Part shown: in pieces, positions 1 through 64,000 of the stretch
Position numbering within the stretch: the stretch's first letter is position 1
Layout of the letters: each line of letters opens with the position of its first letter
Assembly (NCBI GenBank): GCA_024278975.1
Contig: JAJRSD010000021.1
Location: forward strand, 1 to 64,000
Direction: 5' to 3'
Origin: Bacteroidota bacterium
Lineage (GTDB): Bacteria; Bacteroidota; Bacteroidia; Bacteroidales; Prolixibacteraceae
DNA: 64,000 bases
Position numbers and translations under genes: made by a program
Notes under the pieces: model-generated
What the model was told of the DNA's origin: nothing
Database searches by the model: none
The model's input: the letters and a program-made list of their open reading frames with translations, nothing else

Positions 1-233
1 AAAGCAGTAACTAACTTCTTGTTTTTATGACCATTTTTTATCTTCTCAATATTATCTAAATTTTGTTCTCGGCGTTTAGTCCACGATGCTTTTATCGTTA
101 ATATTTCTTCTTCAAATCTTGTTTTTAGCGATTCTCTTGTTCTTTGTAAATAATTTAAAATATTTGTTTGAAAAACATCAGTTATTTCCTTTATGCCGGA
201 ACGGTCCGTAAGCAATCGGACTTTTTTGTTGCA
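1..233 (-). CDS. Unidentified open frame running off the window start
   Basis: On the minus strand a frame stays open from an in-frame stop at 234-236 down to base 1, about 77 codons, and continues outside the window. The readable part is charged and probably helical, with short stretches such as RTRESLKTRFEEEI and SWTKRREQNLDNIEKIKN. No ATG lies in the visible frame. It overlaps, in another frame, the end of the broken DUF6695 gene, so its upstream part may be noncoding and the join near 178-195 may be a rearrangement point. I do not recognise the family. It could be the tail of a mobile-element protein or a chance frame. Confidence 0.25.
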
Positions 234-656
234 TCAGTGTTGCTTTGGCAAATGCTTTCGAAAAGTTTATTTTTTCATACGAGGCATGGATTGCTCCTTC
301 TCCGTGGCATTCAGGGTTTAATTGTAATTCGGTAAGTATTTCCCTGAAATTTTCAATTTTACAACCACTGTCTGAAATTTTTGCAACTGTTTTTATGCGA
401 AGTCCATCATCGGTAATTTCACTCCTACCCTTCCGGTTTGAAAAGGAGATTGATATCTCCCAAAATCGAAATAGTGGCATTTATTGGTTTCTCCATTTAC
501 TAAAACTGCTGCAGCGTACCCAACTTTATAATAATGGTTTTTGCTGATTCCGATACTATTAATAAAATTATCGTACCATGCACCCGGCTGTTTACAGTAC
601 GTTTCTGGCCATGCAATGGAATTGGCAAATCCGGTATGATTTTTACGAAGAATCAT
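178..656 (-). pseudogene. Frameshifted and truncated DUF6695-family gene
   Basis: The first frame (656 to about 410) reads MILRKNHTGFANSIAWPET, then GAWYDNF and HYFDFGRYQSPFQTGRV. The family continuation, RSEITDDGLRIKTVAKISD through AKATLMQQKSPIAYGPFRHKG, lies in another reading frame down to a stop at 178-180. Deletion of one base near 409-412 (GTAGGAGTG) explains the shift. The family, as I recall it, continues well beyond the FRxKGxNC motif, so the C-terminal part is also missing. The start ATG overlaps the stop of an upstream remnant (ATGA), indicating former translational coupling. Function of the family is unknown. Confidence 0.7.
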
Positions 657-778
657 ATTTTCAGTACTTCACTGGTATGATTTTTAATATGGGACAGTCG
701 ATGAATCTGTATTTGGGCCAGTTTAATTCCTTCTCCTTTTTTGCCGTCAACTGCCACATTTATAAAATTGGCATTGTA
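653..778 (-). pseudogene. C-terminal remnant of the gene formerly upstream of DUF6695
   Basis: A short frame without an ATG reads VAVDGKKGEGIKLAQIQIHR and then LSHIKNHTSEVLKI before a stop that overlaps the start codon of the DUF6695 relic by four bases. An in-frame stop lies immediately upstream at 779-781, so the rest of the gene is absent. The overlap argues that it was once a real gene translated together with DUF6695. I do not recognise the parent family. Confidence 0.4.
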
Positions 779-787
779 TTAAATTTA

Positions 788-1354
788 TTATAGTTTATAT
801 TCTGACGTTACCGAAACCTCAACTTCTTTTGCAATTTTTTTCGATACCATTTCACCTTCATCAAACGAAATTCCAAAATCAGCCAAAGTGAGGTTGAAAG
901 TTGCATCCAAATTTATTACTCCACTTCTAACTGTTATTGTTCCGGTTTCTTTAATCACACTCGTTTTATCTTTTATTGTAATTTCACCTTCAAAATCAGC
1001 AGGGTATTTACCGTCTTTACTAAAATCAATTTTATCGAGATTCGTAATTTTTCCTTTTAATTTCGACTTTGGATAAATGTTGGTTTCCAAAAAATGTTCG
1101 TTGTTAAAGTGCTTTTGCATCATTGCCTTTTCGAATTCGAAACTTTGCATGGGCACCGAAAAAACAACATCGCCTGTTTTCGGATTAATTGTACTTACCG
1201 AAGCATAATTATTTGCTTCAATATCTTCGACAGGTGTTGTCGAAAAAAACTTGATGTGCGACTTCGGACTGATGTACTTATCAGCCGGCTGACTAAATGC
1301 AGCCATCGAGAATAATAGTGCTGCTGCGCTTAATAAAACTGTTAACTTTTTCAT
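788..1354 (-). CDS. YceI-family periplasmic protein
   Basis: A 188-residue protein with a signal peptide (MKKLTVLLSAAALLFSMAAF, cut near FSQ). The mature part is beta-rich and looks like the YceI lipocalin-like fold: a start resembling SHIKFFSTTPVEDIEANN, the middle TNLDKIDFSKDGKYPADFEG, and GTITVRSGVINLDATFNLTL near the end. YceI proteins bind amphiphilic or isoprenoid-like ligands in the periplasm. The ligand here cannot be told. An OB-fold exported protein lies 42 bases upstream on the same strand and may share its transcript. Its stop lies next to the DUF6695 graveyard. Confidence 0.8.
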   Translation of the reverse strand: MKKLTVLLSAAALLFSMAAFSQPADKYISPKSHIKFFSTTPVEDIEANNYASVSTINPKTGDVVFSVPMQSFEFEKAMMQKHFNNEHFLETNIYPKSKLKGKITNLDKIDFSKDGKYPADFEGEITIKDKTSVIKETGTITVRSGVINLDATFNLTLADFGISFDEGEMVSKKIAKEVEVSVTSEYKL

Positions 1355-1396
1355 GATTATTACTTTTTTTAAAATGAATATTTATTTAAATAAATT

Positions 1397-1873
1397 TTAA
1401 TTATTTACAATGCTACTTTTTTCGAGAACTACATTTTCGTACAATTCCAAATCATCGTCGTAAGCAGCTCCTGAGCGAATTACACCTTTCACTGCAACTT
1501 TATCTCCGGTGTGTATTTTCGATGCACTGGCATTTGTTTCGGTTGTAAAAGTTGCGCTAACACCAGCTTTATCGTTTTCTCCTTTTATAAGTATCACACG
1601 GTTTCCATTAAAATCTTCTGATATTTTTGCAACCACACCGTTTATTTCAAGTATTTTTGAATCGCCATCGGCAGCAAGATATTTTTGGTTTGCAACCTTT
1701 CTGTCTGTCAGGTACTCCTTAACAATTTGAGAACTTGTTAATACATAATCAGCTTCTGTTTTTTGCACATTGCGGTGAGGCATATTAAACATATACAAAC
1801 CCATTCCACCGCCAATAAGTACACCCGCCAAAGCTACAATTGCCGTAATTTTTATAAATTTTTTACTTTTCAT
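1397..1873 (-). CDS. Membrane-anchored OB-fold protein (tRNA_anti-like)
   Basis: A 158-residue protein beginning with a short basic stretch and one hydrophobic segment (residues 8-30), then an extracytoplasmic domain. The region ILEINGVVAKISEDFNGNR followed by VILIKGENDKAGVSATF and HTGDKVAVKGVIRSGAAYDD has the strand pattern of the OB-fold family called tRNA_anti-like in Bacteroidota. It has no catalytic residues I can name and probably binds a small ligand or partner. It precedes the YceI gene by 42 bases on the same strand, and such pairs occur together in related genomes. Confidence 0.65.
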   Translation of the reverse strand: MKSKKFIKITAIVALAGVLIGGGMGLYMFNMPHRNVQKTEADYVLTSSQIVKEYLTDRKVANQKYLAADGDSKILEINGVVAKISEDFNGNRVILIKGENDKAGVSATFTTETNASASKIHTGDKVAVKGVIRSGAAYDDDLELYENVVLEKSSIVNN

Positions 1874-2045
1874 TTTTTCTTTCTTTTAATTTGTTTTTCA
1901 TACAAACGGTCGTAAGAAATCTAAAACCTGACAAATGGTAAAAAAAATAGATGAGAATATAACTTTGGGAAAGAGTTGAATGTGCAGACTTTCTGTTCTA
2001 TGGTTTTTCCGATCAACTATTTTTAGGATTCAGTAATAATTAGAA

Positions 2046-2053
2046 TATATTTG
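2046..2053 (+). promoter_or_regulatory. Candidate -7 element, close to the DCC gene start
   Basis: TATATTTG fits the Bacteroidota -7 consensus TAnnTTTG, with TTTA 20 bases upstream as a possible -33 element. The start codon at 2064 is only ten bases downstream, so a transcript from here would have almost no leader. Confidence 0.4.
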
Positions 2054-2063
2054 TTTGTAGCTA

Positions 2064-2444
2064 ATGCAACAAAAAAAACATATCATATTATTCGATGGCA
2101 TTTGCAATTTGTGTAACGGCACAGTTAATTTTATTTTGAAAAGAGATAAAACAAAACAGTTCCGTTTTGTAACTCTGCAATCGGACACGGGAGACGAATT
2201 AATCGAACAATACAAAATTGCACCGGAAACAGACTCTGTTATTCTAATCACTCAAAATCAAGTTTATATTGAATCAGATGCTGCCATTGAAATTGTACGA
2301 TTGTTGTCCGCTCCCTGGAATTGGCTTTCGGTATTCAAAATTATTCCTAAAAAATTACGGAATGGAATTTACAAATGGATAGCAAAAAATCGTTATCGTT
2401 GGTTTGGGAAGAGAGAGACTTGCCGGATTATGCATAATTTGTGA
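2064..2444 (+). CDS. DCC-family thiol-disulfide oxidoreductase-like protein (DUF393)
   Basis: A 126-residue protein with the family signature near its N-terminus: IILFDGICNLCNGTVNFILK contains the DxxCxxC motif that names the DCC family. The rest matches the family layout: FRFVTLQSDTGDELI, then SVILITQNQVYIESDAAIEI and a C-terminal WFGKRETCRI. The family is thought to be thioredoxin-like and redox active, but its substrates are not known. It has no signal peptide, so it is probably cytoplasmic. It is convergent with the rhomboid gene, with eight bases between the stops. Confidence 0.85.
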   Translation: MQQKKHIILFDGICNLCNGTVNFILKRDKTKQFRFVTLQSDTGDELIEQYKIAPETDSVILITQNQVYIESDAAIEIVRLLSAPWNWLSVFKIIPKKLRNGIYKWIAKNRYRWFGKRETCRIMHNL

Positions 2445-2452
2445 GTAACAAA

Positions 2453-3226
2453 TTAGCTGTCTTTATTTTTAAATATAATGTTTAAATCCGATTTTCCGGT
2501 GTGGCTAATATTGTTGTCGAGGTCATTCTTTTTTAGTGGCTGGAATAATAGCTCCGTATCTTGATTCTCGCTTTCATCGTCATCATTCTCCTCTTCATCC
2601 TCCCAGTCAAATTTATCGCGACGAATAATATAACGCCGGTAATAAAATGCAAGTACAACTCCCGAAACAGCACCCCACAAATGCCCTTCCCACGAAACAT
2701 CGGGATTGATAGGAAAAATACCCCAAACCATTCCGCCATATAAAAAAACTACTACCACCGAAATTGTAAGTAAACGTATATCGTTGCGTATAATTCCGCT
2801 TACAAAATGGAAAGCTGCCAGGGCATAAACAACACCGCTGGCTCCAATATGCCATGCTTCGCGCCCCGAGAGCCAGACACACAGCCCGGCAAGAATGTAC
2901 ATCTGAAAAAATATACGGTACGAAATGCGCCGGTAAAAATATATTAATGTGAAAAGCAGAATAAAGAATGGGACTGAATTAGAAATCAGATGATTAAAAT
3001 TGGAATGAATAAATGGCGAAAAAAGTATTCCTGATAATCCCTTTAAATGCAGTGGATACACTCCGAATTTAACAAAACTTACTCCTGTGGTTTGCTCAAT
3101 AATTTCTACTATCCAAAATACAAAAACAAAAGCTGCCGGAAAAATCAAACTGTGAAAAAAAATCTTTTTTTCCAGTTCTAAATCCAGTTTTTTTGGGTTG
3201 CTTGGATAGTATTTAAATAGACTCAT
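2453..3226 (-). CDS. Rhomboid-family intramembrane serine protease
   Basis: A 257-residue membrane protein with about six hydrophobic segments between residues 25 and 195. The catalytic serine is in AWHIGASGVVYAL (GxSG motif), the catalytic histidine is in the later helix WEGHLWGAVSGVV, and the HSNFNHLISN segment supplies the conserved histidine and asparagine of the second helix. The last 60 or so residues are a hydrophilic acidic tail (DWEDEEENDDDESENQD), an unusual extension that is probably cytoplasmic. Rhomboids cleave transmembrane helices of other proteins. No substrate can be inferred from the neighbours. Confidence 0.88.
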   Translation of the reverse strand: MSLFKYYPSNPKKLDLELEKKIFFHSLIFPAAFVFVFWIVEIIEQTTGVSFVKFGVYPLHLKGLSGILFSPFIHSNFNHLISNSVPFFILLFTLIYFYRRISYRIFFQMYILAGLCVWLSGREAWHIGASGVVYALAAFHFVSGIIRNDIRLLTISVVVVFLYGGMVWGIFPINPDVSWEGHLWGAVSGVVLAFYYRRYIIRRDKFDWEDEEENDDDESENQDTELLFQPLKKNDLDNNISHTGKSDLNIIFKNKDS

Positions 3227-3265
3227 TATAAATTTATTTTCATTTTTTTGTCAGACTTATGGGAA

Positions 3266-3310
3266 TTGGAGTTTCTAACTCCAAACTATTATCGGACTTG
3301 GAAAGTCCGA
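3266..3310. repeat. Pair of short perfect palindromes between rhomboid and threonine aldolase genes
   Basis: Two hairpins with 8-bp perfect stems and 3-base loops lie side by side: TTGGAGTT/AACTCCAA at 3266-3284 and TCGGACTT/AAGTCCGA at 3292-3310. Neither has a T-tract typical of a terminator. The second lies inside the threonine aldolase reading frame and encodes its last residues, so the element seems to have been added at the gene's 3' end. Similar small palindromes are scattered in intergenic DNA of this phylum; I have not counted copies. Confidence 0.55.
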
Positions 3311-4341
3311 CTCCCGGCTGTTAACAACTCTTTTATTATCGCCACAAACTCAAAAATCTCCTCCTCGGTTGTATCGAACGAAGTCATCCAGCGCACTTCG
3401 GGTTTTGTGTCGTCCCAAATATAAAAGAAAAAACGCTTTTGCAACGGTTCAATAATTTTTCTGGGAACAACAGCAAAAATCCCGTTTGCATCAACAGGTT
3501 GCGTAATTTTTATTTCAGGTATTTTCACAACTTCCGACTCTAAAAGTTTTGCCATTTTATTAGCATGAGTTGCAGTCTCTTTCCATAAATCGTTTTCGAA
3601 ATATGCCAGAAACTGAGCTCCCACAAAACGCATTTTAGAGTATAATTGCATACTCTGTTTACGAATATATTTGGTGTTTGTTGTTAATTCGGGATTAAAA
3701 AACAGAACTGCTTCTCCCATCATCATTCCGTTTTTTGTTCCACCAAACGAAAGAATATCAACACCACAATCAACGGTAAATGCTTTGAAATCCATGTTCA
3801 GCGAAATTGCTGCATTTGCAATTCTTGCGCCATCCATGTGCAACAACATATTATTTTTATGGGCTAAATCTGCAAGTGTTTTAATCTCTTCGGGCTGATA
3901 AACTGTTCCCATTTCGGTAACCTGCGAGATAGAAATAACACGTGGTTGCGAGTGGTGTTCAAAATCGAACCCTGTTAAATGATGCTGAATACTTTCGGGA
4001 GTGAGCTTGCCGTTAACAGGTTCGACCGGTAACAATTTACAGCCTGTAAACTTTTCGGGTGCCCCACATTCGTCTTCCTGAATATGCGCAGTTTCGGCAC
4101 AAATAACGGAGTGGAAACTTTGGGTAACAGTTGACAGACTGAGAACATTTGCACCCGTTCCGTTAAAAACAAAAAACACTTCGGTTTTATCGCCAAACTT
4201 TTCTTTAAAAACCTTAATTGCTTCTTGTGTAAATTGGTCGTCGCCATAACCTACAAAATGCCCGGAGTTTGCCATTTCCATCGCCTTAAAAATAGTTGGA
4301 TGAACACCAGAATTATTATCGCTTGCAAAACCTTTTTTCAT
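3289..4341 (-). CDS. ltaE: Low-specificity L-threonine aldolase
   Basis: A PLP-dependent fold-type I enzyme that cleaves L-threonine or allo-threonine to glycine and acetaldehyde. The N-terminus MKKGFASDNNSGVHPTIF is typical, as are GYGDDQFT, FFVFNGTGANVLSL, LLHMDGARIANA (PLP-binding aspartate) and LSFGGTKNGMM (the PLP-binding lysine). I chose the ATG at 4341 rather than one 54 bases upstream because MKKGFASDN is where family homology starts. The C-terminal residues RTFQVR are encoded by a palindromic repeat and are probably an accidental extension. About 350 residues is the normal size. It is divergent from the GPP34-like gene. Confidence 0.88.
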   Translation of the reverse strand: MKKGFASDNNSGVHPTIFKAMEMANSGHFVGYGDDQFTQEAIKVFKEKFGDKTEVFFVFNGTGANVLSLSTVTQSFHSVICAETAHIQEDECGAPEKFTGCKLLPVEPVNGKLTPESIQHHLTGFDFEHHSQPRVISISQVTEMGTVYQPEEIKTLADLAHKNNMLLHMDGARIANAAISLNMDFKAFTVDCGVDILSFGGTKNGMMMGEAVLFFNPELTTNTKYIRKQSMQLYSKMRFVGAQFLAYFENDLWKETATHANKMAKLLESEVVKIPEIKITQPVDANGIFAVVPRKIIEPLQKRFFFYIWDDTKPEVRWMTSFDTTEEEIFEFVAIIKELLTAGSRTFQVR

Positions 4342-4410
4342 ATTTTTATTCTTTGTAATTTTATAAACGCTATTATAACGTATAAAGAAAGACAAAAATA
4401 GAGTAAAAAA

Positions 4411-5079
4411 ATGAACGAATTAATTCCTCTCTCTCAAAAATTATATATTCTCGGAATTAACACAAAAAAAGGTGGCATTGTATCCGGCTCGGCGGTTGCA
4501 ATGAACTCTCTATTATCAGGCAGTTTGATAATCGAACTCTTTAGGAATGGAAATATAGAATTCGACAATAAAAAAATTATTGTTGTTAATTCGAAAACTG
4601 ATAACGGGTTGCACCGTTTTGTTTTAGACAAAATGAACCAATCGAAACGACAGCTTAAAATTTCGAGGTGGATTAATAAACTCGGCTACTCGGCAAAATT
4701 TATTCGAAAAGAGGTGCAACAAAATTTAGTTAAAAAGAGAGTTATAAGAATGCAACCCAAACAGTTTCTGTTTTTTAAGTGGGAAATACCGGTTTTGCTG
4801 AATAAACAGATGGTTGCAAAATTAATTGCCGGAATCGAGAAGCAAATTTTTAGCGGTTCTGCCACCGAAGATGAAATAATTTTATTGTCGTTTATAGAGC
4901 CAGGTGGTTTTTTGCGACGTATTTATACTGAACGTGCCGAGAGAAAAAAAGCAAAAAAAAGACTAAAAAAAATGATGATTGAAAATCCGGTTTCCGAGGC
5001 AGTTGCCGAAGCTGTTATGGCATCTCAGGCGGTGGCGGCATCGGTTGCTGTTTCAGTTGCCACTTCGGGTGCAAGATAA
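4411..5079 (+). CDS. GPP34-family (Golgi phosphoprotein 3-like) protein
   Basis: A 222-residue protein with the bacterial GPP34 pattern: LSQKLYILGINTKKGGIVSG at the start, NSLLSGSLIIELFRNGNIEF, then ISRWINKLGYSAKFIRKEV and EIILLSFIEPGGFLRRIYTE near the end. In eukaryotes GOLPH3 binds phosphatidylinositol-4-phosphate and retains Golgi enzymes. The bacterial members have no firmly assigned role. The C-terminal tail is rich in Ala and Val (VAEAVMASQAVAASVAVSVA) and may be an amphipathic or membrane-associating segment. It is divergent from ltaE with about 70 bases between the starts, and convergent with the glutathione peroxidase gene. Confidence 0.75.
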   Translation: MNELIPLSQKLYILGINTKKGGIVSGSAVAMNSLLSGSLIIELFRNGNIEFDNKKIIVVNSKTDNGLHRFVLDKMNQSKRQLKISRWINKLGYSAKFIRKEVQQNLVKKRVIRMQPKQFLFFKWEIPVLLNKQMVAKLIAGIEKQIFSGSATEDEIILLSFIEPGGFLRRIYTERAERKKAKKRLKKMMIENPVSEAVAEAVMASQAVAASVAVSVATSGAR

Positions 5080-5094
5080 AGAAGAGTACATTTT

Positions 5095-5634
5095 TTATTC
5101 CTGTTCCTTCAACCAATTAATAATTCTATTGTTCTTCGGACTCTTGATTGGCGAAACGAAATCAACCACTTTCCCATCTTCATCAACCATAAATTTCTGG
5201 AAATTCCAGGTTACTTTTGCATCCAAAGTACCATTCTCTTCGCTGCTGGTTAACCATTTGTATATTGGATGAGGAGTATCTCCTTTAATCGAAATTTTCT
5301 CCATCATCAGAAATGTTACACCATATTTTTTTGTGCAGAAATCAAAAATAACTTCATTATCAGCCGGCTCTTGTTTCCCGAAATCATTACACGGAAATCC
5401 GATAATCTCAAAATCATCGCCGCCATATTCTTCATATAACTCCTGTAGTTTTTTAAACTGCGGTGTCAACGTACATTCCGACGCCGTATTTACAATCAGT
5501 ACTTTCTTCCCTTTTAATGTTGCAAAATCAAAGGATTTTCCATCGATTGTTGTGGCTGTAAATTGGTGCAAATCTGTTTGCGCATTCAACTGAATTGAAA
5601 TCAGTAATATGAAAAAAAGAATTAAGTATCTCAT
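5095..5634 (-). CDS. Exported glutathione-peroxidase-family protein (Cys type)
   Basis: A 179-residue protein with a signal peptide (MRYLILFFILLISIQLNAQT) and a thioredoxin-fold peroxidase domain. The peroxidatic cysteine is in NTASECTLTPQFKKLQELYE, followed by IIGFPCNDFGKQEP and VTWNFQKFMVDEDGKV with the conserved Trp-Asn pair. The Gln normally found in the NQF motif is Asp here (NDF), a form I believe is common in Bacteroidota relatives. It should reduce peroxides in the periplasm using thioredoxin-like donors rather than glutathione, by family analogy. No TGA-coded selenocysteine is present. Confidence 0.85.
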   Translation of the reverse strand: MRYLILFFILLISIQLNAQTDLHQFTATTIDGKSFDFATLKGKKVLIVNTASECTLTPQFKKLQELYEEYGGDDFEIIGFPCNDFGKQEPADNEVIFDFCTKKYGVTFLMMEKISIKGDTPHPIYKWLTSSEENGTLDAKVTWNFQKFMVDEDGKVVDFVSPIKSPKNNRIINWLKEQE

Positions 5635-5684
5635 TTTGTAACTTGTTGCATATCAATAAAAACTAAAATTACAATATTATGTGC

Positions 5685-6959
5685 TCAATCTATAATTTCG
5701 AAGCCTGTAAAAGGAATCAGTACTTTTGGGATTTTTATCCCTTTTGGAGTTTGATTGTTTTCCAATAAGGCGGCAACAATTCGTGGCAGGGCCAGCGCAC
5801 TTCCGTTTAAAGTGTGTGCCAGTTGTGGCTTTTTAACTCCCTCCTCGCGGAAACGTAATTTCAAACGATTTGCCTGAAACGACTCAAAATTAGAGACTGA
5901 ACTTACCTCCAGCCATTTTCCCTGAGCAGCAGAATAGACTTCGAAATCGAAAGTTAGTGCAGAAGTAAAACCAATGTCGCCACCACACAAACGCAAAATC
6001 CGGTACGGGATCTCAAGTTTTTCAACCAAACTTGTAACATGTTTTACCATTTCGTCCAGAATCTCGTACGATTTATCGGGATGTGCAATTTGCACAACTT
6101 CTACTTTATCGAATTGATGCAAACGATTTAAGCCCCGAACATCTTTTCCGTACGAACCTGCCTCGCGACGAAAACACGCACTGTACGCTGTGTTTTTATA
6201 AGGAAGGTTTTTGGCATCTAAGATTACATTGCGGTAAATATTTGTTACCGGTACTTCTGCTGTTGGAATCATATATAAATTATCGGTAGCATCGTGATAC
6301 ATTTGCCCCTCTTTGTCGGGGAGCTGTCCTGTTCCGAACGCCGACGCTTCGTTTACCAAAAGCGGTGGCTGAATCTCTTCGTAGCCCGCTTTTGCTGCTT
6401 CGGCCAAAAAGAAATTAATTAATGCTCGTTGTAATTGCGCACCTTTTCCGCGATATACCGGAAAACCTGCGCCTGTTAATTTTACGCCCAATTCAAAATC
6501 GATAAGATTATATTTTTTTGCAAGCTCCCAATGAGGAATGGCACTATCTTCCAACTCGGGCAATGCACCAACAGATTTTACAATCTCATTATCGCCCTCT
6601 CCTTTTCCTGAAGGAACTGAATTGTGCGGAAGATTTGGAAGCTGCACCTGTAGTTGATAAACTTTCTCTTCAATTTCAGCAAAATCTACATCAAATTGCT
6701 TAATGCTCTCTTTTAACACCGAAGTTCGTGCTTTGGCCGAGTTTGCTTCTTCTGTTTTTCCTTCACGAAAGAGCATCCCAATTTCTTTCGATATTTTATT
6801 CATTTCGCCTTTTGCCGAATCGGCTTGTCCTTGCAACTTATTTTTCTGACTGTATAAATCTATAATATTTTGGACAATCTCTGATGCATCGAAATTTCTA
6901 CGTTTCAGTTTTTCGATAACTAATTCCGGGTTGTCTTGAATGAATTTCAGATTAAGCAT
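5685..6959 (-). CDS. serS: Seryl-tRNA synthetase
   Basis: A 424-residue class II synthetase that charges tRNA-Ser (and tRNA-Sec where present). Residues 1 to about 110 form the long antiparallel coiled coil that grips tRNA. The catalytic domain has motif 2 around CFRREAGSYGKDVRGLNRLH and motif 3 around LNGSALALPRIVAALLENNQ, with TAEVPVTNIYRN binding serine. EVSSVSNFESFQANRLKLR replaces the more usual EVSSCSN form. The length is normal. It starts MLNLKFIQDNPELVIEKLKRR, typical of the family. It is followed downstream on the same strand by the glutathione peroxidase gene, 50 bases away. Confidence 0.97.
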   Translation of the reverse strand: MLNLKFIQDNPELVIEKLKRRNFDASEIVQNIIDLYSQKNKLQGQADSAKGEMNKISKEIGMLFREGKTEEANSAKARTSVLKESIKQFDVDFAEIEEKVYQLQVQLPNLPHNSVPSGKGEGDNEIVKSVGALPELEDSAIPHWELAKKYNLIDFELGVKLTGAGFPVYRGKGAQLQRALINFFLAEAAKAGYEEIQPPLLVNEASAFGTGQLPDKEGQMYHDATDNLYMIPTAEVPVTNIYRNVILDAKNLPYKNTAYSACFRREAGSYGKDVRGLNRLHQFDKVEVVQIAHPDKSYEILDEMVKHVTSLVEKLEIPYRILRLCGGDIGFTSALTFDFEVYSAAQGKWLEVSSVSNFESFQANRLKLRFREEGVKKPQLAHTLNGSALALPRIVAALLENNQTPKGIKIPKVLIPFTGFEIID

Positions 6960-7124
6960 AATAGCGTTGTTTTTATTGAAAGTACAAATTTATAAATATT
7001 AAGAACACCGTTTTGTAATTTTTAATGTTTTGTGGTTTTGTAAAGATACATTTCATTTTCAGATGAAACTCAGCTTCATTTTTCTATCATATTTTATGAA
7101 ATGACTTTTATGAAATAATACCAC

Positions 7125-7157
7125 AAAAAAAACTCCTGCTGTTTCCAACAAGAGTTT
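7125..7157 (-). terminator. Rho-independent terminator after rplU-rpmA
   Basis: Read on the minus strand, the stem AAACTC/GAGTTT (bases 7130-7135 and 7152-7157) with an inner TGTT/AACA stem is followed directly by a run of eight T residues (the A-run 7125-7132 on the plus strand). It lies about 50 bases after the stop of the rpmA gene, which is the expected place. Confidence 0.75.
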
Positions 7158-7207
7158 CTTTAATATTTTTTTACAGGAACACAGTTCCCAAAAATTAGTT
7201 CGATGAA

Positions 7208-7795
7208 TTAAGCTAAGGTTTTAGCTTCTGCAATCCATGGAGCCGGGTCTTTAGAAGCGTAACGGCTTCCGGCGGCTTCCAGAATTTCTTTCATTTTTTC
7301 AACCGAAGTACCGGCTAAATCAGCATAAGTAGCAATACCGGCTGCATTTAAAATCTCAGCCAGTTTTGGTCCAATACCTTCCAGTTTTTTCAAATCGTCG
7401 CCTTTTGTTTCCGCTTTTTTAGGAGCTTCTTTCGGAGTCTCTTTTTTAGCTTTTGCAACTGGTTTCTCCTTAACAACCGGAGTTTCTTCTACTGCAGGAG
7501 TTTCAACAACAGGAGCTTCTGCAACTGCCACATCAACATCTACAATAGGAGCAACCGATACGTATGAACGATTTTTCTTTTTCTTTCTGAAAACAACAGT
7601 TCCGTCGATTAACGCAAAAAGAGTATGATCTTTACCCATTCCAACATTTTCTCCCGGATGATGTTTTGTTCCTCGCTGGCGAATTAAAATATTACCAGCT
7701 TTAGCAAACTGACCACCGAATATTTTTACTCCCAGTCGTTTACTTTCCGATTCGCGTCCGTTTTTCGAACTTCCTGCACCTTTCTTATGAGCCAT
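7208..7795 (-). CDS. rpmA: Ribosomal protein bL27 with a C-terminal helix-hairpin-helix extension
   Basis: Residues 1-86 are a normal bL27: [20 protein letters not shown], then [20 protein letters not shown] and [18 protein letters not shown]. bL27 sits near the peptidyl transferase centre. Residues 87-130 are a low-complexity linker of Val, Ala, Pro, Glu and Lys. Residues 131-195 ([20 protein letters not shown] and [20 protein letters not shown]) form a helix-hairpin-helix module like those that bind nucleic acid. The whole protein is about twice the usual length. No stop interrupts the join, so it is a true fusion. It is 15 bases downstream of rplU, in the standard rplU-rpmA operon. Confidence 0.95.
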
Positions 7796-7810
7796 GGTAA
7801 ATTTTTTTAA

Positions 7811-8122
7811 TTATCCAACAATAGTTTCAACCTGAATTTGAGTGAACAGTTGACGATGACCGTTCTTCTTTTTGTAACCTTTTCTTCGTTTCTTTTTGAA
7901 AACGATTACTTTATCACCTTTAACATGTTCCAGCACTTTGGCTGTAACTTTTGCACCTTTTACGGTTGGTGTTCCAACGGCAACTTTACCATCGTTGTCA
8001 ACCAGTAAAACTTTTTCAAAATCTAACGAATCGCCTTGTTCAGCATCCAAGCGGTGTACAAAAAGTTTTTTGTCTTTTTCTACTTTGAATTGCTGCCCTG
8101 CAATCTCTACAATCGCGTACAT
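7811..8122 (-). CDS. rplU: Ribosomal protein bL21
   Basis: A 103-residue protein with the bL21 pattern: [39 protein letters not shown], and [20 protein letters not shown] followed by [10 protein letters not shown]. It is a 23S rRNA-binding component of the large subunit. Length is standard; unlike its partner rpmA here, and unlike the long bL21 forms of some Flavobacteriia that I recall, it has no extension. A well-formed promoter lies about 90 bases upstream. Confidence 0.97.
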
Positions 8123-8208
8123 AATTTCAATTTTTATAGTTTACTCCGGCAGGCGGGATTCCCTTTGGCTTCCTCTTTTATTGCCCGAACGGATTATTTT
8201 TTGGACTG

Positions 8209-8239
8209 CAAAAGTAGTTATTTTTAGAACATTAGCAAA
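8209..8239 (-). promoter_or_regulatory. Promoter of the rplU-rpmA operon
   Basis: On the minus strand TTTG (8239-8236), a 19-base spacer, then TACTTTTG (8216-8209) matches the Bacteroidota housekeeping sigma consensus TTTG-N19-TAnnTTTG in every specified base. Transcription would start about 80 bases before the rplU start codon, leaving room for a leader. This is the best promoter match in the window. Confidence 0.75.
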
Positions 8240-8614
8240 TATTTGTAATTTTAATTTCGAATGATAACTTGGGTGTAAGACAAATTTCAATATTCTCTTA
8301 TTTTCAATGATAAAAGCACAATTCAAACTTATTTAATGTTGACCAATTTAATCGCGATGTACAAAGGGTTTTATTAGTGTTAAACCCAACCTATTTACTA
8401 TTACATTTCAGCAAGCAACGAAGGTAAATATTTAGATATAAGTTTTGCTAAACTTTTATGGTTTTTTTGTGTTTTGTATTAAATTGTCATTATTTTGATA
8501 ATTAAAAATAATAATGTCAAAAATCGAATTACTTTTACACCTAGTATCAGTGAAATTATATTTAGAAATTTTATTAAAAATATTCACATAAATAAATTGA
8601 TTAATAAAAAAACT
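8240..8614. other. AT-rich intergenic region between rplU promoter and beta-barrel gene
   Basis: About 375 bases without a convincing gene. It must hold the plus-strand promoter of the outer-membrane protein gene at 8615. I see no clear TAnnTTTG element there, only an imperfect AT-rich inverted repeat around 8486-8518. A frame reaching upstream of 8615 exists (from 8495) but its residues do not look like a protein start, whereas a signal peptide begins at 8615. Confidence 0.5.
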
Positions 8615-9238
8615 ATGAAACGAATTACAATTATTGCAGCAATCCTGCTAACAAGCACAATGCTTTTTGCACAATCTGTTGAATTTACACCACTGTTTGG
8701 ATACGATATCAGCGGCAAAGTTAACGGGTATTACGGAACATTTGATGTGAAAGACGATATATCTTTTGGAGGTATTTTGAGTGTTGAGGTTGATAACATG
8801 TCGTACATTGAGTTGGGTTATCAAAGAACAAATACAGAGGTTGCTGTTTCATCTTACGGCGACTTTTTAGTAGGTAACCGGACAGATCTTGCAGTAGAAC
8901 ATTATCAAGTTGGTTTTTTAAGAGAGTTTGCAGAGGGAAAGGTTGTCCCGTTTGCAAAACTATCGCTCGGAACAACAAGGTATGCTCAGATGTCGGATGG
9001 CAATGATCGATACTGGCTTTTTTCTACCGGCGTTGGTTTCGGAGCAAAAGTATTTTTAAACGAAATGGTTGGGCTACGACTCCATACTAATTTAATACTG
9101 CCTATGGAATTTGCAGGAGGTGGTATTTTTTGTGGAATAGGAGGCGGCGGTGGCGGCTGTTCTACTGCAGTTACATTTAATGTGCCGCTTGTACACTGGA
9201 ATTTGGGCGTCGGTTTAATTATTAAATTACCAAATTAA
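8615..9238 (+). CDS. Outer-membrane beta-barrel protein, unknown role
   Basis: The start at 8615 gives a clean signal peptide (MKRITIIAAILLTSTMLFAQ). The remaining 188 or so residues alternate polar and hydrophobic residues as in a small barrel: FGGILSVEVDNMSYIELGYQ, FAKLSLGTTRYAQMSDGN, and a closing strand LVHWNLGVGLIIKLP. A Gly/Cys-rich loop (IFCGIGGGGGGCS) near the C-terminus is unusual and its two cysteines could form a disulfide. It is 60 bases upstream of the next exported protein gene and the two may be cotranscribed. Confidence 0.6.
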   Translation: MKRITIIAAILLTSTMLFAQSVEFTPLFGYDISGKVNGYYGTFDVKDDISFGGILSVEVDNMSYIELGYQRTNTEVAVSSYGDFLVGNRTDLAVEHYQVGFLREFAEGKVVPFAKLSLGTTRYAQMSDGNDRYWLFSTGVGFGAKVFLNEMVGLRLHTNLILPMEFAGGGIFCGIGGGGGGCSTAVTFNVPLVHWNLGVGLIIKLPN

Positions 9239-9297
9239 AGTTTCATATTTTTTCGGCACACCTTTTGGCATATACAAATATCAGAAAATTTATTATT

Positions 9298-11577
9298 ATG
9301 AGAAATATTTTAATTACACTATTCTTGCTCGCAGGCACTATTTCGTTCGCACAAGAAAAAGAACCGGAGTTATCATGGCCTCGAGAGATTAAGGATAAAG
9401 GTTATACTATTACTTTATATCAAGCACAACCTGAGAGCTTCGAAGGAAATATTCTCAAAGGAAGAATGGCACTTTCTATTAAAAATGAAAAAGAGGATAT
9501 AATATTTGGTGCTTTATGGTTTAATGCTCGCCTTGCAACTGATTTAGAAAACAGAACGGCTGTATTGGAAGCATTCGTTATTCCAAAAGTAAAATTTCCT
9601 GATGTTGATGACGAGTCGAAACTTGATAAACTAAAAACAATAATTATAAACGATCTTGAATCGATAAATTTAGTAATGTCATTAGATCGGATTATTTCAG
9701 GTATCGAATCGGTGACGAATGAAAATGAGCTGGGTGACAAGTTGAAAAACGATCCTCCCGAAATATTTTTCCGGACAACACCCACCGTTTTAGTTATAAT
9801 TGACGGAGAACCTATTCTAGAAGACATTAAAGATTCGAAGTTAAAAACGGTTGTTAATACGCCCTTTTTAATTATTAAAGACAAAAAGCATTACTATTTA
9901 CATGGAGGGAGTTATTGGTATAAGGCAGATAATGTTACTTCCAAAAATTGGAAAGTAACAAAATCGGTTCCTAACAGTGTTGAGAAAGCTGGCGAAAAAA
10001 TGATGGATAAACCGGAGTCGCCTGAGGTTGCTGAGGAGAACACCGAGATACCCGATTTAATAGTTACAACGAAACCATCAGAACTAATTATTTCTGATGG
10101 TGAATTGAAATACGAACCCATAAACGAAACCTCTCTGCTGTTTGTATCAAATTCGGAGAATGATATTATTTTGGATATTAATTTGCAAACACATTTTATT
10201 CTTATTAATGGCAGATGGTATAACTCTAAAACATTAAAAGATGGCGAATGGGTATTTATAGAACCAGATAAACTACCAAAAGATTTTGCTGCAATTCCTT
10301 CTGATGCAACCATCGCTTCGGTAAAAGTAAGTGTGCCCGGCACACCAGAAGCACAGGAAGCATTGTACGAACAGCAAATGCCACAAACTGCCGTGGTTGA
10401 CAGAAAAACTGCAACAACAAAAGTGACATACGATGGTAAACCAAAATTTGAAAAGATGGATGGCACCTCTGTTCAATACGCTGCCAACACCGAAAGTACA
10501 GTTATTAAAGTTGATAAAACTTATTACTGTGTTGATGAAGGTATTTGGTTCGAATCGTCGAAACCCGAAGGACCGTGGAAAGTATCTGACAAACGTCCCG
10601 AAGAGGTTGACGAAATACCACCAAGTGCACCTGTTTACAATGTAAAATATGTTTATATCTACGACTCGACCCCTGAAGTGGTTTATGTTGGCTACACTCC
10701 AGGCTATTCCCATTCGTATATTTATGGCGGAGTAGTTGTTTACGGAACAGGATATCATTATCGCCCATGGTACGGTGCACACTATTATCCGCGACCCGTA
10801 ACTTATGGTTTTGGAGTGCATTACAATCCTTATACCGGCTGGGGTTTTTCGGTTGGAGTAAGTTATGGCTGGTTCTCTATGTCAATGTATCACCGTGGCT
10901 ATTGGGGACCTGCCGGTTATCGCCATGGTTATCGCCATGGTTATCACCACGGTTATCACCGTGGCTACCACAATGGTTACAGAGCCGGTTATGCACGCGG
11001 AGCTTACAATTCGCGAAATGTGTATAATAACCGCCCTTCGGGTGTGCGACCACCTACTAATAGTCGCAACAGGCCTTCAACACAACCAGTAAACAATAAA
11101 GGTGCGCGTCCATCACAGAAACCAAATAATGTTTATACCGATAAAAAAGGTAATGTTTATTCGAGAGATAATAGTGGAAATTGGACACAAAAAAATAAAC
11201 GTCCGGCAACTAACAACCCGAGTACACAACCATCTACAAGACCTAGCACGCAGCCAAGTACGCGACCATCAACCAGACCTAGTACTCAACCATCTACAAG
11301 ACCTAGCACTCAACCATCTACAAGACCTAGCACTCAACCATCTACAAGACCTAGCACTCAACCATCTACAAGACCTAGCACAAAACCTTCGACAGGTGCC
11401 AGCAATCAGCTTCAGCGCGATTATCAATCAAGAAATAGGGGAAATACAAATTACAATAATTACCAGAATAGCCGCCCAGCTCCTTCAAATAACAGAAGTC
11501 CTCAGGCAAGGCCTCAGTCAAGGCCTCAATCAAGACCTCAGTCAAGACCTAGTGGGGGAGGTGGAAGAAGACGATAA
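9298..11577 (+). CDS. Large exported low-complexity protein with HGY and PST repeats
   Basis: The ATG at 9298 starts a signal peptide (MRNILITLFLLAGTISFAQE); an upstream in-frame ATG adds 11 residues before it. Roughly residues 20-440 hold three related units, seen as VLVIIDGEPILEDIKDSKLK, PSELIISDGELKYEPINETS and VTYDGKPKFEKMDGTSVQYA, each followed by a tyrosine-containing strand and a Trp-rich segment. Then comes an aromatic section (VVYVGYTPGYSHSYIYGGVV), a HGY-rich stretch, and a basic tail of PSTRPSTQ repeats and RPQS repeats. Similar proteins are sometimes annotated as carbohydrate-binding or cell-surface proteins, but the function is not known. The repeats suggest an extended surface or matrix protein. 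Confidence 0.7.
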   Translation: MRNILITLFLLAGTISFAQEKEPELSWPREIKDKGYTITLYQAQPESFEGNILKGRMALSIKNEKEDIIFGALWFNARLATDLENRTAVLEAFVIPKVKFPDVDDESKLDKLKTIIINDLESINLVMSLDRIISGIESVTNENELGDKLKNDPPEIFFRTTPTVLVIIDGEPILEDIKDSKLKTVVNTPFLIIKDKKHYYLHGGSYWYKADNVTSKNWKVTKSVPNSVEKAGEKMMDKPESPEVAEENTEIPDLIVTTKPSELIISDGELKYEPINETSLLFVSNSENDIILDINLQTHFILINGRWYNSKTLKDGEWVFIEPDKLPKDFAAIPSDATIASVKVSVPGTPEAQEALYEQQMPQTAVVDRKTATTKVTYDGKPKFEKMDGTSVQYAANTESTVIKVDKTYYCVDEGIWFESSKPEGPWKVSDKRPEEVDEIPPSAPVYNVKYVYIYDSTPEVVYVGYTPGYSHSYIYGGVVVYGTGYHYRPWYGAHYYPRPVTYGFGVHYNPYTGWGFSVGVSYGWFSMSMYHRGYWGPAGYRHGYRHGYHHGYHRGYHNGYRAGYARGAYNSRNVYNNRPSGVRPPTNSRNRPSTQPVNNKGARPSQKPNNVYTDKKGNVYSRDNSGNWTQKNKRPATNNPSTQPSTRPSTQPSTRPSTRPSTQPSTRPSTQPSTRPSTQPSTRPSTQPSTRPSTKPSTGASNQLQRDYQSRNRGNTNYNNYQNSRPAPSNNRSPQARPQSRPQSRPQSRPSGGGGRRR
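11287..11382 (+). repeat. Four tandem copies of a 24-base unit inside the PST-repeat tail
   Basis: The unit encodes QPSTRPST. Copies at 11287-11310, 11311-11334 and 11335-11358 are identical and the fourth (11359-11382) differs at its last base. Degenerate copies lie on both sides from about 11220. The high identity at the DNA level implies recent expansion, so copy number may vary between strains. Because 24 is a multiple of three, length changes would not break the frame. Confidence 0.9.
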
Positions 11578-11630
11578 AGATTTATTTATGGTTCGAATTA
11601 ATCTTTTTGCTGCTAATTAGTAGAGTTGTT

Positions 11631-11674
11631 TTAACAAAAGAGGCTGAATCTTATGATTCAGCCTCTTTTGTTAA
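11631..11674. terminator. Bidirectional terminator, 20-bp perfect stem
   Basis: A perfect inverted repeat (11631-11650 with 11655-11674, loop TTAT). The core AGAGGCTGAATC stem ends in TTTTGTTAA on each strand. It lies 53 bases after the stop of the PST-repeat gene and 150 bases beyond the stop of the convergent lipoprotein gene, so it can serve both. Confidence 0.8.
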
Positions 11675-11740
11675 CATTCTTAATTAGATAAACCTATCGG
11701 CAAAATTATTCTCTAAATCACTGGTGGTTTTCAGACTTCG

Positions 11741-11775
11741 ACTACGCTCAGCCTGACCGTCATAATGAGCGTAGT
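11741..11775. repeat. REP-like palindrome
   Basis: A 10-bp perfect stem ACTACGCTCA/TGAGCGTAGT (11741-11750 and 11766-11775) encloses a 15-base loop, preceded by CTTCG. The core TTCGACTACGCTCAGCCTGA is, from memory, a sequence often met between genes in Bacteroidota. It sits between two convergent genes, next to the terminator. Confidence 0.5.
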
Positions 11776-11827
11776 TAAACTGTTAATCAACCAGTTGTAG
11801 TTTAAGCCCGCCAACACGTTAAAATAA

Positions 11828-12547
11828 TTAAGGCACAATCACCTTCTCTTTTAATACCTCTTTTACCACAATTTTAGCAAAATAAATTGCTTCTTCTTCT
11901 ACCGATTCCATTTTTACTGTTTTAGTTCTGCCTGACCAAAGCAGTTCTTCAGTTTCTACATCATATAAATTACATTCAAGAAAATAGGTGAAATCATCAA
12001 CATAATAACCGTCGGTATAACATGTTCCAACCGAGTATGCATAATAGTTATAGTACGAGTGCATTCCGCCCATCATGTAATTACCTCCGTAATATCCCAT
12101 TCCGCCCATCATATACGGATTCCCATAATAACCGGCAGCCCCTACTGCATAATTATTATTTCTTACAAATCGTTGCTCTTTTTCAATATCAAAAATAGAG
12201 ATAATCATTAATGCGTCAATCTCATTTTCCTCAACCTTTTTAATAACTCTCTTCCTCAACTCTTCTTTATCACTTATCAAATTGCCAAGCAATTCTGTGT
12301 TTCCCGCCAACGGAAAAATTTCGTAAGTATAAATAGCTTTTATGTTGTCATCTTTTAAATCCTTAACAATTGCCCGCTCTATTAAATACCTGCTCGATGC
12401 ATTTGGCGTAAGAGCAACCACAGCCAATTTTTCGAAAGTTTTAGATTCTACCTCTTCGTTCGACCACGACCGAACCAGTTTTGTTGAAGGGCCACAACTA
12501 ACAAACAATACACTTGCCAGCAATAAAAGAATACTCAATTTTTTCAT
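11828..12547 (-). CDS. Lipoprotein resembling DUF4136 proteins
   Basis: A 239-residue protein with a lipoprotein signal (LLLASVLFVSCG, lipidated Cys at about residue 19). The N-terminal half (LVRSWSNEEVESKTFEKLAV and IKKVEENEIDALMIISIFD) and the C-terminal half (FTYFLECNLYDVETEELLWS followed by GRTKTVKMESVEEEA) have the alternating strand and helix layout of DUF4136-type lipoproteins. Between them is a Gly-Tyr-Met-rich insert (GMGYYGGNYMMGGMHSYYNY). Function unknown. It is convergent with the PST-repeat gene and divergent from the sigma-54 activator gene. Confidence 0.6.
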   Translation of the reverse strand: MKKLSILLLLASVLFVSCGPSTKLVRSWSNEEVESKTFEKLAVVALTPNASSRYLIERAIVKDLKDDNIKAIYTYEIFPLAGNTELLGNLISDKEELRKRVIKKVEENEIDALMIISIFDIEKEQRFVRNNNYAVGAAGYYGNPYMMGGMGYYGGNYMMGGMHSYYNYYAYSVGTCYTDGYYVDDFTYFLECNLYDVETEELLWSGRTKTVKMESVEEEAIYFAKIVVKEVLKEKVIVP

Positions 12548-12704
12548 ATTATTATAGTTTTATAATTTAATGCAAAGAAAGAAATTAAATTTTAAACTAT
12601 AATGTGAATTTTTCGCCAAGCAACAAAAAGATGAACAATCAGTTAAGAACTACCCAGCAATTTACTATTTTTGATTTCTAAAAATTTGTAGTACCATATA
12701 GATT

Positions 12705-14123
12705 ATGAGCATATCGAACAAACATCTCTCGCAAAATTCTTTTCATGGAGAATCTATTTTAAAATCTATGCCTGAGTTTGCTTATGTTTTTAATAAGCAG
12801 GATGAATTGGTTTTGTGGAACAAAAATTTCGAATTGATTTTGGGTTATTCAGCCGATGAATTGTACAAGAAAAGTGTGTATGACTTTATTGCAGAAAATG
12901 AAAGAGATGCCAATACTGAAGCCATTTATAGATTATTTACAGATAAAGAAGAGCAAACCTTAAACCAAAATATTCTCACAAAGTCGGGAGAAATAATACC
13001 TGTGATTGATACAGCCAATTATGCGCTCATAGATGGAGAAGAGTACCTGATAGGCATGGCCATTGATATCAGTAAACTGAGGAAGACTGAATTAAAACTC
13101 CAGCAAGCAATTGGCGAGTTACAAAAATTAAAAGAGCAACTTGAAATCGAAAATATTTACTTACGTAAAGAGATTGAAAACTCGTATGGTTTTGAGAAAA
13201 TTATTGGTAAAAGCGAACAACTTCTGCATAGTTTATACCGCATTGAGCAAGTTGCACCAACAAACTCTACCGTGTTATTAGAAGGCGAAACCGGTACCGG
13301 GAAAGAGCTTTTTGCTCTGGCAATACACAACCGTAGTAATAGAAAAAACAAACCTTTTATAAAAGTGAATTGCGCAGCGTTGCCAGCCACGCTAATTGAA
13401 AGCGAACTTTTCGGGCACGAAAGAGGTTCCTTTACCGGAGCCAACCAAAAACGAATTGGCCGGTTTGAGTTGGCTGACGGAGGAACACTGTTCCTCGACG
13501 AAATCAGCGAAATCCCTGTCGAACTTCAGTCGAAACTACTGCGCATTTTACAGGAGGGCGAATTTGAACGGATTGGCAGCCCCGAAACGATAAAAGTGGA
13601 CGTAAGGATAATTGCTGCCACTAACCTCGACCTTGAAGAACTAATCAGAAAAAAACTCTTCAGAAAAGACCTCTATTACAGGCTGAATGTCTATCCGGTT
13701 ACAATTGCACCGCTCCGCGACCGGCTCTCCGACATTCCATTACTGGCCGAACATTTCTTAAAACGCTGCAATCTCAATTTCGGTAAAAACATCAGCCAGA
13801 TAACAAAAAAAACAATCAAACAACTCCAATCCTACTCGTGGCCGGGAAATATAAGAGAACTCGAAAACATCATCGAAAGAGCAGTGATTATCTCCACCGG
13901 GAAATCACTAACAGTTGAACCACTTTTGAACCCGGATTTCGAAGAGAAAAATATTCTGCTCCCTTTAGACGAACACCAAAGACGTTACATTATTAAGGTG
14001 CTTGAAAAAACTTACTGGAAAGTAGATGGCGCCAACGGAGCCGCACGAATTTTAGACATACATCCCGAAACTTTACGCTCGCGAATGCGAAAATTGAAAA
14101 TCAAGCGCCCAGGTCAATTCTAA
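12705..14123 (+). CDS. Sigma-54-dependent transcriptional activator with PAS sensor
   Basis: A 472-residue enhancer-binding protein. Residues 15-130 form a PAS domain (FAYVFNKQDELVLWNKNFEL), followed by a short coiled coil to about 155. The AAA+ domain has Walker A GETGTGKE (about 190), ELFGHERGSFTGANQ (about 235), Walker B GGTLFLDEISE and the arginine-finger region RKDLYYRLNVYP. The sigma-54 contact loop is GSFTGA rather than GAFTGA. The C-terminus (DGANGAARILDIHPETLRSR) is a Fis-like HTH. No receiver domain is present, so it should answer to a signal bound by PAS or a partner. It is followed by tandem palindromes and the DUF1254 locus, its likely target. Confidence 0.93.
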   Translation: MSISNKHLSQNSFHGESILKSMPEFAYVFNKQDELVLWNKNFELILGYSADELYKKSVYDFIAENERDANTEAIYRLFTDKEEQTLNQNILTKSGEIIPVIDTANYALIDGEEYLIGMAIDISKLRKTELKLQQAIGELQKLKEQLEIENIYLRKEIENSYGFEKIIGKSEQLLHSLYRIEQVAPTNSTVLLEGETGTGKELFALAIHNRSNRKNKPFIKVNCAALPATLIESELFGHERGSFTGANQKRIGRFELADGGTLFLDEISEIPVELQSKLLRILQEGEFERIGSPETIKVDVRIIAATNLDLEELIRKKLFRKDLYYRLNVYPVTIAPLRDRLSDIPLLAEHFLKRCNLNFGKNISQITKKTIKQLQSYSWPGNIRELENIIERAVIISTGKSLTVEPLLNPDFEEKNILLPLDEHQRRYIIKVLEKTYWKVDGANGAARILDIHPETLRSRMRKLKIKRPGQF

Positions 14124-14126
14124 TAC

Positions 14127-14160
14127 CCATTATATTTAATGTTTTCCATTATATTTAATG
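14127..14160. promoter_or_regulatory. Two tandem palindromes, candidate activator-binding sites
   Basis: The 15-mer CCATTATATTTAATG occurs at 14127-14141 and again at 14146-14160, 19 bases apart start to start, and each contains the palindrome CATTA-N4-TAATG. They begin three bases after the stop of the activator gene. Upstream activating sites of sigma-54 activators are typically paired palindromes about 100 bases before the promoter, and a -24/-12-like sequence lies about 100 bases downstream. Assignment to this activator is inference. Confidence 0.5.
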
Positions 14161-14248
14161 CTTTGTGGTGGTTTTTGCAGATAAAGTAAAAACCCAAAAC
14201 CCCCGCAACATACTGATTATCTTCTATTTGAAAAATAAATTTAATTAA

Positions 14249-14264
14249 AGGCATTATTTTTGAA
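14249..14264 (+). promoter_or_regulatory. Possible sigma-54 (-24/-12) promoter
   Basis: AGGCATTATTTTTGAA compares with TGGCACG-N4-TTGCA. GGCA at -24 and TTG at -12 match with correct spacing, but the usual C of the -12 GC is A, a serious weakness. It lies 54 bases before the start at 14318 and about 100 bases after the tandem palindromes, which is the expected geometry. Confidence 0.35.
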
Positions 14265-14317
14265 CAAGACTTTGACAGGATTGTATTTATACTGAAAGCA
14301 TTATACAAGAATAGCAA

Positions 14318-14668
14318 ATGATAAATCTGATAATAACGGTTCAGCCAAAAAGCATAAAGTACCTCGAATTCTCACAAACGCTTGAGCAGATAAAAGGCAA
14401 TTTAAGCCAACACTGCACGAAACTTGCGATTGTCGAAGAGAAGAAAGGTTTTACGATTGTTACAGATTTAAAATCGGCCAAACAGTTATCGTCTATTATC
14501 AATTCAAAAGAGATGGGCATCCTCTCCGGCGCCATAAAAATGCTCTGCAAAGTATCGAAAGCAGTTATTAATGGTGGTGGTTTCGAAAACAAAGCCTATA
14601 ATCTGAAGGAGGTTCAATTTAATTTCACGAGAATAATTCAAAAAAGTAAACATATCACAATTAATTAA
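14318..14668 (+). CDS. Small protein of unknown function, possibly ABM-like
   Basis: A 116-residue cytoplasmic protein without signal peptide. It begins MINLIITVQPKSIKYLEFSQ and continues KGFTIVTDLKSAKQLSSIIN, a beta-alpha-beta layout that resembles dimeric alpha-beta barrel proteins such as the ABM monooxygenase-like family. The similarity is too weak to claim an activity. It is the first gene after the candidate sigma-54 promoter and ends six bases before the outer-membrane transporter-like gene, so the two are probably translated from one transcript. Confidence 0.5.
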   Translation: MINLIITVQPKSIKYLEFSQTLEQIKGNLSQHCTKLAIVEEKKGFTIVTDLKSAKQLSSIINSKEMGILSGAIKMLCKVSKAVINGGGFENKAYNLKEVQFNFTRIIQKSKHITIN

Positions 14669-14674
14669 ATAATT

Positions 14675-15466
14675 ATGAAAAAAAACATTACAACACTTTT
14701 TATCCTACTAACGCTGTTTGGATTTAGTAAACTCCACGCGCAGGAAAAAACTGCTGAGGAGTTGGCAAAAATGTCGCAAAACCCATTGGCAAATATGATG
14801 AGTTTCCCTTTTCAAAACAATACAACTTTTGGTAATGGAGCTGAAGGAGACCGAACTTCGAATACTTTGAACATTCAACCGGTACTTCCATTCTTTAATG
14901 GACATTTAATTACACGAACAATTATCCCTGTAGTTTCTAAGCCAAACTTTACGGAAAATAGTGGTTCATCAACCGGTATTGGAGATATTAGTTCTACCTT
15001 TTTTTACTCACCTACTTCAAAAAATGGTTTAACATGGGGTGTTGGTCCAACATTTCTTATTAATACAAATAATGATTTTTCTTCTCACAAATTTGGGCTT
15101 GGAGCATCATTACTAGTTATAAAAATGAGCAATAAAATGGTTTATGGATTTTTGTTAGCTAATGTTTGGTCAGTGGCAGGAGATAAAAATTATTCTGATG
15201 TTAATTCGTTTATGGGTCAATATTTTGTGAATATGAACTTTCCAAAAGGATGGTACATTTCATCTGCTCCAATTATCACTGCAAATTGGGAAGCAACTGA
15301 TGGTAATAAATGGATAGTACCTTTCGGTGGTGGTGGTGGAAAGATTGTTAGAATTGGTAAAATTCCTTTCAACTTTCAAGCCCAAGCATTTTACAATGCG
15401 GTTAGACCGGATAATTACGGCGGATTTAGCACACGGTTTCAAATCCAATTGATGTTGCCAAAATAA
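14675..15466 (+). CDS. Outer-membrane transporter-like protein (intact copy)
   Basis: A 263-residue protein with a signal peptide (MKKNITTLFILLTLFGFSKL, ending HAQ). The mature part starts EKTAEELAKMSQNPLANMMS and continues as repeated beta-strands ending GGFSTRFQIQLMLPK. The layout (FQNNTTFGNG, LNIQPVLPFFNGHLITRTII, GIGDISSTFFYSP, GLTWGVGPTFLINT) is that of barrel proteins in the broad group of phenol-degradation MetA-like transporters. It probably lets a hydrophobic compound through the outer membrane; the substrate is unknown. A second, broken copy of this gene lies at 25185, on the far side of the DUF1254 array. Confidence 0.7.
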   Translation: MKKNITTLFILLTLFGFSKLHAQEKTAEELAKMSQNPLANMMSFPFQNNTTFGNGAEGDRTSNTLNIQPVLPFFNGHLITRTIIPVVSKPNFTENSGSSTGIGDISSTFFYSPTSKNGLTWGVGPTFLINTNNDFSSHKFGLGASLLVIKMSNKMVYGFLLANVWSVAGDKNYSDVNSFMGQYFVNMNFPKGWYISSAPIITANWEATDGNKWIVPFGGGGGKIVRIGKIPFNFQAQAFYNAVRPDNYGGFSTRFQIQLMLPK

Positions 15467-15484
15467 TCACGAAACTATATTTTA

Positions 15485-15854
15485 ATGAAAAAGATATATG
15501 TTATAATAATAGCCTTCAGTATTAATTTGCCACTGTTACAAGCTCAGGAAACAAACGTTAGTGCTTATCTCGCCGGTGCTTACCAGCCGGGTTTGCTGAA
15601 TGTGCGGGATTTGGCAGCAGTGGGTGCGGGCATCTATTTTTTAGATTATAACTACTGGAACAACAGTAACTCGTATTACGACAGGAATGGAAATGAAGTT
15701 TCCGGATTACGACTATAAAGCACCCGAAGAAGAACTGGTAGCCTTACAAAAAAGCTATTCAGTATGGATGAAAGAGGTATTTGAGACTGGTGCAGCCACT
15801 CACTTGAAATTGGTTGAATTAACCACCCCCGAAGAGTGGAAGAAAATAATGTAA
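15485..15854 (+). pseudogene. Fusion of two gene remnants (barrel N-terminus plus foreign C-terminus)
   Basis: The first frame (15485-15718) starts with a signal peptide and reads AYLAGAYQPGLLNVRDLAAV and FLDYNYWNNSNSYYDRNGN, like the N-terminus of MetA-type outer-membrane proteins, then stops after 77 residues. A second frame, open from about 15687 to the stop at 15852-15854, reads FPDYDYKAPEEELVALQKSY and HLKLVELTTPEEWKKIM, which looks like the C-terminal end of a different, cytoplasmic-type protein that I do not recognise. The likely history is a deletion joining the start of one gene to the end of another. Confidence 0.6.
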
Positions 15855-15915
15855 CATTCTGAAATACAAATATTAATAATATCACAAACAAATAATTCAT
15901 AACAAATTAAAAAAC

Positions 15916-17445
15916 ATGAAATTTAATTTTAAAAAACAACTAAGTCTTATAATTGCCATTACACTTATAGCTTTTATTAGCAGTAATGTAAGTGCTCAAA
16001 AGAAGTACAAAAACACGACCGATATTCCTGAGAATATCACTACGCCCGATGCAGTAGAAACATCCATCGGGACACTTCACTTTTTTGATGGCGTACCTAC
16101 GAAAGAAACAGCAGAATTAACTCAGGATTTCTTATTGAAAGCAAGAGGAGTTGACGCATTTTTAAAAGGAATTCCAGGAGCATCATTACAAGCACTGCGA
16201 AAAGGGCCTGCCGCACTTGGTGTTGATGCAAACGGAAAGGTAGCATTATTTGAGAAGTTAATGGACTCTCATGCACTTTTTCTTACAGCAAATACCTCTA
16301 CACTATACATTTTTCCGTATGTGAACACCACAGACGGCCCTGTTGTTGTTGAAGTTCCGCCTATGATGTTAGGTGCTTTCGACGATGCATGGTTTCGTTT
16401 TGTAAGCGATGTTGGATTAGCAGGACCTGACCGTGGCAAAGGTGGCAAATACCTTATATTGCCTCCGGGATATGATAAGGAGATTCCGGAAGGATATTTC
16501 GTAATTAAGCCTCGTACTTATGCAACTTGGTTGTTTATGCGTGGTAATATTTCAAAAGGTGTTGATGTAGCTGTTAAAAATGTTAAAGATCATTTACAAG
16601 TATATCCTCTTTCAGAAGCCTCTAACCCAAAGCCAGTTGAGTATGTGAATATGACCGGTAAGCCTTTTAATACAATCCATCCTAATAATTTTGAATTTTA
16701 TGAGCATTTAAATGTTCTTATTCAAGAGGAGTCTGACGAAATGTTAGACGACGAAACAAAAGGTTTGTTTGCTTCAATCGGTATTAAAAAAGGCGAGGAA
16801 TTTAATCCTACCGAGAGAGAGAAAAGAATTCTTACCGATGCTGTTGCCATTGCAAATGCTGCCGCAAGAGCAAACAACTACTATCCAACAGGCGACCTGA
16901 AAATGGTTTACTTCTACAAAGATGTTCCAACAGAATGGGTGATGGCTTATCCGGATAAGAATGTTTACTTTAATTACGAGCATGGTTTTAATACCGATGC
17001 AAGAGTATTTTTTCATTACACTTATACTGCTGTAACACCCTCGATGGCAACGCCACACGAAGGAAGAGGTTCTGATTACTGTATCACTTTTAAAGATTCA
17101 AAGCACGAAGTGTTTGATGGTTCTAAAACTTATAAAGTTCATTTACCACCCAATGTACCTGTTGCTGATTTTTGGGCATTAACTATATATGATTCCCAAA
17201 CTCGTTCTATGCTGCAAACCGACCAACCTTACCCTACAGTAGGTAGTAATGATAAAGGTTTTAAACAAAATAAAGATGGTTCTTATGATGTTTATTTTGG
17301 ACCAAAAGCTCCAAAAGGATATGAGAATAATTGGTTGCAAACTATCCCCGGAAAATCATGGTTTGTTATTCTACGAATGTACGGTCCACTTAAGCCATTT
17401 ATTGAAAAAACCTGGAGACCAAGCGAAATAGAATTAGTTAAGTGA
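15916..17445 (+). CDS. DUF1254/DUF1214 exported protein, array member 1
   Basis: A 509-residue protein with a signal peptide (residues 1-31, ending SNVSAQ). The N-terminal DUF1254 part has GVDAFLKGIPGASLQALRKG and MLGAFDDAWFRFVSDVGLAG, then GPDRGKGGKYLILPPGY. The C-terminal DUF1214 part has FWALTIYDSQTRSMLQTDQ, YDVYFGPKAPKGYENNWLQT and ILRMYGPLKPFIEKTWRP. Family members are periplasmic or secreted and widespread, but their reaction is not established to my knowledge. It is the first of five adjacent paralogs and is followed by its own terminator hairpin, so later members may be expressed at other levels. Confidence 0.9.
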   Translation: MKFNFKKQLSLIIAITLIAFISSNVSAQKKYKNTTDIPENITTPDAVETSIGTLHFFDGVPTKETAELTQDFLLKARGVDAFLKGIPGASLQALRKGPAALGVDANGKVALFEKLMDSHALFLTANTSTLYIFPYVNTTDGPVVVEVPPMMLGAFDDAWFRFVSDVGLAGPDRGKGGKYLILPPGYDKEIPEGYFVIKPRTYATWLFMRGNISKGVDVAVKNVKDHLQVYPLSEASNPKPVEYVNMTGKPFNTIHPNNFEFYEHLNVLIQEESDEMLDDETKGLFASIGIKKGEEFNPTEREKRILTDAVAIANAAARANNYYPTGDLKMVYFYKDVPTEWVMAYPDKNVYFNYEHGFNTDARVFFHYTYTAVTPSMATPHEGRGSDYCITFKDSKHEVFDGSKTYKVHLPPNVPVADFWALTIYDSQTRSMLQTDQPYPTVGSNDKGFKQNKDGSYDVYFGPKAPKGYENNWLQTIPGKSWFVILRMYGPLKPFIEKTWRPSEIELVK

Positions 17446-17454
17446 AAAGTCATA

Positions 17455-17484
17455 AAAGGGTGTCATCATACAATGACACCCTTT
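17455..17484 (+). terminator. Terminator or attenuator after array member 1
   Basis: A 12-bp perfect stem AAAGGGTGTCAT/ATGACACCCTTT (17455-17466 and 17473-17484) with a six-base loop, followed by ATTTAA. The tail is only weakly T-rich, so partial read-through into the second DUF1254 gene, 16 bases on, is plausible. Confidence 0.6.
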
Positions 17485-17500
17485 ATTTAAACATAAAACC

Positions 17501-19000
17501 ATGGTTATAAAAAGAGTATTATTATTAGCATTTTTATTTATAGGTAGTCTTAGTTTTGTAAATGCACAAAAATACAAAGCAGATGTTCCCAAAAACATTA
17601 CCACAAACAATACCTATCAAACTAAGTACGTGGGTGAATTAAATTTTAAAGATGGATTTCCATCTGACGAAACCGTACAAAAAACCTATGACTTTTTAGA
17701 TGTAGCCAGAGCAACTATGGTGTTTACCAACACTATTGGTATTGGTTCAATGCAAGCCATGTTGGAAGGTCAGCGAAAAGCTGGAATTGGCCCCTATGAA
17801 ATTGCCGTATTCGAAAATCTTTTGGATGCTCGATCTCTTTGGCTTACCCCGAACACTACTACGCCTTATGCCGTTGGTGAAATTGATACAAAAAACGGCC
17901 CGGTGGTTGTCGATAATCCCGGCCCGGTATTAGGTATTGTTGATGATGCTTTTTTTACACATGTTACCGATATTGGATTTACCGGTCCCGACAAAGGAAA
18001 AGGTGGAAAATACCTTTTTGTAGCTCCAGATTATAAAGGTGAAATTCCGGATGGATATATTGTTATTCGAACCCGTGGTTACCGTCACTGGTTAATTATG
18101 CGATTAATTGTGAAAGATGGCGATGTAAAGTCTGCTGTTGACGCTTTTAAATCAGGATTTAAAACTTATCCTCTTTCTAAAGCAGACAATCCACCAAAAC
18201 AAGTTTTTCATAATTTTTCAGGAAAGAAATACTGTACTATCCATGCGAATAATGCTGAATTCTACGATGAAATAAACGCATCGGTACAATATGAGCCAAC
18301 CGGTGTATTTAGCCCAGAAATTAACGGACAAATGGCTTCAATTGGAATTAAGAAAGGAAAAGAATTTAAGCCAAACGAGCGTTGGCAGAAGATATTAGTT
18401 GAAGGTGCAGCAATGGGTAATGCATCGGCAAGAGCCATTCTTTTTAGCCCTCGTAACAAAAACGTATTTTTCTACCCAGGCAAACGTCAGTGGTATTCGC
18501 CATTAGCAGGCGGGAGTCATGAGTTTTTAAATAATGGTGAATTGGTACAATCTGACAGAACTATGATGCTCTATTACGCAACTGGAATTACACCATCAAT
18601 GGTGCTTCCTAAACCAGGCACTGGCTCTGTTTATGAGATTACAGGCCGCGATTCTGAAGGAAACTATTTAGATGGTGGTCAAAATTATTCAGTAACACTT
18701 CCTGGCCCTATTCCAATCAATAATTTTTGGTCGTTTATGGTTTATGATGCTCAAACACGATCGGTATTAGAAACAGACCAAAAGTCTGGTGGAGTTGATG
18801 GTAATAGAGATGGATTAATAACAAACAAAGATGGTAGTGTAACGATCTATTTTGGACCAGAAGCACCAAAAGGACATGAAAAAAACTGGGCACAAACAAT
18901 GTCAGGCAAAGGATATACGATTCTATTAAGGCTGTATGGACCATTAGAACCATGGTATGATAGAAGTTGGGTGCCAGGAGATTTAGAATTAATTAGATAA
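17501..19000 (+). CDS. DUF1254/DUF1214 exported protein, array member 2
   Basis: A 499-residue protein with signal peptide MVIKRVLLLAFLFIGSLSFV, ending NAQ. The same landmarks are present as in member 1: GIGSMQAMLEGQRKAGIGPY, LGIVDDAFFTHVTDIGFTGP, DKGKGGKYLFVAPDY, CTIHANNAEFYDEINAS, then FWSFMVYDAQTRSVLETDQ, VTIYFGPEAPKGHEKNWAQT and LLRLYGPLEPWYDRSWVPG. The length is very close to member 1 and the two are clearly paralogs. It ends 14 bases before member 3, so members 2, 3 and 4 form a compact unit. Confidence 0.9.
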   Translation: MVIKRVLLLAFLFIGSLSFVNAQKYKADVPKNITTNNTYQTKYVGELNFKDGFPSDETVQKTYDFLDVARATMVFTNTIGIGSMQAMLEGQRKAGIGPYEIAVFENLLDARSLWLTPNTTTPYAVGEIDTKNGPVVVDNPGPVLGIVDDAFFTHVTDIGFTGPDKGKGGKYLFVAPDYKGEIPDGYIVIRTRGYRHWLIMRLIVKDGDVKSAVDAFKSGFKTYPLSKADNPPKQVFHNFSGKKYCTIHANNAEFYDEINASVQYEPTGVFSPEINGQMASIGIKKGKEFKPNERWQKILVEGAAMGNASARAILFSPRNKNVFFYPGKRQWYSPLAGGSHEFLNNGELVQSDRTMMLYYATGITPSMVLPKPGTGSVYEITGRDSEGNYLDGGQNYSVTLPGPIPINNFWSFMVYDAQTRSVLETDQKSGGVDGNRDGLITNKDGSVTIYFGPEAPKGHEKNWAQTMSGKGYTILLRLYGPLEPWYDRSWVPGDLELIR

Positions 19001-19014
19001 ATATAGCAATAGAG

Positions 19015-20595
19015 ATGAAAAATATTTTATTAGGAATAGTATTAGTTTCAGGACTAATATTTACAAGTTGTAGCCAAAAAGAGACAACTGAAAAAGAGAC
19101 AGATATAAAAAAATCAAAAGGGGTCTCTTTTGAGAAAATTGCGGACAAACTTACAGCAACCGAATTTCGTAAATATGGCGAAACCTCTCCAACAGTTGTT
19201 AATACACGATTTGGCGATTTGAGTTTCACCAAAGGTGGTTTTGCCGGAGGATATCCAACTTTAGAGACAAGCGAGAAATTAAAAAACGAACTTAATTTTC
19301 AAAAAGCATGTCAAGCGTATATTTGGGCCGTTCCGTTGGTGAGTTACTACAACTGGTTTGATGCACAAAAATCATTTGGCGCTAAGGATGGTGGTATTGT
19401 TCAGTATAAAACAGCTATTGCCAAACAAGGCATTTTAACAGGAAATGGAACTACGCCTTATGCGATTATGTATGCTGATTTAATGAATACTGGACCTCTT
19501 GTAATGGAAGTTCCCGCTGGAGCATCGGCAGGTATTATTGACGATATGTTTCAACGTGCGGTAATGGATTTTGGTGTGTCTGGTGAAGACAGAGGGAAAG
19601 GTGTGAAATTTATCATTCTGGCTCCGGGCATGGAAGCCCCCAAAAGCTATGATAAGAAGAAATTTACCATTGTGCAAAACACAACAAGAGATGTATTTGT
19701 AGGTATCCGTGCCTTGCAACCAGATCCAAAAGAATCGGACGCCTTTTTAAAGAAATTTAAAATTTATCCATTCTCAGAAATCAATAATAACCCTCAAACT
19801 CAATTTATTGTGGTTGACGGAAAAACACCCTGGGGCCAATGGCAAGAACATGGAATGGCATATTGGGAAACTGTTAAACAAATTGTTGATCACGATATTT
19901 TCTCAGAGCGCGAAGGTTATGTTTTAGCGATGCTTCAATCATTGGGTATCGAAAAAGGTAAGCCTTTTAACCCAACACCAGAGATGAAAAAAATGCTTAA
20001 GGAAGCAGCAGTTGTGGGTGAGACAATGGTAAAATCAATCACGTTTGACAAGCCATTTAGAGCCGATGATTTATATAAAGGAACACATTGGGACAGACTT
20101 ATGGTTCCTGCTTATAATGACAAAGATGGTGATATTGAGCAATTGTATAAGCGCGCTGCTTTTACTTGGGAAGCTGTAAGTAGAGGAAAAGCATATTATT
20201 TGGAAATGCCAGGCTTAGGTCAGCAATACCGTACCGGATACAAAGATGCTGATGGAAATCACTTTGAAGGAAGTCGTCATTATACGCTTACTATGCCAGC
20301 AAACCCACCAGCAAAAATATTCTGGTCTATTGTTGTGTACGATGTAAATACGCGTACTATGATTCTTAATGAAACCGGAATTCCTATTATAAGTGGAAGA
20401 ACTAACCCAAAACAGGAAGCTGATGGGTCAGTTGTTATGCATTTCAGTCCTGAAAAACCTGCAGGTGTGGAAGCCTCAAATTGGATTCAAACCAACCCAA
20501 AAGAAAGTTGGTTTCTTTACCTTCGTTTCTATGGTCCAACAGAGCGTTATTTTGATGAAACTTACCCATTGGAAGATGTTAAATTAGTTAAATAA
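19015..20595 (+). CDS. DUF1254/DUF1214 lipoprotein, array member 3
   Basis: A 526-residue lipoprotein (signal ending LIFTSCSQ, lipidated Cys at about 19). It is the most divergent long member. It keeps ACQAYIWAVPLVSYYNWFDA, GIIDDMFQRAVMDFGVSGED, RGKGVKFIILAPG and, at the C-terminus, IFWSIVVYDVNTRTMILNE and LYLRFYGPTERYFDETYPLE. It lacks the HANNFEFYEE-type motif of members 1, 2 and 4 and has TPWGQWQEHGMAYWETV in its place. That AYIWAVPLV element matches the broader DUF1254 family, so this may be the type closest to other phyla. Twelve bases separate it from member 4. Confidence 0.9.
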   Translation: MKNILLGIVLVSGLIFTSCSQKETTEKETDIKKSKGVSFEKIADKLTATEFRKYGETSPTVVNTRFGDLSFTKGGFAGGYPTLETSEKLKNELNFQKACQAYIWAVPLVSYYNWFDAQKSFGAKDGGIVQYKTAIAKQGILTGNGTTPYAIMYADLMNTGPLVMEVPAGASAGIIDDMFQRAVMDFGVSGEDRGKGVKFIILAPGMEAPKSYDKKKFTIVQNTTRDVFVGIRALQPDPKESDAFLKKFKIYPFSEINNNPQTQFIVVDGKTPWGQWQEHGMAYWETVKQIVDHDIFSEREGYVLAMLQSLGIEKGKPFNPTPEMKKMLKEAAVVGETMVKSITFDKPFRADDLYKGTHWDRLMVPAYNDKDGDIEQLYKRAAFTWEAVSRGKAYYLEMPGLGQQYRTGYKDADGNHFEGSRHYTLTMPANPPAKIFWSIVVYDVNTRTMILNETGIPIISGRTNPKQEADGSVVMHFSPEKPAGVEASNWIQTNPKESWFLYLRFYGPTERYFDETYPLEDVKLVK

Positions 20596-20607
20596 TAATA
20601 TACAACT

Positions 20608-22248
20608 ATGAAATTATCAACGAAATTTTTTGCAGCAATAGCTGTCACCTCAATTATGATAAGCTGTTCTGGCGATGCTCAGAAACAGCAAAATGGGAAA
20701 GCGACTTCCGGTATAGACGACCCGTACAAAGAAATTCTGTCAAAGTACAACACAGATATTCCAACAAAAATTTTAACCCCAGATGTGGTTGAAACTGAAA
20801 TGTTGGGAACTCTTAACTTTTACGACGGAATGCCAACAAATGAAACCGTACAGAAAGTATATGATAACCTTGACTTTATGAGAGGCATTGATGTCTTTTT
20901 GAATTTTATCCCGATGGCTTCGGTAGAAAGCATGCGAACAGGATTGGTTTCTATAGGTGCGGACGACTACAATAAAGTAGCCTATTTTGCCGATTTATTG
21001 GATTCCAGAGCGCTGTTTTTAACAGGTAATTCTACTACTGTTTATGCTACTTCTTTTATCAATTTGAAAAAGGATGGTGTAATGGTTATGGAGATTCCTG
21101 CAGGTGCAGGTCCGGGGACAATTGATGATGCATATTTTCGCTTTATTGTAGATATGGGTGCTCCGGGTCCTGACCGTAAGCAGGGTGGAACTTACGTTAT
21201 TTTACCTCCTGATTATAAGGGCGACTTAAAGCCAACGCCAAATACTTTTAAAGACAATCATTCGGTAAAAGCAATGATTGGTGGCGAAGAACGCGATGTG
21301 TGGATTGCTCAGTCGAGAACTTACTCAAATTGGGTAATTTTACGTGGGTTTTTAGTAGATGGAAAACCAGAACCTGCTGCTAAAATGTGGAGAGATGGAT
21401 TGAAAATCTATCCTCTTGCACAAGCAAATAATCCTAAGAAAATGGAATTTATAAATATTTCAGGAAAAGAGTTTAATACTATCCATGCTAATAATTTCGA
21501 GTTTTTCGAGGAGATATCGAATGTAATTAATAGAGAACCCCTTGAATTTCTTGACCCTGAATTGAGAGGTCAGTTAGCAGGTATTGGAATAATAAAAGGA
21601 CAGCCTTTTGCTCCGGATTCACGAATGAAAAGAATTTTAACAGAATCTGTTAAAGTTGGTAACGCTACGGCACGTTCTCTTTCGTTATTACCACGAAACC
21701 CTAAAGCATATCTATATGAAGATAGCTATTGGTTTGCCGGATTTATTGGTGATGATTACCGTTGGTTAGACCTCGACGGTCACAGAGGTAGAAATATGGA
21801 TGCACGTACAGCATTTTTCTATTCAGCAACGGTAAATACACCTGCAATGGCACTGAAAATTCCCGGTGTTGGTTCTAATTATGCTTTTGGTTCAAGAGAT
21901 AATGATGGTAATATATTAAAAGGTGTCAACAATTATAAACTGCATATCGAAGCTGATGTTCCTGCAAAAGATTTCTGGTCGATTGTGGTTTACGATCCTC
22001 AAACTCGTTCTGAATTACAGACCGACAATCTTTTCCCTAATAAAAATAACAAACGCGATAAGTTAATTTATAACGAAGATGGTTCTGTTGATCTCTATTT
22101 TGGCCCAACAGCTCCAAAGGGAAAAGAGATCAACTGGATTCAAACAGTTCCCGGTAAAGCCTGGTTTGTACTGTTCCGTTTATATGGACCGCTACAGCCA
22201 TGGCACGATAAAACATGGCAGTTGAATGATTTTGAATTAGTAAAATAA
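20608..22248 (+). CDS. DUF1254/DUF1214 lipoprotein, array member 4
   Basis: A 546-residue lipoprotein (TSIMISCSGDAQ, lipidated Cys near 20), the longest member. Landmarks: GIDVFLNFIPMASVESMRTG, GTIDDAYFRFIVDMGAPGPD, FNTIHANNFEFFEEISNV, FWSIVVYDPQTRSELQTDN, VDLYFGPTAPKGKEINWIQT and LFRLYGPLQPWHDKTWQLND. Compared with members 1 and 2 it has an insert of about 20 residues around TFKDNHSVKAMIGGEERD. It is followed by a clear terminator, which closes the unit of members 2-4. Confidence 0.9.
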   Translation: MKLSTKFFAAIAVTSIMISCSGDAQKQQNGKATSGIDDPYKEILSKYNTDIPTKILTPDVVETEMLGTLNFYDGMPTNETVQKVYDNLDFMRGIDVFLNFIPMASVESMRTGLVSIGADDYNKVAYFADLLDSRALFLTGNSTTVYATSFINLKKDGVMVMEIPAGAGPGTIDDAYFRFIVDMGAPGPDRKQGGTYVILPPDYKGDLKPTPNTFKDNHSVKAMIGGEERDVWIAQSRTYSNWVILRGFLVDGKPEPAAKMWRDGLKIYPLAQANNPKKMEFINISGKEFNTIHANNFEFFEEISNVINREPLEFLDPELRGQLAGIGIIKGQPFAPDSRMKRILTESVKVGNATARSLSLLPRNPKAYLYEDSYWFAGFIGDDYRWLDLDGHRGRNMDARTAFFYSATVNTPAMALKIPGVGSNYAFGSRDNDGNILKGVNNYKLHIEADVPAKDFWSIVVYDPQTRSELQTDNLFPNKNNKRDKLIYNEDGSVDLYFGPTAPKGKEINWIQTVPGKAWFVLFRLYGPLQPWHDKTWQLNDFELVK

Positions 22249-22259
22249 GTAGGGGTGAT

Positions 22260-22296
22260 GCAATTGTCCCATAATTGGGATAGTTGCTTATTTTTT
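22260..22296 (+). terminator. Terminator after array member 4
   Basis: A 12-bp stem with wobble pairs (GCAATTGTCCCA at 22260-22271 with TGGGATAGTTGC at 22276-22287, loop TAAT) is followed by TTATTTTTT. It separates members 1-4 from the shorter member 5, which has its own 70-base upstream region. Confidence 0.75.
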
Positions 22297-22318
22297 AACA
22301 ATTAAAAATAATATAAAA

Positions 22319-23389
22319 ATGAAGACAACAAAATTTTTATTCGCAGCATTAGCTGCATCGGTATTAACTTTTAGTGCTTGTAACAACGCTCCTAAGAAAA
22401 CTGCTGATGTCGCAGATTCTAAAGTTGAACAAAAAACAGTAACTCCTGTAACTGATGAGAATTACGGATTAGCAGAGACACAAACAATAATGGCTTCTTA
22501 CGTAAAAAAAATTGCAGCAGCTACAGGAACTAACGGTGTTGGTGTTTGGATGCATAATAAGAAAGCAGCTAATCCAAAAGATAGAGACATAATGCGTAAA
22601 AATTACGACACTATGTACTCTTGGATTGTATTAGATTTATCTACTCCAGCTACTTTAATCATGAAGGATACTGGTGGACGTTACCAAACTATGTGGGTAA
22701 TATCTGAAGAGCATTATAACCCGTTTGCTTATATTGAGCCGGGAGAATATACACTTACAGCAGAAAATGTGGGAACACCTTATGCAATTGTTGTTGTTCG
22801 TACACAAGTAAATGTAACAGACCCGGAAGATGTTTTGGCTGCAAACAAAATTCAAGAAACTCTTGAAATAAAACAAGAGAAGCCTGGTACTTATGTGCAA
22901 TCTCACACCTGGGATATGGTAAGATTAAAAGAGATTAGAACAAAATACCAACAAATCGCTAAGAACGAAAAAATTAGTCCTGATACTTATTTTGGTAAAA
23001 AAGGTGAAGTAGCTCTTAAAAATCACAACTGTGGCACAGCAGTTGGCTGGGGTGGTTTCACAAAAGACCAGGCAGCTTATGTAGATTATTACCCTACTTC
23101 TGCAGCACCTCAAACATTAACATTAAAAGACATTCCTGCTAAAGCATTTTGGTCTATTACTGTATATGATAAAGAAGGTTTTGCCATAACAAAAACCTAT
23201 AACATTAATTCTCAATTTGCTAAACAAGAAAAAGATGGTTCTGCAATTATCCATTTTGGAGGAGATGCTAATCAAGATAACTATATGGAAACATTTGAAG
23301 GGTGGACTTTTATTCTGCGTCTGTATTTGCCTACTGATGAATATTTGAATGGTACATGGGTACGTCCGGAACTGACTCCTGCTGCATAA
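22319..23389 (+). CDS. Short DUF1254/DUF1214 lipoprotein, array member 5
   Basis: A 356-residue lipoprotein (VLTFSACNNAP, lipidated Cys near 20). It belongs to a compact version of the family: IMRKNYDTMYSWIVLDLSTP, ATLIMKDTGGRYQTMWVISE, YIEPGEYTLTAENVGTPYAI, then NCGTAVGWGGFTKDQAAYVD, KAFWSITVYDKEGFAITKTY and FEGWTFILRLYLPTDEYLNG. It is about 150 residues shorter than its neighbours, having lost the long central part. A different substrate or a subunit role is possible, but nothing in the sequence decides it. The gene is set apart by a terminator upstream. Confidence 0.88.
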   Translation: MKTTKFLFAALAASVLTFSACNNAPKKTADVADSKVEQKTVTPVTDENYGLAETQTIMASYVKKIAAATGTNGVGVWMHNKKAANPKDRDIMRKNYDTMYSWIVLDLSTPATLIMKDTGGRYQTMWVISEEHYNPFAYIEPGEYTLTAENVGTPYAIVVVRTQVNVTDPEDVLAANKIQETLEIKQEKPGTYVQSHTWDMVRLKEIRTKYQQIAKNEKISPDTYFGKKGEVALKNHNCGTAVGWGGFTKDQAAYVDYYPTSAAPQTLTLKDIPAKAFWSITVYDKEGFAITKTYNINSQFAKQEKDGSAIIHFGGDANQDNYMETFEGWTFILRLYLPTDEYLNGTWVRPELTPAA

Positions 23390-23475
23390 AGCTAAGTTAA
23401 TTAAATCAAATAGTGCTTGTCCATAAAGTCAAGAAATCGGACTTAAGAGGCGAACTCTAATTAAAAAATAAGAAT

Positions 23476-25167
23476 ATGGCTTTAAAAAAAATCATTTTAA
23501 TCATACTGCCTCTTTTATGGGGGAGTATGGTTTTTTCTCAAACAAATAAGAAACCTAAACTTATTCTTCAAATCACTGTGGATCAACTCCGTGGCGATTT
23601 GCCTGAAAAGTTTATGAAAAACATGGGAGAAGGCGGTTTCAGGTATTTGCAAGAACAAGGTATTTGGTACACAAATGCACATTACGGTCATGCAAACACC
23701 GAAACTGTTGTAGGGCATACTATTTTAGCAACGGGAGCAGACCCTTCTGTAAATGGTATGATTTCTAACGTTTGGTTCGATAGAGAAAAAGGCAAGCTTG
23801 TTTACAATATCGAGGACGATAACTGTCATATTTTATCGTCAAATGCCGATGTTGATCAAAGTACAGAGATAGATGCATCTCAAAAATTAGCTTCATCTGA
23901 CGGTCGTTCGCCAAGAAATATTATGGTTACCACTTTTAGCGATGAGCTTTTTCTAAAAAATAATGGTAAATCAAAAATATTTGGTGTATCGGTAAAAGAC
24001 AGAGGAGCAGTTACCCTGGCCGGACATACAGGAAAAGCATTTTGGTTTTCAAAATCTTCAGGAGAATTTATTACCAGTTCATATTACTATAAAGCATACC
24101 CTGAATGGGCAACAAATTGGAATAAAAGTAAAATACCTGCAAAAAACTTTGGTGGTAAATCGTGGGAGTTGATGAATGATAAATCAACTTATATGTATGG
24201 GGATGAAGATAATATGCCATGGGAAACAGATGTTGCCGGTTTTGGCATTACTTTTCCACATAAATACCAGCCTGCTGACAATAAATATTTTAATAATTTT
24301 TTAATATATTCTCCTGCCGGCGACGACCTTACTTTAGACTTTGCCAAAGCTTTAGTTAAAGGCGAAAGTATTGGAAAAGATGATATTACCGATTTTTTAT
24401 CCATTAGTTTTTCATCTACCGATTATGTTGGGCACCTGTTTGGACCATCGAGTTTAGAAGCCGAAGATAATATGCTACGATTAGATAAAACATTGGCAGA
24501 TTTATTTGCTTTTATCAATAAAGAAGTAGGATTAGAAAACACCCTTATTATTCTCTCCGGAGACCACGGTGGTCCTGAAGCTCCCGGTTATTTAAAATCG
24601 AAAGGTATTGAATCGGGATATGTTTCGCCGGATGAATGGGATAAAAACCCGTCTATCAACAGATTGAAAAAACAATTTGGTATTGGTCAGGAATTAATTC
24701 AGGAATTTTTCCCTCCTTATCTCTATTTAAATGAAAAAGTAATTACTGATAAGGGATTAGATTTGCAGGAAGTTGAAAAAGCAGTTGCATTAGAGTTGAT
24801 GGGAATAAAAGGTGTAGCACTTGCAGTAACCCGAACCGAATTGGAACAAAACGAACTTCCTGACACCTATTTAACCCGGAAAGCTTTAAGAAATTTCAGT
24901 ATAAAAAGATCGGGAAATATCTTGATTTTATTTCAACCTCAGTATTTTATTAATCATTATGACGGAGAAGTTGTAGCAGCAAATCATGGAGGACCATGGA
25001 TGTACGATTCTTATGTACCGGTGATTTTTGCAGGTATGCATATAAAGGGGCAAAAGGTTAGCAGAAAAATTGAACCTAAAGATATAGTATCAACATTATC
25101 AAATCTATTAGGAACAAAGCCTCCTTCGGGTGCTAATGGCGAAGTATTAAAAGAAATAGTTGAATAG
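23476..25167 (+). CDS. PafA-like periplasmic alkaline phosphatase
   Basis: A 563-residue protein with signal peptide (MALKKIILIILPLLWGSMVF, then SQ). It belongs to the alkaline phosphatase superfamily. The nucleophile is probably Thr77 in NTETVVGHTILATG. The Asn in ISNVWFDR and the Lys-x-Arg of SVKDRGAVTLAGH correspond to the phosphate-binding Asn, Lys and Arg described for the Elizabethkingia enzyme PafA. Zinc ligands are in SSTDYVGHLFGP, LSGDHGGPEAP and AANHGGPW. It should release phosphate from phosphomonoesters in the periplasm. It lies immediately after the DUF1254 array, suggesting that a product or substrate of that system is phosphorylated, or simply shared regulation. Confidence 0.88.
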   Translation: MALKKIILIILPLLWGSMVFSQTNKKPKLILQITVDQLRGDLPEKFMKNMGEGGFRYLQEQGIWYTNAHYGHANTETVVGHTILATGADPSVNGMISNVWFDREKGKLVYNIEDDNCHILSSNADVDQSTEIDASQKLASSDGRSPRNIMVTTFSDELFLKNNGKSKIFGVSVKDRGAVTLAGHTGKAFWFSKSSGEFITSSYYYKAYPEWATNWNKSKIPAKNFGGKSWELMNDKSTYMYGDEDNMPWETDVAGFGITFPHKYQPADNKYFNNFLIYSPAGDDLTLDFAKALVKGESIGKDDITDFLSISFSSTDYVGHLFGPSSLEAEDNMLRLDKTLADLFAFINKEVGLENTLIILSGDHGGPEAPGYLKSKGIESGYVSPDEWDKNPSINRLKKQFGIGQELIQEFFPPYLYLNEKVITDKGLDLQEVEKAVALELMGIKGVALAVTRTELEQNELPDTYLTRKALRNFSIKRSGNILILFQPQYFINHYDGEVVAANHGGPWMYDSYVPVIFAGMHIKGQKVSRKIEPKDIVSTLSNLLGTKPPSGANGEVLKEIVE

Positions 25168-25184
25168 CTGTTAAAATAGAAAGA

Positions 25185-25561
25185 ATGTATATAAAAAAAA
25201 TAATATTATTAGTTGCCATAATTACTATGAGCTCAAGTCTTTTCTCTCAAGAAAAAACAGCAGAAGAGTTGGCTAAAATGGCACAAAATCCATTGGCAAA
25301 TATGATGAGTTTTCCGTTTCAGAACAATACAATTTGCCAAAAGGTTGGTATCTCACTACCATCCCGATACTCACAGCAAACTGGAAAGCTACCAATGGAA
25401 ACAAATGGGTAGTACCTTTTGGAGGTGGCGGTGGTAAAATTGTACGAATAGGAAAAATCCCGTTCAATTTACAGGCGCAGGCATTTTACAATGCTGTAAA
25501 ACCCGATGGTGCCGGCGGGTTTAGCACCCGGTTTCAAATTCAGTTAATGCTGCCAAAGTAA
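25185..25561 (+). pseudogene. Internally deleted second copy of the transporter-like gene
   Basis: The first frame starts with a signal peptide and reads EKTAEELAKMAQNPLANMMS and FPFQNNT, nearly identical to the gene at 14675, then shifts out of frame. From about 25332 another frame reads LPKGWYLTTIPILTANWKAT to GGFSTRFQIQLMLPK, the exact C-terminus of the same family. About 130 codons between FQNNT and PKGWY are absent, and the join (near 25331, ACAATTTGCC) is out of frame. It follows the phosphatase gene by 17 bases, so it was probably part of that transcript. Confidence 0.85.
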
Positions 25562-25672
25562 TCTAAACAATGCACATATTTTTTTAATCATAAAATTAAA
25601 GTAATATACGAATGAAAAAAACGAAAACAATTACAACCCGGGCAACCTCTTTTTTAATACAATAAAGCAACT

Positions 25673-26326
25673 ATGGAAAATAGATTAAACACAAGGCAAA
25701 ACTCAGGCGGGCAAATAATTGCAATAACAATGCTTTTTTCTGTCGTCTATGTGGTATTTCGTTACCATATTTTTGGTGGAGTTCCGTGGAAAGATTTTCC
25801 ATTTTTTATATTGAATAAAGTTGTTTCGCTGTCAGCATTCATACTGCTCACCTTTAACTTTACGTTCGGCCCAATAAAAAATATGGGGGTAAAAGTTCCT
25901 GCAAAATGGCTCGAATCGAGGAGCGTACTTGGGATGATAGGATTTGTTTTAGTTATCATCCATATTTTCATGAGCTTGATTCTACTTAGTCCGGCAGTGT
26001 ATGCAAAGTTTTTCGAGATCGACGGAACATTCACTCTTCTGGCAGGATTGAGTCTGTTGGGTGGAATTCTCGCTTTTGTTGCTTTATGGATTTACAATCT
26101 GAGTTTCCAAACGTATTTACGCGAAAACCAAGCTTTTATGAAATTTATTACCTCAAGAAAATTTTTAATCTGGTCGCTTACTTTTGGTGCTTTTCATCTC
26201 TTTTTTATGGGATTTAAAGGATGGATAAACCCTGCCGGATGGCACGGGGGAATGCCGCCTGTTAGCTTGGTAGCATTCACCTTTTTTGTTATTGGGTACG
26301 TTATTAATTTGTTTGGAAGGAAATAA
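25673..26326 (+). CDS. Ferric-reductase-like membrane protein
   Basis: A 217-residue integral membrane protein with about six hydrophobic helices: IIAITMLFSVVYVVFRYHIF, SLSAFILLTFNFTF, MIGFVLVIIHIFMSLILL, LLAGLSLLGGILAFVALW, FLIWSLTFGAFHLFFMGF and PPVSLVAFTFFVIGYVINLF. The histidines in VIIHIFMSL and AFHLFFMGF are placed like heme ligands of the ferric-reductase-like transmembrane domain family (which includes MsrQ-type subunits). No FAD or NAD-binding domain is present, so it would need a partner for electron supply. The 110 bases upstream hold no gene. Confidence 0.6.
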   Translation: MENRLNTRQNSGGQIIAITMLFSVVYVVFRYHIFGGVPWKDFPFFILNKVVSLSAFILLTFNFTFGPIKNMGVKVPAKWLESRSVLGMIGFVLVIIHIFMSLILLSPAVYAKFFEIDGTFTLLAGLSLLGGILAFVALWIYNLSFQTYLRENQAFMKFITSRKFLIWSLTFGAFHLFFMGFKGWINPAGWHGGMPPVSLVAFTFFVIGYVINLFGRK

Positions 26327-26375
26327 AATAGCATCAATTATTTAGAATGAAAACATTAAAAAGAAAATAATAAAG

Positions 26376-26894
26376 ATGAAAAGTTTAATATCCACTTTTT
26401 TACTTGTCAGTTTTCTTGGTGTCAACTTGTTTGCACAAGACACAGAACACGAAGAGAAAAAACATTTAATAACCGGCGCACTCGGCTACACCTATATTCC
26501 GCAAGGAGCTTCAGAACATTCCGATGCGGCTGATGGAGTTTTTATACCTTCAATTGGGCTCGACTATTTTTATTCAATTTCGCACCGCTGGGAAATTGGG
26601 ATTATGACCGATTTGGAACTTGGCGAATACCTCGTTTTCGATAAAGACTTAAACCGGAAAAATGCATTGGTAGTTGCAGGAATAGCAGCATTTGCACTCA
26701 CCAAACACATCAATGTTTTTGCCGGCGGCGGAATGGAATTCGAGAAAGAACACAACCTTGCGGTTATCAGAGTTGGTACCGAATATGCTTTCAACCTGAA
26801 AAAAGAGTGGATTATTGCACCCGGAATATTTTTCGATTTTAAAGAGGGAATCGATACCTGGTCGTTATCGGTAGCTTTTGGAAAAGAATTTTAA
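26376..26894 (+). CDS. Small outer-membrane beta-barrel protein
   Basis: A 172-residue protein with signal peptide (MKSLISTFLLVSFLGVNLFA, then QD). The mature part has amphipathic strands: HLITGALGYTYIPQGAS, FIPSIGLDYFYSISHRWEIG, NALVVAGIAAFALTKHINVF and the closing WSLSVAFGKEF ending in Phe, as expected for an outer-membrane barrel recognised by BamA. The acidic-His start DTEHEEKKH might bind metal but this is a guess. First of a run of closely spaced exported-protein genes. Confidence 0.6.
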   Translation: MKSLISTFLLVSFLGVNLFAQDTEHEEKKHLITGALGYTYIPQGASEHSDAADGVFIPSIGLDYFYSISHRWEIGIMTDLELGEYLVFDKDLNRKNALVVAGIAAFALTKHINVFAGGGMEFEKEHNLAVIRVGTEYAFNLKKEWIIAPGIFFDFKEGIDTWSLSVAFGKEF

Positions 26895-26932
26895 AAAAAG
26901 ATAAAAGCAAATAAAAACAAGGTAATTAACCT

Positions 26933-27649
26933 ATGCAGCTAAAAAATACAAATAGCACAATAAAAACCACTACAATACTGATTATCATATTGTTGAGTTT
27001 TGAGACTCAGGTGTTTTCGCAAACCGGAGAGTCTTCAAAAAATTGGGACAACCAGTCGTATATTGGCAATAAAGTTGCAACGGCAAACGGAGACTGGAGG
27101 TTTTCGGGAGAGTTGCAGGTTAGATTGAAAGACGACATGCAAAGTCTCGACAACTGGTTTTTAGAGGGTGTGGCAAGCTATATGTTATCCGAAAAAATTG
27201 AACTTACTCCCGATTTCAGAATGAGTATAAAACCCGATGAGGTTGAGTACCGGCCGGGGTTTGGTGTGGTTTACAAAGTTGCCCGCAACAATTATCAATT
27301 TGTAAATCAATTAAAATGGCAAATTGATCTCGACACAAAAAAGAACATCGACAATGGTTTACGTTATGCAATATTTATTAATCATAAATTGAGCGATAAA
27401 CTGATGTCTAATTTTGCTTTCGGGGCTTTTTATCGTTTTCGTGACGATTTTAAGGGATTTGAGTTTGTACGTTTTGGTCCCGGATTAGCCTACATAATTA
27501 ACATGCAACACACCATCAATTTTAACTACTTAATCAGTACAAAAAATAATACTCAAAATTGGGAGTGGGGAGGTATTGCCGTAATTCAACTGGTAATTAA
27601 CATTAATAAAGACTACAAATACGTACCTGCAAAATACATTTCATTTTAA
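26933..27649 (+). CDS. DUF2490-family outer-membrane protein
   Basis: A 238-residue protein with an N-terminal signal (hydrophobic residues 12-28, ending VFSQ). It has the DUF2490 pattern, a barrel with many Trp and Arg strand ends: DNWFLEGVASYMLSEKIELT, YRPGFGVVYKVARNNYQFVN, GLRYAIFINHKLSDKLMSNF and FRDDFKGFEFVRFGPGLAYI. The function of the family is unknown. It is 38 bases after the preceding gene and 11 before the next. Confidence 0.65.
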   Translation: MQLKNTNSTIKTTTILIIILLSFETQVFSQTGESSKNWDNQSYIGNKVATANGDWRFSGELQVRLKDDMQSLDNWFLEGVASYMLSEKIELTPDFRMSIKPDEVEYRPGFGVVYKVARNNYQFVNQLKWQIDLDTKKNIDNGLRYAIFINHKLSDKLMSNFAFGAFYRFRDDFKGFEFVRFGPGLAYIINMQHTINFNYLISTKNNTQNWEWGGIAVIQLVININKDYKYVPAKYISF

Positions 27650-27666
27650 TTAATTGAATTGTGAGA

Positions 27667-28581
27667 ATGCTTATTAATAAAATATCACTTTTACTACTAT
27701 TCGGAGTTTTTGCGACAACGCTGCTTGCACAAGACCTTGAGCCACGCTCTTTGTCATCTATTCCAATCGGAGGAAATTTCCTGATTGCTTCATATGGCTA
27801 CTCTGCCGGAAATATTTTGCTCGACAATACACTGCCAATTGAAGACCTGAATGCCAATATTAACAGTGCTGTTGTTGGTTATGCGCGAAGTTTTAAACTG
27901 TTTAATAAGCTGGCAAAGTTCGATGCAATTGTACCTTATTCTTTCGGCAACTTTGAGGGGAGAGTGAGTGGGACTGACTCATCGACAACACGAACAGGAT
28001 TTGGTGACCCGTTGATTCGGGTATCAATAATTTTGATAGGGGCAAAACCTCTTACAATGAGTGAATTTGCAACCAACAAACCGCAAAAGTTTAAACTTGG
28101 TGTTAACTCAAGGGTAAAACTGCCCATCGGACAGTACGATAAAACAAAATTTATTAACTTGGGTTCCAACCGCTGGGCACTGAAATTAGGAGTTGCCGGG
28201 TCTTATTCTATTCAGAAAAGAGTTGTTATTGAGGCACAGGTAAACACCTGGTTTTTTGCAAAAAACGATGAGTTTTTCGATGGAAATACAATCGAACAAA
28301 AACCTTTACTTAGTGGTCAGATTCATGGAACATGGATTTTTAAACCCGGGGTTTGGGCAGCTGTTTCGTTCGGGAGAAGTGCCTTTGGAGAAACAATTAT
28401 TAATGGTGTTGAAAAAGAAGATCTGAAAAATAGTTCACGTTTCGGAGCTGCTTTTGCCTGCCGGGTAAGTAAACACAGCTCGCTAAAAGTAGCGGTAACC
28501 AGTGGACTATCCACTCGTTATGGAGCCGATTTTACATCCATCCTTGTAGCTTACCAGTTTATGTGGTTCGATAAAACTTAA
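27667..28581 (+). CDS. MetA-type outer-membrane transporter-like protein
   Basis: About 304 residues with signal peptide MLINKISLLLLFGVFATTLL, then AQ. The ATG at 27667 is preferred; a GTG at 27661 would add two residues. Landmarks of the phenol-degradation MetA-like transporter group: YGYSAGNILLDNTLPIEDLN, AVVGYARSFKLFNKLAKFDA, GFGDPLIRVSIILIGAKPL, and FKLGVNSRVKLPIGQYDKTK. Related barrel proteins are usually annotated only as transporters. It belongs to the same broad class as the gene at 14675 but is not a close copy. Confidence 0.7.
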   Translation: MLINKISLLLLFGVFATTLLAQDLEPRSLSSIPIGGNFLIASYGYSAGNILLDNTLPIEDLNANINSAVVGYARSFKLFNKLAKFDAIVPYSFGNFEGRVSGTDSSTTRTGFGDPLIRVSIILIGAKPLTMSEFATNKPQKFKLGVNSRVKLPIGQYDKTKFINLGSNRWALKLGVAGSYSIQKRVVIEAQVNTWFFAKNDEFFDGNTIEQKPLLSGQIHGTWIFKPGVWAAVSFGRSAFGETIINGVEKEDLKNSSRFGAAFACRVSKHSSLKVAVTSGLSTRYGADFTSILVAYQFMWFDKT

Positions 28582-28617
28582 AATAATTGAATTATTAACA
28601 ATTAAATATTTATTAAA

Positions 28618-29112
28618 ATGAGAAAATTACTTATTGTTTTTGCTCTCGTGCCAATGCTGTTTAGTTGCTCTTTACAAAAAGACAACTCGGCACAAAACAT
28701 TGCATTGATTGAGCAGTATGTACAGTCGGTCGAAAATTTAGATTATACAGTTATGGAATCTTTATTAGACGAAAACTATTTTGGATTTGGTCCCTCGTTT
28801 GGCGATTCAATTAACAAAACTCAGGCAGTTGCAGGTTGGAAATATAATGCCGAAAATTTGTACGAAAGTATTAGTTATCAACGTTCGCGAAATGCTGCGG
28901 TTACTATTACAGATGGAGATAATAAAGGCGAATGGGTCTCTAACTGGGGCGAACTTCATATAGTTTATAAAAATGGTGAAGGAAAAGTTACACTTTGGGC
29001 AAATACCATTTACCAAATAGCAAATGGGAAAATTGTTAAAAGCTATACTTTTTACAACGAAGCCGACGCACTTAATCAGTTAGGTTTCGTTTTTGTTCCA
29101 ACTAATTTATAA
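28618..29112 (+). CDS. SnoaL-like (NTF2-fold) lipoprotein
   Basis: A 164-residue lipoprotein (ALVPMLFSCSLQ, lipidated Cys near 17). The mature domain has the NTF2-like cone fold pattern: NIALIEQYVQSVENLDYTVM, ESLLDENYFGFGPSFGDSIN, WGELHIVYKNGEGKVTLWAN and KIVKSYTFYNEADALNQLGF. Such proteins bind small ligands or act as enzymes with a cavity of conserved Asp, His or Tyr. No catalytic residue can be named with confidence. It lies within the exported-protein run with 36 and 24 bases to its neighbours. Confidence 0.7.
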   Translation: MRKLLIVFALVPMLFSCSLQKDNSAQNIALIEQYVQSVENLDYTVMESLLDENYFGFGPSFGDSINKTQAVAGWKYNAENLYESISYQRSRNAAVTITDGDNKGEWVSNWGELHIVYKNGEGKVTLWANTIYQIANGKIVKSYTFYNEADALNQLGFVFVPTNL

Positions 29113-29136
29113 ATAAACACTTAAAAATAGAAAAAG

Positions 29137-29673
29137 ATGAAACTAATAACATTAATAGTTACAATTTTTTTAATTGCAGTAATTGGCGAAGTAAAAGCAC
29201 AGGTGCCAGAAACACAGGCATTACCCGACACATCAAAAATGACCTATAATCAAATCTCTCAGTCACTCGGGTTATTTCTTTATCCAACTAAAGAACAGAG
29301 TCAACAACAGCAAAAGAAGGATGAATTTGAATGTTACAAATGGGCAATGGAGCAATCGGGAATTGATCCCCTAAATCTCCCCAAAGTTGAGGCAGAAGTT
29401 AAGTCTGGTCCATCTGGAGGTGCAATTAGAGGTGCTGCCAGAGGTGCTGCAGCAGGTGCTGCTATTGGTGCCATTGCAGGCGATGCAGGTAAAGGTGCGG
29501 CAATTGGCGCAACAGCGGGTGGCATGCGGGGCCTTGGAAGAGGACGACAAGCGCAGGCGCAGCAAAATCAACAGGCTCAAGCAAATGCATCGGCTACCGA
29601 AGAGAATGTAAAGAATACTTTTATAAAAGCTTTTTCGGCTTGCATAGAAGGGAAAGGTTATACCGTAAAATAA
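29137..29673 (+). CDS. Glycine-zipper exported protein
   Basis: A 178-residue protein with a signal peptide (ending VKAQ). The central part is a glycine zipper, AAAGAAIGAIAGDAGKGAAI followed by GATAGGMRGLGRG, typical of proteins that insert in or span membranes. On either side are a region with DEFECYKWAMEQSGIDP and a C-terminal FIKAFSACIEGKGYTVK. The paired cysteines and the layout resemble the cell-surface proteins with a glycine-zipper domain found in Gram-negative bacteria. The function is unknown. Confidence 0.65.
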   Translation: MKLITLIVTIFLIAVIGEVKAQVPETQALPDTSKMTYNQISQSLGLFLYPTKEQSQQQQKKDEFECYKWAMEQSGIDPLNLPKVEAEVKSGPSGGAIRGAARGAAAGAAIGAIAGDAGKGAAIGATAGGMRGLGRGRQAQAQQNQQAQANASATEENVKNTFIKAFSACIEGKGYTVK

Positions 29674-29683
29674 GATCTTTAAG

Positions 29684-30823
29684 GTGAAAATATTTGTTCA
29701 AATAATAATTGTAATAATTATTGGGTTGTTTATTAATCCTGTAAATAGTTACGCACAAAAAAAACAAAAGGCATTTGTCGATACGCTTGACAATGCTTTT
29801 GATGTAAGTTATTTTTTGAATGATCTTCATGGTTTCTTACCAGTTATTTCGCCCATTACCGAGCCCGCTGTAGGTTATGGAGCAACTGTGGCTGGTATCT
29901 TTTTTATTCCTAAAAAAAAGAGCAAGGATAAAAAATTTAAAATGCCGGATGTTACAGGAATAGCAGGCGGACTTACCGAAAATGGAACATGGTTTGCCGG
30001 CGGTGGATATATGGGATTTTGGAATGACGACCGAATTCGTTATCGCGGAGTATTTGGGTACGGAGATATTAAATTAACTTATTATGGAACTACCGACAGA
30101 TTTAGTAAAGACTTTTCGGCAAAGTTTAATTTGAAAAGCTATTTCTTATTGCAACAAGCTCTGTTTCGGGTTGGCGACAGTAGATTCCTTCTTGGAGGGA
30201 AATACCAATTAATGAAAACCAAAACCTCATTTTTTAATGATATTGATTTGCCGGGAATAGATCCACTTGATTTTGATTTAACAAATAGCGGAGTTGGATT
30301 TATTGCTGAATACGAAAATTTCAATAATATTTTTTCTCCCACAAAGGGGTTGAGAGTGAATATAACTTACGATCAATATCTGAAGTTTTTAGGCAGCGAT
30401 CGTGATTTCGGTCGCATACTCTTTTTTGCAAATTACTATCAGCCAGTTGTTAAAAACAGATGGATCGCCGGTTTTAGAAACGAATCGCTAATGTCAACCG
30501 GCGATGCACCTTTTTATATGAAACCATTTATTTCGTTGCGGGGAGTTCCGGCAATGAGATATCAGGGAAAAATGACCAGCTTAATTGAAACTGAACAAGA
30601 GTTTATGCTCACAAAAAGATGGAGTGTTGTGGGGTTTGGGGGATATGGGATGGCATTTAATTCTTTCGATGAATTTAGCAAAGGCTCTTCTGCATGGAAT
30701 GCCGGAACAGGATTTCGTTATCTCATTGCAAGGCTTTTTGGATTAAAAATGGGAATGGACGTTGCGCGCGGACCCGAACAATGGGCAATGTACGTTGTTG
30801 TTGGTACGTCGTGGTTAAGATAA
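29684..30823 (+). CDS. BamA/TamA-like outer-membrane barrel (surface-antigen family)
   Basis: A 379-residue protein starting with GTG, ten bases after the preceding stop, with a signal peptide ending SYAQ. It has no POTRA domains. The barrel has the family's strands: VISPITEPAVGYGATVAGIF, NGTWFAGGGYMGFWNDDRIR, FSPTKGLRVNITYDQYL, and the substrate-channel loop FISLRGVPAMRYQGKMTSLI with the RGxPxxRYxG pattern that matches the conserved surface-antigen motif. It ends with WAMYVVVGTSWLR. Such short members may be outer-membrane enzymes or channels rather than assembly factors. Confidence 0.75.
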   Translation: MKIFVQIIIVIIIGLFINPVNSYAQKKQKAFVDTLDNAFDVSYFLNDLHGFLPVISPITEPAVGYGATVAGIFFIPKKKSKDKKFKMPDVTGIAGGLTENGTWFAGGGYMGFWNDDRIRYRGVFGYGDIKLTYYGTTDRFSKDFSAKFNLKSYFLLQQALFRVGDSRFLLGGKYQLMKTKTSFFNDIDLPGIDPLDFDLTNSGVGFIAEYENFNNIFSPTKGLRVNITYDQYLKFLGSDRDFGRILFFANYYQPVVKNRWIAGFRNESLMSTGDAPFYMKPFISLRGVPAMRYQGKMTSLIETEQEFMLTKRWSVVGFGGYGMAFNSFDEFSKGSSAWNAGTGFRYLIARLFGLKMGMDVARGPEQWAMYVVVGTSWLR

Positions 30824-30896
30824 ATATTCGTTTCTTTGCAAATTATATAACGAGAGAATAGTTATTTTTAGCGTTGTGACGACAAAATTAAATAGT

Positions 30897-31619
30897 ATGA
30901 AAAAAATATTTTTAATAATAGCACTGCTAATTGCAGGCACAGCAGCACAATCTCAGGTGTTAATTACGCTGCTACTTGGAGATAAATTAAATTCCGATGG
31001 GCTGGAATTTGGACTCGAAGGTGGTTTAAACTGGGCAAATGTATCGGGACTGGAAACTAACGATTTTGCCCGTAAATTTAATCTTGGATTTTATTTCGAT
31101 ATCCGCATAAAAAATCAATGGTTTTTTTATACCGGCGTTTTAGTGAAATCGAATCTGGGAGTGGACAAACTCACCGATAACGATTTAATTACTTTAGGTG
31201 CAACAAAATATACAGATTTAGATGGCGTGCCATTAGTTGGCGATTACAGCCATAAAATGAACACTTTTTTAGTGCCTGCACTTATCAAGTATAAATTTAA
31301 GAACCACATGTACGCCGAATTTGGGCCACAATTTGGTCTGGCATATAAATCTTGGATTGAGTTTGAGTCGGATATTGAAGAAAGAGATGCGATAATAAAA
31401 GAATATAACAAAGATATAATAAACAGGATTGATGCCGGGCTTATGGTTGGCACAGGTTTTACCATGTTAAAAGGCACAGGTTGGACTTGGGGTGTAAAGT
31501 ACTATTACGGTTTTGTAAATGTTTATAAAGGAATGTCCGGCACTAAAAACAGCTCAATTTTCTTGAAATTAAATATCCCAATTGGTGCGGGAGAAAATCC
31601 TAAAAAGAAGAAAGAATAA
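30897..31619 (+). CDS. Porin-family outer-membrane beta-barrel
   Basis: About 240 residues from the ATG at 30897 (MKKIFLIIALLIAGTAAQSQ is a signal peptide; an upstream GTG at 30876 adds seven unlikely residues). The barrel pattern is that of the PorT-like, eight-strand Bacteroidota proteins: LEFGLEGGLNWANVSGLETN, KFNLGFYFDIRIKNQWFFYT, NTFLVPALIKYKFKNHMYAE and FGPQFGLAYKSWIE. It ends in a lysine-rich tail KKKKE after the last strand. The function is unknown. The 73-base gap before it contains no clear promoter. Confidence 0.65.
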   Translation: MKKIFLIIALLIAGTAAQSQVLITLLLGDKLNSDGLEFGLEGGLNWANVSGLETNDFARKFNLGFYFDIRIKNQWFFYTGVLVKSNLGVDKLTDNDLITLGATKYTDLDGVPLVGDYSHKMNTFLVPALIKYKFKNHMYAEFGPQFGLAYKSWIEFESDIEERDAIIKEYNKDIINRIDAGLMVGTGFTMLKGTGWTWGVKYYYGFVNVYKGMSGTKNSSIFLKLNIPIGAGENPKKKKE

Positions 31620-31646
31620 ATAATTTAAATTATCAAAACAACTAAA

Positions 31647-32687
31647 ATGAAAAATCTCAAAAAAACAACATTTTTATTACTATTTGCATTTGTACTCGGA
31701 TTGAGTGCCAACGCACAGTATTCATCGCGAAAATTAGGTAAAAAACAAGAAGCCTATATCGACAGTTTAAAGTCTATAGAGTATAATTATCTATTCCCGA
31801 TTTGGGGGCAAAAAGTGTATCAAAAAGGATTCGATATTCCATATCCTGCTGGAGGAATGGTTAACTATATCTGGATGAAGCAGGGTCTGGTTTTTGAAAA
31901 TTTCCAATTGGGTATTAAAACAGACAATGTAGATTTACCATTAGCTCCTGTTGATTTTATTGATTTTGGAACCAACACAAATACTTCGTATTCAGTAAAT
32001 TTCAGACCTGATATTTGGATATTCCCATTTCTGAATGTGTACGGTCTTTTTGGATACGGAGCATCTACCACTGAGACTAATTTAACAGCTCCGGTGGCAT
32101 TTCAATCAATTGTAACCCAAGGTCTGTCAACAACAGGATTTGGTGTTATGGGAGCATTTGGGTTGGGTCCGCTTTGGTTGTCAGTTGATGGAAACTGGAC
32201 ATGGACAAAACCTGAACTGTTAGACGACCCCGTTTTGGTAAGGGTTCTTGGTGTTAGATTAGGTAAAACATTTGCGTTTAAAAGTAACCCTGAGCGGAAT
32301 GTTGCTTTTTGGGTTGGGGGAATGCGTGTTAAAATGAGATCGGAAACTGTTGGGAATATTAAAATGGCTGATGCAATTCCCGAGGAAACATGGGCAAGAA
32401 AAGATGAAATTGTTGCCGACTACAATGCATGGTACGATGGTCTGACACCTATAAAAAAAGAAATTGTTGACCAAACTGCAATACCAACATTTATGGAGAA
32501 ATTTGATGCAGCAGATGGAAGTTCTATTATCTCTTATGGAATGGACAAACGCCCGGAACAAGAGTGGAATGTACTGTTTGGGGCACAATATCAGTTTAAT
32601 AAACGCTGGCAGGTACGAACTGAAGCCGGATTAATTGGCGACAGAAAATCATTCTTACTCTCTGCCAACTACCGATTCTTACTTTAG
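31647..32687 (+). CDS. Outer-membrane beta-barrel protein, unknown family
   Basis: A 346-residue protein with signal peptide (LLLFAFVLGLSANAQ). Strands such as MVNYIWMKQGLVFENFQLGI, YSVNFRPDIWIFPFLNVYGL, FGVMGAFGLGPLWLSVDGNW and a last strand SFLLSANYRFLL indicate an outer-membrane barrel. A hydrophilic insert (about residues 235-300, KMADAIPEETWARKDEIVAD) looks like a large periplasmic or surface loop. The stop overlaps the GTG start of the next gene, which shows tight coupling. Confidence 0.65.
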   Translation: MKNLKKTTFLLLFAFVLGLSANAQYSSRKLGKKQEAYIDSLKSIEYNYLFPIWGQKVYQKGFDIPYPAGGMVNYIWMKQGLVFENFQLGIKTDNVDLPLAPVDFIDFGTNTNTSYSVNFRPDIWIFPFLNVYGLFGYGASTTETNLTAPVAFQSIVTQGLSTTGFGVMGAFGLGPLWLSVDGNWTWTKPELLDDPVLVRVLGVRLGKTFAFKSNPERNVAFWVGGMRVKMRSETVGNIKMADAIPEETWARKDEIVADYNAWYDGLTPIKKEIVDQTAIPTFMEKFDAADGSSIISYGMDKRPEQEWNVLFGAQYQFNKRWQVRTEAGLIGDRKSFLLSANYRFLL

Positions 32688-33235
32688 TGAACATTTTTAA
32701 TAAAATATTATACATAAAAAAGCAACACCTTACTTTGTGGGGTGTTGTTTTGCTTTTATTCGTAAGCGGAAACTTAAATGCTCAAAAGGGTTTTTCGCTT
32801 ACTGGTGGTTTGGGAATTTATGAACTTGCCAATGTTGGAGTTCAATGGAACTTTTCACCAATCTCTTCGCTGTCGGCTTTTGCAGGTACAAATTTGGGTT
32901 TGAATAACAACACCGCGTGGGCAACCGGCTTATCATTCAATCAGATTTTCAGGAAACCTGAAAACTTGAAACTGAAACCCGGATACTCGCTGGGCACAAT
33001 ATTCTGGACACATAACGACGATTTATATCTATTTAAAACCATGACATTTCCGGTAATGGCACTTTTAGAATATCCCTTAACTCCATTATTAAAAGTGAGA
33101 GCCGAAGGAGGGATTGTATTCAGTAAAGTATTGCAATCTGACAGGAAACAAAATGTTACCGCCGGATATCCTGAACGTTTTAATGGTAATTTTGCGTTAA
33201 AATTAATCTATAAATTCAACCGAAATGAGAAATAG
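32687..33235 (+). CDS. Small outer-membrane barrel protein
   Basis: A 182-residue protein starting with GTG that overlaps the previous stop (TAGTGA). Signal segment LTLWGVVLLLFVSGNLNAQ. Barrel strands GFSLTGGLGIYELANVGVQW, SSLSAFAGTNLGLNNNTAWA and GNFALKLIYKFN at the end. It overlaps the GDPD-like lipoprotein gene by eleven bases. The family is not recognised. Confidence 0.55.
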   Translation: MNIFNKILYIKKQHLTLWGVVLLLFVSGNLNAQKGFSLTGGLGIYELANVGVQWNFSPISSLSAFAGTNLGLNNNTAWATGLSFNQIFRKPENLKLKPGYSLGTIFWTHNDDLYLFKTMTFPVMALLEYPLTPLLKVRAEGGIVFSKVLQSDRKQNVTAGYPERFNGNFALKLIYKFNRNEK

Positions 33236-34058
33236 AATTATTGTATTCGCATTACTACTATTTTCGGTTGGCAGTTGCGAGAAAATTACCTATTCGGTTG
33301 ACAACCCGATTGCCGGACTTCCAACAAGTGTACTGATGCACATGGGCAGTGGCGATAATCCCGATTATATTCCCAACACTTTGGCTGCTGCCAAATTCGG
33401 ATTAAGTATTCTCGATGGTATCGAACACGATATTCAAATTAGCAACGACGGAACTTTGTGGCTCGACCACGACAACGAAGTGCGCGACTGCGATGGGAAT
33501 ATTATTGGATGCTTTCAGGAGATGACGGATGACGAAATAAGAGAGTACGACACTTGTAACGACACTGTAAGATACAACACTCTCGAATCGGTGTTCGAAC
33601 TCATAAGTTCCGAATATCCCGAATCGTGGATTTCGCTGGATGTAAAAGGACAGTATTGCGAAATTTTAAATACCCCCGAATTGATGAAACAGATGGCAAG
33701 TGAGATTTTAAGACTTACCATAAAATATAAACGAGAAGGTAAAGTTTTGGTAGAATCGAGCTCGCTGGCTTTTATGAACGAATTGGATAATCAGGATATT
33801 ATTGGTCAGTGTGTTATTAGCCTGGGCGATATCGACAAAGGAATTGCAGATGCAACAGCAACAGATGCAAGAGGTATCTCTTTAAAATATGGAGAGGAAG
33901 AGTTAGATGCCGATGTTGTTTCGCTTATTCATAAAAAAGGATACGGTCTTATTGTTTGGGTTATTAACGAGCCGGAAGATATTGTGGATGTGTGGAATTC
34001 GAAACCTGACTTTATTCAAACCGATAATACTGATTTTATGAAGTACATTCCAAAGTGA
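33225..34058 (+). CDS. GDPD-like phosphodiesterase lipoprotein
   Basis: A 277-residue lipoprotein (LLLFSVGSCEK, lipidated Cys near 20). The TIM-barrel glycerophosphodiester phosphodiesterase pattern is present: VLMHMGSG (for the usual HRG), NTLAAAKFGLSILDGIEHDI with the metal-binding E-x-D, and LWLDHDNEV with the catalytic His. The Glu of the usual ENT motif is Pro here (IPNTLAA), which removes one metal ligand and could alter activity. Later come SWISLDVKGQYC and GLIVWVINEPEDI, where the family usually has a VxxWTVN segment. It is translationally coupled to the preceding barrel gene and ends the exported-protein run. Confidence 0.75.
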   Translation: MRNRIIVFALLLFSVGSCEKITYSVDNPIAGLPTSVLMHMGSGDNPDYIPNTLAAAKFGLSILDGIEHDIQISNDGTLWLDHDNEVRDCDGNIIGCFQEMTDDEIREYDTCNDTVRYNTLESVFELISSEYPESWISLDVKGQYCEILNTPELMKQMASEILRLTIKYKREGKVLVESSSLAFMNELDNQDIIGQCVISLGDIDKGIADATATDARGISLKYGEEELDADVVSLIHKKGYGLIVWVINEPEDIVDVWNSKPDFIQTDNTDFMKYIPK

Positions 34059-34182
34059 AAATAAAAAAATAAAAAAGATTAATCAGCTTCAATTATTTAT
34101 AAGTTTTTTTCTCATGTATAATTTTATTATTTTTAAAAATCGTTCAATTTCAAGAGTTTATTAAACATTTAAAATATCAGTT

Positions 34183-35276
34183 ATGAAAATATTTATAATT
34201 TCTTTGTTGCTACTATCTGCATCAATTAATTTAATTGCCCAGTCGAATAAGGTAAACAGTGCCGATACAATAAAGTACAGCGCTGATATTGATGCTGTTT
34301 CTGACACAATCCCAAACATGGATCTTTTTGGTGAAGATATCCCAATGGATTTAACACTTAAATACGATATTACTTCGTTTATCAAAAATAAAGTTAAAGG
34401 CAAATATCTCGATGCAGAATTAATTGTTCAATACAAAGATTATTCGGCAACCAAAAATATTCGGCTTAAAGCACGCGGTAATAACAGAAGAGATCAATGT
34501 TTTTTTCCTCCAATTTATTTGAATTTTAAAACCTCTCCTATACAGAATACAGAATTAAAAGGCATAAAAAAATAAAGCTGGTTACGCACTGCTCCTCTTC
34601 AAAATCATATACCGGTTATATTTTAAAAGAGTATTTAGTTTATAAACTCTACAATATTTTAACCGATTACAGTTTTAGGGTTAAACTGTTAAACATGAAA
34701 TATATTGACACCGGGAAAAAGGAGCGCAATTATGAGCGGTTCGGAATTTTAATTGAACCACTGGATTTATTGATAAAACGTACAGAATCAATAGAGATAG
34801 AAGCTAATGTAATAAAAGCGACAGACGTTATTGAAGAAGAGGCAGATTTAGTTGCACTTTTTCAATATATGATTGGGAATACCGACTGGAGAATAAAAGT
34901 CGGGCACAACACAAAATTCATAAAATCGCTCACAAAAGTTACTCCCCAGGTTAGTCCGATACCCTATGATTTTGATTATGCAGGTTTTGTTGGAACACAC
35001 TATTCGCACCCACAAGAATGGACAAGTATTGAAAATGTGAGAGACAGGGAATATCTCGGCTATTGTAGAGATAACGACGAAGCGTATCTAAAAGTAATCA
35101 GAAAATTTATCGATAAAAAAGATGAAATTTTAGAAACAATAAACTCGTTTAACTACCTCGATGAACGAGAAAGAGAATCGCTGGTAAAATATATCGAGAG
35201 TTTTTATTCGCAAATAGAGGATACGAAAGATTTCTTATATATATTAAAAAACGAGTGTAGAGAAAACGACTTTTAA
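34183..35276 (+). pseudogene. CotH-like exported protein gene split by a frameshift at an A7 run
   Basis: Frame one (34183-34575) has a signal peptide and reads SATKNIRLKARGNNRRDQCF, ending FKTSPIQNTELKGIKK then TAA. A second frame joins without loss at 34572, IKLVTHCSSSKSYTGYILKE, and runs to 35276 with ALFQYMIGNTDWRIKVGHN and PIPYDFDYAGFVGTHYS, which resemble the catalytic features of CotH-like atypical kinases (NTDW, HN, DFD). The shift is at A7 (34566-34572), phased A AAA AAA before the TAA. It may be inactivated by loss of one A, or expressed by slippage. It precedes a DUF4956 gene, a known partner of CotH-type proteins. Confidence 0.7.
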
Positions 35277-35287
35277 TTTAAACTAAA

Positions 35288-35989
35288 ATGAATTTATTAC
35301 TAACTATTCCGGAAACAAGTATTTATATCAGCGGAGAAGCCTGGTTCGATTTTATAGTGCGGCTAATTGCAAATACAGTTTCACTATTTTTATTGATACG
35401 GTATATTTATTATCCGTATAACGGGCAATCAAAATTCCTGTTTATATTCTTCCTTACCGGGTTAATGATTTTTCTGATTTCATCGTCACTCGATAAAGTT
35501 ACGCTAAATATTGGTATGGCACTTGGTCTGTTTGCTATTTTTAGTATTATACGTTTTCGTACTCCATCTATTGAATTAAAGGAAATTACATATCTTTTTA
35601 TTTCTATTGGGCTGGCTGTTATAAATGGTTTAGTTGAGTTTAATGTTGCCAATTGGCTTGGATTGATAGTTGCCAATGTAATTATTTTAGGTGCTGCACT
35701 TTTTATGGAACATTATAAACCTAAATCAATTGTTTTGAAAAAATCGTTGATATTTTCTCCTTCAAATCTTAATGAGATTAGTACCGAGGAATTACTTATT
35801 AAGGATATAAAAAAAATAACCAATATTGATGTTTTTAAAGTTGAAGTTGTTAAAATTAATAAGAGTAAAAACGAGATAACCGCCTGGATATATTTTAAAA
35901 GTACAAAAAACATAGCTACTACATTATCTGACGAACCTGAAGATTTAAAGTCAGATTATTGGGAAAGTACTTACAGCAACGATTTTTAG
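35288..35989 (+). CDS. DUF4956-family membrane protein
   Basis: A 233-residue protein with four hydrophobic helices in the first 150 residues (FDFIVRLIANTVSLFLLIRY, FLFIFFLTGLMIFLISSS, NIGMALGLFAIFSIIRFRT, ITYLFISIGLAVINGLVEF) and a soluble C-terminal domain (TNIDVFKVEVVKINKSKNEI). The IGMALGLFAIFSIIRFRT segment is the family hallmark. DUF4956 proteins are found next to CotH-type kinase and VTC-domain genes and are suspected to work with them at the membrane. It starts 11 bases after the split CotH-like gene. Confidence 0.85.
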   Translation: MNLLLTIPETSIYISGEAWFDFIVRLIANTVSLFLLIRYIYYPYNGQSKFLFIFFLTGLMIFLISSSLDKVTLNIGMALGLFAIFSIIRFRTPSIELKEITYLFISIGLAVINGLVEFNVANWLGLIVANVIILGAALFMEHYKPKSIVLKKSLIFSPSNLNEISTEELLIKDIKKITNIDVFKVEVVKINKSKNEITAWIYFKSTKNIATTLSDEPEDLKSDYWESTYSNDF

Positions 35990-36054
35990 TGTGAATAAGA
36001 TTAAATGGGAATTTTGAGATCTTATAATAAGTTATTTTTTTATACTATTAGATT

Positions 36055-36482
36055 GTGATTAAAGAAACGTTGTCTGAAATTGAACAAAACAATAAGATAA
36101 ACAAGAATTTATTTCAGGGAAATATTACCAAAATAGAGGAAAATATTTTTGAAGTTGAGGGACTTCAAAAGGGCAATTATGATATTCAGGCAGTTCAGTA
36201 TGACAAATTGATAAGCAATAATCTGTATAACAGAATAATCCATCAGAACTAATACAGGAATTTGTAAGAATATTAAAGCCTGACGGACAACTTTTTCTTA
36301 CAAGTCTTTGTACCGACAGAAAATTGAGTGCTAAATATTTAAAACTACTGCACAAAAAAGGACACGTTGCAGAACCTCTAAATTCTGCAAAAATTAAAAA
36401 TATTATTGAACAGAACGGAATTAAAATTACCGGGTTCAGAGTTAAAGGCGGAATGGTTTATATTATGGGGAAAAAAATATAA
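36055..36482 (+). pseudogene. Methyltransferase gene missing its SAM-binding core
   Basis: From a GTG at 36055 one frame reads IEENIFEVEGLQKGNYDIQA and YDKLISNNLYNRIIHQN, then stops at 36252. The other frame, from about 36240 to 36482, reads ELIQEFVRILKPDGQLFLTS and IIEQNGIKITGFRVKGGMVY. The end of the first and start of the second match the N- and C-terminal parts of class I methyltransferases (NxLYNRIIW..., xRILKPGGxLxL). The middle part with the glycine-rich SAM motif is gone, and the join is out of frame. Parent substrate unknown. Confidence 0.65.
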
Positions 36483-36495
36483 CCAGATAAACGAT

Positions 36496-36768
36496 ATGAA
36501 TATTAAAAAGAAAATTATACAATATATTTTGATACTATTTCTGTTGGTTATTCTGTTCCTCTTTCTTCCTGTAATTTTCGATTGGTCGAAAGCAGGAACT
36601 TTTAACCCGACTTCTAAAGATATTTGGGAAGCCGTTTTTCTTGGGGTATTTACACCTTCGGTTATTATTTTATCACGAAAAGTTAAAAGCAATATTCTGT
36701 TTGTTTTACTTATTTTATTTATTGCTTCCGGTGTTTTAATGGCTGCAAAACTACTGTTTAACTGGTAA
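36496..36768 (+). CDS. Small membrane protein, unknown
   Basis: About 90 residues from the ATG at 36496 (MNIKKKIIQYILILFLLVIL); an upstream in-frame ATG at 36406 is inside the methyltransferase relic and is unlikely. Three hydrophobic segments are seen: ILILFLLVILFLFLPVIF, IWEAVFLGVFTPSVIIL and ILFVLLILFIASGVLMAAKL. The family is not recognised. Confidence 0.5.
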   Translation: MNIKKKIIQYILILFLLVILFLFLPVIFDWSKAGTFNPTSKDIWEAVFLGVFTPSVIILSRKVKSNILFVLLILFIASGVLMAAKLLFNW

Positions 36769-36801
36769 AACAAATTGAACTAAAAATCTCACTGACTGTT
36801 G

Positions 36802-36809
36802 TATCTTTG
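36802..36809 (+). promoter_or_regulatory. Candidate -7 element of rlmN
   Basis: TATCTTTG fits TAnnTTTG exactly and lies 15 bases before the rlmN start. The nearest TTG upstream (36775-36777) is 24 bases away, a little too far for a good -33 element. Confidence 0.45.
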
Positions 36810-36823
36810 TAAAAATTTGAATT

Positions 36824-37846
36824 ATGAAGGAGTCGTTATTCGGGAAAACATTGAATGAATTACAGGAGGTAGTTTTAGAACTTAAACTTCCAAAATTTAC
36901 AGCCAAACAAATTACCGACTGGCTTTACAAAAAACGGATTTCGTCGATTGACGAAATGAGCAACCTGTCGAAAAAAGCGAGGGAGCTGCTTAATGAAAAT
37001 TTTGAATTTGGATTATCTGCATCAACAAAAGTTCAGGAGAGTATCGATGGTACAAAAAAATATCTTTTCCCAACTATTCAAAATAAATTTATAGAAACGG
37101 CTATGATTCCCGACCGTGAGCGAAAAACAGTTTGTGTAAGTTCGCAGGTTGGTTGTAAAATGGGCTGCCTCTTTTGTTTTACTGCAAAACAGGGTTTTCA
37201 GGGTCAGCTTTCGGCAGGCGAAATTCTAAATCAGATTAAAAGTATCGACGAAGTTGATGAGGTTTCGAACATCGTTTATATGGGAATGGGCGAACCGTTC
37301 GATAATTTGGATGAGGTTTTAAAAAGTCTCGAAATACTGACTTCGGAGTGGGGATTCGCAATGAGCCCGCGACGGATTACCGTATCAACAATCGGAATAA
37401 TTCCGGGCATGTTAACTTTCCTCGAAAAAAGCGAGGCACACTTGGCGGTTAGTCTGCACACACCTTTTCACGAAGAGCGACAAAAATTAATGCCCGCCGA
37501 AATTGCCTACCCAATTGAAGATGTTGTAACCGAAATTAAAAGCTGGGATTTTGGCAGGCAACGCCGAATTTCGTTCGAATATATTTTATTCGAAGGTTTA
37601 AACGATTCTGAAAAGCATATTAACGAACTGGTGCGATTATTAAACGGACTGAAATGTCGTATTAACCTTATACGGTTTCATCCTGTTCCGGGAACTCCGC
37701 TAAAAAGCCCCAACGAAAATATCATACAAAAATTTAAAGAAAAACTTACTAGCAGAGGAATTTACACAACAGTGCGTGCATCGCGCGGCGAAGATATTTA
37801 TGCTGCCTGCGGACTCCTTTCTACAAAGGAACTGGTCTCCTCCTAA
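36824..37846 (+). CDS. rlmN: 23S rRNA (adenine(2503)-C2)-methyltransferase
   Basis: A 340-residue radical-SAM enzyme that methylates A2503 of 23S rRNA (and A37 of some tRNAs). The 4Fe-4S cluster motif CxxxCxxC is in VGCKMGCLFCFTAKQG (about residues 110-117). The methyl-carrying cysteine is in YAACGLLSTK near the C-terminus. Others are IVYMGMGEPFDNLDEV and ISFEYILFEGLNDSEKHI. The start MKESLFGKTLNELQEVVLEL is normal. The stop is directly followed by the transposase fragment at 37847, so the extreme C-terminus (ELVSS) might have been altered by that insertion. Confidence 0.95.
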   Translation: MKESLFGKTLNELQEVVLELKLPKFTAKQITDWLYKKRISSIDEMSNLSKKARELLNENFEFGLSASTKVQESIDGTKKYLFPTIQNKFIETAMIPDRERKTVCVSSQVGCKMGCLFCFTAKQGFQGQLSAGEILNQIKSIDEVDEVSNIVYMGMGEPFDNLDEVLKSLEILTSEWGFAMSPRRITVSTIGIIPGMLTFLEKSEAHLAVSLHTPFHEERQKLMPAEIAYPIEDVVTEIKSWDFGRQRRISFEYILFEGLNDSEKHINELVRLLNGLKCRINLIRFHPVPGTPLKSPNENIIQKFKEKLTSRGIYTTVRASRGEDIYAACGLLSTKELVSS

Positions 37847-38599
37847 CCTGCCCCAATACTATACTATTTATATGAAGGGAAAGATGATTGTTTCCTTCAC
37901 GTGAAGAGCAGTCAAAAAAAGAAGAAAGAACAATCTATTGATGAAAAACTTACTGTTAGATTAGAGGCTCAATTACAAGACATAAAAGACAAATTACCAA
38001 ACCCCAGAGCCCTGAAAAAAACAGAAAAAGTACACGAAAAAGTCGGCAAAATAAAAGCAAAACTATCCAGAGTAGGTTGGCTATATAATATTAAATATAC
38101 CGAAAACAAAGAAAAAGGCATTGTTACAGATATTATATGGAAGCGCATAAAAGAGAGGGAAAAACCAAAGGGTGAATATTTTTTAAGATATACCAAAACG
38201 ACTGTATCAGAGAATGATGTATGGCAGGTTTATAACCTTATAAGAGAAGTAGAAGCTGTATTTAGATGTTTAAAAACCGACTTAGATATAAGACCAATAT
38301 ATCATCAAATAGATGAATTTATTGAACCGCATATTTGGCTCGGAATTACTACTTATCAAATTGTTAATTACATAAAAACAACATTAAAAGATAATGATAT
38401 AAACTATAGCTGGACTACAATAGTGCAGAAAATGAAAACAATGCAATCATCAATTGTTAGTGTAAACAACAGTAACAACGAAAAAATATACGTTAAACTA
38501 TGCAGCAGGCCAACCGCCGACCAAATAAGAATATTTGATGCACTTAATTTCAAGCACAGACCTTTTGTAAGAAAAACAAAAGTTGTCCCCCAATTGTAA
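37847..38599 (+). mobile_element. IS1634-like (IS4 superfamily) transposase fragment
   Basis: An open frame from the rlmN stop onward reads LYEGKDDCFLHVKSSQKKKK and later WLYNIKYTENKEKGIVTDII, then VWQVYNLIREVEAVFRCLKT. The last part, with its YxxIRxVEAxFRxLK arrangement, is the C-terminal catalytic Y-(2)-R-(3)-E-(6)-K signature of IS4-type DDE transposases. It finishes at RPFVRKTKVVPQL. The N-terminal half with the first two catalytic aspartates is missing, so it is not active. A GTG at 37901 could start a 232-residue product but has no meaning as a gene. No terminal inverted repeat was found in the following 270 bases. Confidence 0.8.
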
Positions 38600-38872
38600 A
38601 AACTAAAATTAACCGTGCCTGTATATCAGTGGTTTATGGTTAATGATTTACAAGTTGGGTTAAGAAAATGATGAGCAGATAAAAACACAAAACTCAAGTT
38701 GAATTTATAAAACTTACCCTATTTTGTGGTTTTTAAAAAGTGTGCTAGTGCTATCGCTCAATTTAGGTATTAATTGCCGAGTCAGGATGTCTGAAATTAC
38801 TAATACAGCAATCAGCATAATAAATATTACGATAGTACTCTGCCTCCTGTCTTCACTCTTCTTTTTTCTCCC

Positions 38873-39790
38873 CTATTTTATCTCCTCCAAATTATAAGGC
38901 GTTTCCTGATAAACATAGTAATTCAACCAGTTGGCAAAAAACAAGTTTGCAGTTGAACGCCATCGCATTTGCGGAGTATTTTCTGAATTATTATTCGGAT
39001 AGTAATTTTCAGGAATTTCTATGGGAAGATTTTTTGCTTTATCGCGTTTGTATTCTGCGTCTAAAGTATCGCGCGAATATTCAGAATGACCGGTAATAAA
39101 AAGCTGCTTCCCGTTTTTTGCTTTTACAATAGTAACTCCCGACTCTTCTGAGGTAGCAACAACTTTCAGTGTTTCTACTTTTTTAATATCCTTCTCCCTT
39201 ATTTCGGTGTGACGTGAATGTGGAATATAAAAAACATCGTCGAATCCTCTGAAAATTGGTAATTTGGGGTGAGATAATTTATGTTCGAATACTCCGAACA
39301 TTTTCTTTTTTAGCGGATATTTAGGCACTTTGTAATAATGAAAAAGAGCTGCCTGTGCTGCCCAGCAAATAAACAAAGTTGATGTTACATTATGTTCTGC
39401 CCAGTCGAGAATTTGCTTCAGTTCATCCCAATAAGTTACCTCCTCGTACTCAAGTTTTTCAACAGGCGCACCGGTAATAATCATTCCATCGTACTTTTTG
39501 TTATTCAATTCATCGAAAGTTCGATAAAACGCTTTCATATGTTCCGATGGAGTGTTTTTGGGAGTGTGCCCTTTTATTTTCAGAAAATCAATTTCAATTT
39601 GAAGTGGGGAATTTGAAAGTAATCGCAACAAATCAGTTTCGGTTGAAATTTTCAGGGGCATCAAATTCAGGATAATAATTTTTAACGGACGAATATCCTG
39701 CTTAGTTGCCTGAGACTCGTTCATTACAAAAATATTTTCCTCGCGAAGCAGTTTTACTGCCGGTAATTTATCAGGAATATTTAATGGCAT
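38873..39790 (-). CDS. metA: Homoserine O-acyltransferase MetA, predicted acetyl-CoA type
   Basis: A 305-residue enzyme of the MetA family that activates homoserine for methionine synthesis. The catalytic Cys142 is in LFICWAAQAALF and the catalytic His in FITGHSEYSRDTLDAEY. The substrate-determining position is Glu111 (TGAPVEKLEYEEV). In E. coli MetA this is Gly (succinyl-CoA), while in Bacillus cereus MetA it is Glu, reported to give acetyl-CoA specificity. So the enzyme probably makes O-acetylhomoserine, which fits the adjacent O-acetylhomoserine sulfhydrylase gene 164 bases upstream on the same strand. The name homoserine O-succinyltransferase would mislead. Confidence 0.93.
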   Translation of the reverse strand: MPLNIPDKLPAVKLLREENIFVMNESQATKQDIRPLKIIILNLMPLKISTETDLLRLLSNSPLQIEIDFLKIKGHTPKNTPSEHMKAFYRTFDELNNKKYDGMIITGAPVEKLEYEEVTYWDELKQILDWAEHNVTSTLFICWAAQAALFHYYKVPKYPLKKKMFGVFEHKLSHPKLPIFRGFDDVFYIPHSRHTEIREKDIKKVETLKVVATSEESGVTIVKAKNGKQLFITGHSEYSRDTLDAEYKRDKAKNLPIEIPENYYPNNNSENTPQMRWRSTANLFFANWLNYYVYQETPYNLEEIK

Positions 39791-39851
39791 ATTTTAGTAT
39801 TTAGATTTTTAGTATTTAGTAAATAGTAGAAAGTTCTGAGTAACTTAAAAA

Positions 39852-39912
39852 CGTCATGCTGAATTTATTTCAGCATCAAATAGATAGATTTCGAATCAAG
39901 TTCGGAATGACG
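39852..39912. repeat. Nested palindromic repeat between metA and metY
   Basis: Inner 8-bp stem ATGCTGAA/TTCAGCAT (39856-39863 and 39869-39876), outer CGTCAT at 39852-39857 with ATGACG at 39907-39912. The phrase CGTCATGCTGAATTTATTTC resembles an abundant intergenic repeat of this phylum. It lies between two genes of one pathway on the same strand, so it may affect transcription between them. Confidence 0.5.
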
Positions 39913-39954
39913 CTCAAATATTACAACTCACAACTTTCTACTTTTTACTTCTCA

Positions 39955-41271
<1,317 letters not shown>

Positions 41272-41312
41272 TTATTAATAATCGTTTTGTTGTTGTTCTT
41301 GTTGCACCCCTC

Positions 41313-41353
41313 TGTCCAACAAGAAGTTGGACATCTCCCCTCGATGAGGGGAG
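41313..41353. repeat. Two adjacent palindromes between aspartokinase and metY
   Basis: TGTCCAAC/GTTGGACA (41313-41320 and 41326-41333) and CTCCCCTC/GAGGGGAG (41335-41342 and 41346-41353), each an 8-bp perfect stem with a loop of three to five bases. There is no T-run after either on the minus strand. Similar CCCCTC...GAGGGG cassettes are, from memory, frequent intergenic repeats in Bacteroidota. Confidence 0.55.
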
Positions 41354-41365
41354 AAAAGAAAAAAA

Positions 41366-42691
41366 TCAGAAGAATGCTTTATAAATTTCACGAACACTTT
41401 TTTCTTTATCCGAGCTTTTTACAACGAGATAGCTTGCCAGGTCTGAAGCACCGGAGCCGCTCAGCAGAACATTAATTTTATTGCTGGCAACAGCACTAAA
41501 TATTTTTGCCGAAACTCCATAATTAGACTGCATACCATGTCCAACAATTCCAATTAACGAAACATCTTTTTCAAGCGATATCTCTTTAACAGATGAAAAT
41601 CCAAGTTGCTGAATCAGTTTCAGTGCTTTATCTCCAATATGTTTGCCAAGCACCAAATTTATTGATGTTTGCGAAGTAATCACTGATTTAATATTTATTC
41701 CGGCATCGTTTAATTGTGTTGTTACTTTTGCCAAGATACCGGGTTTTAATCCAACTCCCGGACCGTCCAGTTTCAACAACGAAATATCGTCGGAGCAAGC
41801 AACACTTTTTACAATCTGCATCTCAACAAATGTTTCGGTATTTATTATTGTTTCAATACTCCCGTCAGAAGTTGAAGAGTTGATTACCTGAATTGGAATA
41901 TGTTTTTGCTCCAACGGTTCAACGGTTCGTGGATGAAACGAATAGTGCTCGAAATATGCCAGTTCACTTGCTTCGGAATATGTTAGTCTTTTTATTACCG
42001 GTGGCGTTGAAACAATTTCCGGATCGGCTCGTTGAAAGTCGTTATCCAAATCCCAAAGTTCCAGATTATTTGCACCAAGTTCGCTTGTTAAAAATGCCGC
42101 AGTATAATCTGCTGCCGATTTTCCAGTTCGCGAGACTCTCCCATTTTCAGTAATTCCATACGAACCGGGAATAATTAAAATAGATTCCGTAAGTTTCGAA
42201 ATAGCTTTTTTATTTACTGAAATAAAAGTTGAATTACCATAATCAGCGGTGGTTATCAGCCCAATCTCTTCCGGTAAAATTACTTTTACTTTACGAGTAA
42301 TCTTACTCCACTGAATTTTTAAAATCTCAACCGAAAGTTTTTCACTAAAACTTAAAATCTGGTCTTTTAACGATGGCGAATAATCTCCGATTAAAGCAAC
42401 ACCTTTTAACAGGTTTCCGAGTTGCTCAGCCAATTGTTGAAACTCAGAAGTTATTTTCTCTCCTGTTTTTTCATCAAAAACAGAATTGAGTTTAACCCTC
42501 AACTTTTCGGTATCGATATTCTTTTGAAATACATTAATTATACTTTGCTCTATAATCTCAAGAAGTTCAGGAATTGCTGAAACTACAACAAACTTTCGTT
42601 CATCGCTTTTTTGAAGAAAATGATTTAGATTTTGAATTGATTTGGAGTTGCCAATATGACTACCACCTAACCGAATAACTTTATTCGACAT
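41366..42691 (-). CDS. Aspartate kinase-like protein with altered active-site motifs
   Basis: A 441-residue aspartokinase-family protein with an N-terminal kinase domain and C-terminal ACT domains (SLLKLDGPGVGLKPGILAKV and VSLIGIVGHGMQSNYGVSAK). The usual KFGGTSVG start is RLGGSHIG (Arg7 replacing the ATP-contacting Lys). The usual TTLGRGGSDYTA stretch is SRTGKSAADYTA. ITTADYGNSTF, WDLDNDFQRADPEIV and ELAYFEHYSFHPRTVEP are recognisable. It heads the aspartokinase-metY-metA order, where it would make aspartyl phosphate for homoserine and methionine. Given the changed motifs, reduced activity or a regulatory role is possible. No dehydrogenase domain is fused to it. Confidence 0.8.
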   Translation of the reverse strand: MSNKVIRLGGSHIGNSKSIQNLNHFLQKSDERKFVVVSAIPELLEIIEQSIINVFQKNIDTEKLRVKLNSVFDEKTGEKITSEFQQLAEQLGNLLKGVALIGDYSPSLKDQILSFSEKLSVEILKIQWSKITRKVKVILPEEIGLITTADYGNSTFISVNKKAISKLTESILIIPGSYGITENGRVSRTGKSAADYTAAFLTSELGANNLELWDLDNDFQRADPEIVSTPPVIKRLTYSEASELAYFEHYSFHPRTVEPLEQKHIPIQVINSSTSDGSIETIINTETFVEMQIVKSVACSDDISLLKLDGPGVGLKPGILAKVTTQLNDAGINIKSVITSQTSINLVLGKHIGDKALKLIQQLGFSSVKEISLEKDVSLIGIVGHGMQSNYGVSAKIFSAVASNKINVLLSGSGASDLASYLVVKSSDKEKSVREIYKAFF

Positions 42692-42741
42692 AAATTATAC
42701 TTTGAAAATTTTGAATTGGAAAAAATGTTCGTGACAAATGT

Positions 42742-42834
42742 GCCTTCATTCAACAGATAACCATCGAAAGAAGGCTAGCGCATAAACATAAAATACGACG
42801 ACAACATGAATTTAGCACAACATTGAAATGTCGT
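42742..42834 (-). promoter_or_regulatory. Structured leader upstream of the methionine operon (candidate)
   Basis: The minus-strand RNA can form a hairpin GCCTTC/GAAGGC with an inner GAA/TTC pair (42742-42775), and upstream a hairpin ACGACATT/AATGTTGT (42834-42827 with 42824-42817). The 5' arm of the second, ACGACA, can instead pair with TGTCGT at 42803-42798, giving alternative folds. Such switching would be expected of an attenuator or riboswitch for methionine or SAM. I could not match it to SAM-I or SAM-II consensus features, so this remains a weak call. Confidence 0.3.
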
Positions 42835-43051
42835 GGTCTTTAAAGAAGTATTTCTAAATTCTAAATTCATTTTCTCGATTTTGTATGGCACAAATATATA
42901 TTGAATTTTTAAATATCCAAATTTATTTGTAATGAGTTTAAATAAAAATTAATATTTGACCTGAATTGAGCAATATTCGATTTTAAAAGTTAATAAAGCA
43001 CAAAATCAAACACAATTGAATACAAACTATTTAATTATATTTACACTTAAT

Positions 43052-43059
43052 TAGTTTTG
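43052..43059 (+). promoter_or_regulatory. Candidate promoter of fabI
   Basis: TAGTTTTG fits TAnnTTTG and has TTTA 18 bases upstream as a near match to TTTG. The fabI start is 31 bases downstream. The rest of the region back to 42840 is AT-rich and shows no gene. Confidence 0.5.
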
Positions 43060-43090
43060 CACTCAAAAATATTCAAAAAAAAAATAAAGC

Positions 43091-43963
43091 ATGGGTAATA
43101 ATTTATTGAAAGGAAAAAGAGGGATAATTTTTGGAGCTTTAAATCCTGATTCTATTGCCTGGAAAGTGGCTGAGCGAGCATACGAAGAGGGAGCAACGAT
43201 GACACTTACCAATGTTGCAGTTGCGCTTAGAATGGGCGAAACACAAAAACTTGCAGAAAAGTTAAACACCGAAGTAATAAGTGCAGATGCCACAAACGTT
43301 GACGACCTGAATAATTTATTTATTAAATCGATGGAGCTTTTGGGTGGTAAAATCGACTTTGTTTTACACTCAATCGGTATGTCGCCAAATGTAAGAAAAG
43401 AGCGTCATTACAGCGACTTGAATTATAGTTACTTAGATAAAACGCTCGATGTTTCGGCAGTTTCGTTTCATAAAGTATTACAAACTGCCCGGAAATTAGA
43501 TGCAATTAACGAATGGGGTTCTGTTATTGCTTTATCTTACGTTGCAGCACAGCGTACATTTTTTGGGTATAACGACATGGCCGATGCAAAATCGTTGCTC
43601 GAGTCGATTGCCAGAAGTTTTGGGTATATTTATGGAAGAGAACGGCGGGTGAGAATAAATACTATTTCGCAATCTCCAACGCTAACTACAGCCGGAAGTG
43701 GTGTAAAAGGGTTCGACAGATTACTTGATTTTTCGGAAAGAATGTCGCCACTCGGAAATGCAACCGGCGATGAATGTGCCGATTATTGCATTACACTTTT
43801 TTCTGATCTGACAAAGAAAGTTACAATGCAAAACCTTTTCCACGATGGTGGATTTTCGAATATGGGAATGAGTTTAAGCGTTCTTCAGCAATACGAAAAA
43901 GGTCTGGTTCATGACGAAAAATATGGACAGGATTCTGAAGCTAAAGATCATAGTTTCGATTAA
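43091..43963 (+). CDS. fabI: Enoyl-[acyl-carrier-protein] reductase (NADH)
   Basis: A 290-residue short-chain dehydrogenase that does the last reduction of fatty-acid elongation. The cofactor region reads KGKRGIIFGALNPDSIAWKV, then DFVLHSIGMSPNVRKERHY. The catalytic Tyr-x6-Lys is in FFGYNDMADAKSLLESI. The end, MQNLFHDGGFSNMGMSL, is typical. The FabI form with MSP after the SIG motif is common in Bacteroidota. It stands alone and ends seven bases before the transposase fragment on the other strand. Confidence 0.92.
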   Translation: MGNNLLKGKRGIIFGALNPDSIAWKVAERAYEEGATMTLTNVAVALRMGETQKLAEKLNTEVISADATNVDDLNNLFIKSMELLGGKIDFVLHSIGMSPNVRKERHYSDLNYSYLDKTLDVSAVSFHKVLQTARKLDAINEWGSVIALSYVAAQRTFFGYNDMADAKSLLESIARSFGYIYGRERRVRINTISQSPTLTTAGSGVKGFDRLLDFSERMSPLGNATGDECADYCITLFSDLTKKVTMQNLFHDGGFSNMGMSLSVLQQYEKGLVHDEKYGQDSEAKDHSFD

Positions 43964-43969
43964 TCAGAA

Positions 43970-44281
43970 TTATAAATAAAATACTTCGTTAAAAAATCGT
44001 TGCATCAGTAAACTATTGTGACTCAGTGTTTTTATATCATTCATTGAAAATGCTTTGCGCTGCTCTTTTGGAATGCTCAGCCAGCGTGTGATTTTGGCAA
44101 TATTGATTGCCGTAAGTGAGGCATTGAAATGAAAATGCAATTTATTGTCGCTCCTTGCCTGACAATCATTAAGCCCGGTGTGTTGTTTTCCATCACGATA
44201 AAGAAATTCTATTTGGAACCGTGCTTTGTAGAATTCCAAAATATCCAACACTTCAATATACAAATCCGTTGAGAAATAGAG
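43970..44281 (-). mobile_element. IS4-type transposase C-terminal fragment
   Basis: The minus-strand frame reads FSTDLYIEVLDILEFYKARF and QIEFLYRDGKQHTGLNDCQA, carrying the YxxRFxIEFxxRDGK version of the IS4 Y-R-E-K signature, then SLTAINIAKITRWLSIPKEQ to the stop at 43970. Only about the last 100 residues remain. The residues before FSTD in this frame are antisense to the GNAT remnant, so the break is near 44281. It inserted immediately downstream of fabI. Not active. Confidence 0.8.
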
Positions 44282-44457
44282 CTTATGCCTTAAAAAAGAG
44301 TTTTGAATTATCAAAAAGCATTAGTTCTTTCGCTGTAATAGTTGATCCTTTAGACAAAGATGCTGAAATATTTTATGCCAAATATGGATTTATTGAGCTC
44401 CCAGATAGTGGAAAAATGTTTTTGCCGATGAAAACGATAAAAGAATTATTTGAATAA
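44282..44457 (+). pseudogene. C-terminal remnant of a GNAT acetyltransferase (toxin type)
   Basis: The plus frame reads RAYALKKSFELSKSISSFAV, IVDPLDKDAEIFYAKYGFIE and LPDSGKMFLPMKTIKELF, the characteristic end of GNAT acetyltransferases that act as toxins paired with DUF1778-type antitoxins. The YAKYGF and LxLPMKT parts form the acetyl-CoA side of the fold. The N-terminal two-thirds and any antitoxin gene are gone, cut at the transposase fragment. A short frame extended upstream to 44221 is antisense to the IS fragment and not real. Confidence 0.7.
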
Positions 44458-44460
44458 AGT

Positions 44461-44541
44461 TGAGTAGGTAAAGGGGAGTCTCACTCCTAAACCTCTCACA
44501 GAACTGTACGTGAACCTCTCGATTCATACGGCTCTTCATGA
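44461..44541 (-). ncRNA. Relic of a group II intron 3' end (domains V and VI)
   Basis: On the minus strand bases 44534-44501 read as a 34-nt domain V: GAGCCGTA, TGAATC, the loop GAGA, then GGTTCACG and TACAGTTC. The catalytic-hairpin stem GAGCCGTA/TACAGTTC pairs except for one C-A mismatch where the consensus is TACGGTTC. It is followed by TGTGAGAGG and a domain VI-like stem ending ACCTACTCAAC near 44459. Nothing of domains I-IV or of a reverse transcriptase remains: upstream is the stop of the M23 peptidase gene within 25 bases. It is a truncated, point-mutated relic. Confidence 0.75.
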
Positions 44542-44560
44542 TTTAAACACTAAATAAAAA

Positions 44561-45541
44561 TTAGTCGAGAGATTGCCCGATATTAGTCGATATAGCAATC
44601 ATTTTATCATACTCTTGCGGAGTGAGATCTTTGTAATAATAATAGGCAGGATTTACTTTTTTTCCGTTTTTATGAACTTCGTAATGTAAGTGTGGAGCCG
44701 TCGATCCACCGGTGTTTCCAACAAAGGCAATTATATCACCTCGTTTTACTTTTTGTCCGCGTTTAACATTAAAAGCGTTGAGGTGTCCGTACAGAGTTTC
44801 GTAACCGTAACCGTGGTCGATAATAATCTCAAGTCCAAAACCTGAGCGGCTTCTTTTTGAACCTTTTACTTCCACAACTTTACCATTGCCAGTTGCATAA
44901 ACGGGAGTACCAACCGGAGCTGTAAAGTCCATTCCGTAATGCATTTTACGTACTTTAAAAATAGGATGAATACGGTAACCCCAGCCGCTTGCAGTTCTTT
45001 TTAAGTCTTTATTCGCAATGGGTTGAATAGCAGGAAAAGCAGCCAGCATCTTCTCTTTATTCAATGCCATATTTAAAACGTCATCGTACGATTTCGATTG
45101 AATATAAGCTTCTTTAGAGAGTTTGTCCAGCTTGCGGGCAGTCGAAACTACCAACTCCGAATTGTCCATACTTTCCAAATGTGAGTATTTATTTACGCCA
45201 CCAAACCCTGCCTTTCTAACAGACGATGGAATTGGTTCGCTTTCAAAAATAACGCGGTAAATATTATCATCACGATTTTGAAGTTCTTCAAGCACACTTT
45301 CAATCTTCCCTAAATCTTTGTCCATCAATTCATATTGAGTTAACAGACGTTGATTTTCGCGTCTCAGAGATTTTGTTTTTGGAGTTTCGTAAGCATTTAT
45401 TACTAGCACGGCAATAATTAAGGCGAGTGCCAAGCTACTTGAAAAATATGCTAAAACTTTTGCAGATTTTTCCTTGAGCGAAATCCCAACTCTTTCGTAA
45501 CTGAGAGTGTCTGGATTAAATTTATATTTCTTTTTTGCCAT
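44561..45541 (-). CDS. Membrane-anchored M23 peptidase (LytM-like)
   Basis: A 326-residue protein: a cytoplasmic N-terminal stretch, one transmembrane helix (residues 28-49), a coiled-coil (KTKSLRRENQRLLTQYELMD) and a C-terminal M23 domain. The zinc ligands are in MHYGMDFTAPVGTPVYA (His and Asp) and in APHLHYEVHKNGKKVNP (HxH). The catalytic motif is complete, so it is likely an active peptidoglycan endopeptidase in the periplasm. WGYRIHPIFK is typical. It has a candidate -7 element 90 bases upstream and is divergent from alaS. Confidence 0.88.
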   Translation of the reverse strand: MAKKKYKFNPDTLSYERVGISLKEKSAKVLAYFSSSLALALIIAVLVINAYETPKTKSLRRENQRLLTQYELMDKDLGKIESVLEELQNRDDNIYRVIFESEPIPSSVRKAGFGGVNKYSHLESMDNSELVVSTARKLDKLSKEAYIQSKSYDDVLNMALNKEKMLAAFPAIQPIANKDLKRTASGWGYRIHPIFKVRKMHYGMDFTAPVGTPVYATGNGKVVEVKGSKRSRSGFGLEIIIDHGYGYETLYGHLNAFNVKRGQKVKRGDIIAFVGNTGGSTAPHLHYEVHKNGKKVNPAYYYYKDLTPQEYDKMIAISTNIGQSLD

Positions 45542-45589
45542 AAATTAAAGGCTATTTTCTTCGAGTCTGTCAGAATTAATTAAATCGTA

Positions 45590-45597
45590 TAACTTTG
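45590..45597 (+). promoter_or_regulatory. Candidate promoter of alaS
   Basis: TAACTTTG matches TAnnTTTG, with TCTG 20 bases upstream (one mismatch to TTTG). It lies 120 bases before the alaS start, leaving a leader of about 110 bases. An opposed element for the M23 gene lies 34 bases further on, giving overlapping divergent transcription. Confidence 0.45.
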
Positions 45598-45630
45598 CAA
45601 TCCTGATAGAATCATTTGTTTTTGAAACCG

Positions 45631-45638
45631 CAAAGATA
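45631..45638 (-). promoter_or_regulatory. Candidate promoter of the M23 peptidase gene
   Basis: On the minus strand TATCTTTG (45638-45631) matches TAnnTTTG, with TTTA 20 bases further upstream. The leader would be about 85 bases. It faces the alaS element on the other strand, so the two transcripts would start inside each other's leader. Confidence 0.45.
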
Positions 45639-45718
45639 ATTAAATAACTACGAAGTGGTAAAAATGTTATGTTTCTATAAATATATTTAACAGATTTTTA
45701 TAAAAGTATATTGATAAA

Positions 45719-48340
45719 ATGAGGACTTCAAAAGAAATACGTAACGATTTTCTTGACTTTTTTACAGAGAAAAAACATCAGATAGTAAATTCGGCTCCAA
45801 TGGTTGTAAAAGGCGATCCAACGCTAATGTTTACAAATGCGGGTATGAATCAGTTTAAAGATTTATTTCTGGGGAACGAACCTGTGAAATGGAATCGTAT
45901 TGCCGATACACAGAAATGTTTGCGCGTATCGGGGAAACATAACGACCTTGAAGAAGTTGGGTTAGATACATATCACCACACAATGTTCGAAATGCTTGGG
46001 AACTGGTCGTTTGGCGATTATTTTAAAAAGGATGCAATTAACTGGGCGTGGGAGTTTTTGGTTGAAAGAATGGGAGTTTCAGCCGATAGATTGTATGCAA
46101 CTGTTTTCGAGGGAAGTGCGGATGATAATCTTCAGCGCGACGATGAGGCTGCCGGTTACTGGGGAAAATACTTGCCCGAAGAACGTATTCTGAATGGCAG
46201 TAAAAAAGATAATTTCTGGGAAATGGGAGACACCGGTCCTTGCGGTCCGTGTTCCGAAGTTCATGTTGATTTACGTCCTCAGTCGGAGATTGATAAATTG
46301 CCGGGTGCCGAATTGGTAAATAAAGACCATCCGCTGGTAATCGAAATATGGAATCTGGTTTTTATTCAATTTAACCGAAAAGCAAATGGCAGTTTGGAAG
46401 ATTTGCCAGATAAACATGTTGACACCGGAATGGGTTTCGAGCGACTTTGTATGGTTGTGCAGGGTGTAACTTCTAACTACGACACCGATGTTTTCCAGAA
46501 TATAATTTCGAAAATTGGCGAGCTTAGTAATAAAAAATATGGCGATGATTTAAAATCGGACATTGCAATGCGTGTTATTTCAGACCATTTGCGTGCGGTT
46601 GCGTTTGCAATTGCCGACCAACAACTACCATCGAATAATAAAGCGGGTTATGTAATCAGGCGTATTTTACGTCGTGCCGTGCGTTACGGATATACTTTTC
46701 TGGGATTTAGAACTGCGTTTATTTATAAGCTGGTTGAAGTTTTAAAAGATACAATGGGCGATGCATTTCCCGAATTAGTTGGTCAGCAGGTTTTAATAGA
46801 AAAGGTAATAAAAGAGGAGGAGGAGTCGTTTCTGCGTACTCTTTCAACGGGAATAAAGCTGTTGGATGATATAATTGTAAAGGCTAAAAAAGATAGTTTA
46901 TCCGAAATTAAGGGAAAAGATGCATTTATTTTATACGATACTTTTGGATTTCCGTTGGATTTAACAGAACTAATTACCCGCGAAAATGGGTTGGCTGTCG
47001 ATGAAAAAGGTTTTGCAGTTGAAATGGAAGTTCAGAAAAACCGCTCGCGAAATGCAGCGCAACAGGATACCGACGATTGGGTTGAACTCAGAAAAATAGA
47101 ACAGACCGAATTTGTTGGTTACGATAAACTGGATGCGGAAATCAGGATTGCCCGCTACCGGAAAGTTACTCAGAAGAAGAAAACATTCTACCAGTTGGTT
47201 TTCGATCAGACTCCGTTTTATGGTGAGTCGGGCGGGCAGATTGGAGATACCGGTTATATCGATTCTGAAGGTGTGAAAACTTCAATTTTCGATACTCAAA
47301 AAGAGAATAATTTAACCGTGCATTTGGTAGAGGAATTACCGGAAAACGCGGGAGGTTTTTTTACAGCGGTTGTAAATAGCGCCCGACGTACAAATATTGC
47401 AAACAATCACACTGCAACTCATTTATTGCATGCTGCTTTGCGCGAGGTTCTCGGAACTCATGTCGAACAAAAAGGATCGCTTGTTAATGCCGACCACTTT
47501 CGTTTCGATTTCTCTCATTTCCAGAAAATGACAGATGAGGAGATTGAAAAGGTTGAGAAGATTACAAATGCTAAAATACGGTTGAATTCGGTGCTGGAAG
47601 AGAACCGTGCCATGCCAATTAGCAAAGCAAAAGAAACGGGAGCGATGATGCTTTTTGGTGAAAAATATGGCGATGCAGTTCGGGTAATTAAGTTTGGCGA
47701 TTCGGTTGAATTGTGCGGAGGTACACACGTAAATGCAACCGGGCAAATTGGTTTGCTGAAAGTTGTTTCGGAAGGTGCAATTGCTGCCGGAGTACGACGG
47801 ATTGAAGCAATTACAGCCGCCCACGCCGAGAAATTTATTAATGCTCAAATTAAAACATTAAAAAGTATCCAGGAGAGTATTAAAGGCTCAAAAGATATTT
47901 TAGGAAGTGTAATTAATCTTTTGGAAGAACATTCAGAACTATCTGAAAAACTGGAATCGTTTAGGCGTGAGAGTTTGAAAATTGTAAAAATGAATTTAAA
48001 GAGTAAAGTGCTGAGGGAGAATGGTATAAATATTATTGCCGATAAAATTACAGTCGATAATGCAGGAATGGTTAAAGATTTGGCTTTTCAACTAAAAGGG
48101 GAGGTCGAAAACCTTTTCCTTGTTTTGGGTGCCGAAGTTAACGGCAAACCAAACTTAACAATTATGATTTCTGATAATATAGTTTCAGAGAAAGGTTTAA
48201 ATGCCGGACAGATTATTCGCGAAGCTGCACGCGAAATTAAAGGTGGCGGCGGTGGTCAGATATTCTATGCTACTGCCGGCGGAAAAGATATTCCTGGCTT
48301 GCAGGCAGCTATAGAAAAAGCACTTTCGTTTTTGCAATAG
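45719..48340 (+). CDS. alaS: Alanyl-tRNA synthetase
   Basis: An 873-residue class II synthetase. The aminoacylation domain has [37 protein letters not shown] and [16 protein letters not shown]. The editing domain has the zinc motif [20 protein letters not shown] and [13 protein letters not shown] that clears mis-charged Ser-tRNA and Gly-tRNA. The C-terminal part [19 protein letters not shown] is the oligomerisation (C-Ala) region. All expected motifs are present and the length is normal. Confidence 0.97.
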
Positions 48341-48341
48341 T

Positions 48342-48410
48342 AACAGGAAGAATCGTTTCGCCACAATTTTATTATCTTAAAAATGGAGAAAGTATTCTCC
48401 GTTTCCTGTT
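48342..48410 (+). terminator. Possible terminator after alaS
   Basis: An outer stem AACAGGAA/TTCCTGTT (48342-48349 with 48403-48410) encloses a smaller hairpin GGAGAA/TTCTCC (48385-48400). It is followed by ATTTTG only, so the T-tract is poor. The position right after the alaS stop supports a termination role. Confidence 0.35.
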
Positions 48411-48493
48411 ATTTTGATAATCAGAATAGACAAAAATTACTCTTTGGAATAAACCGAAATAAGAGCTATTTTCAGCCTCTTAAAATTATTGAA

Positions 48494-48550
48494 TCTTCGG
48501 TCTTCTGACTTTGGCTTTTGGGCTTCCATCTTCCAACTTCCGTCTTCCGA
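48494..48550. repeat. Degenerate CTTCC-type pyrimidine repeat upstream of ccsBA
   Basis: About 57 bases made of imperfect units such as CTTCGGT, CTTCTGAC, CTTCCATC, TTCCAACTTCCGT and CTTCCGA. It is strongly pyrimidine-rich on the plus strand and lies just before the ccsBA start. Similar CTTC-type strings are known from other intergenic spaces in the phylum. No function is evident. Confidence 0.45.
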
Positions 48551-48566
48551 CATATTTTTATAACCG

Positions 48567-51500
48567 ATGAAAAAGATTTACACTTTTATAACGTCAATGC
48601 CATTTATGGCATTTCTATTTTTAGCACTGGCTTTTTCCATGGCAGTTGCAACATTTATCGAAAGCAGTTACGGAACTTCAACAGCATTTGCAGTGATTTA
48701 CGAATCGCACTGGTTCGAACTGCTTTGGGCTTTGTTAGCACTAAATATGTTGAATAATCTGGTAAAATATAAATTCTTTTCAAAACGGAAATTTACACTG
48801 GCAATATTTCATGTTTCGTTTTTGGTGATGGTACTGGGTGCAGCAATTACCCGATATTATAGTTTCGAGGGAACGATGCACATTCGCGAAAATCAAAGCT
48901 CGGATTATATTCTATCTTCCAGCGACTATTTTTACGCCGGATTTGAGAATCAGGAAAAAGGTAAAAAAGTTAAGTTTTCAGAGTTTTCACCCAAACAATT
49001 CTCTGCAAAATTTGATATAAACGGGGGAAAAGTAAAAGTTAAATCGGTTGGGTTTATAAAGAATGCCGAGCGAAAAGCAATTCCTGCAGAAAATGGTGAG
49101 CCGGTTGTAGAATTTGTTTTTTCGGCTCCAGGCGGAAAAGGGATGCAATCGTACACAATGCGGAGGGGAAATGTTTTTGATTATCCGGGGTTTAGGGTTG
49201 GATTTGAAATTAGCGAGCGAAGAACTGTTAATCTGTTTATGAAAAATAGTAGGCTTTTTATGACTTCAATTGTTGAAATTGAGGGTGCAACCAAGTTAAA
49301 CGAAGAGAGTATTTCGTATCAGACAGGAGACACAATTGCTGTTAAAAATATGTTTTTGTATGGTTTTGGCAACTATAAATTTCTGATTAAAAACTTTTTG
49401 CCGAATGCAACTTTTACCGCTGTAAAAAGCCAGAATCAAACCAATGAAGACGCTGTTTTAATTAATATTTCAGATGGAGTTGACAAGCAGACTGTGCCTG
49501 TTTTTGGGCATTCAGGAATGGCTCCCGACACGGTTTCTGTTTCAGTTAGAAATAAGATTATGAAACTGGCTTACGGAGCTTCGGTATTGAAAGTTCCGTT
49601 TAGTATTTTTCTGAAAGATTTTCAATTGGATAAATACGCGGGTTCAAACTCTCCATCGTCGTACGCGTCGGAAGTTATTTTGCTAGATAAAAATACGGGA
49701 ATTAAAAGAGATGTACGGATTTTTATGAATAATACGTTGAGTTACAGAGGGTACAAGTTTTTTCAATCGTCGTACGATACCGATGAAAAGGGAACAGTAC
49801 TTTCTGTTAATCACGATTTTTGGGGAACGTGGATTACATATCTGGGATATGCATTATTAATTATTGGAATCATACTTTCGCTATTAAATAAGAGCTCACA
49901 TTTTCAGATATTAGCACGAAAACTAAAGCAGAGTTCTTTAAAAACAATCCTATTGCTTTTTGCAATTGGAGGATTCTCTTTTGGCAGTTTTGCACAATCT
50001 GGTGTTGGTGCCGCCATACCTGATATTGATAAAAAATTGGTTAAGGAGTTTAGTGAATTGTGGGTGCAGGGAGTTGACGGACGCATCGAACCGGTTTCAA
50101 CATTATCAAGCGAAATAGTCAGGAAAATTAGTCGTAAATCTTCATTGTTTGGCAAATCGGCTGACGAGGTTGTTTTGAGTATGATGGTTTATCCCGAAAT
50201 CTGGCAGCAGATGCCAATTGTAAAAGTGTCGAACAAAACTTTGGCTTCCAAACTCGGAGCCGAGAATAAATTTATTACCTTAAAACAACTTTTCGATACG
50301 AAGGGAAATTACAAAATTGCGAAAAATGTTCAGGCTGCGTACGCAAAAACTCCGGCTTTTCGTAATCGTGTTGAAAAGGAATATATTTATGTTGACGAGC
50401 GGGTAAATATCTGTTTTATGATTTTCCGTAGTTCGCTTTTAAACTTGTATCCGCGCCCAAATAAAGATGCATCGTGGTACTCTCCCGGTGATGTGGCATA
50501 CGAATATTCGGGCGGCGATTCCATATTTGTCAAGAATGGTTTTCAGCTTTTAACGCAGTCGGTTGCCGAGAATAAAAATAGCGAATCTTTACAGGTGTTA
50601 CAGGCGGTGGCTAACTTTCAACAAAAATTTGGCGGCAATTTACTTCCCTCTCAAAGTAGAAATAAAGTAGAAATATTATATAATAAAGTAAATCCCTTTA
50701 AACGGATATTCCCATTTTATCTTCTGTTCGGATTTGTACTTTTGTTTTTACTTTTCGTGAATATATTCAGGCAAAAACAGTTACCTGAATATCTGCGCAT
50801 TTCGTTTTTTAGTTTAATTTTTATTGTATTTTTAATCCATACGGTCGGAATGATTGTCCGCTGGTACATTGCCGGGCACGCTCCCTGGAGTAACGGTTAC
50901 GAATCGGTGGTTTATGTTGCCTGGGCATCAATGCTGGCAGGTTTTGTTTTTGGAAGAAAATACCCGATGGTAATCGGCACCGCGGCATTTTTGGCTGGAA
51001 TTACTCTGTTTGTCGCGCATTTGAGTTGGATGAATCCTGAAGTAACAAATCTTGTTCCCGTATTAAAATCGTACTGGTTAACAATTCATGTTGCTGTTAT
51101 TACCGCCAGTTATGGTTTTATTGGTTTAAGTTGGTTTCTGGGAATTTTAGTGTTGATTTTAATTATTCTTCGAAATAAAACCAATGCAGAAAATGTTACA
51201 GGTTTTATAACACAGCTAACAACCATTAACGAAATGTCGGCAACAGTAGGATTATATTTTCTGACAATCGGGACTTTTCTCGGTGCAATTTGGGCCAACG
51301 AAAGCTGGGGCAGATACTGGGGTTGGGACGCCAAAGAAACCTGGTCGCTTATTACAATTGTTATCTACTCTTTTATTGTACACATGAGATTAATCCCATC
51401 GTTAAAAGGAGTTTTTAATTATAATGTCGCTTCCATACTTGGATTCGCATCTGTAATAATGACCTATTTTGGTGTTAATTATTATCTCACCGGATTACAT

Positions 51501-51656
51501 TCTTATGGAAGCGGTGCTGCCAATGGAATCAATCCTGCCGTGCCGGTTACATTTATTATTCTTGTTGCCTTAATTAGTTGGGCGTATTTTAAAGACTTAA
51601 AGTTTGAGTCTACTTCAAAAAGTAAAAAATACCACAAAGACACAAAGGAATATTAA
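48567..51656 (+). CDS. ccsBA: Fused cytochrome c synthetase CcsB-CcsA (System II)
   Basis: A 1029-residue membrane protein that transports heme and attaches it to apocytochromes c. The ResB/CcsB part (1 to about 440) starts with membrane helices FMAFLFLALAFSMAVATFIE and has a large periplasmic domain. After a helix around 430, a second periplasmic segment (residues 470-700) resembles those of other Bacteroidota fusions. The CcsA part (about 710-1029) has FLIHTVGMIVRWYIAGHAPW, NGYESVVYVAW and the heme-handling WWD motif WGRYWGWDAKETWSL (about 915). The fusion indicates that cytochromes c are made. No cytochrome gene lies nearby. Confidence 0.93.
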   Translation: MKKIYTFITSMPFMAFLFLALAFSMAVATFIESSYGTSTAFAVIYESHWFELLWALLALNMLNNLVKYKFFSKRKFTLAIFHVSFLVMVLGAAITRYYSFEGTMHIRENQSSDYILSSSDYFYAGFENQEKGKKVKFSEFSPKQFSAKFDINGGKVKVKSVGFIKNAERKAIPAENGEPVVEFVFSAPGGKGMQSYTMRRGNVFDYPGFRVGFEISERRTVNLFMKNSRLFMTSIVEIEGATKLNEESISYQTGDTIAVKNMFLYGFGNYKFLIKNFLPNATFTAVKSQNQTNEDAVLINISDGVDKQTVPVFGHSGMAPDTVSVSVRNKIMKLAYGASVLKVPFSIFLKDFQLDKYAGSNSPSSYASEVILLDKNTGIKRDVRIFMNNTLSYRGYKFFQSSYDTDEKGTVLSVNHDFWGTWITYLGYALLIIGIILSLLNKSSHFQILARKLKQSSLKTILLLFAIGGFSFGSFAQSGVGAAIPDIDKKLVKEFSELWVQGVDGRIEPVSTLSSEIVRKISRKSSLFGKSADEVVLSMMVYPEIWQQMPIVKVSNKTLASKLGAENKFITLKQLFDTKGNYKIAKNVQAAYAKTPAFRNRVEKEYIYVDERVNICFMIFRSSLLNLYPRPNKDASWYSPGDVAYEYSGGDSIFVKNGFQLLTQSVAENKNSESLQVLQAVANFQQKFGGNLLPSQSRNKVEILYNKVNPFKRIFPFYLLFGFVLLFLLFVNIFRQKQLPEYLRISFFSLIFIVFLIHTVGMIVRWYIAGHAPWSNGYESVVYVAWASMLAGFVFGRKYPMVIGTAAFLAGITLFVAHLSWMNPEVTNLVPVLKSYWLTIHVAVITASYGFIGLSWFLGILVLILIILRNKTNAENVTGFITQLTTINEMSATVGLYFLTIGTFLGAIWANESWGRYWGWDAKETWSLITIVIYSFIVHMRLIPSLKGVFNYNVASILGFASVIMTYFGVNYYLTGLHSYGSGAANGINPAVPVTFIILVALISWAYFKDLKFESTSKSKKYHKDTKEY

Positions 51657-51832
51657 ACATTTCACATTTGTTTAACATAATCTTAGATTTTTAGAATAAT
51701 TTGATTTGAAAATCGAAAACAAAAATGTCAATAGTCTGTACGTCAATGAATTATGCTTATATGGAATGAGTTCAAATAATCATTTCAAACTTTTGAAAGC
51801 ACGTAACTTAAATCTCAACAAATCAAAACTAT

Positions 51833-51840
51833 TATATTTG
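51833..51840 (+). promoter_or_regulatory. Candidate -7 element of the acyl-CoA ligase gene
   Basis: TATATTTG fits TAnnTTTG and is 24 bases before the start at 51865. No good -33 element lies at the right distance. Confidence 0.4.
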
Positions 51841-51864
51841 GTCAGTTTACTAAATTATTAAAAT

Positions 51865-53652
51865 ATGGGAAAAGAAGTAACACGTACATTTGATATTCTG
51901 GAACGTTATATGGAAGAATTTCCACGAAAAGATGCTCTTGGTGGGAAAAAGGATGGTGAATGGTACACCTATTCCACCGAAGAGTATAACACGAAATCGC
52001 ATCAGTTTGCCATGGGATTAATGGCAATGGGAATTAAGCCGGGCGATAAAGTTGCAACTGTAACTGCCAATTGCCCCGAATGGAATTTTGCAGATATGGG
52101 AATGGCAATGACAGGAGTAATACATGTTCCAATTTACCCCACGATTAGCGAAGATGAGTATAAATATATTTTAAAACATGCCGAAGTAAAAATTCTTATT
52201 GTTGGCGATAAAAAGTTATTCAATAAACTGAATCCACTGGCAAATATAATGGATGGATTAGATGCAGTTTACTCTTTTGAAGAGGTTGAAGGTGCAAAAA
52301 ATTATAACGAGATTTTAAAACTTGGAGAATCGAAAAAAGAAGAGTTTGAAGCTAAGTTAAAAGAGTTGAAAAAATCTGTTCAACCAGAAGATTTAGCAAC
52401 TATAATTTATACATCGGGAACAACCGGTGTGCCAAAAGGCGTAATGTTAACACAGGCTAATTTGGTATCTAATTTTGTGTCGCACTCTCACATGCACGAA
52501 CTTGGCAAAGACCACCACGTTATAAGTTTTCTCCCACTTTGTCATGTTTACGAGCGAAGTGTAAATTACCATTTTCAGTATAAAGGAATGGGCGTTTATT
52601 ATGTGAGTAATATGGGGCAGATTGTAAATGCGATAAAAGAGATTAAGCCACACATGTTTAACTCGGTTCCGCGCCTGCTCGAAAAGGTTTACGATGGTTT
52701 TGTGGCGAAAGGGAAAGAGTTGTCGGGTGTAAAAAAAGCACTCTATTTTTGGGCACTTGAGTTAACCCAACATTTTGAATACAATAAAAAATACAGCCCA
52801 GTTTTAAAGTATAAAATTAAAATAGCCGATAAATTAATTTACTCAAAATGGCGTGCTGCGCTTGGAGGGAATCTTGTTTACGCGGTTTCCGGGGGTGCTG
52901 CCCTTCAGCCCAGAATTGCGCGTGTTCTCGGAATGGCAAAAATATTTAATATCGAAGGTTATGGATTAACAGAAACATCGCCGGTAATTGCTGTAAATAA
53001 TCCGGCTAAAAAGGAGATGAAAATTGGAACAGTGGGATCGGTGTTAGATGGATTTGAAGTGAAAATTGCTGAAGATGGCGAAATACTTTGTAAAGGTCCC
53101 GGGGTTATGAAGGGGTATTACAAATCTCCTGAATTAACTGCCGAAGTTATGGATGAAAATGGCTGGTTTCATACTGGTGATATTGGGGTTTTTGAAGATG
53201 ATATTTACCTGAAAATAACCGACCGTAAAAAAGAAATTTTTAAACTTTCGGGTGGGAAATATATTGCACCCCAAATGATTGAAAATAAACTAAAAGCTTC
53301 AAATTTAATCGATCAGGTTATGGTAATTGGAGCCAACGAAAAATTTGCCAGTGCACTTATTTCTCCTAATTTCCCATTGATGCATGATTGGGCTGCCGAA
53401 CATAAAATTCATTTCGAGAATAATATTGAGTTAGTTCAGAAACAGGAAGTTTATGAGAAAATGCAAAAAGAAGTTGCCATAATAAATAAAACCTTGGGTT
53501 TACACGAACAAATTAGCCGCATCAGGTTAGTGTGCGAAGAGTGGACACCCGCTTCAGGAGAGTTGTCGCCAACCCTGAAATTACGCCGAAATATGGTTGC
53601 AGTTAAATATCAGCATTTAATTGATGATATTTATTCTGTTGGGAACAACTAA
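51865..53652 (+). CDS. Long-chain fatty acid-CoA ligase (AMP-forming)
   Basis: A 595-residue adenylate-forming enzyme that activates long-chain fatty acids to acyl-CoA. The P-loop-like motif is ATIIYTSGTTGVPKGVML. Others are IEGYGLTETSPVIAV, GWFHTGDIGVFEDDIYLKIT and DRKKEIFKLSGGKYIAPQ with the hinge aspartate and catalytic lysine region. The N-terminus (VTRTFDILERYMEEFPRKDA) and length are those of the FadD15-like group found in Bacteroidota. It stands alone. Confidence 0.92.
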   Translation: MGKEVTRTFDILERYMEEFPRKDALGGKKDGEWYTYSTEEYNTKSHQFAMGLMAMGIKPGDKVATVTANCPEWNFADMGMAMTGVIHVPIYPTISEDEYKYILKHAEVKILIVGDKKLFNKLNPLANIMDGLDAVYSFEEVEGAKNYNEILKLGESKKEEFEAKLKELKKSVQPEDLATIIYTSGTTGVPKGVMLTQANLVSNFVSHSHMHELGKDHHVISFLPLCHVYERSVNYHFQYKGMGVYYVSNMGQIVNAIKEIKPHMFNSVPRLLEKVYDGFVAKGKELSGVKKALYFWALELTQHFEYNKKYSPVLKYKIKIADKLIYSKWRAALGGNLVYAVSGGAALQPRIARVLGMAKIFNIEGYGLTETSPVIAVNNPAKKEMKIGTVGSVLDGFEVKIAEDGEILCKGPGVMKGYYKSPELTAEVMDENGWFHTGDIGVFEDDIYLKITDRKKEIFKLSGGKYIAPQMIENKLKASNLIDQVMVIGANEKFASALISPNFPLMHDWAAEHKIHFENNIELVQKQEVYEKMQKEVAIINKTLGLHEQISRIRLVCEEWTPASGELSPTLKLRRNMVAVKYQHLIDDIYSVGNN

Positions 53653-53695
53653 ACTTATTATATCTTCTCCAAAAAGTAAAACAATAGAAATTTAG

Positions 53696-53772
53696 TCATC
53701 TGATGAATCTGGAACCAATTGATTACCAGGATTGGATTTTCTGTGCTTTTTGCTAAATTATTCATCTGATGA
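53696..53772. promoter_or_regulatory. Two identical palindromes upstream of the GH9 gene
   Basis: TCATCTGATGA, a perfect 11-base palindrome around a central T, occurs at 53696-53706 and 53762-53772, 66 bases apart, about six helical turns. They lie 85-160 bases before the GH9 start and after the stop of the acyl-CoA ligase. Paired identical palindromes suggest operators for a dimeric regulator with DNA looping, but no regulator gene is adjacent. Confidence 0.4.
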
Positions 53773-53855
53773 CTTTTCAGAGTAGAGCGGTTTTTTTTGC
53801 ATAATAGAGTCCCAAATTGTTATATTTACAATTTAAGAAATTAAATATATTGAAA

Positions 53856-56315
53856 ATGAAAAATCTACTTCTGTTTTTATTCTCTATTACTATTTTGAAT
53901 TCACTTTCAGCACAAAAATTATCTATTAATAATGATGAGTATTTTGAAATGCAGGGTTTAAATGTGATGGTATTTTATGATATTTATCCCGAGGGACATC
54001 AAGGTGCAATTGGAATAATTCAAAACGGAACACGTGTTGCAACCAACGGCGATATTCGTTTAGAACCTACGCCGGGGCAGTGGCAACCAACGCCGAAAGT
54101 GGGGGAGCGCGAATTGTTTCCCGAAAATAATGAGATTCGTGTAAAATGCACTTTCCCCGATGAGAGTAAAAACGCAAAAGGGTTTAATCCAATTAATTAT
54201 CCCGACTTAAATTTTAGTTACAATGTTCGTGTTTTGGGCGAAGGCAAAAGTTTCAGGATAATAGTGGATTTGGAAAATCCACTTCCCGATGAGTGGATTG
54301 GCAAGGTTGGATTTAACCTTGAATTATTCCCCGCAATGTTATTCGGAAAGTCGTGGTACATGGATGATAAATCGGGAATATTCCCATTGCAGGCAAACGG
54401 GCCAATGCAAAAAGATAGAGATGGAAACTGGCAGGCGTTTCCGATTGCAACCGGCAAAAAGTTAACAATTGCTCCCGATGTTTCTTCCCAGACAATGATT
54501 ATCACAAGTTCAAAATCGGAATTACAACTGCTGGATGGACGGTTTTATCATAACAACGGTTGGTTCGTGGTCAGGTCAGAAGTTATGGCCGGAGCTACAA
54601 AAAATGCAATAGAATGGTTGGTCGAACCAAATGTTGTTGAAGGCTTTAAACAGAGTCCGGTTGTTCATGTCAGTCAGGTTGGTTATTATCCGAAACAGCA
54701 AAAAATTGCAACTGTTGAACTGGATAAAATGGAAACTGACATTGGCGAAGTTTCGCTTTTACGTCTCTCCGAAAATGGTGGTTTTAAAATTGTAAAAAAT
54801 GAAATTCCCAAAAAATGGGGGAAATATTTACGATTTAACTACTATCAATTTAATTTTTCCGAAATTGAGAAGCCGGGTATTTATCAGGTTCAATATAAAA
54901 ATTTTAAAACCGAACCCTTTAAAATAGATACCGATATTTACGAACGCCACGTTTGGCAACCCACGCTCGAATATTTTCTTCCGGTGCAGATGTGTCACAT
55001 GCGGATTAACGAAGGATACCGGGTTTGGCACGACCTCTGTCATACCGACGATGCATTAATGGCACCGGTTGATACAAACCATTTCGATGGTTATAAACAG
55101 GGTCCTTCAACATTAACAAAATACAAACCTCTGGAACAAGTGCCGGGATTAAATGTAGGTGGCTGGCACGATGCAGGCGATTACGATTTACGTGTTGAGT
55201 CGCAGGCAGGAACTGTTTGGACACTTGCAATGGCGTACGAACAGTTTGGGGTTGAGTGGGATCAAACTACTATCGACCAGGTAAATAGTTTGGTTGAAAT
55301 TCATTTGCCCGACGGAAAACCGGATGTTCTTCAACAAATTGAACACGGTGTTTTAACTATTCTTGGAGGTTACGAAAACCTTGGCCGATTGTATCGTGGT
55401 ATTATTTGTAGCGATCTCAGACAATATGTAATGCTGGGCGACGCAACTTCTATGACCGATGATTTGAAATATAATCCGGCACTTGCCGAAAATGAGAAAA
55501 CAGGAACTGAATCGGGAAAGTTAGACGACAGGCTTGTTTTTACAGAAAGCCATGCAGGGCACGAATATAAAGCAATTGAAGGACTGGCAGCGGCAGCCCG
55601 GGTTTTAGAAGGATATAATAATGAGTTGGCAACACGTTGTTTAAATACTGCAATGGTGTTATACGACCAGAAACGTGACGGTGCATATTCAGCAAAAATA
55701 AATGCAACGGTGGAGTTGCTTCTTTCAACCAGATTAAAAAAATACGGGAACGAATTGATTTCGATGCAAGAGCAGATTATTAGTAATATTGGTAGTACCG
55801 GCTGGTCGGTTTCTCGTGTTTTAAAAACTTTAAACGACACTGAATTTAATGATGAATTATTAAAAGCATACAAAAAACTGCATGTGAAACTTGATAAGGA
55901 GCAAAATGAAAATCCATTTGGTGTTCCTTATAATATTCGTATTTGGGGCGATGGCTGGGGGATTCAACGTTTGGGAATGCAGCAATATTTTCTTCATAAA
56001 AATATACCCGAACTGTTTGAAAAAGATCTGTTACTAAATGCTCTAAACTTTATTTTAGGTAATCATCCGGGAGAAAATACTTCGTCGTTTGCCTCGGGAG
56101 TTGGTTCGCGTTCTATCACTCAGGGTTATGGAGTTAACCGTGCTGATCGATCGTTTATCCCGGGAGGAGTTGCCTCGGGAACAGGAATTATTCGCCCCGA
56201 TTTTCCGGAGCTAAAAGAGTGGCCGTATTTTTGGCAACAAACTGAATATGTGATGGGAGGCGGTGCAACTAATTTTATGTTTTTAGTGCTGGCGGCTGAT
56301 AATCTCTTAAAGTAA
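53856..56315 (+). CDS. Glycoside hydrolase family 9 enzyme
   Basis: The ATG at 53856 gives a signal peptide (MKNLLLFLFSITILNSLSAQ); an ATG at 53817 adds 13 unlikely residues. After a beta-rich N-terminal region (to about 280) comes the Ig-like CelD_N domain (VVHVSQVGYYPKQQKIATVE). The (alpha/alpha)6 catalytic domain has GGWHDAGDYDLRVESQ (about 434), with the two Asp residues that serve as base, and WQQTEYVMGGGATNF (about 795) with the acid Glu. The HHR motif of cellulases is replaced by GYGVNRADRS, as in a Bacteroidota subgroup. It is probably a beta-glucan or oligosaccharide hydrolase; specificity is unknown. No type IX secretion tail is seen. Confidence 0.88.
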   Translation: MKNLLLFLFSITILNSLSAQKLSINNDEYFEMQGLNVMVFYDIYPEGHQGAIGIIQNGTRVATNGDIRLEPTPGQWQPTPKVGERELFPENNEIRVKCTFPDESKNAKGFNPINYPDLNFSYNVRVLGEGKSFRIIVDLENPLPDEWIGKVGFNLELFPAMLFGKSWYMDDKSGIFPLQANGPMQKDRDGNWQAFPIATGKKLTIAPDVSSQTMIITSSKSELQLLDGRFYHNNGWFVVRSEVMAGATKNAIEWLVEPNVVEGFKQSPVVHVSQVGYYPKQQKIATVELDKMETDIGEVSLLRLSENGGFKIVKNEIPKKWGKYLRFNYYQFNFSEIEKPGIYQVQYKNFKTEPFKIDTDIYERHVWQPTLEYFLPVQMCHMRINEGYRVWHDLCHTDDALMAPVDTNHFDGYKQGPSTLTKYKPLEQVPGLNVGGWHDAGDYDLRVESQAGTVWTLAMAYEQFGVEWDQTTIDQVNSLVEIHLPDGKPDVLQQIEHGVLTILGGYENLGRLYRGIICSDLRQYVMLGDATSMTDDLKYNPALAENEKTGTESGKLDDRLVFTESHAGHEYKAIEGLAAAARVLEGYNNELATRCLNTAMVLYDQKRDGAYSAKINATVELLLSTRLKKYGNELISMQEQIISNIGSTGWSVSRVLKTLNDTEFNDELLKAYKKLHVKLDKEQNENPFGVPYNIRIWGDGWGIQRLGMQQYFLHKNIPELFEKDLLLNALNFILGNHPGENTSSFASGVGSRSITQGYGVNRADRSFIPGGVASGTGIIRPDFPELKEWPYFWQQTEYVMGGGATNFMFLVLAADNLLK

Positions 56316-56355
56316 ACGGCAATTTGTAAAATATGAAAGACAGTTTAAATTGAGA

Positions 56356-58350
56356 CTATTTCTCAGGCTCAGCATCAAACTTCTCAATAAAATCTGTAGA
56401 TAGAACACGGAATTCGGTTCTACGATTTATGGCAGTTGCAATTTCCTGTTGTTCGGGTGTAAGTTTTAAAATAAACTCTTCGGTTAGCTCATCGTTTCTT
56501 TTTAAGAAATCGTACTGTTTTGCCATTTTACGGGTAACCATTTTTGGCCATGTTTCGCCATAACCTTTTGCAACCAAACGCTGCGGATTAATTCCTTTTT
56601 CAATCAGATATTCAACAACACTTTGCGCCCGTTTTTGCGAAAGGTCGAAGTTAAACTTGTCGCTTCCAACATGGTCGGTATGTGCCATTAATTCGATGGT
56701 AATTGTTGGGTTGAAAACCAGAATTTCAACAACGGTATCCAGTGCAAGTTTCGATTCGGGCAGCAACTCCCAGCTACCAAATTTGTAATTAATGTTTTCA
56801 ACTTTTATGGGAGCATCTGTCGGAGTTAAAAACAGCTCGAACCGGAAATCGCGGCTATCAGCCATTCCAATTGTATTTGCAGTTGCTTTGTCGCGTAAAA
56901 AACCATCTTTAAATGCAGCAAAAATATACTCAGTTTCTGGTTTAAGTTTCAACTTGAACTTTCCATTTTTAGTGCGCATTTTCAGGTTGGTGCCATCTGT
57001 CCCGATTATTCTTATTGTAGCTCCGCTAATTTTAGAGTTGTCTTCTTTATTAAAAACTTCTCCTTCAACCGAATAAATTTTCGGAGGTACTACAAACGAG
57101 TAAATATCGTCTCCGCGCGATCCTTTTCTACTTGACGAAAACATCCCTTTATTCTGACCAACAACATAAGCAATTCCAAAATCATCGTACGGCGAATTTA
57201 TTGGCGACCCCATATTTTCAATTGTCCAGTTCCCCTCCTCATCTTCATTGGCAACAAAAATATCGAAACCGCCCATCCCAATATGGTAATTCGATGCGAA
57301 ATAAAGCTCTCCATTGTCACGAACAAACGGAAACATTTCGTCGCCCGGAGTATTAATTGTTTCTCCCAGGTTTACAGGCTTTTCGTAGGCACCGCCCGAT
57401 TTTGCTGCTTTCCAAATATCTTTACCTCCATATCCGCCGGGCATGTCAGAAACAAAATAAAGTATTGTCTCATCTTCATTCAATGCGGGGTGTGCTGCAA
57501 TAATACTATCGCCAACTACCTGTACTTTTATTGGGTTCGACCACGAACCTCGCGATTGTGAAGCCTCGTACAATTCAGCCCCGAGCGCCTCTGCTTTGTC
57601 GTATCGGCAACGTGTAAAAATCATCTGATCTCCTGTTGACGAAAGTGTTGCACCTCCCTCTTCGTCTTCGGTATTTACAATCAGGTTTTCGTCTATAAGT
57701 TTTGGTTTTTCCCACTTTTGCTTTTGTACTCCAAACGTTGCCCTAAATAAATCGGCATAACTTTGCCCGGTAATCATACTCTCCCGTTTACCTGTTGCAT
57801 CTTTTCTTGTTGAAGTAAAAATTATTTCATTATCGCGGCCTGCAACAAAAACCGGTGAGTAATCGCTGGCCCTGGAATTTATCTCTTTAATAGGGTTAAT
57901 AATATGTCGAGATGGATTTGCTACCCAATCCTGTGTTTTTCTGATTGATTCCAATCCTGCCAAACCTCTTTCGTCGCCCGGCACCGAATCTAAAAATATA
58001 CGATAAGTTTCGATAGCCTCTTCGTATTGCTGGGTTGCACGCAACATGTCGGCATGATGTAAAAGTGCAATATTATCGGAATAACCTCTGCGAATGGCAT
58101 TTTTGTAATACAATTCAGCACGATCGTAATCGCCAATATAACGGTAACATTCGGCTATCGAAAATGCGTACTGTTTACGTTTTTCGCGATCTTTCTCCTT
58201 TTTGCTTGCCTTTCGGTACTTTTCAATTGCCTTGTAATATTCGCCAATATTGTGCGACAACATTGCGTCTCTACCATACTTTGCAGCACCGCATCCAGTT
58301 AATAAAACAATCAGCAAAAGAAGTAAAGTAAACCTAACGTTCATACCCAT
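56356..58350 (-). CDS. PorE-like OmpA-family lipoprotein with TPR and propeller
   Basis: A 664-residue lipoprotein (LLLLIVLLTGCGAAK; ATG at 58344 is an alternative start two codons later). Residues 25-140 hold TPR helices (GEYYKAIEKYRKASKK), 170-430 a PD40/WD40-like propeller (DNEIIFTSTRKDATGKRESM, ETILYFVSDMPGGYGGKDIW), 440-520 a carboxypeptidase-regulatory-like domain (GATIRIIGTDGTNLKMRTKN) and 540-660 an OmpA domain that binds peptidoglycan (ELMAHTDHVGSDKFNFDLSQ, RLVAKGYGETWPK). This order matches PorE of the type IX secretion system, though the PorP/SprF-associated OmpA proteins share parts of it. No PorP-like gene lies beside it, which favours PorE. Confidence 0.75.
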   Translation of the reverse strand: MGMNVRFTLLLLLIVLLTGCGAAKYGRDAMLSHNIGEYYKAIEKYRKASKKEKDREKRKQYAFSIAECYRYIGDYDRAELYYKNAIRRGYSDNIALLHHADMLRATQQYEEAIETYRIFLDSVPGDERGLAGLESIRKTQDWVANPSRHIINPIKEINSRASDYSPVFVAGRDNEIIFTSTRKDATGKRESMITGQSYADLFRATFGVQKQKWEKPKLIDENLIVNTEDEEGGATLSSTGDQMIFTRCRYDKAEALGAELYEASQSRGSWSNPIKVQVVGDSIIAAHPALNEDETILYFVSDMPGGYGGKDIWKAAKSGGAYEKPVNLGETINTPGDEMFPFVRDNGELYFASNYHIGMGGFDIFVANEDEEGNWTIENMGSPINSPYDDFGIAYVVGQNKGMFSSSRKGSRGDDIYSFVVPPKIYSVEGEVFNKEDNSKISGATIRIIGTDGTNLKMRTKNGKFKLKLKPETEYIFAAFKDGFLRDKATANTIGMADSRDFRFELFLTPTDAPIKVENINYKFGSWELLPESKLALDTVVEILVFNPTITIELMAHTDHVGSDKFNFDLSQKRAQSVVEYLIEKGINPQRLVAKGYGETWPKMVTRKMAKQYDFLKRNDELTEEFILKLTPEQQEIATAINRRTEFRVLSTDFIEKFDAEPEK

Positions 58351-58573
58351 TTAAATTTCGGGAAGTAAAAGTAAAATATTTTTTAAAATAACGTTAGAAT
58401 AACTGATTAAGTATAATAATTGGGAAATGATTTTATGGTCTTAAAAATCTGTAAAACTTTTCTCATTCGTGTATCTCACTTTAGTTTCAGTAAATTTCAA
58501 ATGATACTTTCAGCTTATAATATACTCAAACCAAATAATTCTCTCAAAAGCCATTTGTATTGAGTGTTGTTTT

Positions 58574-60178
58574 TTATTGCTTTATTACCAGTGAGTTAAA
58601 ATGAATGTTTTCGATTTCAATCACCGGCATATTTTCGAAACTCCACATTGCATTTATCAGTCCCACTTTTTTATATTTCGAAATACTTTCGACAGTAATT
58701 CTGCAAACTGAAACTTTTGCATCGCTAATTAGTCTTGCTCTTTGGGTGCCAGGTAGGAGAGGAGTGTCAGGAGTCCACCATTTTTGTCCATCGTAAAAAA
58801 TACAATTTGCAGTTGAACTGTCGGTAATACAGCCATTTTTCACAATTAAAATATCATCGCAATCGCCTCGTTTTTCAAAAAGATTATTTATGTTTTTTCT
58901 GTTTGAATATTTAAATTGATAATCAATATTATTGTCCTCAATCAATTTTAAACTTTCTATTTTCCTGTATTTATGAGGGATAAATTCGACTGTATTGATT
59001 GTTTCGGAATAAACTACCCGGCAACGGAATATTCCTTTTTTACAATTTTCAGGAACAGTAATAATTTCCCCTAAATCAATTTTGTCATTCAATCCAATAC
59101 ACTTTTTACGAGTACCATTTAAACGGAGGTTGTGCCAACTTAAATTTAGTAGCCTGCCGTGTTCGCATTTTATTGTTTCAACTAATTTTTTATTCGAATT
59201 TAAATTATGAACAGAAATTGGGATATAAATTTTTTTGAGCATTTCGTCGTATTCCGGTTCAACTTTACTTTTAAAAGTTATGCCACCACCACTTTTATAA
59301 ATTAGTTGTCCGTTTTGGTTTTCGATGTAACGAATAAGCACGCAACTATCCAGGTTTTTTCCATCGAAATAACAGAAAATCCCGGTATAAAACCCGCGTG
59401 TATAATTTTCTGTATTACGAATAATCTCCACAGTTTTCTTTTTTGGAGCTCCCGAAACGGAACCCGCAGGCAACATTGTATAAATAATGTCACCAATATT
59501 TTCAGCATAGTTTTCTGGTAAAACTCCTGTGATTTTCGAACTCACCTGCCACAAATCTTGTCGATTGGTTTTTATACGCTCCAGATATCTGAACTTTTCA
59601 ACCTTCACATTTTCTGCAACCAAACTCAGGTCGTTTCTAATCAGGTCAACAATTGTATTGTGCTCAGCCAACTCTTTCGAGTCGCTAAGAATTACCTCTT
59701 TTGCATTTTCTATGGTTGCATCAATTGTCCCTTTCATGGGGTACGACGAAATTTTACCGTTATCAATTTTTACAAATGTTTCGGGCGAGAAACAGACAAA
59801 AGTATTCTTCAAATAAATTTTGTAATTGGCAGAACTGAGATAAAAAATCTCTTCTAAATTTAAGTTGGTTTTAATTTTTGTTGGTTGCGTAAAATTTAGC
59901 AAATATGTGTCGCCGTTGTGAATATGGTTTTGAATAATTTTAAATCCTCTTTGATATTTTTGAAACGAAACCGGCTTAATACTCCATTCCGAAATCTGTT
60001 TATTAATGTCATATTTTTTATAATTCGAGCTTTTTGGAGTCTTCCATAATATTTTTTCTGCTTCGTCAGGATGAAAAATATGAGGTGTATCTCCTTCGAA
60101 ATCAACAATAAACACAAATGGTTCGCCTTTTTCTCCAAGCAAATTTAATTTATTGATTATATGTTTTTGCTTTTGCAT
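58574..60178 (-). CDS. pabBC: Fused aminodeoxychorismate synthase component I and lyase
   Basis: A 534-residue two-domain enzyme for p-aminobenzoate (folate) synthesis. Residues 1 to about 325 are PabB: SYPMKGTIDATIENAKEVIL has the ADC-synthase Lys in PxKGT, with HNTIVDLIRNDLSLVAENVK and MLPAGSVSGAPKKKTVEIIR. Residues 330-534 are PabC (aminotransferase class IV, PLP): KYSNRKNINNLFEKRGDCDD holds the probable PLP lysine, then CITDSSTANCIFYDG and WWTPDTPLLPGTQRARLI. It needs a glutamine amidotransferase partner (PabA), which is not in the window. The order PabB then PabC in one chain is common in Bacteroidota. Confidence 0.9.
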   Translation of the reverse strand: MQKQKHIINKLNLLGEKGEPFVFIVDFEGDTPHIFHPDEAEKILWKTPKSSNYKKYDINKQISEWSIKPVSFQKYQRGFKIIQNHIHNGDTYLLNFTQPTKIKTNLNLEEIFYLSSANYKIYLKNTFVCFSPETFVKIDNGKISSYPMKGTIDATIENAKEVILSDSKELAEHNTIVDLIRNDLSLVAENVKVEKFRYLERIKTNRQDLWQVSSKITGVLPENYAENIGDIIYTMLPAGSVSGAPKKKTVEIIRNTENYTRGFYTGIFCYFDGKNLDSCVLIRYIENQNGQLIYKSGGGITFKSKVEPEYDEMLKKIYIPISVHNLNSNKKLVETIKCEHGRLLNLSWHNLRLNGTRKKCIGLNDKIDLGEIITVPENCKKGIFRCRVVYSETINTVEFIPHKYRKIESLKLIEDNNIDYQFKYSNRKNINNLFEKRGDCDDILIVKNGCITDSSTANCIFYDGQKWWTPDTPLLPGTQRARLISDAKVSVCRITVESISKYKKVGLINAMWSFENMPVIEIENIHFNSLVIKQ

Positions 60179-60188
60179 TTTATGGCTG

Positions 60189-60196
60189 CAAAGGTA
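60189..60196 (-). promoter_or_regulatory. Candidate -7 element right before pabBC
   Basis: On the minus strand TACCTTTG (60196-60189) matches TAnnTTTG. The ATG at 60178 begins only 10 bases downstream, so a transcript starting about seven bases after the element would have a leader of a few bases or none. No good -33 element was found. Confidence 0.4.
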
Positions 60197-60320
60197 TAAT
60201 TTGTAATTTGCTTATTAACTCACGATACCAGAAAAATAGGATTTTATTTTGATGTAATTGCAGGCGATATCGTCGGTTAATCTCAGCATAATTATTAATT
60301 TTACAGCAAATTCATAATTA

Positions 60321-60995
60321 ATGGATATTGGTAATAAAATAAACGAGATAAAACAAAGTATTCCGGCAAGTATTAAACTGGTTGCAGTTTCGAAAACCAA
60401 GCCCAACGAAGATATTATGGCCGCGTACAATGTGGGGCATAAAATTTTTGGTGAGAACAAAGTTCAGGATTTAGTTGGTAAATACGAGGCACTGCCCAAA
60501 GACATCGAGTGGCATTTTATTGGTCATCCTCAGTCGAATAAGGTCAAGTTTATTGCCCCTTTTATTCATTTGATACATGGTGTCGATTCGTTGAAATTAT
60601 TAAAAGTAATTAATAAGGAAGGGCAAAAAAACAGACGGATTATAAATTGTTTGTTACAGTTTCATATTGCGGAAGAGTCAACAAAATTTGGATTATTACA
60701 CGACGAAGCAACTACAATTTTAGCTTCGGAGGAGTTTAAATCGTTAAAAAATATTGCGATTACCGGCGTTATGGGAATGGCAACTTACACCGATAATATA
60801 AATCAGATAAAAAAAGAGTTCGGCACGCTAAAAATTATTTTTAATTCGCTTAAAAATGAATACTTTTCCGATTCCAAAATATTTAGTGAAATCTCGATGG
60901 GAATGTCTGATGATTATCTTATTGCAATTGAAGAGGGGAGTACATTAATTAGGGTGGGAAGTAAAATATTTGGAGCTCGAAACTTTAAACTTTAA
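60321..60995 (+). CDS. YggS/PLPBP-family pyridoxal phosphate homeostasis protein
   Basis: A 224-residue single-domain PLP-binding TIM-barrel protein. It has the start IGNKINEIKQSIPASIKLVA, the PLP lysine in VAVSKTKPNEDIMAA, then FGENKVQDLVGKYEALPKDI, EWHFIGHPQSNKVKFIAPF, SMGMSDDYLIAIEEGSTLIR and VGSKIFGAR at the end. Such proteins buffer PLP and affect amino-acid and vitamin B6 balance without enzymatic turnover. It is divergent from pabBC and 17 bases before the next gene, with the gap made of repeated AAACTTT. Confidence 0.92.
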   Translation: MDIGNKINEIKQSIPASIKLVAVSKTKPNEDIMAAYNVGHKIFGENKVQDLVGKYEALPKDIEWHFIGHPQSNKVKFIAPFIHLIHGVDSLKLLKVINKEGQKNRRIINCLLQFHIAEESTKFGLLHDEATTILASEEFKSLKNIAITGVMGMATYTDNINQIKKEFGTLKIIFNSLKNEYFSDSKIFSEISMGMSDDYLIAIEEGSTLIRVGSKIFGARNFKL

Positions 60996-61012
60996 ACTTT
61001 AAACTAAAGACT

Positions 61013-62002
61013 ATGAGTAATTTAGGAACAACATATTTAGGATTACAACTTAAAAATCCATTAGTAGCTGCAAGCTCTGGATTAACAAGCACTGTCGATA
61101 AAATTGTGGAACTGGAAAAGGCAGGAATCGGGGCAGTAGTTTTGAAATCGGTTTTTGAGGAGCAGATAAATAACGAGGTAACCAACATGTTGGGAAAAGA
61201 CCAGCACAATACGGGTTATCCCGAAGCCGAGGATTATATAAAAGGTTATTTGCGCGATAACACAATTGCGAAACATCTCGAGTTAATAGAGGAAGCAAAA
61301 AAAGCTGTGGATATCCCGATTATTGCCAGTATAAATTGCGTGACGTCTGACGAGTGGACGACAATAGCAAAAGATTTTCAGGAGGCAGGAGCCGATGCAA
61401 TTGAATTGAATATTTTTTATGTGCCGACTGACCGCAACGAAAAACCGGGCGAAGTTGAGCAGTTGTATGTTAATATATTGAAAAAAGTAAAGGGTGAAAT
61501 ATCAATTCCGGTGTCGGTAAAATTTGGTTTGTACCATAGTAATATTGTTGGAATGGCCGATAAATTATTTGCAAACGGTGCGAGCGGAATTGTTATGTTT
61601 AACCGGTTTTACGAACCCGATATTAATCTGGAGACACTGGAACTTACCTCTTCAGAAGTTTTTAGCTCGCCTGCCGATGTACGAAAAACACTGCGATGGG
61701 TTGGATTGGTTTCATCAAAAATTTCGCAACTCGATATTGCTGCTTCAACCGGCATTCATGATGGGAGTGCAGCAATAAAACAGATTTTAGCAGGGGCACA
61801 AGTTGTACAACTCTGTTCAACACTTTATTTAAACGGCTCGAGTGTTGTTACTGAAATTAGTGCTGAAATTTCGGAATTTATGAAAAAATGGAATTTCAAA
61901 AAAATTGAAGATTTTAGGGGGCGACTTTCTTATAAAAATATTCCTGATCCGTTAATGTACGAACGCTCGCAGTTTATGAAATATTTTTCGAATCGAAAAT
62001 AA
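61013..62002 (+). CDS. Dihydroorotate dehydrogenase-like flavoprotein
   Basis: A 329-residue TIM-barrel protein of the DHODH family. It reads GTTYLGLQLKNPLVAASSGL, AGIGAVVLKSVFEEQI, ADAIELNIFYVPTDRN, IPVSVKFGLYHSNIVGMADK and GIHDGSAAIKQILAGAQVVQ. In true dihydroorotate dehydrogenases the active site has Asn or Cys residues in a conserved loop; in place of the usual NxSCPN the sequence has LNIFYVPT, so it is likely a divergent group whose substrate may not be dihydroorotate. No PyrK-like partner lies nearby. It is cotranscribed with the YggS-like gene. Confidence 0.8.
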   Translation: MSNLGTTYLGLQLKNPLVAASSGLTSTVDKIVELEKAGIGAVVLKSVFEEQINNEVTNMLGKDQHNTGYPEAEDYIKGYLRDNTIAKHLELIEEAKKAVDIPIIASINCVTSDEWTTIAKDFQEAGADAIELNIFYVPTDRNEKPGEVEQLYVNILKKVKGEISIPVSVKFGLYHSNIVGMADKLFANGASGIVMFNRFYEPDINLETLELTSSEVFSSPADVRKTLRWVGLVSSKISQLDIAASTGIHDGSAAIKQILAGAQVVQLCSTLYLNGSSVVTEISAEISEFMKKWNFKKIEDFRGRLSYKNIPDPLMYERSQFMKYFSNRK

Positions 62003-62085
62003 AAGAAGAGATTAAAAATAAACTTTATCACAGATTTACTGATTAAAAATTTTAAAAAATAATCTGAGAATCTGCGGCAATTTTT

Positions 62086-62592
62086 TTAGGTTAATTTCGT
62101 CAATATTTCATTCAGAAAATACGCTTTCTGTTCGGTTGCACTTTCCATTGCACTTTCAATTTTCATTATCGCTTTATCAACTGTCTTTTGTTCGGGCAGC
62201 AATTCTAAATTGTCGATTATGGTGAATGCTTCGAAAGCATTTTCCCAATCGTCGTTTATAATTATATCGATAAAAACCGGTAAATAGTTACTATAATTCA
62301 GTCCGTTTTGCCAGCAAGTTGTTAAAATCAATTTCCGAATCGATCTGTATTTTTCATCAGTAATTGCATCTATAAAACTCGCCGTTGTCTTCTCGTCTTT
62401 TACTGTTGCCAATAATTTGCTTATTTTTTCGGCGATTTCCTTTTCCGGGTCTGAGTTTAATAAATCGAAAAGTATGGGAATATAGGATTTATTACCCTTT
62501 TCTTCTATTGAATTTATTGCCGAAACAACAATTTCTGTTTTGTTTGAGAATAAATTTTCTCTTATTTTTGGGTCTGTTTTTTCCGTATTCAT
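62086..62592 (-). CDS. HEAT-repeat-like cytoplasmic protein
   Basis: A 168-residue all-helical protein without signal. Repeating helical pairs resemble HEAT repeats: NKTEIVVSAINSIEEKGNKS, YIPILFDLLNSDPEKEIAEK, TASFIDAITDEKYRSIRKLI and YLPVFIDIIINDDWENAFEA. It probably serves as a protein-binding scaffold; the partner is unknown. It is convergent with the DHODH-like gene and 59 bases downstream of murB on the same strand. Confidence 0.6.
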   Translation of the reverse strand: MNTEKTDPKIRENLFSNKTEIVVSAINSIEEKGNKSYIPILFDLLNSDPEKEIAEKISKLLATVKDEKTTASFIDAITDEKYRSIRKLILTTCWQNGLNYSNYLPVFIDIIINDDWENAFEAFTIIDNLELLPEQKTVDKAIMKIESAMESATEQKAYFLNEILTKLT

Positions 62593-62651
62593 TATTAATA
62601 TTGTTATTCCAATTTGTGAAAAATACTATAATTATGAGGAAGATAATTTCT

Positions 62652-63668
62652 TCAAATACAATTAACTTCGCGCTCCAATTCAACGCCAAACTTTTCGAAA
62701 ACCGACTGTCTTATTCTTTCTGAAAGATTATAAATATCCATTCCCGTTGCATTTCCATAATTAACAATTACCAGTGCCTGTTGTTTGTGAACTCCCAAAT
62801 CTCCTTCGCGGAATCCTTTCCACCCCGCTTTGTCGATTAACCAACCTGCCGCAAGTTTTACCTTACCGTTGTCTGCCTCAAAAATAGGTATCTCTTTAAA
62901 TTTAGTTTCAATTTTTCTGGCAACATCTGAATCTACTACCGGATTTTTAAAGAAACTGCCTGCACTACCAATCTCATTTACATCGGGTAGTTTTGCGGAA
63001 CGAATATCAGTTACAGCTTTTTTAATATTTTGAAGGTTAATCTCTCCCAGTTCCAGCACCTTTTGTTCCAGTTTTTTATATTCGAGATTAAACTCAGCAA
63101 ATTTATCTAACTTAAATATCACAGACAAAATGATAAAACGATTTTTAAGTTTACTTTTAAAAATACTGTTTCGGTACGAAAACTGGCACTCTTTTTTTGA
63201 ATACTCCATAAACTGCTGTTTGTCTAAATCGTATCCTTTAACTTTTTCAATCACACTGCCTGCTTCTTGTCCGTATGCACCAATATTCTGAACGGGTGCA
63301 GCACCAACAGTTCCCGGAATAAATGCAAGATTTTCAACTCCCCCAAACTGAAAATCGACACAATAAGTTACAAGCTCATCCCAGTTTTCGCCGGCTCCGG
63401 CTTCAACCCAAATATTTTGCCGGTCTTCGTGGACAATCTCAATTCCGGGTATATTTGCATGAATAACAAGACCATCAAAATTGGTTAAAAATAAGATATT
63501 GCTCCCTTCGCCAATCATTAGAATTTTCTCGTCCTGCACGGTTTTATTCGACTTTAGAAAAATATCCAGTTCTTCCAACTCGGTAAATTCAAAAAAGTAT
63601 TTTGTATTCACATTAATTCCAAAAGAGTTATGCGATTGAAGCGAATAATTTTCGAGGAAACGAATCAT
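62652..63668 (-). CDS. murB: UDP-N-acetylenolpyruvoylglucosamine reductase
   Basis: A 338-residue flavoenzyme that completes UDP-MurNAc for peptidoglycan. The FAD domain has NYSLQSHNSFGINVNTKYFF, ILMIGEGSNILFLTNFDGLV and VENLAFIPGTVGAAPVQNIG (with GAYGQE). The substrate domain holds the catalytic Ser in NEIGSAGSFFKNPVVDS and AGWLIDKAGWKGFREGDLGV. The final Glu is in LEREVNCI. It is a type I MurB as in Proteobacteria. Confidence 0.95.
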   Translation of the reverse strand: MIRFLENYSLQSHNSFGINVNTKYFFEFTELEELDIFLKSNKTVQDEKILMIGEGSNILFLTNFDGLVIHANIPGIEIVHEDRQNIWVEAGAGENWDELVTYCVDFQFGGVENLAFIPGTVGAAPVQNIGAYGQEAGSVIEKVKGYDLDKQQFMEYSKKECQFSYRNSIFKSKLKNRFIILSVIFKLDKFAEFNLEYKKLEQKVLELGEINLQNIKKAVTDIRSAKLPDVNEIGSAGSFFKNPVVDSDVARKIETKFKEIPIFEADNGKVKLAAGWLIDKAGWKGFREGDLGVHKQQALVIVNYGNATGMDIYNLSERIRQSVFEKFGVELEREVNCI

Positions 63669-63727
63669 AAATAATATTTAATAAAATAATATAAAAAATT
63701 GAGTTAGTGATTTTGGGATAACTATTT

Positions 63728-64000
63728 TTAGTCTTTGAGCAACTCTTTTATTCCGTTAATAAATACTATTGTTTTAGGGAACAAAGGTTTTATGTCATTC
63801 TTTGAAAATTCAAGAAAATCATCGTAATCACTTTCCTGTCTTTTCCCCATTATGTTAGAATAGAAATTGCTAAAGTCTCTACTTAGAATTTCTGTTTTTA
63901 CATATCGCTTAAAGAATTCAACTCTCACTCCATTATGAGTTAACGCATTAACATTATCTTTCGCAAGCAATGCAATTACCTCATAAAAACAACTGTAGTA
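63728..64000 (-). CDS. HEPN-domain protein, C-terminal part at window edge
   Basis: The minus frame is open to base 64000 and beyond, so the N-terminus is missing. It reads YYSCFYEVIALLAKDNVNAL, THNGVRVEFFKRYVKTEILS and FSNFYSNIMGKRQESDYDDF, the helical pattern of HEPN proteins (YYACFYAAxALL, then THxGxxxxFxxxxVK). These are often toxin-like RNases or partners of MNT nucleotidyltransferases, whose gene would be just outside the window. Upstream of the readable start, an ATG would lie beyond 64000; the internal ATG at 63970 is not the start. Confidence 0.7.
   Translation of the reverse strand, partial: YYSCFYEVIALLAKDNVNALTHNGVRVEFFKRYVKTEILSRDFSNFYSNIMGKRQESDYDDFLEFSKNDIKPLFPKTIVFINGIKELLKD

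Follow-up and report, generated by a model that had tools for sequence, protein, structure and literature searches.

Five diverged DUF1254/DUF1214 genes in a possible sigma-54-controlled envelope gene cluster of a Prolixibacteraceae bacterium

The 64,000-nucleotide stretch analyzed here (the window) has five DUF1254/DUF1214 genes in a row on the forward strand (15916-23389). PF06863 and PF06742 both score above their curated cut-offs in all five, and a search of the genome gave five PF06863 matches, all in the array. An earlier reading of this DNA (the original prediction) had placed here the five genes, an intact transporter gene before them, a PafA-like phosphatase after them and a broken transporter copy behind; all of these were recovered (Table 1). 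It had also described two exported soluble proteins and three lipoproteins. Judged by inspection of the N-termini and a rough in-house lipobox rule, genes 1 and 2 do have signal peptides and genes 3-5 lipoprotein signals. The co-directional cluster extends beyond what was first stated, from the activator gene to about 34000, and consists mostly of envelope genes. A GDPD gene is located at 33225, and glycine-zipper and SnoaL-like genes are also among the neighbours.

Table 1. Features of the cluster in window coordinates (percentages are amino acid identities to the loci named)
Feature	Position	Strand	Evidence and remarks
PAS-sensor sigma-54 activator	12705-14123	+	PAS, Sigma54_activat, Fis-type HTH (Pfam)
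Tandem palindrome CATTATATTTAATG-N5-CATTATATTTAATG	14128-14160	+	Candidate activator binding site
Sigma-54-like promoter GGCAT-N4-TTTGA (GG-N10-GA)	14250-14263	+	Sole exact match in window
116-aa protein	14318-14668	+	Three relatives (58, 45, 33%); ACT_3 sub-threshold, E 0.13
Outer-membrane beta-barrel channel, intact	14675-15466	+	AF2 pLDDT 88.9; COG4313-like predicted fold
Start of MetA (PF13557-type) gene, cut off, with a further tail behind it	15485-15854	+	MetA part 15485-15718
DUF1254/DUF1214 gene 1, signal peptide	15916-17445	+	Pfam; 92-94% to L033/L034
DUF1254/DUF1214 gene 2, signal peptide	17501-19000	+	Pfam; 87% to L033
DUF1254/DUF1214 gene 3, lipoprotein	19015-20595	+	Pfam; 79% to L033
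DUF1254/DUF1214 gene 4, lipoprotein	20608-22248	+	Pfam; 89% to L034, 68% to L026
DUF1254/DUF1214 gene 5, short subfamily, lipoprotein	22319-23389	+	Pfam; AF2 pLDDT 85.7
PafA-like phosphatase, signal peptide	23476-25167	+	5TJ3 E 7.7e-95; NF042991 474 bits
Broken channel copy	25185-25561	+	412 bp internal deletion, frame lost
Small outer-membrane-type protein	26376-26894	+	58% to L033:15945-16460; sub-threshold DUF6268
MetA-type channel (PF13557), intact	27661-28581	+	E 1.2e-17; 60% to L033
SnoaL-like lipoprotein	28618-29112	+	Sub-threshold SnoaL; 57% to L033
Omp85-type barrel	29684-30823	+	PF01103; cluster c7, 7 loci including window

Genes 1 and 5 encode proteins with a VPA0735-like fold. For gene 1 this follows from sequence (match to 3VB9/2P3Y over residues 46-509, E 4e-77), and for gene 5 from its AF2 model, for which Foldseek returned 3U07, 3VB9, 2P3Y and 6ANS, the VPA0106/VPA0735 fold. 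VPA0735 and VPA0106 of Vibrio parahaemolyticus (2P3Y, 3VB9, 3U07) are uncharacterised DUF1254/DUF1214 structures. They are lone structures with titles that give no function, whereas the window has five diverged members clustered with a channel and a phosphatase. Foldseek searches with the DUF1254 fold returned no enzyme of known function at a useful score, and hence no fold clue to the reaction; the open-licence papers searched gave no reaction, substrate or function for the family. The conserved residues are N126, Y131, R209, Y388, Y425, N472, R487 and Y489 (gene 1 numbering), each making up at least 98% of the column letters in 156 long forms and all letters in 15 short forms. The DUF1254 proteins are under strong constraint. 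Their identities to those of L033, a locus in another genome, are 92, 87 and 79%, the best kept of the compared genes, against 78% for the activator, 73% for PafA, 60% for MetA, 58% for the protein at 26376 and 57% for the SnoaL-like protein.

The five genes are not tandem copies, since each has its nearest relative in a counterpart from another genome rather than in an array neighbour and trees that join them are rejected. The AU test rejected one clade of the four long genes (p 2.8e-4) and one clade of all five (p 3e-73). No two of the five share a clade of fewer than 55 tips when 171 proteins are placed in a midpoint-rooted tree. Tandem duplication of the five genes is rejected by the AU tests, and the duplication suggested in the original prediction is unsupported. 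Gene 5, first described as a short form, is not a truncated gene; it belongs to a separate short subfamily, as seen in the tree and in an alignment of 14 short forms. The signal types had been taken to suggest one substrate class dealt with both in the periplasm and on the membrane. The type differs between genomes for counterparts of genes 1, 2, 4 and 5, so it is not supported as a clue of this kind. On the evidence of the trees, the five genes are old, separate types that were brought together and not copies of one another.

The PafA-like protein resembles PafA alkaline phosphatase (NF042991; 5TJ3), matching 5TJ3 over residues 25-562 and retaining the four residues altered in the variant chain 5TOO. 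These are Thr, Asn, Lys and Arg, which we take to be the catalytic residues of PafA. However, the NF042991 score of 474.2 bits is below the equivalog cut-off of 650, and the gene sits in an apparently sigma-54-controlled cluster. PafA-like genes occur in 6 of the 88 compared loci (window included; one genome counted twice). In locus L036, which shares the palindrome and promoter, the small gene and gene 1 (72%) are followed by a PF00884 sulfatase; its contig of 4 kb is too short to exclude PafA elsewhere. Of the 242 genes that lie within 2.5 kb of DUF1254 genes and on their strand, 16 encode one of four kinds of hydrolase (PafA-like, sulfatase, PAP2 and HAD), compared with 15 of the remaining 775 (p 6e-4). 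This test was chosen after inspecting the data, and in it L028 and L043 are one genome counted twice and the PafA of L038 is counted as two ORFs. With strand ignored, the p value for the four kinds is 0.055. A link between sulfatase and DUF1254 genes by distance alone was not significant in the named loci (near 8, far 9, p 0.33).

Pfam gave nothing for the intact channel gene at E<=1. Its model predicts a barrel with a short N-terminal helix, for which Foldseek returned FapF (5o68) and the COG4313 channel 4RL8 (TM 0.57-0.60 with 4RL8). The protein is like the COG4313/PF13557 channels (MetA, SphA) in its predicted barrel and helix but differs in having no PF13557 match. The label "MetA-type" in the original prediction holds for the shape and not for the sequence model. 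PF13557 was reached by only one of the 18 scanned members of the channel family (window gene included), at E 1e-5. COG4313 channels are described as importing hydrophobic or amphipathic molecules in a study of these proteins (PMC4493636).

The rear copy of the channel gene is offset from the front copy by 10507 and then 10095 positions, so that 412 bp are missing inside it; since 412 is not a multiple of 3, this copy is out of frame. The two copies are 84-93% identical as proteins, but at third codon positions the identity drops to 49% in the C part and 66% in the N part. They are therefore an old pair, and the description as a close copy is true of the protein and not of the third positions. 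With such low agreement at third positions, recent recombination between the copies is unsupported, as is the movement by recombination that had been suggested, and the block does not have the near-identical flanking repeats of a recent composite mobile element. Third-position G+C is 39 in the N part, 20 in the middle and 28 in the C part of the front copy, and 28 (N) and 40 (C) in the rear copy. These values prompted the idea that a circle had integrated through a single crossover within the channel gene, but the stretches compared are too short for such a reading and the MetA remnant next to the front copy is at odds with it.

This second remnant had been overlooked. Its MetA part (15485-15718) has 57% identity to an intact MetA gene (PF13557) at L033:6521-7540, which likewise follows the channel in L033, and neither piece of 15485-15854 matches Pfam. 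The genes serS and rlmN flank the region in the window. Eight genus-mates carry both genes on one contig, at distances of 395 to 1077 kb, so the insertion site cannot be read from these genomes. The stretches fetched around serS or rlmN in three genus-mates contain none of the window's genes between 8.5 and 36 kb.

The activator has the AAA+ sigma-54 interaction domain (PF00158, E 3e-73) and relatives in L033 (78%), L026 (71%) and L032 (45%). The consensus of the activator loop that contacts sigma-54 is GAFTGA, and the loop reads GSFTGA in the window, GSFSGA in L026 and GAFTGA in L033. The genome has one rpoN gene (E 1e-52). The tandem palindrome precedes the same small gene in four loci (the window, L026, L033 and L036), on which its conservation rests. 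A narrow palindrome pattern, too strict to pick up the forms in L026 and L033, had one match in G000 and none in the 394 other sampled genomes of the phylum; a degenerate pattern had none in the viral contigs scanned. The GG-N10-GA element is 89, 89 and 87 bp past the palindromes in the window, L033 and L036, and is absent from L026, where the -24 part is missing. Its -12 element reads GA, not GC. The tandem palindrome in four loci, followed 87-89 bp on by a sigma-54-like promoter in three, is new here.

The exact GGCAT-N4-TTTGA motif is found in 7 of 147 loci, including the window, L033 and L036. With one mismatch, it has 9 matches in the window against 7.9 expected, and the general consensus TGGCACG-N4-TTGCW with two mismatches has 5 against 6.45. 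Sigma-70-type promoters show no excess (60 against 62.9 expected), and 11500-34700 has no RNA family at gathering score. The array looks like it lies behind a sigma-54 switch, as far as the motifs indicate. Terminator-like sites number 23 in 14000-33500 (14.3 expected). They include hairpins between genes 1 and 2 (17455-17484, reverse strand) and between genes 4 and 5 (22260-22287, forward strand), so one transcript across all five genes is not assured.

Most of the gene set is kept in L033, with the order partly changed. Within 21.6 kb, this locus has the activator, small gene, PafA, channel, MetA and several downstream genes, as well as three of the four long DUF1254 types and a distant short one. 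The counterparts of 26376, 27661 and 28618 are present there in unchanged order. Parts of the set are also kept in L026, L032, L034, L035 and L038, and the Omp85-type barrel recurs in DUF1254 loci, though the gene order is loose among the genomes compared. The original prediction expected the five proteins to group together and the order of activator, transporter, DUF1254 genes and phosphatase to recur. The five do not group, while part of the order is conserved elsewhere. L032 has a 105-aa ABM gene in the position of the small gene at 14318, but an ABM assignment for the latter was unsupported.

The channel recurs beside DUF1254 genes across phyla. The fetched DUF1254 loci have 18 channel relatives, one of which (L047) is doubtful. 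Of the 16 channel copies in the 80 named loci, 12 lie no more than 2.5 kb from a DUF1254 gene; for non-DUF1254 genes overall the figure is 354 of 907 (p 0.0036). Among 395 sampled genomes of the phylum, DUF1254 is found in 17, the channel in 13 and both in 10. At least two DUF1254 genes are present in 54 of the 80 named loci, with seven in Desulfobacula (L077) and four in Aliiruegeria (L068). Maribellus sediminis (L043), a culturable relative, has a smaller set made up of two DUF1254 genes, a PafA-like gene and a TetR gene. The window is likewise multi-gene but differs in uniting five types, PafA and sigma-54-type control. By record titles, the family occurs in Bacteroidota, Planctomycetota, Pseudomonadota, Chloroflexota, one cyanobacterium and one archaeon. 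Four Listeria phage-labelled records of 4 to 48 kb also have DUF1254, and two of these cover at least 80% of gene 1. A PF06742 gene is reported in all Malassezia yeasts in a study of that genus (PMC4634964).

An uptake or catabolic envelope cluster with activator, channel and phosphatase, a possibility raised in the original prediction, is still the best reading, and parts of the set are kept in other genomes. Comparison suggests an undescribed uptake-and-processing system. The array would be central to an inducible cluster of envelope genes, whose PAS protein would detect a signal, bind to the tandem palindrome and activate the sigma-54 promoter before 14318. The COG4313-like and MetA-type channels may pass amphipathic or hydrophobic molecules across the outer membrane. 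The substrate-processing enzymes would be the DUF1254/DUF1214 proteins in their exported and lipid-anchored forms, with a pocket possibly formed by conserved N, Y, R and W residues from both domains. The PafA-like enzyme may remove phosphate from the substrate or product, and other DUF1254 clusters seem to have a sulfatase, PAP2 or HAD enzyme in its stead. The five genes may be five old specialised types, each with one substrate or step. Taken as a whole, the tentative reading is a sigma-54-switched cluster in which amphipathic substrates are processed by DUF1254 proteins and a partner enzyme, phosphatase or sulfatase, that can be exchanged; it has somewhat less than an even chance of being correct.

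The cluster could instead respond to envelope stress or low oxygen, with DUF1254 proteins that protect or repair the envelope without a catabolic role and barrels that serve in efflux or maintenance. DUF1254 genes are listed in gene tables of a phage-shock study (Listeria lmo1241), an NnrR study (Bradyrhizobium bll2664) and an iron study (Caulobacter CC_2518). A Sinorhizobium plasmid has two DUF1254 genes followed by ccoNOQP, and the L033 array is surrounded by DUF308, CorA and a ligand-gated-channel-type gene. The glycine-zipper and SnoaL-like neighbours in the window would also suit such a role. However, the AraC, TetR and LysR regulators near DUF1254 genes resemble substrate-responsive control, and the patchy spread (17 of 395 genomes) suits an accessory trait more than a core stress system. 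A stress role is rather unlikely.

It is also unlikely that diverged DUF1254 proteins and barrels came together by chance on a shuffled island and share no function. The loose order among genomes, the lack of a clade of the five genes, the decay indicated by two remnants and the hairpins between genes 1/2 and 4/5 are consistent with such an island. The multi-gene loci, the co-occurrence of channel and DUF1254, the compact set in L033 and the palindrome and promoter spacing common to several loci speak against it. Phosphate scavenging, with PafA as the main enzyme freeing phosphate from organic phosphate and the DUF1254 proteins as helpers, seems quite improbable. The retained, presumably catalytic PafA residues and the GDPD gene agree with it, and a study of flavobacterial PafA describes release of phosphate from phosphomonoesters (PMC8812569). 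The same study describes PafA as constitutive, whereas the window cluster looks induced; moreover, PafA-like genes are in few of the compared loci, and L036 has a sulfatase after gene 1, with PafA possible beyond its short contig.

Beyond the uptake-and-processing reading of this cluster, DUF1254/DUF1214 may be an undescribed class of enzymes, periplasmic and lipid-anchored, whose partners are a dedicated channel and an ester hydrolase (phosphatase or sulfatase) that can be exchanged. Its old paralog sets would have been reassembled and exchanged between phyla, and would here be under a conserved sigma-54 enhancer and promoter. This wider proposal is doubtful as it stands. DUF1254/DUF1214 genes are linked here with a channel gene, a gene for an ester hydrolase and a defined candidate regulatory site, which would be a direct route to the inducer and thereby to the substrate.

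Re-examination recovers the array layout of the original prediction, with all parts on the forward strand and tightly spaced. The five DUF1254/DUF1214 genes are the only PF06863 matches in the 4.65-Mb genome, and the other four proteins have 21-45% identity to gene 1. Of 183 DUF1254 proteins detected in the fetched loci, the 171 with a length of 300-620 aa were placed in a FastTree tree, where each gene adjoins counterparts from other genomes: gene 1 groups with L034, L033 and L035, genes 2 and 3 each with L033, gene 4 with L034 and L026 (the latter a genus-mate), and the short gene 5 with L038. The same groupings are found in an IQ-TREE tree of 54 proteins (the nearest seven per window gene plus 14 random ones), a set that carries a long-branch warning. 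A single clade is rejected by the AU test for the four long genes (p = 2.8e-4) and for all five (p = 3e-73). Tree placement and the AU tests therefore speak against a tandem duplication of the five genes.

Features of the DUF1254 cluster and its surroundings in the window
Feature	Position	Strand	Remark
PAS-sensor sigma-54 activator	12705-14123	+	
Tandem palindrome	14128-14160		CATTATATTTAATG twice, 5 bases between; common to L033, L036 and L026
GGCAT-N4-TTTGA	14250-14263		89, 89 and 87 bp downstream of the palindrome in the window, L033 and L036
Small gene	14318-14668	+	116 aa
Channel gene	14675-15466	+	predicted outer-membrane barrel
Remnant	15485-15854	+	decayed MetA gene start, then a tail of unknown origin
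DUF1254 genes 1-5	15916-23389	+	
Hairpin	17455-17484	-	strong, terminator-like, 13 pairs; between genes 1 and 2
Hairpin	22260-22287	+	strong, terminator-like, 12 pairs; between genes 4 and 5
PafA-like gene	23476-25167	+	phosphatase
Broken channel copy	25185-25561	+	

The frame of two channel copies is real. For its two pieces, residue identity between the intact and the broken copy is 93% and 84%, and the next-best relatives reach 62% and 51% (17 others compared, without L047, a doubtful nineteenth cluster member). Over the 29 and 75 codons of these pieces, identity at third positions is 66% and 49%, which is low compared with 0.84-0.97 at the first two positions. The copies are thus an old pair which was under selection and was broken afterwards, and the frame is no argument for recent movement of the block. 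The channel gene is broken in other genomes too, with relatives that are split or have in-frame stops in G268 (C18:269628-270398) and G340 (C1:3701848-3702595). Upstream of the cluster, positions 9265-11577 encode an exported 770-aa protein with Pro-Ser-Thr-Gln repeats and no match in the Pfam scan; a relative (40%) lies close to a channel relative in L139.

On the Bacteroidales MAG contig L033 the activator, small gene, PafA, channel, MetA, DUF308, CorA and DUF2490 genes stand in this order. These are followed by gene 1, a short DUF1254 gene, genes 2 and 3, a 26376-like gene, one unscanned gene, one gene without a Pfam match and a 27661-like MetA gene, and then by ligand-gated-channel-like, SnoaL-like and glycine-zipper genes (the last by eye). 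PafA is at the front in L033, overlapping the channel, whereas in the window it closes the cluster and the broken channel copy comes right after it. L026 has the activator, small gene and gene 4 before the contig ends, L034 has an Omp85-type gene with genes 1 and 4, and in L038 gene 1 is followed by a short gene and then PafA in two ORFs. L032 comes from another family of the same order; there an activator (45%) is followed by an ABM protein of 105 aa, the channel, a gene of HAD phosphatase type and a pair of short DUF1254 genes. In L038 (3751-8333, labelled Krumholzibacteriota), IS66-like and integrase-like ORFs (by eye) precede the three genes.

Genes 1-3 encode proteins with 92, 87 and 79% identity between the window and L033; the activator reaches 78%, PafA 73% and three genes further downstream 57-60%. 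Identity at third positions is 40-61% for each of the eight genes, so that the DUF1254 proteins, with the highest protein identity overall, are the most constrained part of the cluster. Residues N126, Y131, R209, Y388, W420, Y425, N472, R487, Y489 and P491 recur in almost all of the 171 long and short proteins; among the letters of the short forms, W420 and P491 make up 85 and 92%. The conserved residues look like a possible pocket common to both domains. A separate alignment contains 14 short forms, of which that of L045 is cut by the contig end. Gene 5 is 69% identical to the short form of L038, and its structure model (pLDDT 85.7) matches the structures of VPA0106 and VPA0735 as well as one from Burkholderia, whose titles give 'uncharacterised' or a bare locus name. 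In the phylum sample a short form (an open frame of 328-380 aa) occurs in 5 genomes, including that of the window, and in 4 of them a long form lies no more than about 2 kb away.

DUF1254 is an accessory trait, because a match is present in 5/25 genomes of the genus group (window's own included) and 17/395 sampled over the phylum. With at most six candidates per genome scored and intersections counted by hand, the channel occurs in at least 13 of the 395 and both in at least 10; by genus, the counts are 9/171 for DUF1254, at least 7 for the channel and at least 5 for both. The two adjoin in G000, G216, G362 and G268, are about 9 kb apart in G168, and are far apart or on separate contigs in the remaining 5 of 10 genomes. 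Among the matches listed, gene 1 has relatives with 71-91% identity (best segment) whose contigs carry the labels Bacteroidetes, Spirochaetes, Planctomycetota and Krumholzibacteriota/-iia, compared with 59% and 48% to genus-mates. Since G+C is high in both contig and DUF1254 gene of L037 (Planctomycetota; 60.1 and 54.6%) and L039 (Krumholzibacteriia; 59.2 and 58.5%), these would hardly be stray Bacteroidales DNA. In L035, gene 1 has 41% G+C versus 52-54% in two ORFs before and 47-48% in those behind. The spread of gene 1 fits exchange between phyla, going by the unproven labels of short MAG contigs. On plasmids, most often rhizobial, there are 213 records of gene-4-like and 133 of channel-like sequences. 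On the Sinorhizobium plasmid L141 (9001-15957), a cbb3 oxidase operon directly follows two DUF1254 genes. Channel relatives have arylsulfatase and HAD genes nearby in L145 (5142-10747), and in L147 (1229-8753) the nearby genes are those of DUF3604, adenylate cyclase and an alpha/beta hydrolase, with no DUF1254 among the genes listed for these stretches in the incomplete plasmid gene tables.

Upstream of the small gene, four loci have one strong common block with 22/33 columns invariant; the next separate block has 11/33. The strong block is the tandem palindrome. A narrow pattern for it, which covers the forms of the window and L036 and misses those of L026 and L033, has a single occurrence in G000 and none in the other 394 sampled genomes. 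GGCAT-N4-TTTGA was not found behind the palindrome of L026, which shares the palindrome only. We take the two elements to have enhancer/sigma-54 promoter geometry, although the -12 element (GA) departs from the consensus. The genome has one copy of rpoN. In L036 this site is followed first by the small gene, then by gene 1 and by a sulfatase of PF00884. Both hairpins would count against one transcript over the cluster.

Neighbouring genes were compared in the best 80 of 454 relatives, each found via a long DUF1254 gene. At least 54 of these loci have two or more DUF1254 genes, some being masked by antisense ORFs. Against a baseline of 354/907 genes within 2.5 kb of a DUF1254 gene, the counts are 12/16 for the channel (p = 0.0036), 13/14 for AraC cluster c4 (p = 4e-5; four loci are Microbulbifer), 6/6 for TetR cluster c10 (p = 0.003) and 8/17 for sulfatases, which give no distance signal (p = 0.33); the p values are uncorrected for 25 clusters tested. 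Sulfatase, PafA, PAP2 and HAD genes, a grouping chosen after the maps were inspected, account for 16/242 same-strand near genes versus 15/775 others in 86 loci, where Maribellus sediminis enters twice as L028 and L043 (p = 6e-4; either strand, p = 0.055).

The channel gene has no Pfam family, and 1 of 18 family members reaches PF13557. Its AF2 model is a beta barrel (pLDDT 88.9) for which Foldseek gives FapF as best match, then among others the COG4313 channel of Pseudomonas putida, whose fold is similar to the prediction. COG4313 channels are reported to be implicated in uptake of hydrophobic molecules, including sphingosine (PMC4493636). For the DUF1254 family, the portions of the literature covered contain only entries in gene or fold tables with no function given, and VPA0735 only as the end point of a listed gene range; for Malassezia, a glycosyl-hydrolase-like jelly roll was proposed from modelling (PMC4634964). 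A stress response, the main rival reading, seems rather unlikely. Our tentative suggestion is that the cluster may be an induced system for the uptake and processing of amphipathic molecules.
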